A stretch of 64,000 bases of DNA, taken from NCBI GenBank assembly GCA_036362985.1, contig JAYGXS010000001.1, positions 51,303,954 to 51,367,953 of the forward strand. Direction: 5' to 3'. Under the pieces are notes generated by a model that did no database searches, had not been told where the DNA came from, and saw only the letters and a program-made list of their open reading frames with translations. This document shows positions 1-64,000 of this stretch, one piece after another (positions within the stretch are counted from its first letter, which is position 1; every line of letters begins with the position of its first letter). The translations under genes were made by a program, and so were the position numbers. The DNA is from Ligula intestinalis (Eukaryota; Platyhelminthes; Cestoda; Diphyllobothriidea; Diphyllobothriidae).

Positions 1-2123
1 ACGACAGACGGATCAGAGAGATTACGAATTATATTTTACGGGCGGCGTTTAAATGGCACAGTGTGTGCCTTTACAGGGCAAGACGTCACTGAAATTAGAG
101 TGATGTTTTGAGCAAACTTTGGTTGTGGAAATAATCTAGTCTGGCCAAACAAATTTTAGCAATATATAATATTCCATGGCTATAGTGAATATCTTTGCTG
201 TCCCTTGTATACGTGGATCGAGTTGCTTCGTTTAGTTTTCTTAAGCACTATAAAAAAAACTGATACTGTTGTTTGAACCTCCAAAAATAGCGGGGGTCTT
301 AAACATAGACCGGGTATGCGCTCACTGAAATCAGGTAAGTGAAAAAAATTTTAAACTCACTCTATCATAAGAGATGAAGAGGCAATCACTGAAACAAGAG
401 TTTTTTTTGCGTGACGTTTTGGATTCCCCGTTAATCATTAATCATAGGTTATGATAGCAAAGTCTACCATCCCGTTCCATTTTCCTTATCCCTTCTCCCT
501 CCTCCCCCCTGATCAGTGAATGAACTATATCCAACTTTCCGGTTCTTTTAATATCGTTAATTTCCGTGAAAATATAGAAATTTTTGAATACTGATGACAA
601 CTTATAGTCAATCCAGACTGATTGATTTGATCCGTCCTTGTATACTTAGGACATGTAATGAGCTAGATCATCTAAAAGTGGTACGTTCATATATTTCCTA
701 CACTTGGTAAATCCTGCATCAGTAATTAATGGACGAGCCACGTTTTTATAATATTTAAGGCTATACTCTTAAGGGAACTCCATTTTTGTCCCTTAACAGC
801 CTATTTTGTCTATGTTCGAAAGGAATTTATCGATACGCAGCTTGATGAGATCCGTTACCCATTGAATTAAATGATCACCTCTTACACTTAAATTTGATTT
901 TATTACTCAGATGGGTTGACGTTTCCTTGCGAACCTACGCTTAACATTTTTCATTTCTCGAATAACTGGCTGGAAATCCCAACCTGGGTAACCTTTATTG
1001 AAAAGCCATAGATGGGAAGATGAGATCGCAGTGCCAGTATCTTTGGTAGATCCTGCGAGCACGCCATATTTACTAATGGGGCTTTACAAAATGCTGTTTC
1101 TTGGTGATTATGGATAACGCACTATTCAGTCCGCACTAGTGTTCCACTAATCATAAGACCGGCAATGTTAAAGAAACTATTTATAAATACCTAAACTTGT
1201 GATCCCGCTGCATATTTAAGGGCACTAAAAACTTTATAATTTGTATTAAAGCACACTTCACCAAAGACGCGGATGCATTCGTTATAGTTTTTAATGCTAG
1301 TTGCAGATGTACAAAAATAAGTCTGATAGTGTTAGGTCCTACCAAGAAAGTACATTTCTGACATACAGGAGATTAGACCATCTAGATTTCAATGATGTAG
1401 ACCCAGAAAAGAAGGCAATAATTATAGTCAACTGAATCTTAACAAAAGGCTTTCTATCACTGTTTAGTAAGGGGTTTCTTATGATAATTCATTAACAGTG
1501 TGCTAACACTCATTCATTGTAATGTGAATCGTATCTCGTTATATGGTATGACATCTTAGCAAGGTAGGCTAGAATTTTGATGAAATAACCTCTCTTAGCG
1601 TTTGATATTTTTGAAATTGTGCTCTTATTTATATTATTTTAGTGATTTCTGCCGAGACAGAAGCAACAGAGTTTGGACTGTTTTTCAAGCTGCCAGTACT
1701 GCATTTAAAATCTCACATAAATTGCTCGTCACGCTGTTTCATGTCTTGGTTTGCCAAAATGGGCTCCAGGACTCTTCCTTGTTTCTTCGGGGGAGGGGAA
1801 TGAGTATTCGAAGAAAACTCTAGTTTAGCTCTAATTTGTGTGATATTCTTATTACTCTGCAGAACTTTCGAACACCGCAGCCGGTCTTTAGAGCTCTTAC
1901 CGTTTGAATGCAATGGCTAGGTAGTCCAAGCTCTGTTAAGATGCTTTTCTCTGATTGCTGTCGACTTGCGAGTTAAGAATTTACTAGAGCGTATACTTTT
2001 TTGAATTCCTGTCTTCACAACTGCAGGCTACAGATATTTTTACAAGGCTCGCTATGATTAGCTTGATTTATACTGTTTCTTCATTAAACGCATTGAGTTG
2101 CTCTCCATATGCCTGTTCTTTAA
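1..2123. other. A+T-rich region, no gene seen
   Basis: No open frame with protein-like composition and no structural RNA are seen. The one recognisable piece is a decayed copy of the PLE family 1 terminal repeat at about 370-470. Upstream exons of the membrane-protein gene that follows could lie here, but none can be identified by eye. Confidence 0.4.
370..470 (-). repeat. Decayed PLE family 1 terminal-repeat fragment
   Basis: The + strand order 'atcactgaaacaagag', a T-run, 'gtgacgttttgg' matches, with many changes, the segments at 6.43, 20.0, 37.68 and 40.05 kb that end Penelope-like elements. The hammerhead-like core is degraded here (no CTGATGA). Identification rests only on similarity to the better copies in this window. 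Confidence 0.4.
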
Positions 2124-2792
2124 GGTCTTCAAGCAACTTCGTCAACGTCTGCGACTGATCTGCTAACGAAGGTGACTAATCACAGGCAGACGAGTTCAAC
2201 GGAAACACAACAAAACGAATGGTCGGAACAATTGGTTCTCACTGGACTCTGTATCTTAGCTATCGGTGCTTGTTTGGCACTTCTCGTATTTTTGGTTCTT
2301 TTGGTTTTCCTACATCGACAAAAATGTCGTCGCCTGGAAGGAAATTTGATGTGTCAACATCAGTTGTATCAAGGAGCGCCACCTCCATCCTACGTCTGTC
2401 GCAGGAATAATGAAGGACATTTGGAGACTTCCGTGTTAGGTATCCAAAGCAATCCGGTTTATGCTTGTGGATGTCAAACTCCTGATCGACCAGGCAATTA
2501 TTCGGCTACATCAATGACAAAAGAAGTTGAACCAGAGGTTCCGTCGGAAGGTCAATTTTTAATGCATGAAAGGAACAGATCGTTGTACATTCCGATTGAA
2601 TATCAGTCCTCGAGAGTCATCAATACTTTGATCCCCAATAACTGCCAAAATCTTGCACAAAACGGGATTGTAAGGCAGGATGTTCGACCTAAAAGAAATG
2701 CAACAGAAGCTTGTAAATGCCTAACATTAACCGATGTGGATGAACCTTGTCGTAAGTTCAGTTTTAGTGACATGTTTTGCAATAGGATGTAA
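2124..2792 (+). CDS. Probable terminal exon of a single-pass membrane protein
   Basis: I do not recognise the family. The frame is open from 2124 (after TAA at 2121-2123) to the TAA at 2790-2792. There is no good in-frame ATG at its start; AG dinucleotides near 2123-2133 after a T-rich tract suggest a splice acceptor, so this is read as a last exon. Counting from codon 2172, the protein has a Ser/Thr-rich, probably extracellular stretch (1-20), one strong hydrophobic helix (about 21-48), a basic stop-transfer cluster HRQKCRR just after it, and a cytoplasmic tail of about 150 residues with a PPPSY motif (70-74, a possible WW-domain ligand) and scattered cysteines. The positive charges after the helix predict N-outside, C-inside topology. 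A short single-exon gene starting at a later ATG cannot be excluded. A weak ATTAAA polyadenylation-like signal lies near 2863. Confidence 0.55.
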   Translation, partial: GLQATSSTSATDLLTKVTNHRQTSSTETQQNEWSEQLVLTGLCILAIGACLALLVFLVLLVFLHRQKCRRLEGNLMCQHQLYQGAPPPSYVCRRNNEGHLETSVLGIQSNPVYACGCQTPDRPGNYSATSMTKEVEPEVPSEGQFLMHERNRSLYIPIEYQSSRVINTLIPNNCQNLAQNGIVRQDVRPKRNATEACKCLTLTDVDEPCRKFSFSDMFCNRM

Positions 2793-3824
2793 CCCAGCTG
2801 CTACAGTGGTAATTTTAAAGGAAGATGTTTTTACTATCGTTTTATCCGCCAACGTGGATTGATTAAAAAAACATCCTTCTCAAAATGAATCTTATTTTAA
2901 TATTTTATTACCTTATACTTCAGAATTCGCAACAAAAGCCCAAGCCGGTGCTTAGTTCTCCTTGCGTATTGGGACATGAGGTTAAAGTAGTGATACACAT
3001 ATAGTAGCAGTGTCATTAATTCAAAGAATACATTGAAGCTAAAGTTGGGACTGACGCTACTCCTTTTTGCTTTCGATAAAGTGTCCTATGGGTTTCAAAC
3101 TCAAAAATTTGTTTTGTAAGGAGTTTTAAAAGCATTAAAATTACACGAACCGCTTTATAATTTGTCTGGGAATTATATACTAACGAATACGCTTAAAATT
3201 ATATCTCTGTAGGAAACAAATTGTTCTTTTTTTCAAACCCAGGCAAAAAAATCGGTAATATTATGCAAGATATACTTTTTCAGGAAATGCAAGATTGCAT
3301 CAAAAAACATATATATATTTTTTCTTTTTTCTTTCAGCGTCAAATGCGCCACTGCCAGACGTTAACATCAGGTACCTTTAGAGAAACCTTATTCAGTGTG
3401 ATTTCTTTGTGAAGTAGAATGCGTTTTTCTCGGCAAAATCCTCAATACAGCTTCGATAATTTCAGGACTGCCCTGCATAATGACCATGTAGCAGTTCCTT
3501 AGGCTTGTGTCAAGTGGTCATAATGCCACTATTAGATTCTGAAAGCAAATGACGGGGCAATAGTTTTTAATTCCAAAAGCGAAGAGCAAGCTGAGTGGGC
3601 GGAAGATTACTCTGGATGAGAAAGTACTCAAATCTATAACTTCAAAAGAAACAGTTGATATTTAGATCCAATTTTTCACTGTAGGTTATCTTCGCTCACA
3701 TTTTCAAATTCCCGCTGCAGCCCGTTGTTAGAGCCGCATGGTAGAGGCGACTTATATGGCCGTTAATAAAGCACACGGAAAAACGAATCGCACACAATGC
3801 GTGTGGTTTTGTGCCAGGTTCCTG
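2793..3824. other. Probable 3' UTR, then no recognisable feature
   Basis: The first 100-300 bases are likely the 3' UTR of the preceding exon. Beyond that the DNA is A+T-rich, with short random open frames and no repeat I can match elsewhere in the window. Confidence 0.35.
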
Positions 3825-4025
3825 GAATATTGGTTTTAGGACTATAGTGAATGTGAAGGTTAACTTTACGCTTGGGATTAAGTTCTGGGTTTGCGTTAGG
3901 GTCAGGATTATGTTAAAGCTCAAGGTTAGGATAAGCGTTAACTGTGTGGTCTAGGGTAGAGCTAGGGTTAAGATTGAGGTTACAGTTTATCTTTATATTA
4001 AAGTTACTGTTAGAGTAATGCCACG
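3825..4025 (+). repeat. Degenerate TTAGGG-like array
   Basis: About 200 bases are dominated by variants of GGTTAGGGTTAAGGTT, including 'gcgttagggtcagg', 'caaggttaggataagcg' and 'gctagggttaagattgagg'. TTAGGG is the telomere repeat of most animals including flatworms; here the unit is heavily diverged, so this is an interstitial telomere-like or simple G-rich repeat. Similar tracts are at 31.02-31.14 and 35.95-36.05 kb. Confidence 0.6.
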
Positions 4026-4079
4026 GAAGTAGTTGCTCCTCCTGACATACATATATCTTAAGGCCGTCCACTTTACGTG

Positions 4080-4960
4080 TACGGGGCCATCATATGACCC
4101 TGTCATATTTGGATGGCTATCCAACTTATTCTTACCGTATCCAAAGACTTGACGACCATGCCCGAGGCCCCAAATAGTTCAGGTTTCACTGCAGCCTGTC
4201 TAACGTGGCTCGAAAATACATTGAGTACCTCCATTGTCCGTACCAACCCACAGTACGTAGTTCGTTGCCGCGCCTTCCCGTTTTTGATAATATAGTCTTT
4301 GCCTTGTCAGTGGACAATGAGAGGTACTTAGTATGACTCCTTCATTACACTTTCAATCACGCACAAGTGACGCCCAACACCTCAGCAAACTCTGTGACCC
4401 GACTATGACCCGCTCTCGATGGTGTTCACCGCAAGCCTCATGTGGCTGAAGCAACGTGGTGGTTGCGGCTGGATTACAGTAAAAGTAGACTCGCCGGATC
4501 TACCCCACCCTCTGACCACTCACACGCCCAAATGCAGTGTCAATAAAAAAAATCGAGAAGACCGGAGGTGGGGAGGGCGCAGGCGGCTAGCGCGACAACC
4601 ACTCAACACGCGTACCAATAGCACACCTCGCTAGGTAGGCTCCCGCCTGGGGTGCCGTAAAGGCCACATTAAGAAGGAGCCATTGAGCCCGACTACCAGC
4701 CCGCAGTAAGCCACTCCACACAACAAACCACACTGGGCCAACTGCGATGTCTTAATTATCCCGTCAGGTGGTAACCCTCCAAGTCACGGATTTTAGCACA
4801 AGCGCTTCAGATTTTTTAAAGTGAGAAAAGAAATGCCCTGAGGGTTGACCTCACTCCCTTCCCCATCACCAGCAACAGTCCACCGCCCAGCTGATCAATA
4901 GCAGTACTGAAAAAAGGAAACAAGTCGGAAAGCAAGCACCTCAGAAAACCCTGTGACCCA
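4080..4960. repeat. G+C-rich island containing a dispersed repeat
   Basis: This stretch is clearly richer in G+C than its flanks. The part at about 4415-4510 ('gatggtgttcacc ... ctgaag ... ggctggattacag') has a diverged match at about 13130-13215 ('atggttctaccatg ... actggattttag ... gaagtaggct'), so at least part is an interspersed repeat. No coding frame is convincing. Confidence 0.4.
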
Positions 4961-5149
4961 CAGTACTTACGAATAACAAACCTTCGCTACCTGTTTTATC
5001 CAGGTCTAGTCCCAACGTTACATATAACGGTGGAAAAGTTTTGCGTTTTTTGATTGGTCTGGCGCCGTTACACCGTGGGTGGGATACGACTATATACAAT
5101 CTTCAGCATTTTGGCATAAGACCACGGGAATTGTGGAAAAAAGGGTTTT

Positions 5150-5265
5150 ACGGTGAGCCATTAAAGGAACGGATGGTGCGGTTGAAATTATGCAGATAGT
5201 CGGAACAAAATATTTGTACTGTATGCTTTTTTTGATGTAGCAAGTAATTCTGAATTTAGCTCAAT
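5150..5265 (+). repeat. Dispersed repeat, copy 1 (pair with 6.12 kb)
   Basis: The segment shares an ordered series of words with 6120-6240: 'ggttgaaattatg', then 'acaaa..tatttg', then 'gtatg.ttt....atgtagc.agtaa', then 'tgaattta'. The two copies are in the same orientation, about 970 bases apart, just upstream of the first large PLE. The family is not recognised. Confidence 0.4.
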
Positions 5266-6119
5266 ACAACAAACGTTACCAAAGGAAACTGGCATGAACT
5301 CATAAAAAGTGGTACTTCCATTTTCTGCAAGGGTCAGTTAACTGACCTGGAAACCAACGGAGTGACCTCGGCATGACTGTCAATGAACTGCCCTTAAAAA
5401 CCCCTTTCTACCATTCCTGTAATTTAAATGGTTATAGGGCAATGTGACGGAGAAAGGTCTACAATCAATGACCAGGTTAATTCGATGCTAAGCAAGGTTT
5501 GAATATACGTTTCAGATTGACAAGTATTGCGTTAGTTCTATTGTAACACTTTTTGTCTTGTAACACACTTCAGGATATTTCAAACATACCAGGATACTGA
5601 TCCAAGCGAATATTCGTTTGACCTAAATAACTCAAGAAAAAGATGACTTCTTAAGTACTGTGCATTATTTCACAGATGTGTAATGCCATTAAACATATTT
5701 TATAGAAAGGTTTGAGAAAGTCGACTATTTATTGCACTCATTTAATAGCAAATCATGTTTTCTTCAAATTATTCATTTGCGGATAGTCTACATTTGAAGT
5801 TAAAAAAATATTTCTAATTGTGAATTTTTTTAAGAATGCACAATGTTAATTAAACTCGTACCGTATACTTCATAAAGAACAAGTACACAAGTACAAGTAC
5901 GCACTCATTTCAAAATTTTTTTAGCACAATATATTATCTTAATGGCATATTATATTCCTCCAGTTAAAGAAAAAACCCTAACCAGAAATTAAACGGCAAA
6001 CAGAGCTCAAATTTTTCGGGATTTGGAAAATTTTTATGAAAGAAAAGCATTCATTCACTTTAAGCATAAAAATTCACGATGACCACCTCTACTGTAGGAA
6101 CAGTGGTAAGAGTGGCTTT

Positions 6120-6240
6120 GTGGATGGGGTAATTAAATCAAAGTGTGCTACGGCTGGAATTATGTGGTCAACCGACAAATGGTATTTGAAGCATGCGTAT
6201 GTTTTAATGTAGCTAGTAAGGATGAATTTAGTCCCGCGCA
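6120..6240 (+). repeat. Dispersed repeat, copy 2 (pair with 5.15 kb)
   Basis: Matches 5150-5265 in order and orientation and ends about 200 bases before the PLE terminal repeat. It could be an older duplication or a distal part of the PLE flank. Confidence 0.4.
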
Positions 6241-6399
6241 AAGAAAGATATCCATGGGGACTCGCGTGATCTCATATAATGTAAGTGACTCGTACTAATG
6301 AGATTTCTTTAAGTCTTTCAGTGATACCTAGTAAAATTCCTTGATCACCGTCTCCGTAGTAGGCGTGGTCATGCGCAAATCCAGTGGAAACAAATGTAT

Positions 6400-8345
6400 T
6401 TAAGAAGAAGATGCGATCGCTGGAACAAGATTTATATTCCCCTGAAGTTTCGAATTCCATCGTGGATTCTTCATCAGAGACATCAGCAGACAATAGTTGT
6501 AGAAACGGGCAATACATGCACACAAAATTTCAGTAATTTAAGGGTTCAGTCATTACTGCAGCTTTAGGACAAAGACAATTGCACTTGTGTGTTTTAATTG
6601 CTTGATAACTGGCATGCGGCCTGTGAGCTTCTGAACTTGCATCGGGCGTGGTGATTGCTCGTCCATAGGGTTCCCCGTTAGTTGTGTAAAACGATGCGGT
6701 TGCCTGTAAGTTCTCCAAGTGATGACTTGCTGTAGCCAAACTGAATATCAGTAGCAATATCGACTGGACAGATTGTTGCATTCGTTTATGGACTGAGAGA
6801 CCGCGAACCACAACTCAAGTAAATCGCGGCTCTCACGATTGTCACTTCTCACACGAATTTCAGGATCATCACATTTGAATGTGTGGTCAGGTCTCGGCGA
6901 ATTGAGAATTTGCGTCATTTCTCCGCAATGCTGCCCTTTGTCCACCAATTTGCGTCTTGATCTCTCTTCCAGTTTCTCTGACGTTATTGCTTTGTCTGCA
7001 ACTGCAGCAAATCCTATACACGATTCAACATGTGGCAGGGGTCTTTGGGTTTCATTATCTGACGCCTTATGGTGGCTTTCGGTCTGTGTGCGACTCCAAC
7101 TCTGAGTGGCGCGAGAAGGCGGCCGATAGTCCCCAGGACATTTAATTACGTACGGAATCTCATGCTAGTATTTAGAGTTGGTGAGATTTTGTTGCCCATC
7201 TCGGTTGTGCATTCACTGGTAAACTTGTTCTTGGATTCACTAAAGTGCGTCTCAACACGCCGATAAAGTATCCTTACGCAACTGCGTTCGTGACTGATTG
7301 GGTGGTTACCGTTGAAGTTCCTTACTTGCATTTTGGTTGTCGCTTTCCCGAATATTTTGGCACCTTGGGCAGCACAATTTTTGCAACATTCGAGGACATA
7401 AGGATGACCGGCTGGTTGTTTTCTTCCTCCTGCGTCGTTCAGTTTATGTCCGGGAAGAAGCTGTTGAGACGTTCTTTGAAAGTTTGCATCTGATCCCGAT
7501 TGATAAAAACGAATGTATCATCCACATACCACGACCAGTATTTCGGTATGTGGTGCTGGAAGACCAGCGAATCTAACCGTTGTAGGACTGCCTCGGCTAT
7601 GAATTCCGGAATCGCTGAACACATTGGTGATCGCTTCACATATTAGTCGACTGTTCCGTCAAACGCAAAGAACGTGTTGAAATAGATCTTCAGAAACTTA
7701 AGGATTTGGACATATCCAAAGCAATTCGCCAGCTCAGCATATCTTATTCGTGGGAGTATTTCGACGGTCTCGACAGCCAGATCCTGGGGGCTAGAAGCCA
7801 AAAGGGACGTGACATCGAAGAAACAGTAAAGTCACTAGCAGCAGACTTTACCCTTTAAGTTTCTTCAAGAAGTGTGTTGCTGAACGGACCGTAGTCTGCG
7901 AATCAGCGGTCAGAAAGTTGAGACGCCGAAACAGCCGGTCCGACCGTTTGTGTGCCTCTTAGTGGCACGATGGTTTGGAGAGGAGCGCCCACCTTTGGCA
8001 CTTTGGGAAGGCCATGAAAGTGAGCTAGGGCCACAGCTTGCGCTCTCGGCATGTGTAGTTTGGACGGCTTTATCGCATCTGACTTCTATAAAGTTAACAG
8101 AGTTGAATTGATTTCACTTGTCAGCTTTCCGATACTTTTGGTTTCACATTGAACATAAAACTTGAGATCCTCCAGTGAGTTTTTCGTTTTTCTGAAGATA
8201 GTCGGTTCTGCCCAATAGGACGGTGTTGAAACCTTGCAAATCTCACCAGCTCCATTTTCACTGGGGGTTTGTATGTAACACATTTCGTCCATACCTTCTT
8301 TTCAAGATTGAATGATCGCCAGTTACAGGTTTCACGTTCCACGTT
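6400..8345 (-). mobile_element. Penelope-like element, family 1, copy a (decayed)
   Basis: Read on the - strand, fragments of a PLE polyprotein follow each other in the right order but in shifting frames. From about 8030 to 7640 comes the N-terminal half of the reverse transcriptase (HFHGLPKVPK-type motif, then APLQTIV). At 7639-7439 come the AEAVLQRLDSL segment, the catalytic YVDDTFV and the KERLNSFFPDI segment. At 7331-7220 comes HPISHERSCV followed by YRRVETH. From about 7030 to 6830 come remnants of the GIY-YIG endonuclease tail, ending with RDLLELWF and SQSINECN. The 3' tail runs to a terminal repeat with a hammerhead-like motif at 6444-6477. The enzyme would make cDNA at a nick by target-primed reverse transcription; many stops and shifts show this copy is dead. 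The 8345-8086 part is tentatively upstream element sequence. Confidence 0.8.
6430..6490 (-). ncRNA. Hammerhead-ribozyme-like motif, PLE family 1 copy a
   Basis: On the - strand: CTGATGA (6477-6471), a hairpin of type GAATCC/GGAATTC, then GAAA and CTTC (to 6444). An extra A separates CTGATGA from stem II, and helix III (ACTT) is no longer self-complementary, so this copy is probably inactive. PLE terminal repeats are known to carry minimal hammerheads thought to act as dimers. Confidence 0.4.
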
Positions 8346-8484
8346 AAACTAACCCCATAAAAAGCTAGAAAGGAGCTAACGGCTCTAGATGATGAAAAAT
8401 AATGTCCCTTCGTACCCGGAAGCTCACAATGGAGCCCGCACCAGACAGCCGGACAGCAACTCGTAGAACATTTTCAGGTTAAAC

Positions 8485-8600
8485 CAACAAAGACAAAGGA
8501 GATCGGAATTGCCATTTGCGTCTTATTAGCCTTCATCAGCCAGTCACACCCAGTCGTAGGCGTAGATCACCCGGGATTCACATCCATGACTTTTGACCGT
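8485..8600 (-). repeat. tRNA-derived SINE, copy 1
   Basis: On the - strand a B-box-like 'gtgaatcccgggtg' is followed by a body reading roughly 'tgactggctgatgaaggctaa' then 'aatggcaattccg' and 'cctttgtctt'. The same body occurs at 9.48, 23.76 and 56.64 kb. RNA polymerase III-type promoter remnants plus a shared non-tRNA body define a SINE. Confidence 0.5.
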
Positions 8601-9475
8601 TGTGTGCAACACTATCATTGCACTCTCCCATGGGTAGACTCTTGCACTCATTAGTGCCATTATTTCGGAGTAAAGAGAAAGATCGACCTCACCAAGAATG
8701 CGATTAGCAAATTGACTGACCCTTTCAAAGCGTCACTGTATTATAATATCAACTAACCACACAGGAAAAACCGGCAGTTTAACAGAGCACATGGGGAATA
8801 AGTTTAAGTAAGGCTGGAAAATAACTGAAGAGCAGTAGAGAACTCCGTAGAGAATGCAGGCATCTATAAATTGCCAGGTTAGGGCTTGCGTGTGTGACAT
8901 GAACGTAAATGACAAATATAATCTAGAACTTTACGAATTTTAATAAAAAGAACTTCAATAAGAAGATAAAATGGAAGGCAACATATCAGAGTAAAACCAA
9001 GGTACCGGAAAGAGAATACCTCATGCGGTAGAATGTCTAAGAATTCCGGAAGGGAAGAGGTCGCAATCGACAACACACCGAACTGACTTCTGGTCGTTTA
9101 GTAGAAGGCCATCAGCTAACTCCCATGTTAAGAGGTGGTCAAGGCCATTTTTAAATATCTGACGCTGAGCAAGGCTTTACTAATGATGGTAGATACAGCA
9201 TGTAGCGTTACTTGAGATAATCTAATCTTCGTCTGTAAAAGGTTGTTGAACTTACTCCTATAAGCGTAAAACATAGAATCACACCCGATCAACCCCTTAG
9301 TTGTCTTGTCAACTAAATCATCAGAAGGCTAGCTACCGTCCCTCTCCACTTAGCAAGACAGACATAAACGTCAACTTATTAGTTGGCTTCATGAAAAACA
9401 TGTGGGAATGGGTCTTGAATATGCAACCAAATGAATGGCAACAGTGTAAAAACTAGCAAACATGTCGGAAACGGA
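8601..9475. other. No recognisable feature
   Basis: Short open frames only. One on the - strand at 8733-9076 is hydrophobic by base composition and has no motif. Confidence 0.3.
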
Positions 9476-9479
9476 GATG

Positions 9480-9570
9480 GCATTTGCTCCCAATGTTGAG
9501 TATGACGGGCTAACTACGGCTAATAAGCCAGAAATGGTCATTCCGGTGTACCTTGTCTTTGTCAATTCTA
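9480..9570 (+). repeat. SINE body fragment, copy 2
   Basis: The + strand reads 'gagtatgacgggctaac', then 'acggctaataagccagaaat', then 'gtcattccggtgtaccttg', matching the SINE bodies at 8.5 (-), 23.76 and 56.64 kb. The tRNA-like head is lost or too diverged to see. Confidence 0.5.
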
Positions 9571-12500
9571 ATTCAACATAAACATGCTAAATGTGGCCCA
9601 TTATGACGAAACCCCACTTCTGAAATCATACCCCATTCACTTATTTTCGTAGACTTAAATCCTATGGTGATGAGACTGAACGTTCCTCGAATGTTCCCAC
9701 TATCACCGACGAATGGTGCATGACAGAAGCGAATGAGTGATATCTGAACAATGCTGACGCCCAATAGGCTAACTCGTTTGTTCGGTTAAAGTAGCTTACA
9801 CCAAACCTTTTTCAAGCGCTTTGATTTATGTCCATTTTAGGGAGGTTTCGGCACGTCATCACTTGAAGACCAACACGGAAATGGCCGACCTTTATAATAT
9901 CTGCTTAGCTCGGGAACATATGGATGCAGAAAACTCAGGGAAAACTGGCAGTGCTCAACAATCATTTGTCACGAGCTGTACTAGTACGATTAATGGACAT
10001 TATTTTTAAACTAAGCGTTTAGTTATAATAAAAAATCCCTGTTGTATTGTTGAAGCTGAGTAAAATATTTTTAGCATAATAATACAGAAAAGAAGGAGCT
10101 ATCCTCCGACCGTTTTACATGTTTTTTGATTTCTGATTCGCAAACGGCACATGGATGTATAGACAGTATGGGGACAATTTAAGAATAATTAGGTCTCAAA
10201 TGTCAGGTACAGTTAGCATAGGTCACTGCATTAGTATGTCTGAAATAGTCTTCTATGGGGTCATAGTAGGCTAGCTATTTTAAGTAAGCCCCAAGCGTAC
10301 AGTCAATATCCGATCTCAAGGAATAATAACCAAAATTTTAAAATGCGTTTCAACTTGAAAACGAATTTCTTAGATGAGATTATCTTGAATCATACTACAA
10401 AGATATTTCACGCGCAGAAGAATCCCGAATTTTAAATTAACAGTTTTCCGGCCTCTTATAAATCTTACTCCATAAAAAGAATAACTACATAAGAAACGTG
10501 TATTTTTTCGATGGATTTTTAAGGCTCCTAGTAATTCACCTATAGTTAATGGGAACCATAACCGAACATATTCTTTCTCACACTCATTTGGTAGAAAAGT
10601 ATATCTTCTTCAAAGTTTTAACTCGAATAAAAGGCTATTTGTTTGATTTCAAATATTCGTCGTTGTTAACATTGGTAAGACTGCACAATCCCCATTTAAA
10701 TCACATCTTAGCGGTGGTTTAATTAATGCCGTTCATCATTCATACGGTATAGTCCCCACGCCTTGCAAAATTATACGAGGGTTGTCTCTGACCTCGTTAT
10801 TAACGTACAGGAATGCATTACTTAACATCCACGGAAGGCGTAAAACCGCCGGGTAGGCACTGTTTTTCCTCTCACTTTGCCAGGAGTTCGCGAGGGGGTG
10901 TCAAGGTCGACTTCCGATAAGTAAATTTTGTGGTAAGGGTTGCAGACTTAGAGTAGGTCCACATCTTTTAAGAAAGTGGCAGTGACATGATGAAGATCAA
11001 ATTATTGGTTGTATTGCCGGTATTGCTTATGATGTGTATGTATGTGCGATAGGTTTGACAAATTGTCAATGGCCCTCCGACTTTGTAGGATCCGATCTAG
11101 ATATGATGGCGAAATTAATGACGGCTCCAGTCACGCCAGTTGCTTGAGCATTCTTTCGCCTGGATTGACAGTCAAACTGTGAGATTTAAAGAGAGAGAAA
11201 GGAATACAAGACGACAAGTCCTGTATACAATTTTCTTGAAGAAATTTAACTGGGTAGTTAAGCATGCATTTGGACAAGTTATTTGATAAAGTGAGTAGAT
11301 TTAATAATAACAAAGGCCTTAGTTTGGAGAATTGGCTTCTTAGTTAATGTTATTGAGCAAAAAAGACACTAATTTGGCTTAAGTATCCGTAAGTTTATAC
11401 TGAAGACATTTTCTATGCTCTACGGTATGATAGAACCCAACTGTTTATTAATTGGCATTGTAATATGGAAACATTCCAGAATAAGAAAAAAAAGTTGAAA
11501 AATTATCCCTTCCAAAACCGGTAAATTTTGTCCGAAGTTGCTCAAATGAAAATGAAGCGATTTTCAGAGCATCGTATTTATTTGCAAAAACAAAGTCGAG
11601 TTCTATTTTCTATTTAATGTTCAGATGACCTTCAAGTATTTGCCGGACAAAATGCAGTAGCGAAAAGTGCATTGCATTTTTTTTAAATGGCACCGCTCAC
11701 CTTGCCGTTTAGGCAAAGTGTTCGCACACGTTACCGCGAAGGTAATGCAAAGAAGGCCTCATTAAATGTTAGCCATATTTTTATATACGTTCCATTTATG
11801 CTTTATTTAGAAATGTAAGAGAAGGAAAAATAATCAGTATTTCAAAAAATGGTCATATATGTGGCCTGTTATTTGTATTCCAAGGCTTAAAACGGATCGT
11901 GAAATTAGCACGCTTGTGCAAAAACTAATCCATCATAAAGATAAAAGTACGTTCTTTCAGCTCAAGTCAAATTAAATCGTTTATCTTCGGGTAAATTTAT
12001 GAAATTATCAAAAGTCTCCACTGTCATTGTGACAATATCTTGGATAAATTAATATACAGAGAAATTCGTCAGTAAAATATCCAATTAAAGCACTTTTTAA
12101 AGATGTAACCTACTGTGAATGTTTTTTTTATTAATCCGAGTTTTAGCATTATGCGTGAATCTCGCGGAAGTTTTGCATGCTCGACAATTTTGTTTGCTGT
12201 TTTAAGGCTTTTTTTAATATGACCCATAAGAACTTATATCCAAAAACTCATTTTATTTTAGAAAATACTCCTTATTATTATATTATTTTAAAGGTTTTGA
12301 TACAAACGGCGAACAGAAGAACGAATTATCAACAAAGCACTGAAAACGATCGAAATGATGCCAGACTGTATTGGACGATATTCAATAAATACTTTTCCAT
12401 TAAGAGTAATATGTAGAAAATATTCTCAAATTCGAAGATGTCAGACTTCCGAAATATGAACTATAAGTAGAAAAGTTCCGTTTATTTAACGAAATTGTGT

Positions 12501-13084
12501 ACATTCGGTTTCCACGTTGACAAAAGATTAAAATTTATTGTTCTAATTTAAAGATATTTCTATGTCTCCGAAATTTGGGCATAATCAGGAAAATTTTATT
12601 GTTCTTAAAACACACTACGTACTTCTTAACGGTCTTCAAAGTAATGAATAAGCCTTATGCTTCTCATTATTTTGAACCTGAGCATATTTTTATGAAGAAA
12701 GCAGAAAAATTAAACAAACGAATAATTAAGAATGAAAGCGAGCATGTAAACCTCTACAGAGCTCAATCCAAAGGGCCGGGGTATGTGATAGTAACCTGCC
12801 AAACAAATGCCACAGGTATCAACTTTAGTACAACGGATCTCGCTATGAAGTGAAATTAGGAGATCTTAGAATAAAATATCACATGTTTACCGGAAAAATC
12901 ACAATTCATCGAAAGAAAGTGTTACAGAGAATGATTCCTTTTTAAACATATACTGGACAGAATTGATATCAATAATTCGAAGGCAATTTTCCAAAGACCA
13001 TTTAGAGACAACATCCAAACCATGCTTCAGCAGCTGTACACGAGTTTCGTCTTGTTAACAAGGTAGTCAAAAGCCACAACTAAC
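9571..13084. other. A+T-rich region, no gene seen
   Basis: Long A+T-rich stretch. Open frames reach at most about 90 codons, have low-complexity translations and match no domain. No repeat is recognised. Confidence 0.35.
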
Positions 13085-13230
13085 AGTAAAACCATTGTGA
13101 AGGATCAAATGAACTACTGGTTTTAATGGTTCTACCATGTGTTTCACAGCAGAGTGCTGCAGGGACGGCAACTACCACTGGATTTTAGTGGAAGTAGGCT
13201 TGTGGGACATTTTTCTCTCTCTTTGTCCAC
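13085..13230 (+). repeat. Dispersed repeat related to 4.4 kb
   Basis: Words at 13130-13215, including 'atggttctaccatg' and 'actggattttagtggaag', align in order with 4415-4510. It sits as a less A+T-rich patch in A+T-rich DNA. Confidence 0.35.
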
Positions 13231-16200
13231 TCATCTGTGCACCCATCATTATTGACATGCAGACAATTGTAAGGAAATTTCAGTTAATGAGCTTTAAATA
13301 ATAAAAGGTGAGAGAACACCACGGAACCCTGAGACATAATGTTACAGTACGTTACTTAACTCACGATGCCCAAGGATTTCTACAGGTTTCTTCGGTACTC
13401 AAGCGCAGCTCAAGCTGCGACTTTCAAAGTCTTACAGCAATAAATTAATGCTCGTTCTTTATAATAAGGCATATTGTGATTGATGAAGGATTATAAAGTT
13501 TTATAGAAATAAGCGTTTTATAACAAAGTGGGAAATTTCGAAAAAGTGGAAATTGGGCGAACTAGGTAAACTTAAGTTTTACATGTAGGAAAAGCCCGTT
13601 TGTGCAAAAAAACGAGTGAACGAAAACAGTACAAATAAATATACCTTGGAAAATAAACCTTTTGTAAAGTTTTCGGATATACATGCTTCCATATTACGCG
13701 CAATATAAGGTTTGGCTGTTACCGAACAGCCCAAATTTTAAGTATGTATTATAACACGTTTTCACGAGAACTGCTAGTTGTTTCTTTCGTTTTTTGCATT
13801 GCTTAAGTTACGTTGGACTAAGACAATCAGGTTTTTGCTTGATATTGCCCATTGGGAGATCACAGGTGTAATATATTTCTTAAGCTCAGGTACGGACATG
13901 CCGGGCTGTGACAAATAAATTTTAATGGAATTTTCAGGTGCAATTTTAAGCGTACCAATTTTTGTAAACCAAGAGTAATTGCCTACCGCCCAATTCTTTG
14001 TAATTATTGTAAGATTTAGATTACAAAGAGGTCTTAGATCTTTCTTGAAATTCTTGTTAAGACTTAACGGTTTTCACTGGCTTCAATCGATTTATTATAA
14101 ATAATTATACTATTATAAGTGCTTGCCAAAACCTTCAATTGAGATATACCTTAAAAGCATTTACATAAATTATGAGCTTCTAAACATTTGTTATGCAGAT
14201 GTCCCTGTGTGTCATGGTTTCAGAACCACCAAAACATGTCAACTCATTGCCGAAAAAAATGAGGTTCCACAACAAAAGTCACAAATGAATATGCCTAAGA
14301 TTGCTTCAAAAAATTTCTTCAACAAGTTACCTCTTGCAATATAGCTTTATTTATATATTTTGGCGCGGATGTCTGCATACTTTATATTTTGACGATAAAG
14401 TCGAGAACAGATTCGGAAATTTTGGCCAGTAAATTCCTTTTACTAAGAATTATGGATATATCTTCTGTTATAAATGAAAGAACTTACTTTATTGTTTAAA
14501 TTGAAACAGTTTTTAGTATATTTGGTTACTTATAGACTCAGTTCTACAATAACAAATGCAGAACAGGGGGGCAATAATGTCAACGGCGCTTTTTGAGAAA
14601 ACTGTTTAGCAATGTCTCGCGAAAATCCACTCAAATATGCTATGTTAACTGTCTTCAACTTTTATATTGACTGTTGAACCGATTAAGTTAATGTATACTA
14701 ATAAAGTCCTAAAACACATTCCTTGCCTGCAACCCTTCAACTTTACAATTTTTTTTTATTGGGTAATAGCACGGAACAGCCTTAAATGTTTACTACTCCA
14801 TTTTATGACACAAGACTTGGCAGATATGCGAAATAGTATTTTTAAACTAATTTTGCTCTACTTTTTTTACAAAATAATGCGCTTTTTCATAATAACAGTG
14901 ACTCCAATTTCATGAACATACAACAGAATTTTCCGTTTGGTAAAACAAATATGAGAAAAAGGTTTCTCATCTGAATAAATGTTCTTTTATAATGCAATAT
15001 GCACGAGGAAGAAGTTATTTTCCACAGCTTTTAATAGCGGAGGAAATTCCTCGGATATCAACAAACGCAGGATTTCACTCATTTTTGCCCCTTTTTTCTC
15101 CCAGTATACTGATCTAAAGGGAATTCAAGTCTAGTAAACAGGATTTTGCTTCGTAAGTTAACCCAATGAACTTAATTCAAAACCTCAACTGTGTGTTAAA
15201 TCCCCCAATCCCGAACCATTCATCGTAAATTTAATCTACTGTTGGTAGAAAAGTAGATACCTGCTGGCCAGACTGGACGTACAGAATGCAGAAGGAAAAT
15301 AAGGCTTTCATTTAAAACACAACTCAGTAAGGAGTTTTGCATCGAGATGAAAAAAAAACCACCTGAACTTGCATGGGAGACTGAAGAGTATTTATAACAG
15401 GTACACGCATGGGCACGGCAACCCTTGTCCAGCTCTCTTAGCGCAGGATCCAAGGTACTACGTTTGGCTTTATAAATACACATTTTAAACGAAAATGCGT
15501 ATAAAAGAACTCTTAACGATCCGTTTTCATTGTATTTTAGAGGGGTAGAAGTGATAGTTATTGTCAGCCAAGCGCCAGGCATACTTTTCTTTAAGAAAGA
15601 CATTTTCATGGGATGCTTTAAAACACGTCTTATCTAAAAGCCACGCATATTTAGAGAAATGACAAGACACCCTCGAGTGAGGCATTCGTTTAAGTTGTTT
15701 TTCACTGTAACGATAGATACAGGATGAATAACATTTATTAATAGCAAAATATCATTAGGAATTGGTGAGACTGAAAGGAGTATGAAGAGGAAATTTTAAT
15801 TTAGTGACCCTACATTATTGTCAACATATGCTAGTATACATTCTCGGCCAGTAGGAGTCTAACATTCCTCCAAATGGCAGCAAATGAAAGAGATAAAGAA
15901 AGGTCAATTTTAATAAGAGAAATAATATACAAATTGTTTAGACTGGCAAGACCCCTCTTTGTTTGGAGCTTAACGAAATGTAGACTGGTATGCACACTAA
16001 ATATGCTAATTGGTCCCTTTGAACGCCTCAAAAACTTAAAAGATAATAAAAAATTAGGTCAAGTCGATAAATAAAAATTTCTAGAATTGCATTTTTTATT
16101 CTCGTTGGGTAGGTAGAACATTACTTGGCATTCGAAGGTCTCAGAAGAATTGTATAAAACTAGTAACATAATCATTAATTAAACGAGCTTTTGCGAAAAC

Positions 16201-19200
16201 GTGTTGTTTAACGTTATTTTTCCTCGCGAGTTCGGATAACAGTGTGCGCTTAAATTTAGAGTAAATTTCAGGAGAGTCTAAGAGTACAGCATGATCTGAA
16301 CCAGACAGCGAACGTTCAAATCCTAGGGTGGTTAGCTAAAAGTGGACAAATAAGGTTGTCGGGAAGACTTATAAAGAAATCAGGCGCAGTAAATGCTTGC
16401 CTTGTATACTAGCAAAGATGAGTTAATGTGACAGATGCTGAACTGTATTTAGATGGCTCTGTATGAATGTCCAATCCCGATTGCTTACTATGGACAATAT
16501 TCCACTGAACAGAGTAGCAGCTTCAGCCCATTTATTATATCAGATGCTTTAGTTTCCGTGATTTGCGCGATTGTCCTACTTTAAAGGTGTCTACATGTCC
16601 AAGTTAAGCATAACTATGAAGAGTCCACTGGCACCCATTGTGAAAAATACCTCCATCATATTGGCTAACGGAATGTAGATACCGATATTTTATGTTCTAA
16701 TATCTTTTTATACTTAGCAGTTCACAAACATCATATTCATGGTTCCACTAGATTTTCTAAATCAACACGGCTTACCTGGAAGTTGACCTTATTGAAATTG
16801 TTTGTGTTGTTCCCGGCTGCACAAGTTTGAAACTCTCCACGTCCCTTATCCGGCAAAATTCCTGTCCTACCTATATATGATTGTTTTTCTCCAACAAAAT
16901 CTGTCATCCTTCCTCCTTAGTATACTGTCACCCTCCCCTGTTAACTATTTTCACTCCATTGCACACGACTATACAAAACAGCCTCCAGCAAAGTGGCACT
17001 TGAAAACTGCCTTCAGCCCCAGTTTGGTTACCTTACTTTTAATTACTTTGTCCTACAAGGCTATCGGTCCCCTGCTGCCTCAAGAAATACATCTTTTGAT
17101 TTGCTGAGATGAAGAACAAGTGCTGCCTCAAGTGATAACTCTTTTAATTCGCTGAGATATAGAATTGACTTTGTAGTGGATAGGGAATGATGCTGTCGGC
17201 CCCTGCCTCATCTTGTTCAATTACAGCTGTCGTGCTTGGCTGACATGAACACTGCTTAACCTAGTTTTTTCCTTCGCGGGCAATATGCCGTGACTGCTCC
17301 GAGTGGCAATTGAATACGCCACCTCCTCGACTCTTGGACCTTCCCAAGGAAGCAGACCAAAGGCAGCCGTTGTTCAGCTTGGTTGACGTAAACACCCTTT
17401 TCCCGCTGACAGATTATATTGCCTCTGTTCACGAAATTCCTCCTTTTTCGCGCTGGCGTTTCAGATCAATAGGATGCCGCATGAAATACATCCTGAAGTC
17501 AGATAAAAGCGTCGGGTGACCCCTCTCGCACTTATACAAAAGCTCTCCCAAGACTGTTTTCGCTCTGCGTGGCAGTGTTGTGGAGCTTGTGTTGTTCTCT
17601 TGTCTACAGTCAGACGATTTGGCCGACTCCATTTGTTTCTGACTGTGTGTATCCATTGTGGAGGTTTATACTTCGTTTACCCTTTGCTATTTGTTTATTA
17701 ATACCGTACTGCCTTGATAGTTGTCGTCGTTGGATTTGACCTACGCGTAGCTTCTGGGTACAGTATCAGAGAAGTCAAGACGGACAAAACAGCTTGGTTA
17801 AGTGATTAAGCGGGAACAAAGCTAGGATTGTGGACGTGAATTTTAGAAACCATGCGTTCCTTTGGTTATTACAGCGTAGCCCGTTCTTCTTGCTTTCGCC
17901 TATTTGCATAGGATTAGCCTAATGGAAGTCCTGTAGGATGTGTCACTATCGACACATCACTTGCAGCAGCTAAGTAGGCTTTTCCATGAGGTCTGGACCG
18001 TTGTACTATTAGACTTCGACCGCAACTGTGGGACCTCTCGATGCTTTTCCATTGTCCATCTGTAACACTGCTGTGCTTGCCTTTGGGAAGGCCAGACGAT
18101 CTTCATCGTGGTCGGTGTCTCTTTGAGGATGTCACTTTACAGCATCCTTGCAGATTGTCGGCAGATAGATTAGGGCGTGCAGGAAGTGTGCACCCCCAGC
18201 GCACAAGGAATTGGGACGTCATCTTAAGAAGAGTCGGTTCATTCTGACACTTTCTGCTTCGATTTCGGATGGCAGACTGCCTTGAAAGGCGTAAATTATT
18301 TTATCATCTCTCCACGGATGACATCTTCATTGATTTTCTGTGATATTAGCGTCGATCTGTTGTTCTGTATTCCCAAAGCCTCTACTCTATCGATTTTCTG
18401 CAACAAAAGCATGTTATCTTGTTCGCATTTTTAATGTTGGTGGTGTAGGTTGTGTGTAGCCAGTGTTTACCAGGATAGAGAGTACGTATTTTTACTGGCT
18501 TATTGCTGCTGGCGTGCAAAACCGAGGACCTCATTCGTGGTGTTGGTCTAGATGGCATCAGGCAACGCCTTCTGTTGGGTATTGCCAGTTGGCTGCAATG
18601 CTTGCATTTGTTCGCGGTTGGAGTCCATGTTAGTAAATAAGTCTAATCGATACTCAGTCCTGTCAACTTAGGTAGTGCAGATCCTCGTATAAATATTTCT
18701 TCAAGATATCAAACCTGGTCATTTGGGTTCCGTAAGCGTTGGCAACCTGTGCGAATTCCCCAACAGACTTCAAACCTCGTGTTCATTAGGCAATTACAGA
18801 GGTCCACTGCCAAATAGGACAGCCGTTTCAAAGAGCTGTTCCTGTTAGGTGAAGCGACTCCAGCGACCCAAAAGTGAACGCCCATTCTAGAAGGCAACGT
18901 ATCGGGCATAAACCCTCCACCTGCTTTTTTAGCTCACAGAAACAAGGCTGGTGTAAAGTCACAAGGGCAAACTTGCCAACGATCCCAGCTTTCCCTCTTT
19001 CTTGACTGCTTACCGTTGGATTGTCTAAAGGCATTTGCACATTCCAGACAACCAGAGTGAGCAATGTCAAAAGAGCACCCTGTAGCGAAAGCTGACCATG
19101 TGGACGGGGGTTTTCACTTTGTATAGTATTTTAACGACATACGTTTGCGTCAATGAGTTACATTAAAGTTTTTACTGGCTTCTTTTATCAGCAATTCTAA

Positions 19201-19950
19201 AGCAACTTTACGAAGTCCCTTACCACCGAGGGCACGCGATGACTCCAATAAATAGGACTGCTTAGTCATCACAGTTGGTTTAGTTAAAGCTCGATCCCAA
19301 ATAGACTGGGACACCTACGAGATTGCATACGTCTTCCCCATTGATCATCCTTATTTTTGATTTGCAGGAATCGGTTTGTAGTATTTTACATAAGAACGTC
19401 GAGCCCCCTTAACCGTTTTATGTGGCCGGTCGCAGACGGCGACCGGGCTGTTAACGTGTTTTTGATCTTGAGTTTGCCAAACCACAAATGAAAACTTGGT
19501 AACAGGCTGTAATAAATTGCAAGCATCCATAAATTTCACCGGTAGTTTAGGTGCGGAATTTAGGTTATGGTTTAGAAGCTCATGCATCGAACCTAGTCGT
19601 GCTTACTGTAACTGGCAAAGATGGCGCCACATATTTAGCATCTTTCTCTATCGTAACTGCCGACAGTGCATTCACGCTTAAGTATCTTCGTCTTGTAGAA
19701 TCCACATCGACGTGCCTGAGGTGACTGTACAGCACGAAAGTTGGTCACTGTGTGCATAACAACGCTTAACAGAAAGAGGATTTAACAATTTATGAGCAAT
19801 TATAATTCTTTTAAGTTAAAGTCAACCCTGAAATGTGTGTTAAGCATTAGCCCTTGTTAATATATGCTATCATCAATGTCTGTACGTGAACTACAACAAG
19901 CTAATGTTTGGACAAACAACGAATGATCATTCCAGGTTTCTTGCACAATT
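13231..19950. other. Intergenic region, no gene supported
   Basis: A+T-rich DNA to about 16.8 kb, then moderately G+C-richer DNA to 19.7 kb. The longest open frame (15220-15609, -) has no recognisable motif or start context. The 17.3-19.1 kb part has several overlapping frames on both strands that could be remains of an old repeat, but none can be assigned. Confidence 0.35.
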
Positions 19951-19959
19951 CAAGAAAAA

Positions 19960-21570
19960 CAATTTAGAGAAGAAAATAATACGATCGCTGGGACAAGAAT
20001 TTTTATTTGCCTGTCGTTTTGAAGTCCGTCGCGGATTCTTCATCATAGAAATTAGCATAAAGAGTAGCAGAAGCGGGTAATTCATATACGGGGAGTTGCT
20101 TTACTCAAAGGCTACAGTCACTAATATACCGCACTGGCTGAAATACTGACTGTCTCTGATGACAAATCTGCGATGCATCTCGAAAAGTCAGGTGAATAAA
20201 AACGTTGTCCCAGCAATCGAGTCGTCTCCCTCTCAAATACTACACGCTTATGATAATTAACGACTCACCTATTGAGGATAATTGCCCATTTGTGCGTTAA
20301 TTGCTTGATGACCGACGTGCGGATCGTGATCGGCTGAACTTTCGTCACACGTGGTGAACTTGGGCGTCAACGTTGCACGACGCGTTGGCCTGTGTGTTTC
20401 CCTAGTGTCGAGTTGCTTTGGCCAAATTGAAATTCATCACCGAATATGGATTTGGCAGGTCGTTGCACTTGTCCATGGACTGGGTGCGCGTGTACCATGA
20501 CTCAAGTAATTAACGAATCACACGATTGCCACCTCTTGCGAGAATTTCCGCCTCGTCAAGGCCGGGTCTCTGTGAAGGAGCCACAACTTGAGAATTGGCG
20601 TCATTTCTCTGCAATGCTGCCACATGTTCGCGAATATACGCCTTGATGACTCCTCCAGTTTCTCCGACGTAGTTGCCTCGACCGCAATTGCATCAGATCC
20701 TATAGATGACTCCAGATTTTTCATGTCATAGCAGTAGGCCTTCTGGTTTCATTATCTGACGCCTTAGGGCTCCCTCCGGCTTGTGTGCGACTCCAACTCC
20801 GAGTGGTGTGAGAAGACGGCCAACGGCCTCCGAGACTGTTTTACGTACGGAATTGCTTGCCAAAATTTGAGGTGGTTGCAATTTTGTTGCCCATCTCGAT
20901 TGCATATGCACCGGTTGAAGGAATTGCACGGGTAGCCATTTTCGCTGAACACCCGTCAAAAATATTGTATTTCAGTGTCTTTGTTTTTTAGGTTACTGCA
21001 GGGCGTCTCACCACTGCCGACAAAGCGTCTTTACGCAACTGCGTTTGTGACTGATTGGATGGTTTTGTCAAAAGGAGTGATAGTCGACTACAGAAGCTTC
21101 CCCAAGTCAGAATGCCGTAAGACCTATTAGATGAGACAGTGTACTATAAGAAAAGGAGCTGGCAAAAGGCTCTGCAGAATAGAGCGGCTCTCAGTAGACC
21201 AAGCACTTGTTGTCTTCTGCGTTCCTGTACTGGGCTGGAGGCAACCTCTGAGTAGTCATGCGACCAATCAGGAAATCGGTCACGCGGGATGCTGCGGCCA
21301 ATTTGGCCATGAGCGCGTGGGTGGCGGCGCACGACTTGACAGCGACGAAAAGGTGTGAACACAAGGGATAATCATAGGACCGCCACAGTTGCCGTTGGAG
21401 TTCATTTCCTGCATTTTGTGTGTTGCTTTCCTGAACACCATGGACTTTAGGCCACCTCAATCTTTGCGACGCACAAGGACATCGAGGAAGGCCAGCTGGT
21501 TGTTTTCTTCCTCCTTCCTCGTAAATTGTATGTCTGGGAAGACGCTGTTGAGGCGTTCTTTGAAGTAAAC
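19960..21570 (-). mobile_element. Penelope-like element, family 1, copy b (interrupted)
   Basis: The - strand carries in order: the end of the reverse transcriptase (KERLNSVFPDIQFT followed by NNQLAFLDVLV, about 21565-21470), a thumb segment (to about 21370), then after about 300 bases of unrelated sequence NHPISHKRSCV (about 21065-21030), NGYPC and the linker with IPYV (20960-20830), then the GIY-YIG endonuclease motif CG-GNYVGETG and IREH (about 20690-20620), a tail with RELLESW and SMDKCND, and the terminal-repeat hammerhead-like motif near 20013-20047. The order RT, endonuclease, terminal repeat equals that of copy a. Frameshifts and stops make it a pseudo-element. Confidence 0.8.
20010..20050 (-). 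ncRNA. Decayed hammerhead-like motif, PLE family 1 copy b
   Basis: The - strand has ATGATGA in place of CTGATGA, a stem II hairpin of type GAATCC/GGACTTC, and AAAACGAC in place of GAAACGTC. Two core positions are changed, so cleavage is not expected. Confidence 0.35.
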
Positions 21571-23689
21571 ACACTTTTTCATAACTTGCAGAGATAAGAA
21601 TAAATAAGCAGCAAGGTGTTTTGTACTTTACATTTATTAACCACATTTTTGAACTGAGTAACTTGAAACGAAATTGCCTTGCCAATGGTACTTGAAAAAA
21701 AATGCGATAAGGCACTTTAGGCATGGTATGTTTCGCAAACTGCTACAATTTGGAAATGAAATAAAATGATTGATTTGTAAGATGAAGGGATAAGAGAATT
21801 TTTTTGAAAATTCAAAGACAGAGCAAATTCATGGCCGGCAAGGCTGTCATGAACTTGCAGGCGACGACAAATAACACCACTATAAGCGCATAAGCCACCC
21901 TGAGAATGCTTAGGAGTCCCTATTACCCACAAACACCACCCCTGGTACCAAAAATGTGGACACGATCCCATTCGTTCTTCATAGCGATTGAACCCTCGCA
22001 TCATGCATCAGCATGCTCGCCCACTTACAAATGCACAGAAGTAAGTCAGACGAACCCGTAGCAGGAACATCACCGTGTTCCCATCACCCCGCCTCAACTG
22101 TCTACACTATTTGCAATCATTAAGTAATCAAATGAGCAGGCTAACTTCCATCATCACACGTCTCTCCTTCCATCCCATGCACTGCAAACAAACAGGTCCC
22201 AAATAACTTGCCATTCGCAAAATATAATGCACATTGCATTTAAATATGCAGCGTATCCTTTGCTTGTAACTTTATGCCTGTCTCGATTGTGCGTGGCCCA
22301 CGTGCGCGGACCGCTTTAAACCTTACAACCATAGCGTCAAATCCCAGTTCCAACTGACTATCGTGCCCGAACTGGTGCATGCAGGAGGAAAGAGGAGGCT
22401 AGGGCGACTTTGTGGACGCCATCTGAAGGAGATATTGGCGTATTATGATGCGCTTTAATCTATCTCGACGTGCAAAGCATCGTGAGTTGGAAGGTTGGCA
22501 ACTGACCAAATACCTCCACGCACGTAGTCAGTGCTGTATACGGGAAGATAACTGGCCGGAATTTTCAGAATGAGGCTCAATAGCTACTCAGTAGGGTCCT
22601 CATGGTACCTGAAAAAAGTAAGTTCCAAGTCACCTTCCCTTTTGTATGCGAACCTAGTGTGTTCTACGGAATAGGCCGTATGTGTCAGGCATTGACATGC
22701 TCTTAACGTTCTGTAAGAAAATTGCGACTTATCCCCACATGAGATGACTGACTGATTCGGACCGTGACAGGGAACCCGTGAGAGGGAAGGGTGAGTGAAT
22801 TTGACTTCAAGGACTGCAGTGCCACGACACTTAATGCATACTACACACTATAAAAAATCTAACGTACTTTTAAGTTGTCATGGTGTTATAAACATCGTAG
22901 CCGCAAAAGGAAGCTATAACTCAGTTCTATTCTCAGAACAAAGATAAAGACTGCAATAGGGCCTTAGGAATATGGCATCTATACCTTTCTACGCAAATGA
23001 GATCCGATCGCCTTTCCTATTGCTTGTGTGAAATCTTGGTTTACCCGGCGTGGAACAGACGCGTAGAGCAGGTGCCAAAGTGTATTTAAACATTCGCAAT
23101 CACTGCGCCCGATCTTGTTGGCAGTCTCCTTGACATTATCTTGACTTCGGTGCCGAAGGCAATACTGTGGCAGATGCAGCGTACGTCTATTATCACTGTA
23201 AACTAATTCACGCACAAAGCCTCTTCCTTGTGCTTGCAGTCCTGCTAGATACACAGGCGAACTCATCGTCAATGGTGTTTGAACTGTCATTCATTAATGA
23301 AGTTACTTAAATGACGATGCAACAATTACCATGATTAATAATTTTGAAACGACTGTGAAGTTTTATATTTAAAAAGATGCACCAAACTTTATCAGAGACT
23401 TTTGCCCTTTTGCCAAATACATCATGCTAGAATCCTAGTGTACCTATGTAGATACAGAAGCAAACCAATTTTGTGCGCTATTACTTTTGTTTTGCATTAA
23501 AATATGCTTCTCTGGGGCAAAACATCTCAAATATTAGCACTGCCTTTTTGGCAAATTTCACATTCGAGCAAACAATAAGTTTCAAGTATAATTTTGGGTA
23601 AATTCCGTGATCAAGTGGTTTTTTCCCATAGCACTCTTTCATCAATAAACGTCAATATCTCCCGACCTAAACCGGCTAGAAAACGAACT
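21571..23689. other. No gene supported
   Basis: Moderate G+C with several overlapping short frames. The largest (22979-23290, -, 103 codons) has no recognised motif. It may be old repeat DNA. Confidence 0.3.
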
Positions 23690-23845
23690 TGTGACCCATT
23701 GGTTAAGGCATTAGGCTCTGCCCATAAAGGTCTTAAGTTCGAGGCTCGGGTGAAATTCCATTTGGATCTGGGTATGACTGTTTGACGACGGCTAAAAAGC
23801 CAGAAATATAAAGTCCAGTCTCCCTTGTCTTTACCGGCAATACTA
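23685..23845 (+). repeat. tRNA-derived SINE, copy 3 (best head)
   Basis: A tRNA-like head ('gacccattggttaaggc' as degenerate A box, 'agttcgaggctc' as B box) is followed by the family body 'atgactgtttgacgacggc', 'taaaaagccagaaat', then 'tctcccttgtctttaccgg'. This head-to-body order identifies the family also seen at 8.5, 9.5 and 56.65 kb. Confidence 0.6.
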
Positions 23846-25395
23846 TTTTTCCATAAAGTTTGCATTTTATTGCAGATTTATTTATGTTATGATTGGCAGG
23901 TGAGCGCAAGGACGAAAGAGTGATGGTCGTCTCAAGCTTGTAAATATAACAATGTGGTTTGGGCGAGTAGAAATAATTCACATCTATAACAGCATTGCAT
24001 CCAATTACGAAAAAATTTAAGTAGAACGCTATCATTCTACGACTACCAAGCTAATTAATTTTTTCTTTCTCCAATGTTATTTTAGTATCAAAAATATTGG
24101 TCGTCTTCAGGATCCAGTTCAAAAATAAAGTGTTGGATTCGATAGTTGTCTGAAATCATCTGATGTTAATAAATTCCTTCTTTTCAAATAATTTTTATAA
24201 AAAACGTAGCACTGTTTTTAAGCAGAGGCGGCCCAAAAATGAAAAATATCACGTTGTGATGTGTTGACTGAGAACGGCTTTTCAAACGAAAAACGTTGCT
24301 CGATTTCATATTGATGTGGAATATAAGGAAATATATTATTCATGTTTTCGACTCGTTTAATCAAGTTTGCATAAAGCGTCATTTTTGATGCGCAAATGCC
24401 AGTGTACCAAGGCGAAGCTGCAGCATCTTTCTGAACTGAAATTAAAAACAAAAATACTTTACGTCTCACAGATGAATGCATTTATGCGACCATTCTATAG
24501 TTCTATCGAAGAACCCATTTTAAGCTTATAGGAACATATATTGTTGAGAAGAGGAGCAATCGCTGTCATATTCAATCACTTTAAAAAATTTAACTTAATT
24601 CTATGAAAATAACTGGTTAAGTACGAGTTCCATGAACACGACTCCCTTGTATCTTCGATTGCAAAGCGGATAACGTTCACGTGCGCAAACGTTAAAAACG
24701 TTCATCCACAAAACGTTTAAATCCCAACACAGTCCTCCAAAAATGCAACCCCAAAAATTTAATAAAGGATAGATGCAGACTGTAGTTTTAAATTTGGATT
24801 TATAACCAAAACCATAAAAAAACTGTGTTTTTCTGCCTTTAAAGTTCTTTTAGAACATATTTAAAAAGGATTACGATCAAAAACGCAAAAGTGTAATGCG
24901 TAACGATAAAATATTTTTCATAAAACTCTTCGCTACAACAAATTATTTATGCGTACATCCTTGTTTTTAAGTAGACTATTTCAACGTGTAGATACCATAG
25001 AGTTGGCTTTTGGAAATTCTTTCTTATAGAAATGTGTATTGATTTTATGTAAAAAACGAACTGATTCACGTTATAAAGCCTTTATAATATCATCAGAATT
25101 AATGAATAAATGCTCGGATGCCTGAAGCTTTGTTCTGAACGTGAATTTATGACTCCCGCTTCAAAATGTTGTTAACGCTTCCTTACAGATGTCATAAACG
25201 CAGGCAAATTTCTTAGATATTACATGACTGCAGAGCCCCCACGCTTAACTTACAATCCATCATCGAAAATTGCAATCGCGAAAAAATGCCCATTTAAGTA
25301 AACCGGCTCGCAGAAAAATCTAAGATATAAACATATTTTACAGAAAGTATATGCATTTAATATTGAACTTGATTATTTTGTTCGGGAAATACATT
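23846..25395. other. A+T-rich region with a cluster of AACGTT motifs
   Basis: Nothing gene-like. At about 24670-24725 the hexamer AACGTT or its close variant AACGTTT recurs four times within about 50 bases of otherwise A+T-rich DNA. Confidence 0.35.
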
Positions 25396-25398
25396 ATA

Positions 25399-25445
25399 TT
25401 GCGTGAATTTTCAAAACTGGAAGCCCAACTCGTCATCAGAGGCAA
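25399..25445 (-). ncRNA. Hammerhead-ribozyme-like motif with stem I, PLE family 2 copy a
   Basis: On the - strand: TTGCCT (25445-25440), CTGATGA (25439-25433), a stem II hairpin closing on TTGG/CCAG with loop GCTT, then GAAA and ATTC (to 25405), then ACGCAA (25404-25399). TTGCCT and ACGCAA pair at five of six positions (one C-C mismatch), giving stem I. Helix III (AATT) is self-complementary, as expected of the minimal dimeric hammerheads reported in PLEs. Stem II pairing next to the core is weak (extra C after CTGATGA), so activity is uncertain. Confidence 0.5.
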
Positions 25446-25516
25446 ATTCAAGTGAAAGTGCCACAGCGGCTAACATCGTGAGTACCCAGACAACGAGATG
25501 GACGGACAGCCGTGTG

Positions 25517-25530
25517 AGGGGGGGGGGGGT
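25517..25530 (+). repeat. Homopolymer G run
   Basis: Twelve consecutive G residues (25518-25529) lie within the PLE family 2 terminal repeat; prone to sequencing error and length change. Confidence 0.8.
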
Positions 25531-27665
25531 TTACAGCATGTCGTTGTGGTTAATGGTGATGGGGTTAGGTGTTTGGATTTCATGTCTGACTTACTGCGCC
25601 AGTAGGCCGTTGCCATGTGTCTCACTCCGTTCGGATTGTTTCGCGTCTTGTCCATTTTTGCTCGATACTTTTGTACGCACAACATGACTGTTGATGCATG
25701 ATGTGTTCTAGTGCATTGCTTCGAAGAATTCGCGGCCTTTCCTGAAAGGGCAGGTAGCAACAATACAAGATTTGTCTCACGCGAAGATATGCCCAGTTTC
25801 TAGGGTCTTCATAACGACTTGGAAGAAGTAATCTCGTCGTCTTGCCGCTAATTGGTGTTCCTGAATGCTCACAGAGACGAATTTATCTGTCACAATAAAC
25901 GGAAGTAGTGCACTCGGACATATCATGCATCAACAGGCATGTCGAGTTGGATTGTTTGGCTGTCCGTTTATGCCTTTGTCTGCGCACTCACGATGTTAAC
26001 TGTTTTGGCACTTTAATCTGCGTCTGATGGCGAGCTAGGGCTCCTGTTGTGAAAATTCACGTAATAAAGGTCTACTTTCCGAAGAAACTATTCTAATTCA
26101 AATTATATTCCTTGGGGTGCCTACCTTTCAACATATGCATTAAGTATTCGCCGTAAGGATTCGAAGTCCAGATAGCTTACCCCGTTCATTGCCTTAGAGG
26201 AAGAGGAAGAAGAACAATCGGCGATTTTGTGGACCGAATTCATTTGTACTGACGTATCCGGAGCCTTCTTGTCCATCATCAGAGTATCGTACTTACTCCG
26301 TGTAATGGTCTTGAGTTCGTCAGATTTGCCACTTACCTCGCATTGAAGCCGTGTTTGACGCCCCAGCTTTGGCCTCTTCGTTCATAGGAAGCTACATGTC
26401 ATCTCCTCGAGGTTGGCCGCTAGCGTGCATGCATGATCTTTGTACCCTTTTAAGGCTGGCGTATTTGTAAGCAGGTCAATGTGCCTATTAGCCTCCGCAC
26501 GTCAATCGGTGTCAAACGGTGCTGCCATTTGTTTGTGTTGCTTTCCGCTTCGCGAGCGCATCGGTGAGGTAGTGTGGAACTTGATCACGTGACTTCCAAT
26601 CGCCACCCCTATTTTCCCTGAGTTTCAGCTTCCGGCGTGCACGTTTGCCTCACTGGCCCTGTCCGAATTGATCCGAATCTTGTACGAAGCGTCTGGTAGG
26701 CGAGGTGCAAGTCTTTAGCTCAGTTGAGTGTGCCAGTCCAAGACTAACATTCGAGTACCAGTTTGCCCAGCTCCTCATTGGCTCTACCGATTGCCCTCAC
26801 TTTCTCAAAGGCGAAACCGTGATTAAGCTGTTGTACGTGAGCATATACTGAATACAGCATGGTTTTACAGTTGATTGCAAGTCGGTGTTCGTGAAATCTT
26901 TACCTAAGCCTTTGTCCATTTCATTAACATGCCTCCCATCGCAATAGTGGCAGAATATGTTTTATACCTCTTTGGATTGTTCAGTTACCGGCAGCGGCTC
27001 ATTAGGCTTCGTGAGTTGCTGCCTGCTTGTACACTGTGGTTTATGAACCACGCTGATTCTCAAAGGTTTAAGGATTCTTGCCGTTGCCTCTGAAAATTTT
27101 TTGAGTCCAAATTTTGGCTTTTTTGCACTTCACCGCTCAAAATAAGGCTTCTTAGGACACTTGCGGATGAATAACTTCAGATAAACGCTGACTTGAAAAG
27201 GGTATGCGAGCACTTTCTCTGCTCCTGCTTCCCAGCTTTGTCAAAACAGTGTGTTTGAAAACGTCCAAAGAGGGTTCCGAAACAACTGCGTTTGACCAAC
27301 AGGGTGGTTGTTTCGAAAGAGAAGGATGCGCCTTGCGTTTGTTTTCTTATTCTAGAATGCTTTGGTTTGATTTCCATCGCTACGTATTATAAATTGGACG
27401 TCAAGGATAGACAACTGGTTGTTGATTTCTTCTTCCATAGTAAACTGGATATCGAGAAGTATTGAATTCACTTATCCTTTGAAAGCTTGTACATGGTTAC
27501 TCTTGAGTATGAGGAACGTGTCATCGACGTATCTGGCCCTTAACGTCGGGGAGTTTAAGCTGAATAGCAGGTGACAGAGCCTCTGCAGAACTGCTTTGAA
27601 AATTCGCTTTCCCAAAGCGGAATTCGTAGGTCAGCCTTTTGCTGGGAGCTTAAGCTATAGTAGAT

Positions 27666-28060
27666 AACGGCGCAGAGTATTTTTATCTGATTGTACAACA
27701 ATTAGTCTAAGATGAAACATGTGGCATGACTTTAACTGAATCACCATACTCCAGCTTTTTTGCCCTGTATGCTAATGAGAAGTTTCAAAAGCAACCAAAA
27801 GTGTATATTAGGCATGATTTACATCAATCCTTTTGATTTAAATTGATTTTAATGAATGCTTTCCATGAAAACGTGAAATTTTTAAAGGAAAAGCTTTTGA
27901 TAACAGGGTTAAAAGGAGGAAAAACAGGCGCACTATGGCGTGATCGGTTCAGTGTTTTCGGCTTTTTTATATATTTCCGATTAAAAAGCGTCGTTGCAGG
28001 CATGGATTATAAATTGAAATAGACGGAGCCTTATGCTTATTATCTGGTTTGATACTCAAC
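27666..28060. other. No recognisable feature
   Basis: A+T-rich spacer between a PLE family 2 copy (-) and a PLE family 1 terminal repeat (+). Confidence 0.3.
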
Positions 28061-28129
28061 TTTGCAAATACAAGCAAGCAGGCGAGTCCCAGGAAGTAAT
28101 TGTGAGGTAGAAGACGACTCGACTGTGGA

Positions 28130-28260
28130 AACAATACCGTTTCTGTTACTATTTTCTGCTAATGTGTGTGATGATGAATCCACGACAGATGCCGAAACGT
28201 CGGGCAAAAAAACGTATTGTCCCGGCGATCTAGTCGTCTTCTTCGCACTTAACTTTGTCT
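28130..28260 (+). repeat. PLE family 1 terminal repeat with hammerhead-like core (+)
   Basis: The segment is the reverse orientation of the repeats at 6.43, 20.0 and 40.05 kb. Core: GTGATGA (28169-28175, C3 changed to G), a hairpin, GAAA then CGTC (28195-28202) with the self-complementary helix III ACGT kept. It continues into 'tattgtcccggcgatc' and the terminal 'cgtcttcttcg'. No PLE coding sequence is seen beside it, so it is an isolated end. Confidence 0.5.
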
Positions 28261-28331
28261 TGGTGTTCGTTTTTTCATCGTTACTGCGGAGTACCCACGG
28301 TCATTCAAAATTGAATGTGCTAAGAAAATAA

Positions 28332-31020
28332 GTCATCAACTAAAATATACGCAAGCAGTCATTTTTGATTGATAAAAAAGTGAAGATCTTTTAAGTCGAT
28401 ATCTCGGAACTTTCCGGTGTCTCTCGAGTCCCATAGTTCAACATTTTCAATACGTTTTTATTCTCTCTATGCGCCGATATGCTATATGGATTTATTTTTA
28501 TCGTTGCTATTTTCTCTTCACCATATACCTTGATGAACTTTTAAAGAAGAAGTAAAGGCCCCTACAAACTTTAATATACCTATTAAAAGACATCAAAATA
28601 TTCACGAAAACCGTATTGCTTACTGTTCATTTAATAACCGACCTTATCACAATTGTCGTCTTAAAGTAGTATAGACGTAGCTAGCGGGAATCGCAGGGAC
28701 GTTAATGGCATTGCAAGATCAGTCATGCGTTTCAAATTATGGCACAGCACCGCCTTCAATTTCAACTTTATTGCCCTTCGATTAGCGCGGAGGCCAATTC
28801 TCAGTCGTTAGGGCTACCAACTTTGACGTCAATCGTGAATTCCCAGTTCAATAACAGGCTAAAGATGCTTTGTGACTAAATTTCTCCACAAGCTAATTAA
28901 GGTTATTGACAACTACTCTGAAATGTTCTGCAATTTCTTATGGTCCAAATAACATAGCATCGATAAAAGGGACTTGTATCTGTAATTACATGTAGAATCA
29001 CATCGCAGGGGTTAAGTTTAACCCTAGCAACTGTAATCTTTAGATCATGGTTCCTTAGTAGAGTTGAAGTCGATGGAGTCCACAATGGTAGAAATAGTTT
29101 ATTTTATTTACAGAGGAACGGAGAATAAGCAGAAAGAAGTCTGACTTTGGAGCGCAAGATCAGCCAGGAGGCTAGCCGGGTCCTAAGTGTCGGGTTAGCA
29201 GCAGGCATAGCAGTGGCCAGCGGTCATTGACTCGGTCGGCCTACGAGTGCCGGCGTGTGATTCTTTGCCAGGAAAAGGGTGAGCTTTGTGGCATCTCTTT
29301 TTGACGGTTCCCAGAAATCGAGAACAGCGGCAGTGAGCTTTGGCAATGTTCACTTCGACGCAAGCTAGACACGACAAACAAACCATTGGTTAGAGATGCT
29401 TTGTGTTGTTTAACATATGTTTCTTCTACTAAATTTAAAAGTCTATGGTTCCTGACTTGTCCACCAAATTAAGTCAAGGAACTCCGCTTTGTCACGATGG
29501 TGGAATTATTTTTGTTGAGCGGAAGGCAGGTGCCCTCTGGCCCATGGCAACTGACTGGTTCGTAGAGTTCGCTTCATTAGGCTAGCGGTAATTGAGAGGT
29601 AATTTAGCAGGCCATATGTCAAAACTTAGGGAGTCATTGAAAAAGCAAATATCGTCTTTTTTTGGATCAGTAAAACAACGTCTGAAGAACTGAAGAATAA
29701 TCCTTAGAGGTGGAGTCGATACACTTTTCAAGTGATCCTCTGGTAAGTCAAAAGCTAAATGAAACAACTTGCCATTAGACTTTAGAGTATTCAAAGAATT
29801 TAACGATTTTTCCTTTGTGTGCGTCAACAAAGTGGACTTTAATTTATAATATATCCGCAATGCCGAGATAAGGGAAGGAATAATTCTGAGAATAATATTT
29901 TCCATAACGATGTTTCCGTGTTATCATCATTTAGGAAGTCATTTGGCCTCCATACGACTACCTGAAATCCTGAAACATGTGGAAGTTTAATTACCTCTCA
30001 GAACATAATGACTGCATCATTTTTGATTGCAAGTTTATCATTTCCGACACCTAATAAGGGTTTCTAACGTTTAAAAATCACGGAGGTTCTTGAGGCAGTA
30101 ATTAACTTACCCTCTGATAATTAGGTACGTGCACACATCGTCCGCCTTCCGCAACCGTTGCTTAGGAAACATCGTGAGACGTGAGGGACATAATGTTAGT
30201 GTTCAGGAGATTAATTTCCTTGCTTGACGTTATCTTCTTTGGGAAAAACAAGCGTTGTTAGATAGAAGGATCTCTGAAAGTGGAATTTTTAGGAACAGTG
30301 TGGAGGATTATTCATGTACTTTTGTAGAATTTTTGGCAGTTTGCTTTTCGTGATTGTGAAAAGAAGTGGCTAAAGCAGTTAATTACGTTTACTTGATGTA
30401 TCTTTTTGCTATCGTTCTTTATTACCGGACAGGTTTCATTTAGTTCTAAATGTAAAAGGTATGGCACGGCTTGTCTAGTTTCTGCATTCCTTTTGAAGTT
30501 CTAGAGAAACTTTTTCAAGTCTTTCCAATTCAAACAGAACTGACAAGTCCCCATTCCTTAATCACACAATGTAGTCAACACTCCGCAAAGTATACCCTAT
30601 ACCTGAATGTAGGTTTCTTTAGACAACTGGCTTAATGACAGGAACACACATTCTTGCTGCTCGACTAACCACTTCTAGTCCTTATTCTCAGGTAATTCAT
30701 GATCCTGTTGTATTATCAGAACTTCAATCAGTTCCTCTGTGTATGCTACTTTCGTATGAATTTTCATGTGTTCTCAGACTTTTCCATGCTGGATTCAGAT
30801 AAGATCTGACATCACGCAGTCTTTACCTTATTTTATCACGACCGAACAGTAGGGAAGTCATCTACGATAAGTCTATGGACACCATGGTGTACCAGTAACA
30901 GACTTGTTAAGAATTTCTAAAATGGTAGCTTTGACAGGACCTGAGAAGAGGAACCACCCGAAATACGGGTGCTTTTGTGCCAAGTCGCAAGGGAAGGGAA
31001 TTTGAATTACGGCTAGCGTT
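28332..31020. other. No gene supported
   Basis: A+T-rich DNA. A 107-codon frame at 29582-29905 (-) has no motif. No matched repeats. Confidence 0.3.
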
Positions 31021-31145
31021 AAATTAAGCTATTGGAGAGTGTAGGATCAAGGTTAGGATTATTGCTATAGGTGGGGGGCGGTAGATTTTAGGGTAAGATT
31101 AAGAATACGTTGATGGCTATGGTTAAGGTTTACGTCAGGAGTAGG
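31020..31145 (+). repeat. Degenerate TTAGGG-like tract
   Basis: Contains 'caaggttagg', 'ttttagggtaag' and 'tatggttaaggttt' in a G-biased context, resembling the longer tract at 3.83-4.03 kb. Confidence 0.45.
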
Positions 31146-31194
31146 ACGGGGAAACATTTACCCTCCGTGCAATTTGGCGCAAATACAACTTAAA

Positions 31195-31306
31195 CTTATG
31201 TCTTACCTTGACCCAAATGTGAAAAATGCGGCGCCCCTGTTGGGTTTTGAACCAACAACAGCTAGAGAAAGATTTTGATACAGCCAATTGAGCTGCGATG
31301 CCCCAC
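31195..31306 (-). repeat. tRNA-derived SINE, left arm of inverted pair
   Basis: The - strand has an A box (AGCTCAATTGGC) and a B box (GGTTCAAAACC) at tRNA spacing, and a T-arm whose stem GTTGG/CCAAC pairs. The acceptor arms do not pair, so it is a tRNA-derived element and not a tRNA gene. The body after the T-arm resembles the body of the + strand copy at 31.58 kb. Confidence 0.55.
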
Positions 31307-31579
31307 TGGAGACTTGACTGTAATAACACTAGGATCAAATTACCCGCCCAGTGATCCACAAAGAAAGAAAGCTACTGATTTTGACACAGTATGGTGACTG
31401 CTCAAGCAGGATTTACTAAATGGTCGATTTAGAGTCCACCAAACGACTACTAACCAATGTTACTTCATAGGGGATTTTGGCAGATCTGAATATCTCCTTT
31501 GACACAGTTTTTGAAAAACTCAGCAGTGGTATGCTGGGTGGGCAAATTAACCTAAATGTACTAAAAACCACGGTTGCTA

Positions 31580-31685
31580 CAAAGCCCCGTAGTTCAATGG
31601 CTAAAGTCTTTTTTTCGTTGTTGTGGGTTCAAATTCCACCGTGGCGACTGAACTTTAAAAAAGTGGATCAAAGTCATCGTTCAAA
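31580..31685 (+). repeat. tRNA-derived SINE, right arm of inverted pair
   Basis: A box 'tagttcaatgg' (31590-31600) and B box 'ggttcaaattcc' (31626-31637), with T-arm stem GTGG/CCAC. It is followed by 'gtggcgactgaactttaaa' and 'gtggatcaaagt', alignable with the left copy. The two copies are inverted and about 275 bases apart. Confidence 0.55.
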
Positions 31686-34600
31686 TCTGCCAAAACCCTT
31701 AGAACTTTAAGCAAGATTTTGTGTATTTCTCCCAAAGTGTAATGAGTAATTTAAAGATTTTCAGCGGCTATGGTTCTGTACAGAGATTTCAAATACTGAA
31801 CAGTATTTCCTTACCCATTATAATTATCGTTGCATAAGCTCTGCTACCTCTGGAGTGAAAAGATGGTACAAAAGGCAGGCAAAGCCTTATCCGCCACACA
31901 AACCAAGATTTCCCTTTGCTGCTTTGGACAACTCACGTTTATATCGAGCTCTGCTTAAAGCTTCAGAAATCAGGGATGGTAAGTGCTTTGATTAGTAACC
32001 TGAAATAATTACAATAACTTCTAAGTACACGTACTAGGTGTTCAATAATTAAATTTTCGATACTTTTGATCTGCCCATATACCTCTAATAGGACTTGTTT
32101 GATTGTCATTCAAATTGATCGTCCCAGAAAACCTGCCTACCAGTCAGCCTACTGTTTCAACGTTGCAGACTTAAATTTTCTGCGTAGGGTGGTCAGAAAA
32201 TCAATCAGTTAAAATGTTAAAAACTCATTTTTTTAGTATTTGGGCCTCACTGCTCAGGAAGTTAGAACATTGGCCGCACCAGAACCTTGCCCACCTTAAA
32301 GAAAGTTTAAATCCCACTATGTCTAATTTGTTAATAATCCGGTAGCCGGGTAAGATTTTCCAAGTCTGTCAAAGCACCTGCTAATAAGCACACTCAGTAA
32401 ATAAGATTGACTGTACTAGCCGAACTAAGAATAAATGGTGGTTTTATAATACTGCTAAATTGGCCACATGGGATGTTGCGTGTGGTTAACAGCATAACTC
32501 AACCAAGAAACCCTCAACGAGAAGCAAATTTTAAAAATATGTGCAAATAAAGGTGCAGATGCTTGCACAAGAAGGTTTTTTGCATGAAAATACCCTTATC
32601 TTTTCAACAGGCATCATTTTTATCAGTTCTGGCTAGTCGCTTTTGATGTCAAATGAGAGTCTGGGTGCTTTCTATGCCAGAACAATAGAGGCACGTCCGA
32701 AAATGCAATACATAAGTTAAGCAAAGTAAAGCTTGCATTTTTGCGAGCAGAATGCAAATTTTAACCGTGTTATTGGTCTTGGAAGAGGCTCCTGAAACAG
32801 TATTCAGACTCTGGTCATTTCCAAAGGATGGTATAACCCTGTTCTTGTTTGCGTCTAGGATCGGATTTCAATGGTTCTGTCTGAATAGGGCCTTTCTGAC
32901 ATCTTCTGCTGTGCCAAATCCGAGGGCTTCAAGGGCATGCGTTAGATAGCAGCTTCATCAAACGTCGACAAGGGCATCCAATATCATCCGATTAGACTTT
33001 CCTCGGATACTTTGCAGACGCACAGGAATGAGAAGGCAATGAAGTCGATTCAGCTCGGATCAAGTGAAACCCTTTTAAAGTGACTGTCTAACGAGTACAA
33101 CCTGGATGCTTGCCACCCGACGTAATAATTCGGCCCTTCGAGATGTAATGGCTCATTCCCAATTTCTCCTTTCTGTTCCTTTTGGTTACATGAAATCCAA
33201 AACCTTCCAAATTAATTTCTGCACGTGACAACTGAGGGCGAGGGTTGTGTTTGGCGTCGTCAGACAATGCGCCAGCGCCTTGTTTCTGCAATTTCTTAAT
33301 GGGGCTGGACGCGCTGGATGTGGCAAAAGGAGATAATAAATGGGAATCAAGTCGAGCCCACTCCTACGAATTGGGGCACAAGTCCTGGCTGCGCCTCTGT
33401 CATTAAGCAGTAGTGGACCTTGTCTTTCAAGTAGGTCAAAGTACCAGTATTTCTCAATGCATGTTGTAATATTACAACAGAATGTAATTCGGATGAAGTC
33501 CAAACCAGAGTCCTTACTTTAAGAAACACATGGCCGTTGATCGTGCCAGCAGGCTGAATTTTCCGTGCTTTCTGTAGGGAATATTTAGCCTGTTTTCGCG
33601 TGTTATTAGTCCAACTAGACTGCTAGGTAGTACATACTATGGCGTTCATTTGAATATAATTAAGATGATATCTGAGTTAGTTAAGTCCGAAACTCTTTGG
33701 CTTGCTCACCTCCCATAGACAACTTGGTTTTCGGTTGTAAAAGTTCCTTATATTCCTATCTCTTTGTGTATCATCATCGCTCTATACTAGAGTTAATAAT
33801 AAAAGAGGCAAGAGTAGTTTAAGTGATGCACCTCATATACCCCTAGTCACAGCATTTTGTCCTTCGGAAACAGTTGTGGTAGGGGCTTCATGGGCGGAGG
33901 ATTAGGATAGGCGGTGGAATATGCTTTCATAACGGCTATGTGCATTTCATTTTTATTGTATTTAGAAATTTTCTTGATTTTTATCTGTAGATTTTCCTAA
34001 TCTGTACTAAAGTTTAACGTATTGCAGAAAAACCCGATTATCAAAATGCAAGCTTTTTTAAATTCCTAAAAAATAAAAGTGGTGGTTAGGAGGTCATCTA
34101 CTTCAACTTACCTAAGTTCCAATTTACCTTTCTGGAGTTAGATCAGCACATTCCACTTACACCTTCAATTTACATGCGGAAAAACTTACTTCCGGCGGCC
34201 GCGGGACAGAAATTCAACTATATTTTTCAACTTTAAACTTACGTCTTAAAATTTCTTTCACTACCTTTTCAGTTTCTTCTCCTCCAAAACCCTTAAAATC
34301 ACCCTTTCTGTAGGAGAAACTGCTGGAACTAGAAGGTGTATTGGGCGCAATACTTAAACTTATTTTGCCAGCAACTATCTGACCCGTCTCTAAAAGTGCA
34401 TGCCAGTTTTAAGATTTAGCACATAAGTTACTAAACAAAAACTTAAACACAATTTTTATTTTTGTGAGCCAACGAAATTTTTTAAAGTTCCATTCGCAAG
34501 TTAACGGCTTCAGTCATCCCCTGCAGTCCATGAAAGCATTTTGAAGAAGCATGGCTCGGACAACTGTGACAATTTTAAGCCTTTATTTCTTCATTTCTAA

Positions 34601-35940
34601 CAAAACGAAGAGTATTTTGGGTGGTTCCCTAGAATAAAAAGATGACCTAGCTTGTCATTCCCTTGAAGCCGTAGTCCTACGAGCCTACCCATTACAAAAG
34701 TCGTAAAAGCGCTTCTCAAAGGACGCATTTAGAGCATGAATTATAGTCTCACTCGTCTATGTGTAGCGTTTAACATTCTATTCTGATTGCAGGAGGGGAG
34801 AGGGAGGATTGCTTTTTACTTTGAAGCTCCTATCTTAGTCCGCACGGATGGTAGCCTAGCAATTGACGGTTACTAATGGGCAAGTGTTTCTTTAACTTTT
34901 CTTGAAGTCTGCTTTTTCAAATGTCGCCCAAACAGTATTTTAAAAGATTTTTCGAGGAGGAGAAAGGGCTGCTTTTAATTTCAAGAATATTTCTTGCCAA
35001 AGATTTCTAAATAACATGAGATTTCGTGCTGCTTACCAATATTTGTGATATCACATTTCTTTTCACTTCATTGCGTTAGCAATGAGCCTACCTTGTAAAT
35101 AATGTGTGAAAAGAGAGATTGTGAAAGAGAGACTGGTCAGGCATGAGATGTGATAATATCAGAGGACATTTGTCAGTTTATTTAAGTTAGGTTCAGAGGA
35201 AGAACGGGAGGGAGTGGAGCGGAAAGCAATTTAGGCGGACCTCCAGACTGAATAACCAGCGCAGATGATCATTTGTGTGGTGTTTCGAGATCCATCCTCT
35301 GCTTCAGTGCCTGCGGACCTTTGCCATGCTCAATTAAAGCATGACTAGGCCACTTAACTACTACTCTCCGCTGTCCTCGCATATCGCACTACACTGATCT
35401 TTGCATTTTTCCCATACGGCACCCATTATTTTATCATCAACTAGAAAATTAACATTGGGAAGCGTAAGGATCTGGATGAACCTTAATGCTTCGTCGATTG
35501 AGTAACGAGTTAATGTCATGCAAGTGGCCATCTGGGATATTTTAAATTAAGTTTGATGGTTGGTTGCTTATCTATCTTGATGATAGAACGTAAAAATGAT
35601 GCTTCCCTATGTTAAGAGGACCCTGCTTGTGTCATCGTATGTGATTGCCATAGTGAAGGGTAACCAATGATCGAAAACAGCACGCCATATGCAAGTCTAC
35701 ATTGAGACCAGCAGTATGATTTTTTGTGAGGCAAATGGGATAAAATTGAAGTTGAAGATGTCTCTATCTTCTTCCTTGTTCACAGTGTTTAGTTTGGCGA
35801 ACATCCGGCATGTGGTCTCATCTAGTCTTTACTTCTATGAAACTATCACTTGTGTTATTTTTCTAGTCTTAAATTAATCCGTCTTTCCTTTCTTTTATCT
35901 GTTGAAACGTTTCCATCAAGTCTCTTTATTACGATACGCG
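31686..35940. other. No gene supported
   Basis: A+T-rich DNA. Overlapping frames on both strands near 33.2-33.5 kb (up to 105 codons) lack domains and start context. No matched repeats. Confidence 0.3.
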
Positions 35941-35949
35941 TTCTTCTAA

Positions 35950-36045
35950 GGATTACACTTAGAGTCAAGGTTAGTGTCGTATGTTAGTATAAGGCCTTGG
36001 ATTGAAGGTTAATTTAAGGGACTATTGTCAAGGCTTAGGCTATCT
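35950..36045 (+). repeat. Degenerate TTAGGG-like tract
   Basis: Short tract of 'caaggttag', 'gaaggttaattt' and 'aaggcttagg' words like those at 3.83 and 31.02 kb. Confidence 0.3.
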
Positions 36046-37215
36046 TCGTTGGTCATTCAATTTTATCTTCAGCCATGTCTATCACGAGAGATAGATTGAA
36101 TAATATATTATTTAAATCTTCTACTTGTATGTGCTTGGTTAGAACGGACTGGAATAAGTTTGTCCGGAATATCTAACCAATACTAACGGTTAATTTTTTT
36201 CCTACTATTGAAGGCTCCTTATTTGCAATATTTCTATTGTGCGATCCCATTTTAGGCTTAATTAGTTTGTTTAGACAAGTTAATAAAGCAAATGTATTTC
36301 TTAATTTTCTTTATGTTATTTTCCTTTACCATAATCGTTAAACGATCATTAAAAGACCGGTAACACTAAATCCGTATAAGCCTATTTCCTAAGTGACGTT
36401 CTATATCCGTAGAGCGAAGATTGTATTAAACTAGATTTTGGACTACAATAAATAGTGTTTTGCGTTGTGTGCGCGATGCCACGACGTGTTATGTACTTTG
36501 GAGCTAACGCAGAGCAGACCTTACAGATTATTTATTTTAACTGAATTATTTATTTTTTGGCCAGCTTCTATAGGACTTTTTCATAGGATTTTTGATCTAT
36601 TATTTGAAGAATTGACGTCCTCTCTTAAGTTTTCTCTAAGGGAATGAGGAAATGGGGGTGTAGAGGGCGTTACTCAGCCTAGGTACAGTGGCGACCTCGC
36701 AGTCCACCGCGGACTAAGCAAATGGTTTTCGCCGAACGTCCGTCTGCGTCTAATAACATTCTTGTCGAAAATCTGTTTTTATTTCCATATTGGCAAAAAA
36801 GACGAGGTGCTTAGAAAATTGCTAACATGGGTCCCTTTTCCTGACTGCATGAATTGAAATATTATTCTGTGACGCATCTCAAGATCCAGAAAACGCTGCT
36901 TCTGATCTCTTTAGTCAGCTTTTAACAACCAGCATCGTAAGGATAAAGCTGTGTACGAGAGTGCATGCTACTTCTAAGCGCAGTTTAAATTCTATCTTTA
37001 AAAGAATGTGCTTAGGCACGTCCATGAGTTTTTGGAGGAATTTCGCAAGTGAGCAAGGCTCCTATATCCTTTTACTCATGACATCTTCGAAACCGTCATT
37101 AAAGAAGACGTTAACTCATTTTAAACATAGTATTTACCAATATGCTTCAAAAAAGACGTTTTTTTATAAACTGAAATGCAGGCGTCCCAAGAAATGTAAT
37201 TCAGTTCGGAAAAGG
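36046..37215. other. No gene supported
   Basis: A+T-rich DNA. The 86-codon frame at 36961-37221 (+) directly abuts a decayed PLE family 2 terminal repeat and may be PLE flank; it has no diagnostic motif. Confidence 0.3.
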
Positions 37216-37625
37216 AGTTAATTTATTCAATAAATTTTCGACACTGGACCCCCACGTCGATACACGCTAATACAGTTATATAGTCGTCTGGTGTGGGCGT
37301 TAATTGGGAATTGCAGTTTGCGTAACATCGCAGTGGACATGATTAGCAGTCGCAATAGCGTAATGGCTAATTGAAAACTGTTATTTGAGCCAGTCCGCGA
37401 TCAGTCCAGATTATCCAGCGTGGACGCTAATTGCAGTTAATGTTGGTTCATTTTTGTCGGCTGCAGTCTTTTCCACCTTCCTTGGAGGTGTTTGTACACT
37501 CCAGCTAACTCGATACGCCGGTTGATGCGTGAATCATCGGAGTGCATGGCCTCAAGAAATTTTCGGCCTTTTTGGAGGGGCAGACTCTGACGATGCCTAT
37601 TTTGTTCCATGCAAAGGTATGGTTT
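37216..37625 (-). repeat. PLE family 2 terminal repeat, solo fragment
   Basis: 'aattttcgacactgg' at 37226 corresponds to the hammerhead-like region of family 2, and 'tcggcctttttggaggggcag' about 335 bases later corresponds to the block near 25.73 and 49.53 kb. The same two landmarks are about 325 and 230 bases apart in the other copies. No RT or endonuclease is attached. Confidence 0.5.
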
Positions 37626-37649
37626 TTATTTTATGGTAACGAGAACCTT

Positions 37650-37745
37650 TGATTTCAGAAGAAGAGGATTCGATCACTAGAACAAGAGTTTTATTTGCCT
37701 GACGTTTCGGGTTCCGTCGGGAATCCTAAATCATATGTGATGGTA
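37650..37745 (-). repeat. PLE family 1 terminal repeat, solo fragment
   Basis: The + strand reads 'agaagaggattcgatcac', 'aacaagagttttatttgcc', 'tgacgtttcgggttcc', matching the ends at 6.43, 20.0 and 40.05 kb. GAAACGTC is intact on the - strand, but the CTGATGA box is lost. Confidence 0.5.
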
Positions 37746-39785
37746 ACACAGTCACGGTCATGCGCAGAAACCTTATCATATATTTTAATGTATTGGAGCA
37801 TCGAAACGGCAAAAAAAGAAAAAGTGCATGCTAATTAAGTGGTCATTTTTACAGCTTACACTTTTTGCAGACGGTCACAAGGACCATCATGACGTGACTG
37901 AAAAATGTCTTGAGATTACACTGCTTAATAAAGAATATGACAATCCTACTTATGTACTTTCTTCGAATAGAAAACACATTTCCGAATTTCTGTTAAAATT
38001 TCATGAGAAAGATAATATACTGTGAGTCTTGGCCCTCCAGTCTCCCCCAAACAACTACCATGGGACCGACTTGGTTCACCATTTGGAATCCCCCTAAGAT
38101 ATAACTTTGAGCACGTTGTAAAATAATCTGGTGTGTCCAGTTATTATGTAAAGGCAATTGCTGATTTGCCGTAAGACTGGATACTCAGAATTGACCTCAC
38201 TTTCCCCTCTCAGTCAGCTGTCCAAAACTCTCCGGCCACTGAAACCGGTTTAACGGCCTCATAAGCATGAGTTTGGAAGTAACCGATTGGACCGATGGGA
38301 AAGTGCGCTCGTAATGGGACAGGTTTGCAATGAGTCCACATTATTGGTTTAAGGACAACATATTCCTGCCTCCGCAAATATCTTACGAGGCTGATCCACG
38401 CCCAGAATGTTAGTTAACAATATAGACAGGATAGCAGAGTTTGACTGCTCGCGTCATTGATCCCTAATACTTGAGTCTTGTGGGCCTCCATATCCGCACT
38501 GACAGCAACCACTTGGCGCAATCATTTGGACCAGTAGGGCGTGAACGCTTACCTCTTGTATTCTCGAAACTGTTTGCATGCGATGCATGTTGCTCATTTT
38601 TTGATCAGCTTCTTAATCCACTTCTACTCCAGGCAGCTCCTCACAGCATGTGTCTATCGGGATTGCGGAGGGCATGCAACTGAATATGTTTGTAGAAAAA
38701 GCGCAACTTCTCCTCACTCCATCTGCCCCCACAAATCCTTCAGAGTTTCTTTTACCGTCCGTGTCATATGCCAGCATCCCATCATGGTGCTGTCTTGCCA
38801 GTTGTGCGAACCGATCCAGGTATCACAATTTTAAAGTAATTTTCGAACGGCCATTGGGATCCAAATAAATTGTAATAATAACTGCAACGCTGAAGTTTAA
38901 CGCCATACCGACTGAGGTTCTCCATCGCAGTGGCATCAGGCCGCCCTTTTCTTTGCATTTTGCTACCGATATTCGTCTGAATCGTTGACATTCTTTTCAC
39001 GTTGAATTGCATGCGACTGATAAGACTGACTTAGAGGTCAAATACTTCAAGTACTACAGTATTTAACATGTCTGGTGTTTTCTTGGTATCGTATATAGAG
39101 TCATGGCTGACGTCTCCTTGGAAACATGTCAAAGGGATAATCCGTCGAGCAGTCGGCCCAACACCCAGCCTTTAGCGCTAACACATCATGCTGGTCACAC
39201 ATCCAAACGATGCAAGTGACGCGAGTAAGGATGCATCCACTACACTCACTCCCGCTCTGGAAGGGAGAAGTGGGTGTTGGGCAGTAGAAGACCGTGCTCC
39301 GTGCAGACCTACGATAAAAGTAAGCCATGCTGTTTCAGCTGTTGACGCCAGGCAACCGAGCACGCTTCACTTTATAGCTTGGCCCGATACCTCATCGGTC
39401 CGTAATTGGATGTCCATTCGTACGGCTGTTTCTGTGGGTAGGCATTGGGATGAGGATGGGTTTACTTGCCGTTTCTAATTTGTTTTAGCCGTATGTATTG
39501 TGCTGACAATCCATGGTCAACCTTCCAAAAGCGTTTTTTTCTTTTATAAGTAAGCCTTCGCGCATTTTTCTTGGCTCAGTGCCTAGTGAAAATGACAAGC
39601 AGTGTTACAACTACATAAGGCTGTTTAATCAATCATGGCGGTCGCTGAACTCCACTACAGGTCGCGAATTGGATCTAGTAGGAAATACGCTAATCCCTCG
39701 AGTATTGCAGGAATTATATTTCGAGACTCCCCACGAAATCCAACTTTCGCAGCACAGTATATATTTTTAAAGGGTAATACCCCTG
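37746..39785. other. No gene supported
   Basis: Several overlapping frames on both strands (60-100 codons) at 38.5-39.5 kb without domains. The composition is closer to the repeat-derived regions than to the A+T-rich spacers. Confidence 0.3.
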
Positions 39786-40018
39786 TGAAGACGTTTATCT
39801 GCGCAAAGATTCGAAGTCCAGCTATCTTACCTTCCTCGTCGGCTCCCGAAGAAAACGACGAAGAGAAGGTGAGTTTGTGGGTCGACTTAAATTTGTACAG
39901 AAAAAGAACCTTGCTTTCATTATCAGAGTATTGAAGTTGCTGCGTCTGGTGGTCCTGAGTTAGTCAGTTTTGCCACCCGTCTCCTATCATAGCTGTGTTG
40001 GGAGTACGAACTTTGAGA

Positions 40019-40465
40019 AGAAGAAGAAGACTCGATCGCTGGGACAATATGCTTATTCACCTGACGTTTCGATATCCGTCGCGGATTCGTCATCCGAGAC
40101 CTGAGAAGCAGAAAGGTTGATTATGCACAGACGTTTGCAGTATTTACAGGACACAGTCATTGCTGCAAGCATACAGCGACAATTAACGTTAATTGCCTTC
40201 TTGTGCCTGGACTGCTTGTTGGACGGCACGCGGGCTCTGACCTGTTGAACTTTCGTCACGGGCGGTGAGCTCGGGCATGGTGATTGCTCGGCCGTCTGGC
40301 TCCCCGGTGTTGGCGTGCGATGAGGTCGTGGCCTGCCTGTTCCTCAAGTGATGGCTTGCTTTGGCCAAATTGAATCTCAGGATTGAATATGGATTGGGCT
40401 AATCGTTGCACTTGTTGATGGATTGGGGGCCCGTGAACCATGACTCAAGTAGTTCTTCTTCTTCT
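40019..40465 (-). mobile_element. PLE family 1 3' fragment nested in family 2
   Basis: The fragment holds the end of the family 1 element: a tail coding region (about 40440-40250, parallel to 6811-6600) and the terminal repeat with a hammerhead-like core at 40063-40096. It begins in a (GAA)n-type tract at 40017-40030 and ends at a (TTC)n tract at 40454-40477. PLE family 2 sequence resumes on each side. This is a 5'-truncated insertion. Confidence 0.6.
40060..40100 (-). ncRNA. Hammerhead-like motif, PLE family 1 nested copy
   Basis: The - strand has CGGATGA (U4 changed), a stem II hairpin of type GAATCC/GGATATC, then GAAA and CGTC (40070-40063) with self-complementary ACGT. One key core base is altered, so it is probably inactive. 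Confidence 0.4.
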
Positions 40466-40477
40466 TCTTCTTCTTCT
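40454..40477 (+). repeat. (TTC)n microsatellite
   Basis: Seven TTC units and a TTCTC end. It mirrors the GAA tract at the left border of the nested PLE fragment. Confidence 0.8.
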
Positions 40478-41205
40478 CAATTGCTTCCTGGGACACAGAT
40501 GTTCGCTTGTATTGGCAAATTAGTTGGGCGCGATGCGCTTAGTACGAACTTTGCCTGTCCGTTCACTGCTAAATGCATTTAATCTTTCTAAGGTTGGCCG
40601 CGGGCGCGCTTGCGTGACCTTTGTCACATTTAAATTCCAACGTAGTTGTAGACAAGACAATGTGCCTACTACCATATCCCCCGCTAAACCTTGAACTGCT
40701 CAGTCATTGCTGTTCACTTGAGGTGCTTTTTACTTCGCATCGGCGCATCGGTGAGACAGTTTTGACCGTATCATCTAATTTTTGTTAGCAGAAGCCCTCG
40801 GTTTTGAATGCTTGTTCGCCCTACTGACCCTGCACGAAGTAATCCGAGCCTTGTACGAAGCGTATGCTAGGCGGGATGGAGATCTATAGCTCTGTTAATT
40901 GTGCCAATCGAGGTTCAAATTTCGAGTACCAGTCTGCCCATTTTCTCATTGTTTCTGCCTAGTATCCGCGCTCTTTCAAAGGCAAAACTGTAGTTAAGGG
41001 GTTGTACGTGGCTATAAACCAGAGGCAGCTTGTGCCCACGGTTGTCTGTAAGTAAGCATTTGTGCAATGTTGCTTCCAGAGGTTTGGGTGTTTCACCAAC
41101 ATACATCGCATCGCAATATTGGCACGATATTTGTAGACCATTGCTGATTGTTGTGTTAATATTAACGGATCGTTGGGCTTTGTGACTTGCTGTCTGATTG
41201 TACAT

Positions 41206-42060
41206 TTCGGTTGACCAGTTTACGATTGAAAGAAAAATCAACAATCAGTTGCCCTTCATTAACATCCAAATTACAAAACTGGTGGACAGGAAGGTAAAAA
41301 CAACGGTCTACCTTAACGTAATCAACACTTCCGAAATGACTATCCTGTTAGCCACAAACTTAGTTATATCAGAACACCCCTCGGATGTGTTCAAACACTG
41401 CCACAACGACAGTGAAAAGAGAAAGGAGAAAAGTGCTTGCGTGCCGTTTTCATAACCCACATTTATCCGAAGTTCTCAAGCACTTCAGGAAGCCTCATTT
41501 TGAGTGGCTAAGCGGTGAAATGCCAAAATGCTGGCTCACAATCCCCTTTCTAGGGAGCCTTCTTCCTCTAATAATAAAGTGATTTATGTGCAGAACATTC
41601 CACGGGCGACGACTTCAAGAAAGAATGGGAAAAGGATGTGCGTTAGCGATCGCTAGGCATGATTCATGGAAGAGAATGCGCCATCAGACAGCTAGTCGTG
41701 AAGCCGAACGACTCGCTAACAGTAGCAGAACCACCAGCAACGGTCTACAGCATATGTTGCCAATATTGCGATTGGCGAAACAGCCAAAAGTCTGGAAACA
41801 ACATTGCACAAATGTCTACGGAAAACGATGGGTAACGACAAGCTTCCTTTGGTTTATGCTCACGTACAACACCTAAACCACAGTTGCGACTTTGATAAAT
41901 CAAGGTTAATGGGCCGGACTCCTGCTGGAAGGTTGATACTCGACTGGCATACTAAGCAGAACCATACAACTGCATCCAACCTACCAGACGCTACGCGCAT
42001 GGCCTGCATCATTTTCATCAAGGCCAGCCAAGCAAAATCAAGTAACGCAAACAACTGATA
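41206..42060 (+). mobile_element. Penelope-like element, family 2, copy c (inverted partner)
   Basis: The + strand begins inside the RT thumb (QFTIERKINNQLPF at about 41215, then KVKTTVY and VFKHCHNDSEKRKEK to 41436), continues through broken frames into the endonuclease region (SNGLQ near 41740; LHKCLRKTMG, LPLVYAHVQHLNHSCDF and RLILDWH from 41804) and a tail to about 42060. It is the same family as the - strand copy on its left (SNGLQISCQYCD, LPLVYSHVQPLNYSF). The two share a junction near 41206 and read away from each other. Frameshifts and stops abound. Confidence 0.7.
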
Positions 42061-42599
42061 TCAGCGAAAACTGGGAGAGGCGCTGACCTGAGGTCATGTG
42101 ACCAACGTCTAACTCCCACGGATCAGAAAACAACTCACGGGAACAGCTACAACTGATCAGTCCACCAATTAACGTGGGGGCAGAACCAACAGAAACCCTA
42201 ACTTGCCCAAAACTATTCAAACCCCAAGGATTATAAGGATCAAGCGAACTCACTAGCGGTCAACCTTGCAGAGGTCAAAGACAAGCAGGAGCAAACGGGC
42301 AGGTCAAAACTCGTGAGTCCAGAACGGCTAATGTATGAGAAAAGTGGCAAGACTGACATACTCAAGACTACTAAGAACAACGACCATAAAACTTTGATTC
42401 TGGAAAAGAGCCCTTTATATGGTAAGTGACTGGGGCATGTCTTTTAAGAGTCGTACTCTAAATTTCAGTGAAAATTCGAGTCAAAAAACAACGCAATGCC
42501 CATTCTACAAACAAGTGGTATGAATTCCATATAGCAAAACATCATATTATACTCTCGACAGAGATACTATATGGACTTTATACTACTTTTCATACTACT

Positions 42600-42670
42600 A
42601 CATTGCTGCTGATGTCTCTGATGAAGAACCCGCCGCGGATGTCGAAATATCAGACGAATAAAAGTATTGT
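42600..42670 (+). ncRNA. Best-preserved hammerhead-ribozyme-like motif
   Basis: TGTCT (42613-42617) precedes CTGATGA (42618-42624). A GC-rich hairpin follows (CC/GG core, outer GA/TC, loop GCCGC region), then GAAA (42644-42647), TAT and the cleavage base C42651, then AGACG (42652-42656). TGTCT and AGACG pair perfectly (with one G-T), giving stem I. Helix III is ATAT: it differs from the ACGT of sister copies but is still self-complementary. An extra A lies between CTGATGA and stem II. All universally required core bases are present. Confidence 0.5.
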
Positions 42671-42769
42671 CCCGTCGATCGCACCTCCTTTTCACCCGTT
42701 TCTGGTACTCTAAACTCTTTAAAATTTGAAGGCAAATACTTTCTTTGGAAAACAAAGGAACTTTATCGG

Positions 42770-42812
42770 GCAACTTTTAGACGCTGGTTCTCCAGCTTTT
42801 CATCAGATGTGA
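42770..42812 (-). ncRNA. Family 2 hammerhead-like motif, core mutated
   Basis: The - strand has CTGATGA (42806-42800) and a perfect GCTGG/CCAGC stem II with AGAA loop, followed by GTC and TAAA in place of GAAA (G12 changed to T). Stem II equals that of the copy at 49.3 kb. The change at G12 should abolish cleavage. Confidence 0.4.
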
Positions 42813-45800
42813 ATGAAAACTTTCCAAAACGATAAATAGTCATGTGGTGGGAGCGCTGAGTAGCGGCTGCAGGTTACATCAGCTTTCATCAATCACTTCT
42901 CGCCTCTATCATTTTTGGTGACGTGATGCCGTGAAAAAATATAAAGGCTCCTTAAATTTGTCTGTTACTTGCAGTGAAGAGCTCATGCAAAAGTGTTTGC
43001 CTTGCTGAGAACAACAAAATGAACACCCTCCCACAGTAGAAACCCGCTTCAATTTCCCTAATGCCATTCAGTTTCCTGAAGCCGCATTACATATGACACT
43101 TGAATGTTTTCCGTTTAGGTCACGCGCAGACATTTGGACTTGACTGTATTCCTCAAGTTTCTTTAAACCCCAACCTTTAGGTGGATAAGTATCTGGCTTG
43201 CCGGTTAGACAGCTCGTAGTATGTTGCTTCAGTTTTCAAATATGTCTGTTCAGCGTAAACCAGGTCCTATCTCCTTCAGAATTTACAGAATGTCCATCGG
43301 TATGGTTCACTCATTGTAGCGGTAGTACGTAGGTATCAGATTCCGCATCATAGTAAGTAGCATGAAGCAAGTGAAAGGGGTCGAAAGAAGGCATATGTAA
43401 GCCAGAGTCAAATACTGAAGTCAAAACCTTCTTTATCAAAAGACAAAGCAAGAAAACTGCACTTTATGAGTATGTACATTTTTGCTGTGAAAAAACTTGA
43501 GGCCGAATTAAATGGCAAAATTCGCCAATTAATATTAAATGACTTGATAACCCACCTGGATATTCATCTGGCACATGGCCTCGAAACCCAGTAAAGACAG
43601 CCGTAGAATACGAAAGACAAATGTGTATCTTGTACTGAATAGTCTGTTCTGGCCGATCTCACCATGACCCATTGCTATTTACATGCAGCTAGATACTTTA
43701 AGTGAGTCAGCCACCGTTGCGTTCCTTTACTCTATGACAGCTCACTTGAAGCCAATTTTGGTTCCATCCACACAAATTATTTCCGACCAAATGTCTATAC
43801 GCACAGCAGCCCACGGCAAGTAGAAGGCATCGCTGATGAGTTTATAAATTTTTACAGCAGCAGCCATAAACTGATCACGCGAAATTACGTGACGGTCAAA
43901 ATTTACTGAAAGCACGCAAAACGCCTGCGAGAATCAATGGTCTCAATTCGCAGTCACCCACTAGTGAAAGCCGGCAGCACAGCATACACTCTGGCAATCT
44001 CTAGGGAGCCTCCAACCGTAGTAACGGCGATAGAGGACTAAATGCTTAATTTAAACAAAAACAAAACACATACAAATAAGGAGATGTTAATACCAACTGA
44101 ACTCCATAAATTCAGCTGTGCATAGGTGCCTGGATTTCCAAAACCTTGCATAGGCTTATCTCTAGGACCTATGAGAAAACAACAACCAATGAACCGTTTT
44201 GTTGTTGTTGAAGGGAGGGAGAGGGCCGTGCCTTTTTTTGTTGAGGCTGGAATCACGCCGTCTATTTGCCATGCTGAGGACATGTGCCGTAGTCGCCTGA
44301 GGCCTTGGCCGGGAACTGAGTCGTGCCATCTGGCCGCGGCAGCATAACGTGTGGTATCACGGAAGAGAAGGAAGGGATCTATCAATGATTACTGTGATTC
44401 TGGCTTTGGTGCCAGAGACCCAAGTCCTCAGCAGCACTCGTGCTATATGGTCTTCATCCCGCGTTCAACCGTAAAGTACGAATACACTGTAATCAGATTG
44501 CATTTGGATAAGTAATGTAATCATATCTGGTGGTTTTGACTAAAACGAAAGTGTCAAGTATTCGAACTCCGGGAAATATCCGTGATTTGCCATAAATGCT
44601 AAAATGCCCTTTCTCCAACACGGTGGGTTGTTTCTTTGGTAAAACTGACTGGGGTGCAAATTTAGCTGCATCTCTTAACTCTATTGATTTTGCTGGTGCA
44701 GTTGCATTGGAAGGGAGGAAATTGAGCTGGCTTCCGTGTCTGCAGTCTACTGTGTGACTTTTAACCTAAGATGGACAGTATGTGACCATGCATGCATGCA
44801 TGCGTGTTCGTGGAAATGAATTAACACTTTCCAATATGATTTCATTGAGAAGATGTGATCTTAACTGTGACACGAACTCTGAAGATGTCTTATCTGTGCC
44901 AGGAGACTGATTCTTGAATAAGAACCCTATCATCTACCCGCGAAGATCACACTCGCCAGAGAGTCACTGCTTACGTTGTGTTCTATTTTTCCAATGAAAG
45001 TCAGTCATACGTTATTATGAGTATGTAGAAAACAAACGTTTTCATTAAAGCAAAAAATAACGCATAATTTGTTGGATCCAAAGATAACTCGTAAATTAAG
45101 CTGCTTGAAAGCGGCCTTAATACGATTGGTGAAACCCCATTTATGTAAACAGTCTTGGCATAGGATAAACCTAAATTTGCCTTCATAACTTCCAAAGCCT
45201 CGCGTTTTTGCTTGAATATTTGACACCATTTTTTTCCCGCGCCAGTATTTTAAGTTGCTTATTCTATTGATTAGCTTACGCTGCAATATACCGTAACCAC
45301 TCTGATGTGCACTGATTTTTTGTACGAATTCAAATTACTGTATTTACTCGTTCGTTATTGATGTTGTACAGTGGCATTTTGCAGCCGATGAGCAGTCACA
45401 TTATTTTTGAATCCAATGCACTCGGCATTGCTGGCTTTCTTTAACTTTATACTGGGGAATATTTTTCACATTTTTTCAGACTTTATGATTATAAATATAT
45501 CCTATAGCTTTTCAGTTTTGAGAAAAGATTTGAAAATAGCGTGGCTTTTTAAAATCGAGCATTTAATGAACCTCTGTGCACTCTGCCAACGAACATTTAA
45601 ATTTCTATGGCAGACTTGTGGAGCAAGTCAAGGGAGCGCCGGTGCGTTTTTCAATATACAGACTAGCTCCTAAAGTGATCCTACGAGAACCAGAGAGGTC
45701 AGGTTCGTTGTTATTAACAAAGAACGATGGAAAAGCTTTTAATGACAGCAAAGAACTTCTTGCGTGACATTCTGTTAACAAAAGGACAAAAAAGGTCCAA

Positions 45801-46540
45801 AGTCGTCATTTCTTGATGGTCTCGTCACCTGCAGACCGAATTTTGAACTATATCAGCCCACAGTTGTCATTGCTACCGCCGAACGTGATTGTGATAGGGT
45901 GCTTTTCCAAAGAATTAAAATACGCGTAAGCGTCCAAAAATGATGACGGTGATGACGAATGTAGGGCATCCGGCACATTCGAAACAAAGATCACGTCTAA
46001 GATGTTTAATCTGGGAAATTTCTGTTTGAATCTCAGACTAAACACCCATACAGATTTTTAATACAGTTGCGAATGTCTTACCTGATAAATCGATGGTAAT
46101 TACTTATAATTATGATTTTTTGTAGCATAATTTTAATTATTACTTACCATTTATCATTTGTAAAAGTCAACCGTACTATTTCAGCTTTGAATAAACATAT
46201 TTTCATCCGTTTGAAAACAAATACATTTTTGAAAACCTATTGCACTCCTCGGAATCAACACTCAAGGCAAGAAACAGCTACTCATACAGCTGCACCAGCC
46301 ACTGCCTCAGTTTGCACTTAAACAGTAATAACAGCTGACAGACCTCAGAAATGTAACACTCTTTACTGTTAATACGGATTGTATCAGAAATAACAGGACG
46401 CATTTCCGCGTGCATTTAGCCCCTCAATTGGCAGATACCATGCGTACCAGCTTCATATAGATGGGAAACGAACTGGATGTAGCTGTACAACCTCCTTTAG
46501 TTTATCTGATTGGACGCCACAATTTCTCATATGGCTATAC
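42813..46540. other. No gene supported
   Basis: Mixed composition. A 115-codon frame at 44038-44385 (-) and its + strand shadow have no motif. (CATG)n at 44788-44804 is a short simple repeat. Confidence 0.3.
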
Positions 46541-46549
46541 CGATCAGAG

Positions 46550-46760
46550 AACACAGAAGTTCACTTGACGTGTACACGAGTATGAACTGACTGTCCGGAT
46601 AGGCGACGCGACGAGACAAATCGCTATCCATATTTTACAGAAAGCCAAGAACTCGACTTTCCAGGATGCGGATAATGGCGCGACTGGTGACAAGATGGGA
46701 AGAGAACTATTGTAGGCCACGGCTTCTGACACCAGCATAAACACGCATTGGAAACTGATG
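46550..46760 (+). mobile_element. Possible PLE endonuclease-tail fragment
   Basis: The + strand translation contains GATGDKMGRELL, a stop, then ASDTSINTHWKL, resembling the C-terminal RELLE-W plus SIN-H signature after the PLE endonuclease (compare RELLESW and SMDKCND at 20.5 kb). Short and diverged, so tentative. Confidence 0.3.
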
Positions 46761-48085
46761 TACCTTTTCCCTCACCCATTTCCTGCTGTTGCGTGTTATA
46801 CTACAGTGGCCAGATGGCGCGACCCAGTTTCAAGCCAAGGCCCCATGCGATTATGACTTATGTGCTCATCATGGCGGGCGAACGACGTAACTCGATCCCC
46901 AATCAAAGAGATACGTCCCATTCTTCCTTCCTCTCCTCCGTGACTTCTGGCTACAAAATCACTTTGTTCTGTCATAGGCCTTTGAGATGATCTTCTGCAC
47001 GAGTAAGAAAGTCCGAACTCTTACGGTTGTCGCTTCGGCCATCACGAGATCTCTCACTATAACATGAAGCCGGGACTTACATATGAGCAATGGTAAATTG
47101 CGTCTAGTGTTAAATCAAACATCGTTCTAAAGGCTGCAGAAGTGCACTGCTGGCTTCATGTTGGCGCCATTCTTGCATCATTTGCTGTCCAGTTTATGCA
47201 GACTTGCGCATAAGGACGCAGTTGCCTTCCACTGCATTGTGTATTCCCTTCTCGAGAACCATCACATAGCTATTTCCTCAATATATATATATCCATATAT
47301 ATGTTCAGAGAGATTTCTGAACTCTATCTTCCTTATGTTTCACCCTTCAATCATTGGATTTGTCGTGGAGTAGACAAACGGAGTGGTGCCCTGTCCTAGG
47401 GAGAAAAGCAGAAAAGACCACGCACAGCACTGCAGGCCAAGTCGGACGCATAATGCACCGTAAAATCAGGCCTCCAATCATTTTCATATTTTTTGGTGGG
47501 AAAAATAGGCAATGTTTTTGAGAACTCTATTGTAAACAGGTCGGTACGTCACATACATTTGTACACGTGTGCTTATAAATTTTCACTTTTAAAGTAGTAT
47601 TCACAAAATGTGAGTAGTATTGATTTTTACACATAACTCTTGTCTGGAGTTTGTTTAGTATTAATCGGAGTTCACACTGTCGAATCATAAAAGAGGACAC
47701 ATACAGCTATCTAAGCGTTCTGTAAACTAGTGTAGGGACGTCGCCTCCACGACTGATGGCAACAGATTATTCTATCATTCTGTGGTCCGTTGTGTGAAGA
47801 ATTCAGAATGCAAATTTAGCTTAGATATTTTCGTACGCAGCCTCATTGTATGTCTACAGAGAGGAGGCGAGAGATACCATTGAAACATGTACTCAAATTG
47901 AAGTCATTTCTTAAGGCCGTGTTTTATCTAGTGAACTAAGACAAAGTCCCCTCTTTGCTGTGTGTAATACAGGGGCGATCAATTTAGGCATCCAACTTTT
48001 TTCTATGTACGACGGTATTTTTAGACCTCTATAGCTTTATCGCACGACGCTTCACTTTTTTATACCTGCTTTTGCAAGCCATGGC
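46761..48085. other. No gene supported; short (AT)n tracts
   Basis: No domain-bearing frame. Two short alternating AT tracts lie at about 47281-47302. Confidence 0.3.
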
Positions 48086-48089
48086 CGCC

Positions 48090-48830
48090 GAGCCGGTATG
48101 CCATCTGAGGTCGAATGATGGTGATGTACACGTTACCAAAGATATATTTGCCGGAGACTAAAAATGTCCTCTTGATAGTTTGCAGTTCTCCCATTGTTTC
48201 ATTTGCGGCCTTGGTGCGTTGCAACGATGGCGTCAGATTACCTTGTATCCAAATTCTACGGGCATTTTAGCGTTTTTCGTGTAATATGTCCTTATGCTGT
48301 CATTTGTATGATAGTTCGTTGGATGCCGGTGGAGGACGTGACGCTTTTGTGCATTAAAATATAGGAGCCATCTCTCGAACAACGTTTGCAGTCTGCACAA
48401 ATTATTTTGTGGAGCTTCTCAATCGCTTGGGCCCTTAATTCTTTGCCAGAGCCTACCGTCGTCTGCAAAGATGATCTTACCACAATCCAGTTCTTTAGTG
48501 TGGTCATTAACATAAAGGATGATGATTAAAGGACCGAGAATGGATCCTTGAGGAACACCAGTAACCACGTTGACGCAGTTCGATTTATCTTCCCCTAAAC
48601 AAACGCGTTGTCTTTAGCCGACCAAAAATGTCCTCCTCCAGTTCCGAAGTTTCTTCCTGATGTCAAAGACGCTCATTTTAGGTAAGAGAAATTGATAGGG
48701 TATACTTTCCAGGCTTTGTGGAAATCGATGCACGCTATGTCTACTTCGAAACCCTCGTCTAAAACACTGGCCCGGAACTCAAGAGCAGTCAGCAAAGTTT
48801 AAAGTCCCCCTAGCTTCGAATATTGATGTT
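48090..48830 (-). mobile_element. CR1/Jockey-type non-LTR reverse transcriptase fragment
   Basis: Right to left on the - strand: an RT segment with VDIACIDFHKAW (about 48745), then VVTGVPQGSILGPL and LYVNDH (48580-48500), then FADDGRLW (about 48470, the catalytic F-ADD box, here FADDG) and ERWLLYFNAQKCD. The spacing of GVPQGS and FADD is that of the CR1/Jockey group. Stops and shifts mark it as dead. It meets an oppositely oriented 3' end at about 48830. Confidence 0.75.
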
Positions 48831-49085
48831 CTAGTCGTGGACCCGTGGACTAACCCATCTGAGGCGATTATGATGTCCCAGCCTGTGGGAGCATTCAAAA
48901 ACCGGCTTGATCTCCATATTTTACAGCATAATGTGGACGATGTGACAAAGTAACCTTCAAAGACTACTGCACGCTATGACCGTCTACATTTTCCTGACTT
49001 CAAACTTTTTTACATTGTTTCTAATTCGTGAGACTTTGATGTGACCAATAGGGAGTTCAAACGCGTAAGCATATTTTTTCCTTAA
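48830..49085 (+). mobile_element. CR1-like 3' end, opposite orientation to its RT part
   Basis: The + strand reads PWTNPSEAIM then GAFKNRLDLHILQH and a TAA, like the last residues of CR1-type RT proteins (V-AFK-RLD). It continues into a 3' UTR with 'ccaatagggagttcaaacgc', a sequence that recurs near 50.73 kb. Confidence 0.5.
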
Positions 49086-50450
49086 CTACACTGACTAACT
49101 GACTGACTCCTTACCGTTTCACGCGTAGTTGCACGACCATAAAGATCGCATAGATAGTTCTGTAGGCCCTTTGGAATCAATCTTGACTTTTGGAAAGAAC
49201 TGGTTGCTTCGTAGGAATTGGAAAATAGGCACCTCAAGAAATATAATTTGCGAGAAGAGATTCTTTGGGAAATGTAAACGAAATGCATTTTAAATTTTCG
49301 ACGCTGGCACACCAGGTCTTCGTCGGACGTGAAGGAAATGTGTAAGGAACACTGCGCATTTTTAAATACCAAAAATCGATAATGCTTTGTCATCTTTGGT
49401 CAATAGCAGGCCCTGGTGGTTGGCGCTTCTTACAGGCTTCTTTGAGACTGTTTTATTTTGAATCCAAATCAACCTGCCGATTGCTGCATGATTCGTTAGA
49501 GATAATGACCTCTAAAGCTTCGCGGCCTTTCCTCTATGGGCAGGAACCTTCTATGCGGGTTTAATCTAATGCAAATTTGTGCCCACTTTCAACCGAATGC
49601 ATGACGACTTCGGGCAGGTGATCGCGCCTCTACCGCTAATTGGTTTTCATGATGCGTTTAGACGCGGAACTTTTGTTTGTCCACAATAAATTGGATCGCA
49701 GTCGTCGCAAAAAATTTGGTAACCGACCTCTTTTCTGTCCGAATAGCCGACCGTATCCTTAGGGCGTACAAGCTGATTTCGAAGCGTGGTCGTTGGCTTG
49801 TGCGACACATGGCTCTGGTACTTCCTCAGGTGTCTTTCAACAAGTTCAGACATGTTCTTCACATTGGAAGCTTTCGCCAACTTCTTGGATTTGGCGCTTA
49901 ATCCGAACACTTAAGTTCCTTCTCTTTTTATTTTAACTCTAATTATCTCATGCATCGATGTACGCACTCTCTAGGAAAACCACTTTTTTGAGAATAATTT
50001 GAAAATTTACTGCAATTCGTTTTGGTAAAGTTGGATGTCATAACTGCGTGTTCTTGCTTAATTGATTAGGGTGTTCATTTACTCTGCTTATACATTAGGG
50101 TGATTGCTCTTGTGATGAAGGACAACATCAGCGTAGACATTTTTGTGGTAAACCGATGTTTTAAAAGTTCCGTCAGTATCCCGCTGTACGAGGACGTCAA
50201 GAAATGAGAGTTTACTGTTATCTTCTTTTTTGAACGTAAAAGTGATTTCTGGACTCTGATTCCAGCTGGTCCATGTTAACAATGACAAACATATCATCAA
50301 CATAGCGTTCCTACAACTTGGGATTAACTTGTGGTAGGGCCATAGTTGCTAATTTTTGCATCGTTATTTCAGCCAAGAAGCCTGAAATGGCCGACCCCAT
50401 CGGGGATTTTTTTATGTGTTTATATTATTGTTGCGCGAAAGAAAAATTAT
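49085..50450 (-). mobile_element. Penelope-like element (family 2-like), copy d
   Basis: Right to left on the - strand: RT thumb with DNSKLSFLDVLVQRDTDG and TSVYHKN (50303-50110), then at 49910-49650 the linker LVRPKDTVG and the endonuclease start YQIFCDDCDPIYCGQTK, then a tail, the block 'gcggcctttcctctatgggc' (49527, shared with 25.73 and 37.56 kb) and a terminal repeat with a hammerhead-like motif at 49292-49326. A further 103-codon frame (49393-49082, with GLQNYLCDLYGRATTR) follows and may be the start of a second tandem unit. Confidence 0.7.
49290..49330 (-). ncRNA. Family 2 hammerhead-like motif, PLE copy d
   Basis: The - strand has CCGACGA (both U of CTGATGA changed to C, 49326-49320), stem II GAC-CTGG/CCAG-GTC, then GAAA (49299-49296), ATTT with self-complementary AATT. 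The core changes suggest inactivity; stem II is intact. Confidence 0.4.
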
Positions 50451-50589
50451 TTTCCAAAAAAATCTAAGAGATCAAGCAGGGCAGACACAGGAAAATCAAT
50501 TTCGTAGGAAGTAAGAGAAAGGCTGGGTACACATCAAGCACACACTCGCACATACAAACCATGTAAAAACCACTACATCATATTATGTT

Positions 50590-50775
50590 ACTCGTGATTA
50601 GCGAGTAGTTCCATTTTGTCATGTTTTGTTATTACTTCGACTACCTAACAACTTTGGTGTCTACCCGGAACATGTAAATGATGTAATTTTTAATTTTTTC
50701 GTTGTATCCACTTATTTCTTAACATCTTGTTACCAATGGGGAGTTCAAAGGCATTCGCCTATCTTTCACTCAATA
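50590..50775 (+). mobile_element. Solo CR1-like 3' UTR fragment
   Basis: 'gttaccaatggggagttcaa' near 50729 followed by 'ggcattcgcctatc' matches the 3' UTR at 49039-49070. No coding part is attached, consistent with a strongly 5'-truncated insertion. Confidence 0.4.
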
Positions 50776-51334
50776 ACCTGATACTGATACACTAACAATT
50801 TGACAATAAGTACAACCAACAGGTACAGGGCAGCCCAAATTGGCTCGCCAATATTAGGAATACTCGCAGAACGGGTATAACAGCAACTGAAGATCGAGGT
50901 TATTCTATCCCCTAAGCGCTCCTTGGGGCTCCGCTGTGTACATGACACCTTTGCCAGAATAAAGAACTGTGAATTCGAAGTGCTACATCAGAGCCTGGAT
51001 ACTAACTTCCCAGCCATACAGTTTACTCGTAAAAAACAGTAGGAGACACGCTGCCGTTTCTGGATGAGAAAATACAAAACCCCGGCGATGGTAAGCTGAC
51101 AACAAGTGTCTATCGGAAGATATTTCAATGTATAAATTATCCTTAATTATGGTAGCGACCACTCCCTTGCTCATAAAAGAAGCGCGCCTGAACTATTCCA
51201 TCGGCCCATCGCTATTGCAACAAAATGGTCTCCTTTAGAAATAACTTGCTTAAATATAATGGTTGTTTCGATGTAATGGAGAGCCGATTAGTTTTATAAA
51301 GAACCATCCGTAGGAATAAATTGCAAAACCACTT

Positions 51335-51610
51335 AACAGTAAAAGGAGTTGGTTTAGTAGTGTTCTTGGTCTATATGCTTGCTTGGGTAATTAATAGGAG
51401 TTGCTCTTATCGTTTTCCCGCTCTATAGGCTTCCTTTACAAATCAACAGGAATTTCTTATATTTTTGCTCTAATATGTTTAGTTCAGTAAAACAATTAAA
51501 AGTGACCCTAAATTATTTTTCACTGTGCGCTTATCCCGCACCCATCTATTGCTCATTTATCATGTACTAAACCTCTCATCACCAAATTCGTCATACATAT
51601 GGCCAGGAGA
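51335..51610 (+). repeat. Uncharacterised dispersed repeat, copy 1
   Basis: About 270 bases align in order with 63.565-63.82 kb: 'ttttagtagtgttcttggt', 'gtttagttcagtaaaacaat', 'atttttcactgtgcgc' and 'ctcatcaccaaattcgtc'. No coding capacity and no tRNA-like boxes seen. Confidence 0.5.
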
Positions 51611-53606
51611 ATTTTGCTATTGGGCGGCCCTGTGATTTATTCCCACCGAAGTTAGTGTCTTAGGCTTCAAGCGCATTCGCAAGTCCCCAAACCTAACCGA
51701 GAAATTACGACATGGAAATTAGATTTCCTGCCCTATAAGCAGGGAATTTCCGAAGTATTCGACAGGCAATTTACTCACTTCGACATCCACAACACCCACA
51801 AACCAGCAGGCGCAACGCTAACACCTAAAAAGGATCTTATCCCGAAACTGCAACAGTCAAATTAAGCATATCGCACACTATGCGAAAATTGCTCGTGTTT
51901 GTAAGTCACACATGTCGGCTGCTAGGCATCCTTATTAAGGGACATAAATCAGATGTCCGTCGCTGGGACCCTCTGCTTCTCGTCTTCGCACACGCAACCT
52001 AATGCGAACATATATTTTATTTCGATAACATTAAGTTTTTCACCATTACCAACTCTAAAGGAGCGCGATAATTTCTTGGTGCGTGGTGTGATGGTGCGGG
52101 CGTTATCAACGGCCACGTTGACCAGTATGATGACGTGAGTGCACAATTTACCATCCTCTGTCCTAATCATATATAAATGACCGCTAACCCAGTCATCTAG
52201 AGCTCGGCCTCCACCCCGCCCACAAACAAATAATTATTTACTCCCTCACATACCAGTGGCCTAGAGTTCCTGTCGCCTTAATCTGTTTAGTTTCAGGTAC
52301 CCATTTTCTCACTTCCCCTTTATTTCGTCTAACGACGACTTGGTCTCACGACCTCAAAAAATCACAAGCACAACTCGACTTTTCCGAGCAGAGAAAACGA
52401 GGACCCGTGCATATGGTATAGAATACCTGTAACGCCGGACGTACTGACAGTTCAAAGGAAGCAAAAAAGGGGTTACGGAGGTTGATGAATAATTTCGGCT
52501 GTAACTACGGTTACTCTAGCAAAGGTATTGGTTATGTGACAGCTGATTCATATTTTTTTCCCCAGAAAGAATAGGGTTACATAATTTTAAAGAAAGCCAA
52601 CGCCATCACACATTAAAACACATTTATTCGTTTTATGAACAAATGAACATCTTTTTGCCAAGAATATTATTCAGGCTGTGGTTCAATCCACAAATTCGAC
52701 CTTCATACCGGAAAGGCACATTAAATCAAATTTTGGTTTTAAGTCGCTTTCTTATGCACCTGTTTACACATGCATTTATTACCGTCTCTATGCGTTAAGC
52801 CCTACATTATATTTAAATTGAGCGTACAAGGAAGTAATTCTGATTAAGTTTGAGAATTTTCGGAGTCAATTTCAGAATACATTTATTTCACGTTTTAGTT
52901 GTCGTCGTAATTGGGTAATAATCACTATATTTTTGTTTGTTTGAGGTTTAGATCGAAGCATTTATATTTTTCCCGGTGTTTTTGTGTGATTTCGTCTGTG
53001 ATACCATTTTTTTATTTGATTTGTCTCCTGTACTCCATAATTCAAGAAGTTCATTTTCGTCGGCTCTGTTAATGGTGGCGTATTATGTCAGTTCATCGTA
53101 AGTCAGCATGAACAACTTCTGGCTAATAACACAAGAATTTTCAATTTTCAACGTCCTGGAAATTTAAAAGATGTAGTGGTCCTCTGACGGGGACAAAATA
53201 TCCCAAAACAGAATGAATGTGTGCTTCGTGAACGTTGTTTCAATTGACACCTAACCTTGGACATTGAAGGCGTTGGCTTCGTTATTCCACGTTTTGATTG
53301 GCTGACGGCCATTTTTGCGGTTTTTAGCCGTAGCGCCCGGAGTGGCACATCTTCCGCCCAAGCTTCTTTTCGGCACCAGATTTATCCAAGCAGCCTTTAT
53401 AATAAAATCAAAATAATTATTTTATGGGTGAAATGGCGCTCTAAAATGGTCCTTCTGATTACCAAGCCACACTTACATACATTAGTATCCTGGTCGGTTC
53501 GGGAAGTCCGTGATGGAAAGAAACGTCTCCGCAGGCCTGCTAGTGGAGAGTTCGTCTGTAATCACAAGAAACAAGAGTAAAATTTTTGATTCCTGTTAAT
53601 GATTGA
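51611..53606. other. No gene supported; may hold RNF10 5' exons
   Basis: No start exon of the RNF10 gene can be recognised. A 107-codon frame at 53257-53580 (+) immediately precedes the first clear exon, but no donor joins it in frame and it lacks family motifs. Confidence 0.3.
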
Positions 53607-53610
53607 TTAG

Positions 53611-53836
53611 AAGGCCACAACTACCCCGTGCAAAACTCCGCAACCCCCACCGGAAGCTGCGACCCCTGTCGTCGGCATCCTGGTGGTCGGTCAGGGAGAG
53701 CGCGCGGCAGAAACCCATCGTATAGCACATATACCACCCTTGATTTGCGGGACTGTGAGGTCAGCCCGAGCAGCGCAACTCGTAATGGGAACTCGTTTGA
53801 CTATGTGGAGGCTGATTGTGATTTTATCACCGCCAA
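53611..53836 (+). CDS. RNF10: RNF10 first visible exon
   Basis: Open from after TGA at 53604-53606. An AG at 53609-53610 after a T-rich stretch is the likeliest acceptor. It codes an Arg/Gly/Ser-rich lead and then NSFDYVEADCDF. Confidence 0.55.
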
Positions 53837-56800
53837 GTTAGTTCGTGTGTTTTTCTCACCTTTTAGGTGTCAAGTTCTAGTCTATCCAGGAACAGATGTG
53901 AGTATGCATCTGCACTCTTCGGATGAGGTAATCCAGTGGAACGACGTTGCAGAAGTTCGGTACTTTCATACTGAACCCACCAACTGCCCGATATGTCTGT
54001 ATCCCCCGGTAGCTCCCCGAATGGGTCCGTGTGGCCACATTTACTGTTGGCCCTGTATTTATCGGTTCATTACGAATGAGAACGATCTTCTGTCGAGGAA
54101 ATGTGCTGTTTGTAGTGTCTTCCTACGATGTAGCGAGCTAAAACGGTACGATGCCTTTCCTATAGTAACCACATGTTTAGGGTATTTATGTGCCCTGTGG
54201 AGCTGCCTCTTGTTGGGCAGACATGCGAGCTGGTGCTCATGAAACGCGCTAAGAACATTATGTTCCCTTTGAATTTTTCGGAAAAGTCTACCTATATCCC
54301 CATGCCGAATGCCGAGGCTGGGTCCTCATTTCTTTCTCGAGTGGCCGTGGCCACTTCGGTTGATATCAGAAATCTCCTCAAAAGGGACCAATGTTGCCTC
54401 GAAACTTACCTAGCAGAGTGCACTTCAGACGATGACCTCAACTGTATGATTCCTTATGTTGAGGCTCTTCTTCGCGAACTTCAGGAAGAACTGGATTCTG
54501 TTGGACTAATCAACCGACATGCGCACATACCTAAACCTCCCCTCCTTAATGTTTCTGACTCCGAACACATGTACACATACTACGAAGGTTTTTTCATTTC
54601 TTATCATTCATTCGGTTTAGACGTTCATGGCCTCGATATTTATCTCCACAGCGTGAATTGGCGTTGTCTGGTAACTGACTATAAGGACCGTGAGCTGCCG
54701 CTACGAATTTCGGGCACCGTTGTGCAAATTGAGCGCTTCTCGATGAATCATGTAAGTTTTTTGCTTCCTTGTCATCATATTTCACTTTCCTTTCGGTCTT
54801 TCCTTTTGTACCTTTTGCTTTCATCTGAGGAAAGCCATTCTTCCCCACTTCACGCATGGGAACTCCTGAAATAACGTCCTCTCCAACAGCTGATAACCGT
54901 ATCGTCTCCTTTGCTGCAGCCTTCGATCGAACGGCAGTTTCTTGGTAGTATGCCTTCGAAACCCAGAGAAATACAACCATATTGTGAACTCAAGCGAGCC
55001 AACGCTTGAATTGTATTGTGCATGGTTAGCACTTTAGGTTAGAGTTGGTATCCTAAGAAGTTTTACCCTTAAACCAGTGCAGCACGATTATACGACAGAT
55101 TGAGTTCAATCCGTATCACAGTGAGTTCACCCAAGTTGAGTAGTCTTCCCATTTCCGGCCTAGACTATTGCGTAGATCTCTCTTTGGGAAACGCGATCGC
55201 CCTTGACGGCATATAAGTCGCCTTCCAATTCATTTTGTCCTGAACGTTGTGACAATTAAAGTACTAATCAAGAATGTTCTGTACCTCGATAGAATTTTGC
55301 TTCCTGTTTTACCGAAAGACCATTTTCAGAAGAACCTTGACCGTCGTAACATTTGTGATTTGAAAAGGTGTCTTTGGTCTCATCGTAAGGTTATCAGGAA
55401 GCAGATATCTCAGTATAGGAAGTTACGACTAATGCCTTCTTCATATCGTCGAACCTTAAAATTGACATCTTTCTGGTTTGAGAAGAATTTATGTATTTAA
55501 ATAATTGGCACCCCCAGTGAGTAATGTAGCTTATAGATTACATCCAGCTGAAACCCCACATGTGACCTGCCGTTGGTAACACAAGGAGCCACTGTCTTAT
55601 GTGATTCGGTTTGGGGGTCCCATCGACTAAAGGACTATCATCTTTGACCAAATCCTTTAAATTCCTGCTCGGTTGCACGCCATCATGGTGTTGATCAATG
55701 GATGAACTGACTTAGTTTGATCCAGTCAGATCTAGAACGATGCCTATCCGGACTGTTATTTGTTTTAGCCTGTGAAAGAACATTCTGTATAGCTTCAGAG
55801 GTCCAAGACGGCGATCGCAGATTATGAGTTCTCAACACCCTGTACAAGAACGTCTGTAAAAACAGGGTAATAAAAATGCACTTTATAATACACGTATTCG
55901 TGTGTTTGTCATTTTTCTGCATGTTCACTTGTTTCAGGTTTATTGACGCCCAATTTAATGAGTTGTGGTTTGACATGTTTTTTTTCATTCTCTGGCTCAA
56001 TCAAAGATGTGCAGTGATAACTAGTCATGCAGCTTCCTTGTGCTAGCAAAAGGGGCGGCAGGTTTGATGACGCCGAGGTTAAATCAAGTAAGCCATACAT
56101 TGTAGCAGCTCCAACGCTTCAGTGGATATCTTGTTGGATGTCAAGTTAGCCACGATGGACGTCCCCGTCTTCAAGGTTCTTCGGCCATACATGGAACCTT
56201 ATCTCGCCATATTTGGTCCTACTTAAGTCGTATGCAATTTAAAACGCTGGTATCTATGATTCACTAAAACGGAACCATATGGCCGCACTATTTTTAGTAC
56301 GATCGTTGTCCGCCAGGTGCTATGGATTCATCGATTTGTCAATTTATTTTATTCCTTTAGGATCTTCGAAGAAGGTACCGGTACCTGAGTCATTTACCTA
56401 TTGGCCGTCCCTTCTATTTTGTTGAGTTGGATTTGCAGCCCCCGACTGTCAGTCAAAAGACGTTGGACGAAATGTCTGACTTGCTTCTAGCTCGTTCTCG
56501 GAAGCGCGAACAGCAGCTGCAAAAGGAACTGCTTCTGACGCTTGCGAAGGAAGAGGCTGAGAATCGAATTCCCACGCTCCGTAAGTCTCCCCTTTTCGTC
56601 TGTTTTCCCATTTCTCTTAATAGACAATGGATCAGTGAACCGAATCCGTTTTCAGACTGGTAGCTTTAGTTGGGACTACGCGACAGTAGTAAATAAGTCA
56701 GAAATGGCCGCTCGGTATCTGTTATTTTGCCCGTAACCATAACCAACCAGTATGCTCCTTCTCCTCTTTCCTATGAATAATAAATTGATCTGTTATTTGT

Positions 56801-59800
56801 GCCCTCTGCGAAGACAGGTCGTTCAACACAGCTAATGTGCAGGGTTTTACGAACTGCCCACCACCGGCCACCCACCTCGAAGCAAACTCTCCTGTCTTAA
56901 AACAGTAATTCCCTGGCACTCTCAGTCGCCTCGACATCTGGCATGCTCCCGTACTTTATGATTTTATGTATTACTTGCCGTGTCATTCATGCAGAGTTTT
57001 CAAGCTAGCGTTATCATTAGATTGTTACTTAGTAACTTGTAGGATATATTGAAACACCCCAATAGCCCCCCTCCCCTCCGTTCTTTTCCACTCTGGGCCG
57101 ATTTTACGACAAGCGCCCTTTACGAATGTCGTGATTGGGATATAGTCGAGTTATTCAGTACGCAATAGCCGAACAGTCGAGAAGAATGAGAAGTCCAGTA
57201 CCCTAGAATTGGGCTTTACTCATCTTATTTTTGTCGTACACGAACTAAAAAGGGATGAAGAGCGGTTAGGATTATATAGGCAAACATCAAGCGTTCGTAG
57301 GGAGGCAGGGGTGAATGTTAATCAACGAGTGTAAGAAGGTAAGGGTGAACGGTAATCAACGAGTGTGATAAGGTAAGGATTAATGTTAATCAACAAGAAT
57401 GAGCGGAAAGGGGGTGAACGAGTGTCAGATTAGTATTAACACCACATTCTCCCCGGCCAACAAAAAAGGGGCATAATGTTCACAAATCCACTCTAGAGTT
57501 TGAGTGGGATAAATACTAAGCGTCTCGGTTGCGAAGGCAGTATGGATGGACGCGTTGTTGTTGTTTTATTAACGTCTCCAGGTTATGCTTATGTGGGTCC
57601 TCTTCATTATAGTCATGATCAGGTGTTGTTACACCTTGGTTGTCAGTACAGCCGGTGCTGTTTTCCAGTTCGGCATTGGGTGATTGGTGAGGCGGAGGTG
57701 GAACGGAATTTTCGACTAAGGGAGTGGCCGTCTCCTGATGATGATCACTGAGAACCTTTTCACCTCTAGGAGCAAGTAGTCGAACAGATACTGTCAAATC
57801 GTATATGAGCTTACTGAGTGTTGCACTGGAGTAGATCAACTTCCTCACAGAGCGGGTCATATTTGGACTGTTGGTTACTCTTCTTCAATAGGACTCGACC
57901 AGGGGAAGAGAGCCACATAGGAAGAGTGGTTCCAGTGGTTAATCTCCGATTATAGGCAAACATTCTTTCATGTGGTGTCGCGTTAGTGGCGGTTTGAGGA
58001 GTCGATCCATTCTGAGTTATAAGATGAGTAAATTGTCGTGATTGGGATATAGTCGAGTTATTCAGTACGCAATAGCCGAACAGTCGAGAAGAACGAGAAG
58101 TCGAGTACCCTAGAATTGGGCTTTACTCATCTTATAATTGTCGTACACGAACTAAAAAGGGATGAAGAGCGGTTAGGATTATATAGGCAAACATCAAGCG
58201 TTCGTAGGGAGGCAGGGGTGAATGTTAATCAACGAGTGTAAGAAGGTAAGGGTGAACGGTAATCAACGAGTGTGATAAGGTAAGGATGAATGTTAATCAA
58301 CAAGAATGAGCGGAAAGGGGGTGAACGAGTGTCAGATTAGTATTAACACCACAACGAATCTAAACAAGCTGATGTGGTTGGCGCCAGCGATTCAGAAGCA
58401 GTAGTCGCAGATTTCTTTCTTCAACTGTCTCTGATGATAATTTTCATTGAGGATCTGAGACGCCAGCCCGATAAACAAGTGCATATTCTTCCTCTGCCGG
58501 CTATCCAGTCTAACGATCTTAATACACCTATGACAGCCGATATTGAGAATCTCCGTCATATGGGTGTCCGATTGTTTCCTCTTTCCCTTTTTTGCAGCTC
58601 TTGGTTGCAGGCTGGTGGCTCATGCCGATTTGACCGAAGTGCCAACAGACGAAGACTTTGTCCCACTTTGTGAAATGTCTGACGTCCAATCGGGCACATC
58701 TCGTTTCAATCGTTCTTTCGCTTCAGTGAGTTAAAATTGTTATGCCTGTTTAACTTTGGCCAACTCGCCCCAGTGTGTATCTTAAAATCGATAACTGATA
58801 ACGTCCACAACTGGTCCCAAAACTTTTCAAATTTGTTTACGGTTGTATTGTCCTGCCAGATCTGGTGCCCGTAGCATTGGGTGTAGTGTTAGAACTTTGA
58901 TGTTGATATTTCGTAAGCTTCAATTGTATTTCGATTCATTTCCGTTAACTTTTCCGTAGCTAGAAGGCAAGGCATTCAGTTATAGAAAGTCTGCCTTAGC
59001 AAATTTTTTGAATAGGGTTACTTCTTGTTCTGGTTATGTTCATGTCTAGTATAACCGGTTTTGTTGTGTCAGGACCATTCCTCCTCACGCCAATTGGCCG
59101 GTGGCGATGGGTTTCGAAAGTCTGGCCAAATTTAGCCGCGACGATCGAATTTCCAACAAACGACTCCTTTTTTGACAAATCAGGCCCTGCTTTTATTGAT
59201 TCTTCCCCTCTCCTTCATACCCAGCTAAACAGTAGTACCAAGGGGACGGTAGCAGGAATAAACGGGAGAGGCAAATGATAAATAACGTCCACGGCCAACC
59301 TCAATAGACTTAAATCTTGATATTCAACCTCTATTTTCAAAAAAGTGGTTTACCCCGATTTTTCGCCCTTGTTTTGGCCGCTGTTATAGTTTGCATCCCC
59401 TGCCCTAATTCACCTTGTAGTCACCATCGTTGTCCCAGTGAATTTACACGTTTTCACAATTGCCTCGGGTTTCCCATATGTGAACCCTGAATCCGACATT
59501 GGTTGTACGATGCTGCGCTGCTGCTCGGTGGGGACTAGGCAGTTAAGTAAGGGAAGCTCAGTGCTTACTTACTTGTACTGGATCCGATTAGCTCTTTTTG
59601 TTGGGTGAATCACCTTCACGGATGTCACGGATAGCGGCAGCCCATGGACGGAGTTAGGAAGCGAGCTCCTCGCAAATGTTAACCGATTGTTTGTCCCCGT
59701 GTTGCAAGCCGTAAACGGTTACGAAGCCCGTGCGTTCGACGTCCGACTTGGAAGTGTTGAGCCACGTCTTCAGTTGACTGCCATGTCGGTATCTCCAGTT

Positions 59801-61611
59801 TGCGCTACGTGAGGGATTCACTGCCAGTCTGCAGAGGTCCGTCGATGGCTTGCGTAGGACATGACCAAACCATTGCAATTGGCGATTCTGGATGTATAAT
59901 GCTAGATTGGGTTGTTTGAAACACCTGCGGTATAGCTCAACATTGGAAATTCGATTTTGCCAGAAGACTCTTAAGGGGGCATCGAGAAGACTTTGAGCGA
60001 TTGGATGTCAGCCTTTCTGACAGGCCATGTTTCGCAAGTATATACTAACACCGGTCTGATTGATTCTCTGTATATAAGCAGCTTAGGCTGCTACCGAATG
60101 GGCAGAGCAAGGACGACATTGTCTCCCGTATCGATGCTTCTCGCTGGGTTTTCTCGATCCTTCGAAAGCACCTATGTATCCGACGTGACATCTCCATCGC
60201 CACGAAGATTCGTTTATACCGTGCATCCATCCGGTCAGTCCCGCTCTATGGATGTGAATGCTGGGTTGTGCGCGCTGAAGATGAGCGAAGACTGGAGGTC
60301 TTTGATCACCGGTGCCTGAGGACGATCCTGCGAGTTAAGTATAGCGACTTCATCTCAAATGAGACAGTCCGCATCCGCTGCGATCGTATCACGAGAATAT
60401 CTCAGGCCATTCAAGAAAGGTGACTGGTGGTTTGGACACGTTCTCCGTCGTCCGCCCCACGAGCTTACCTATGTTGCCCTCGACCCGGCACCGCAGCCCA
60501 CCTGGAAACGTCGAAGACATCCTGACATCATTGAGGCCGGCTAGATCAGACATGATCACAGCCGTAACAAGTACAAGTAAGCTGATGTCTGAGCGAGACC
60601 AAAGTGGTCTGGCTAGCAGCCTAGATGCTTTTCGAGCCTGCGCGATTCGGTTCTTGATTTCTTCTTTGGCCTGTCCGTTGGCTAGCATATTCGAGCCCAA
60701 ATAGCGGAAGCAGCTAACTTCTTCGACGGGTTGACCGCTGATAAACAGTGATTGTGCTGTCCCAAGTTGCGTAGTCAGGAAATTCGTCTCGCGTATATTA
60801 ATCGTAAGCCCAACAGTTGCAGTGAAGCTGGTGATTCGGTCTAGCGTTGGCTGTAATGACTGAGGGGTATTACAAAGTACGGCAATGTCATCGGCATACT
60901 CCAAGTCAGGTTCTCCGAATTCAGGGTTCATTTCACATCCACTGTCAGGTAGAATTGATTGATGCACCACCCACTCGATCAAGGGGTTGAAGAGAACCGG
61001 AGAAAGAGGGCATCCACACGATAATGATCAAATAGAATCATCGGAACGGAACTAAGTCACAGATAGAATAGAAAGTCTGCCTTATGGAATTCGGTGTTAT
61101 AATCAAATTGGTCCTCTAAACTACTGTCTCTGTTTGCCAAGGATCGGTTATGCGAACTAACATGGTCTTCTCTGCATAATGTTTTGTTCCTTTTCACGAA
61201 GAATCCTCTTTTTTGCTATTATAGGTGTCTAAAGTCGGCGCTTCTGCTGTCGTAGACAGTCACCGCATTGCCAATTTCCCCGAACGCAGTGACGGTGAAA
61301 CAAATAGACGAGTTGGTTACATTTGCGCAGCCGAATTGTGGCCATCCCTCACCGAGGCCTCGCCTATCACAACGACGACTTCCGGTGCCTGGGGTATGGG
61401 TGGCTCTATCTGTGCGCCTCCCATTCACGCACTCGTGCGGGAGCCATCCAATGTTGCTGACTTTTCAGAGCCTGTTCCTCCTTTAACCCTAAGGAAAGCC
61501 GGCCAAAATCGAGGATCCCGCAGAAAAAAACAGCACAAACCCGACGTCCTCGATCTGGACCGTCTTGCTAAATGCCTTTCTTTGCTACCCAGCAACAAGG
61601 GGTCTTCCTAA
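53611..61611 (+). CDS. RNF10: RING-finger E3 ubiquitin ligase, RNF10 orthologue
   Basis: RNF10 is a cytoplasmic RING E3 that in vertebrates ubiquitinates 40S proteins uS3 and uS5 on stalled ribosomes. Exons read from sequence: 53611-53836, 53867-54145, 54181-54751, 56361-56580, about 58405-58563, 58598-58725 and 61225-61611 (TAA). Signatures in order: NSFDYVEADCDF (the FLQANCQF region of the human protein), WNDVAEVR, RING CPIC-x11-CGHIYCWPC-x15-CAVC, VGQTCELVLMKR, YTYYEGFF then HSVNWRCLV and SGTVVQIE, then RRRYRYLSHLP with FVELDLQPP and SQKTL, a basic Lys/Arg/Glu segment, and a C-terminal SFAS/VSKVG site. These follow the human protein from RING to C terminus. About 660 residues are visible (human 811); the N-terminal low-complexity exons are missing, so the first exon's start is uncertain, as is the acceptor near 58405. 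No disabling changes are seen once the mini-introns are removed. Introns 4 and 6 contain retroelements. Confidence 0.85.
53837..53866 (+). other. Possible 30-nt mini-intron in RNF10
   Basis: GTTAGT...TTTTAG, 30 nt, a multiple of three, so reading through would add ten residues (from LVRVFF). The T-rich 3' end and the hydrophobic extra segment, absent at this point in the human protein, favour an intron; retention is equally open. Confidence 0.45.
53867..54145 (+). CDS. RNF10: RNF10 RING exon
   Basis: Codes WNDVAEVR and the complete C3HC4 RING (CPIC to CAVC at about 53985-54120). Ends in phase 2 (CG of an Arg codon) at a GTACG donor. Confidence 0.85.
54146..54180 (+). other. 35-nt mini-intron in RNF10
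   Basis: GTACG...GTTTAG. Removing 35 nt joins SELK-R to VFMCPVELPLVGQ, restoring the frame between the RING and the LMKR segment as in human RNF10. Without removal the frame runs into unrelated residues and a stop at 54240-54242. Confidence 0.75.
54181..54751 (+). CDS. RNF10: RNF10 central exon
   Basis: Codes VGQTCELVLMKR, an acidic middle, YTYYEGFF, HSVNWRCLV, SGTVVQIERFSMNH. Ends in phase 0 at GTAAGT (54752). Confidence 0.85.
54752..56360 (+). other. RNF10 intron 3 (1,609 bp)
   Basis: Bounded by GTAAGT and 'attcctttag'. An 83-codon + frame at 55249-55500 is basic but has no motif. No transposable element is clearly recognised. Confidence 0.75.
56361..56580 (+). CDS. RNF10: RNF10 exon with RYLSHLP motif
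   Basis: Starts DLRRRYRYLSHLP, then FVELDLQPP and a charged helical segment; ends phase 1 at GTAAGT. Matches the RHRYLSHLPL region of human RNF10. Confidence 0.85.
56640..56745 (+). repeat. SINE body fragment, copy 4, in RNF10 intron 4
   Basis: 'gggactacgcgacagtagt', 'aaataagtcagaaatggcc', 'gctcggtatctg' align with the SINE bodies at 9.48 and 23.76 kb. Confidence 0.4.
57122..57126 (+). repeat. Target-site duplication ACGAA (left)
   Basis: Identical to 58354-58358, directly flanking the TG...CA ends of the LTR element. Confidence 0.85.
57127..57446 (-). repeat. LTR (3' LTR of the - strand element)
   Basis: 320 bp, TGT...ACA. Contains about three tandem units of about 34 bp at 57309-57410 sharing 'taatcaac' and 'gagtgt'. 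Confidence 0.9.
58034..58353 (-). repeat. LTR (5' LTR of the - strand element)
   Basis: 320 bp, aligned without gaps to 57127-57446 with about five substitutions, and with the same internal tandem units. Confidence 0.9.
58354..58358 (+). repeat. Target-site duplication ACGAA (right)
   Basis: Copy of 57122-57126. It lies only about 50 bases upstream of the next candidate RNF10 exon. Confidence 0.85.
58405..58563 (+). CDS. RNF10: RNF10 variable-region exon (start uncertain)
   Basis: The frame continues from phase 1; AGs that keep frame end at 58395, 58401, 58404 and 58410. Codes a low-conservation stretch with LPLPAIQSNDLNTP ending LRHM-G. This region is poorly conserved in the family, so support is the frame and the downstream mini-intron. 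Confidence 0.55.
58564..58597 (+). other. 34-nt mini-intron in RNF10
   Basis: GTGTCC, a pyrimidine tract, TTTTTTGCAG. Removal moves the frame by one and joins LRHM to ALGCRLVAHADL, leading in frame to SRFNRSFAS and the last exon. Confidence 0.7.
58598..58725 (+). CDS. RNF10: RNF10 exon ending SFAS
   Basis: Codes an acidic stretch (TEVPTDEDFVPL) and NRSFAS, ending phase 0 at GTGAGT. SFAS plus VSKVG of the next exon corresponds to SFAQMLRVGKA in human RNF10. Confidence 0.75.
59585..59985 (-). mobile_element. RTE-like element C-terminal part (- strand)
   Basis: Right to left: LRVFWQNRISNVELYRRC, then QLQWFGHVLRKPSTDLCRLA (59878-59800), WLNTSKSDVERTG, a stop near 59654 and AAAIRDIREGD at about 59640-59605. 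The WFGHVLR and AIRDI motifs mark the C terminus of RTE-type proteins. It is the continuation of the RT piece at 60.57-61.02 kb, separated by a + strand insertion. Confidence 0.7.
60078..60545 (+). mobile_element. RTE-like fragment inserted on + strand
   Basis: The + strand reads LPNGQSKDDIVSRIDASRW, then RRDISIATKIRLYRAS, LYGCECWVVRAEDERRLEVF, RTILRVKYSDFISNETVR, ISQAIQER, then after a frameshift near 60425 FGHVLRRPPHELTYVALDP. It has the same domain order as the - strand element it splits but is a different, less decayed family member; it overlaps the homologous segment NGQAKEEI of the - strand piece, so it cannot be an inversion of it. Confidence 0.75.
60560..61025 (-). mobile_element. RTE-like reverse transcriptase fragment (- strand)
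   Basis: Right to left: GCPLSPVLFNPLIEW (about 61012-60970), LEYADDIAVL (catalytic YADD, about 60905-60875), FTATVGLTIN, CFRYLGSNMLANGQAKEEI (60695-60640) and LWSRSDIS, where homology stops at about 60590. It is 5'-truncated at about 61025. RT of this type performs target-primed reverse transcription. Confidence 0.8.
61225..61611 (+). CDS. RNF10: RNF10 last exon
   Basis: Starts VSKVGASA in phase 0 after 'ctattatag', includes CAAELWPSL, a basic patch (RGSRRKKQHK) and ends LPSNKGSS with TAA at 61609-61611. ELWPSL corresponds to the DVWPK region of human RNF10; the basic patch resembles the human C-terminal KKRKKQKQK. Confidence 0.8.
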   Translation: MSKVGASAVVDSHRIANFPERSDGETNRRVGYICAAELWPSLTEASPITTTTSGAWGMGGSICAPPIHALVREPSNVADFSEPVPPLTLRKAGQNRGSRRKKQHKPDVLDLDRLAKCLSLLPSNKGSS

Positions 61612-62085
61612 GAGTAGTTGGGCCATTCTGTATCTCAGAAGATCAATCTTCTATCGTTTGCTTGCTCCGTGTCCTGTTCCATTCCCCCCTCCCCCACTCC
61701 CCACCCCATTCCATTTAGCACTGATATCATTCTCTGCACCAGACGCTGGCATGATGCATGCGACCTGCTGTGGGTTTAGTGGCTATGTATCGACTTTTCG
61801 CATTATAATATCAAGCTGTTCTACATCTTATTGCCTTCCTTACAACTATGTGCTTTGAAGAATTATCGTTCTCGTCGGCACATCCCCCCTCTTTTCCAAA
61901 ACTCAAGTATAACGCTTGACAGAGTCTGGGCATAGTCGCCCATTTCTGTGCCGAGAACCTACTGTTCATCACTCTTCCTATTCCCCGTTATCCCTTGTTC
62001 TTCGACCTTAAAAATGACACTGGCGAGATGCTTCAAGCATGCCGCAGAACCAGAATCCCAAAAATAAAACCTGTCTGCTTCTTTA
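61612..62085 (+). other. RNF10 3' UTR
   Basis: Begins after TAA and includes a C-rich tract at 61685-61710. AATAAA at 62063-62068 is the likely polyadenylation signal, giving a 3' UTR of about 470 nt. Confidence 0.55.
62063..62068 (+). terminator. AATAAA polyadenylation signal
   Basis: Canonical hexamer at a sensible distance from the RNF10 stop; followed by a T-rich stretch. Confidence 0.55.
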
Positions 62086-63560
62086 CTTGCTTCTGTTGGA
62101 AGCGGATAATTAAAAAAATGACGAGAGTCTCCTTAGAGGGTAGCCGGTACTTAGGCATTGGTGTTGCTGTCCGACATACCTCTTTTATGTTAACTTGGTG
62201 TTAAGGCCGGACCTTAACACGCAGTAAACCCCATTTTCGTCGATCGTGTTGTCCGTATGTTTGAGAAACTTGTAGGATTTCTGACCGTTTCTCACTGCCT
62301 TTAAACGGCACTTAAGATGGCAGATTGCTTTCACGTACTCAGCGCTCCGTCAACGGACTTCAGAACACATTGCTGTTGATAAATGATTAGGTCCCGAAGT
62401 ATGTGGACTTCATCAATTTTCGAGCGATCAGCAAAGTCTTCAAATACTTCCTTGTAAAATTGGATACCCCACAGTTACGGTTATTTGAACTCTACCTCTA
62501 CGAGTCTGTAGCTAACTAGGATATACCCGTTAGAACTTAAGTATGATATATCATTTTCGATGCTCTGTTGGCCATTCCGACAGTGTTCTTGCCGCACTCG
62601 TGGCTGATGACGCAAAATTTCGTTCGTTAGGTAGGTTCATGAAGTTATCTCGAAGTGAATTAGTACAAAAAATCATCTGAGAGTAAAGGTATATTAACTT
62701 CTTTCAGTCGTCAGAGCTTTCCCTGGGGTTAGCCTAGTAGCCTCATGCGTATGCACTTAATAGTGACATGCACGTGACAGTAACGTTGAAGGTACGTATG
62801 TGTTAAATAGTGCAAGTTGTAGTTTTTTTGTTTATACTTTTGCAAGAAGTAATGCCTGTGTTCAATTTCTGATGCGGGCATCATACCAGCTGGTAGCACT
62901 GCCTTACTCCTGGCGTTCACTTCTCTCTTCCACCACAAAAGGATCTATTTACGCCCTTTTTGTTTTTTTCCTTCAAGAGCAGTGGATGTGCAACCAAGCT
63001 GTCTAGTTTTTTGCTGTTCATTTTTAAAGCACAAGCGCACATGAGTCTTTGGGCTTTAAGCCGCTAGTCTATGCTACCCTCTTTGGGCAGGCGAGAAGTC
63101 ACGCTTTTTATGATGCAATAGAAGCGTGGAGTGCTTGGTTTCCCTCAAAACAATAGTTTGGCGTTGTGACATGGGATACTCCCAAGCTTGATTAAATTGA
63201 CACCGATTGCACAAGGTTGCACCAGTTTTGTAATTCTAGTTTACCATTCACTTCAGTTAGCGCTACAGACGTTCGTTTAATAAATATTGAGAGTCAAATA
63301 CCAGGTGATTTTTTTTCTCATTAGAATTGTGCAGACTGGATGTACCTTCCTTAAAGTTGTAAGTCGAAGGGGTGCCCTGCTTTCTGGTCCAGCGAAACAA
63401 AGTAAATCACCGCAGTTTGTTCTTGCATGGGCGTATAACTGCAGAAGAAGGTAAGCGTTCGCAATACAAAGAGGACGTAATACGCTAAAAAGTGCATCAT
63501 ACTCCTAGCTTAAACTCTTCAAGATGTTAAAACAAGCGGGACCCTTGGGCAGGGATTCGT
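62086..63560. other. No gene supported
   Basis: Short frames only; no repeat recognised before 63.56 kb. Confidence 0.3.
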
Positions 63561-63564
63561 AGTG

Positions 63565-63820
63565 AGGCCACCTAATTGTAGTAGGGACTGATCTAGTAGT
63601 TTCCTTGGTTTACAAGCTTCCTTTTTCAACCATTAGGAATTTATCTTATAAATTTCTAGGTCTTTTGTTTTCTTTTCGAAAACTTTTAACTGCGTTTTAG
63701 TTCAGTAAGGCAATTACAAACGACAGTAATTTATTTTCTATTGTGCACTCAACACGCAGTTGCTACTCATTATGCAAGTATTAGACCTTTAACCACGAAT
63801 TTCGTCGGACACTCTACGCT
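63565..63820 (+). repeat. Uncharacterised dispersed repeat, copy 2
   Basis: Aligns with 51335-51610 in the same orientation: 'gatctagtagtttccttggt', 'gttttagttcagtaaggcaa', 'ttctattgtgcactc' and 'aaccacgaatttcgtcgg'. Confidence 0.5.
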
Positions 63821-64000
63821 TTCGATCAGATAACTGTGAATTTATTTTAAATTATAATTAAACACTTAACAGTTACGAATGTAGGGAGGTAATTCCTTCG
63901 AAAATTCTATTTCACCGTTTAGGAAATATTACTTGTGATGCAATATACTCTTCTATGATGAAGTTGATCCGGCAAAGCAAAGGGAGACCGGATTGGCCAC

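Follow-up and report, generated by a model that had tools for sequence, protein, structure and literature searches.

Does a helix that has changed in sequence and remained palindromic record selection on RNA pairing, or can decay alone produce it? The question is raised by a hammerhead-like motif, called copy F here, at 42613-42656(+) of the window, as we term the whole 64-kb stretch of DNA that was analysed. A first-pass annotation had described the motif as near-intact, with ATAT in helix III where sister copies carry ACGT, and had read the changed palindrome as a sign of selection on dimer pairing. We consider it very probable that copy F is instead the fossil of a minimal type I hammerhead of a Penelope-like element (PLE), with helices under selection in the family and an ATAT that arose by two chance transitions.

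The letters of the motif are as first described. All on the plus strand, TGTCT (42613-42617) pairs with AGACG (42652-42656) to form helix I, five of five positions being paired, one as G-U. The core CTGATGA follows at 42618-42624, and an extra A at 42625 leads into helix II (together 42625-42643), which is supported by copy comparison and, as is helix I, by a shuffle test. Helix II, a hairpin of 42626-42643, is imperfect: the pairs G42626-C42643 and A42627-T42642 adjoin the core, A42628-T42640 to G42632-C42636 make up the remainder, and there are one C x A mismatch, a bulged G42641 and a CCG loop. GAAA (42644-42647), the self-complementary ATAT (42647-42650) and C42651 complete the motif, with a predicted cleavage site after 42651. 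The combination of CTGATGA and GAAA alone is close to chance, with four occurrences in the window versus 1.67 expected and four reached in 7 of 100 shuffles; the core spacing of copy F is found at four sites in the window compared with 80 summed over 300 shuffles. When this spacing is joined to five pairs in helix I and six or more in helix II, only copy F remains in the window and none is found in 300 dinucleotide shuffles. Copy F thus carries the core CUGANGA..GAAA..NUH with hammerhead spacing, and a profile built from its seven sister copies, with F left out, recovers it at E 1.4e-15. Its reading as a hammerhead holds: the motif is of the minimal PLE type, and its helix III is palindromic. 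The covariance-model check proposed with the hammerhead families of Rfam went the other way: in release 15 copy F has no hammerhead match at the gathering threshold and none listed up to E 10. In the lowest-energy folds of copies A, E and F, and in that of the family consensus, the core is hidden or broken every time; since the consensus fold hides it too, the hidden core is no argument against copy F in particular. These folds also give no support for a ribozyme, and a core hidden in the modelled monomers would fit a motif that is non-functional or that needs a partner or a protein.

Eight copies of the family occur in the window, F and seven sisters, identified by family match and, for A, B, D and E, also by tblastn. 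Helix III reads ACGT in copies D (37657-37733(-)), E (40019-40108(-)), G (28153-28244(+)) and H (372-447(-), the most decayed of all), ACTT in A (6402-6490(-)), ACGA in B (19967-20061(-)) and AAGT in C (20146-20234(+)). The statement that the sisters read ACGT therefore applies to four of the seven; in A, B and C helix III is not self-complementary, so that the palindrome is present in five of the eight copies. Divergence from the consensus ranges from 10.6 to 35.4%, and CTGATGA is intact in F, A and C and altered in B, D, E, G and H. The nearest copies on the same strand as F lie 14,450 and 22,457 nt away, neither with ATAT, while B and C stand tail to tail with a gap of about 84 nt. Taken alone, the window copies show no covariation in their helices (76.6% paired versus 76.3% when shuffled).

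The family belongs to PLEs, whose 3' ends its copies mark. When the broken protein of copy B was read through, its endonuclease region matched 126 proteins (E up to 1e-3); among the matches listed, all 120 belong to Sparganum proliferum, a diphyllobothriid tapeworm, or to Spirometra erinaceieuropaei, with identities of 47 to 66%. One paper puts the share of Penelope in the assemblies of Spirometra and Sparganum at about 10%. Using six of these proteins, tblastn located PLE bodies upstream of A (6757-8306(-)), B (pieces within 20272-21621(-)) and E (the C-terminus of the open reading frame (ORF) at 40192-40443(-)), and, more weakly, one ahead of F; no body was found with them at C, G or H, and the match at D, to residues 3-32 of protein P0028 (E 4e-4), is the hammerhead block itself. 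The decayed body of copy F occupies 41216-42602(+), with a weak reverse transcriptase match at 41216-41472, an inverted-repeat likeness to other PLE pieces at 41772-41913, and many stops and frameshifts. In copy F itself helix I and the core are retained, and 26 codons form an open frame. Protein matches upstream of several copies place the family in a PLE, including one copy with AGCT in helix III from elsewhere in the genome (L018, 137-219), whose upstream body matches at 38% identity (E 9e-51).

Other elements of the window were recorded along the way. A divergent Penelope fragment (31% identity) at 49674-50463(-) has none of the eight copies nearby, and a reverse transcriptase ORF with an RVT_1 match at 60392-61027(-) is probably from a LINE other than Penelope. 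An ORF with a RING finger at 53607-54239(+) found no relative at E 1e-3. Two 300-nt direct repeats (57127-57426 and 58034-58333) are 98% identical and 907 nt apart, and an RNA-OUT match below threshold at 25418-25505(-) (E 1.4) is probably a chance hairpin.

Across the genome the pattern CTGATGA..GAAAYRTC has 8482 matches, compared with 135 for the reversed pattern. The ACGT form (CTGATGA, 18 to 20 positions, GAAACGTC) occurs 6760 times versus 5 in the reversed-pattern control, and a second form, AGCT with CTGANGA, 4651 times versus 11, giving more than 11,000 copies of the two groups in one genome. A profile search of 200 kb, evenly sampled from the initial 12.5 Mb of contig C1, yielded 26 copies; among the 24 with helix III, ACGT accounts for 14 and AGCT for six, and these 20 are strict palindromes. 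Helix III is thus reduced to a loopless palindrome in most sampled copies, as it is in five of the eight in the window. At some loci copies lie in close inverted pairs (C1:579707, 580153 and 580392; 6502143 and 6502230; L006-L008). Among places of 29 nt there is a third hammerhead form (like CTGATGATGGCTAATAAGTCAGAAATATC and CTGATGATGACTAACAGGTCAGAAATGTC); its helix II has about five pairs, the extra nucleotide is missing, and helix III often reads ATGT. Outside the genome, the family pattern is absent from viral_contigs, and two further hits were set aside as chance: one Spirosoma contig that matches the pattern without the family flanks, and a single blastn match against phages.

Comparison of the two groups reveals what the window copies could not. 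In 15 aligned rows drawn from both, 90.3% of 165 cells are paired, and changes on both sides of a pair separate the groups in helix I (C-G to U-A), helix II (U-A to C-G) and helix III (C-G to G-C). Such changes account for 18 cells, a value as high as which was reached in none of 500 shuffles, tests that ignore relatedness. The number of pairs with a both-sided change is not unusual (188 of 500 shuffles), which is expected if few events separate the groups, and the difference between ACGT and AGCT may go back to one event. Within the AGCT group, helix II is paired at 86.1% in 72 distinct rows (of 100 listed) versus 78.2% when its arms are re-dealt (0 of 1000 as high), and at one of its pairs A-U, C-G and G-C are all common. 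Likewise, folding is better for 59 distinct inserts, taken from the first listed places, than for their halves re-dealt, with none of 200 as low. At the level of the family, helices I and II are held by compensating changes, and the switch between ACGT and AGCT supports a change of helix III with retention of the palindrome. The idea that such a change suggests selection therefore survives for the two groups and fails for copy F, and the same division applies to the paired changes at helix III proposed as a genome-wide check, which are seen between the groups, the ATAT copies being one-off variants.

That selection on dimer pairing carried copy F itself from ACGT to ATAT in concert is very unlikely in our judgement. 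ATAT is self-complementary, PLE hammerheads are reported in a title to cleave as dimers (Lunse 2017), and in 644,354,889 bases the ATAT form occurs 69 times compared with 3 in the reversed-pattern control. However, all 69 copies are distinct and scattered over many subfamilies; 34 are of the subfamily type of copy F, and the nearest of these differs from F at 4 of 34 places. The unpaired CG of loop II provides a control. Among 59 listed copies of this subfamily type, selected for YR in helix III so that transversions there are invisible, helix III reads CG in 51, CA in four, TG in three and TA in one, whereas the loop reads CG in 51, CA in three, TG in three, TA in one and AG in one, so the unpaired site changes in equal proportions. 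In the first 83 listed 34-nt places helix III has CG in 73, CA in five, TG in three and TA in two, and the odds ratio for TA is 9.5, from two copies; for the loop CG it is 3.5, from one copy of 80 listed. The loop control rests on these 59 to 80 listed copies, and mixed copy ages raise both odds ratios.

Further results also count against selection on copy F. The palindrome was lost in three of the four changed window copies, and duplexfold gives -1.7 for ACGU, a weaker +1.6 for AUAU and +2.9 for AUAU with ACGU. ATAT turns an Arg into Tyr in the overlapping frame of copy F, the body of which is broken as described above. In a neutral simulation, at least one changed-yet-palindromic copy among eight appeared in 15% of trials, and 13% of the copies with exactly two changes were of this kind. 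From the 69 scattered one-offs, the matching proportions at the loop CG and the neutral simulation, we read the ATAT of copy F as probable decay by two chance transitions, and the claim that it displays selection on dimer pairing has to be given up. CpG decay was considered as its source and rejected, the window not being CpG-depleted (0.90).

The hammerhead also overlaps coding sequence, a point overlooked in the first-pass annotation. The core AUG, which we take to be A6-U7-G8 in hammerhead numbering, is the ORF start codon in relatives, and the consensus in its frame reads MKNPRRISKRQANKNLVPAIESS. Five of the 120 proteins retrieved via the endonuclease region start with the N-terminus encoded by the hammerhead, as do 11 of 14 further proteins that were retrieved by a query with this N-terminus itself. 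PKRQ is present in 15 of these 16 proteins and PKCQ in P0125, several being near-identical and so not independent; P0128 begins MSLMMDSS, as ATGTCTCTGATGATG would encode. At the locus L026 a copy is followed in the same frame by a match to residues 3-173 of P0126 (60% identity). The core ATG of copy F (42621-42623) is in the same frame as the PLE ORF start, as taken from the protein N-termini; a second in-frame ATG lies upstream at 42612. A conserved tail at 42657-42690(+) continues in this reading frame to the end of the family match in the family alignment.

Could the motif be conserved solely as protein code, its likeness to a hammerhead being incidental? The matching N-termini would agree with this, as would the excess of variation at third codon positions (45 of 184 versus 56 of 380, one-sided p 0.004, for eight window copies whose sites share ancestry) and the endings of 10 of the 120 proteins matching copy B, which read VS[DV][DAG]GFE, as the block does in its other frame. 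Still, a coding role by itself is extremely unlikely, since the arms of helix II covary across subfamilies and all three helices show both-sided changes between the groups while Arg gives way to Ala: six translated AGCT-group copies, two of them with an early stop, read PKAQ, PKAR or SKAQ in the ORF frame. A switch between ACGT and AGCT that comes with an amino-acid change in an overlapping ORF is the trace expected from selection on an RNA-RNA helix. The proposal that the block is the C-terminus of the ORF was dropped; the N-termini show the start to be general, and the C-terminal overlap is limited to some of the gene models. Both peptides can be encoded by a single short DNA string, and of 108 measured protein tails 12 stop 30 residues earlier and others at other lengths, the evidence from both termini coming from automatic gene models.

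Where insertions end can be read from the copies as well. Mean pairwise identity among the eight falls from 0.61 in the last shared ten bases to 0.28 in the next ten, 30 nt past the start of a shared TTGT, and the downstream flanks have no shared match at E 0.01. The drop and the unrelated flanks together indicate that insertions end in a tract of serine codons. A second junction, at 40454-40546(+), agrees with this: an inverted piece of a PLE ORF start begins there with SSSSSSSSQLLPGTQMFACIGKLVGRDALS, the part of the ORF start that lies beyond the tract. This piece, which adjoins element E, itself truncated at its 5' end, starts at the TCT (serine) tract. That tract, common to it and the eight tails, suggests that reverse transcription may start there. 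With the ORF start inside the hammerhead and a common 3' end just downstream, the family has the architecture of PAc, the Poseidon element of Anolis carolinensis.

That the motif is not a PLE end but a small repeat of the non-autonomous, retrozyme-like kind is scarcely credible: metazoan retrozymes do bear type I hammerheads, some with a weak helix III according to the portions of the literature consulted, but the short non-coding tandem repeats that define them were not found at the copy F locus, where no tandem array other than a TTC tract appeared, PLE coding sequence lies upstream of several copies, and the hammerhead block continues the PLE ORF start.

Returning to copy F as the fossil of a PLE hammerhead, a mechanism may be proposed for its intact relatives. 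Here the hammerhead would overlie the ORF start, the AUG of CUGAUGA serving as start codon, while helix II and GAAACGUC would encode a basic N-terminus (PKRQ) and helix III would span the Lys and Arg codons. Reverse transcription would begin downstream in the serine-codon tract, as we infer from the end that the copies share and from the example of PAc in Anolis, and each insertion would then end with the hammerhead and some 40 nt. A living ribozyme would presumably cut multimeric transcripts, two hammerheads being joined through the palindrome. Three ACGT copies on one strand of L026 (3836-3916, 4381-4457 and 4764-4839), with an ORF start between two of them, imply that one transcript can hold several hammerheads. 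Selection at the family level would maintain the three helices, two PLE groups having come to differ in the palindrome by a switch between ACGT and AGCT, and copy F would be dead.

By inspection, ACGU and AGCU are each self-pairing but do not pair with one another. A tentative and rather doubtful extension is that the palindromes act as private dimer codes and as a switch between translation and processing, set by the dimer. If so, the multimeric RNA of each group would be cut only by partners of its own group, and, with the start codon within the same 44 nt and cleavage about 30 nt behind it, translation and processing would exclude each other on any one RNA. With more than 11,000 copies, both the role of PLE hammerheads and their action as dimers become testable by counting. 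What began as a single suggestive copy becomes a genome-wide test, in which decay explains ATAT.

How does the family compare with known systems? Minimal type I hammerheads of PLEs have reportedly been described by Cervera and de la Pena in 2014 and by Lunse et al. in 2017. As in these, the present family combines a CUGANGA and GAAA core, a loopless helix III and a location in PLEs; unlike them, as far as the reviews consulted in part describe them, it has an extra nucleotide after A9 in both groups and two palindromes, ACGT and AGCT. The extra A had been noted as a departure from the canonical core, and it is indeed present at 42625, but it has precedents: the base after A9 is A, C or T among the window copies and, in the AGCT group, T in 94 of the 100 copies listed, and the plus hammerhead of chrysanthemum chlorotic mottle viroid, an unrelated viroid hammerhead, likewise has an extra nucleotide between A9 and helix II, where A costs slightly, U helps and C or G harm, according to excerpts of its description (PMC3705267). 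A further comparison is with PAc, which needed protein for cleavage (PMC11167929). In both, the hammerhead overlaps the ORF start, and insertions end inside it through an internal start of reverse transcription, which would hold for the present family too; the ORF of PAc begins at stem II after G8, whereas here the AUG lies inside the core, and PAc insertions end in an AC-rich stem loop, in contrast to the TCT tract found here. On the strength of its letters and context, then, the motif appears to be of a known kind, a PLE hammerhead whose ORF start and 3' end are arranged as in PAc.
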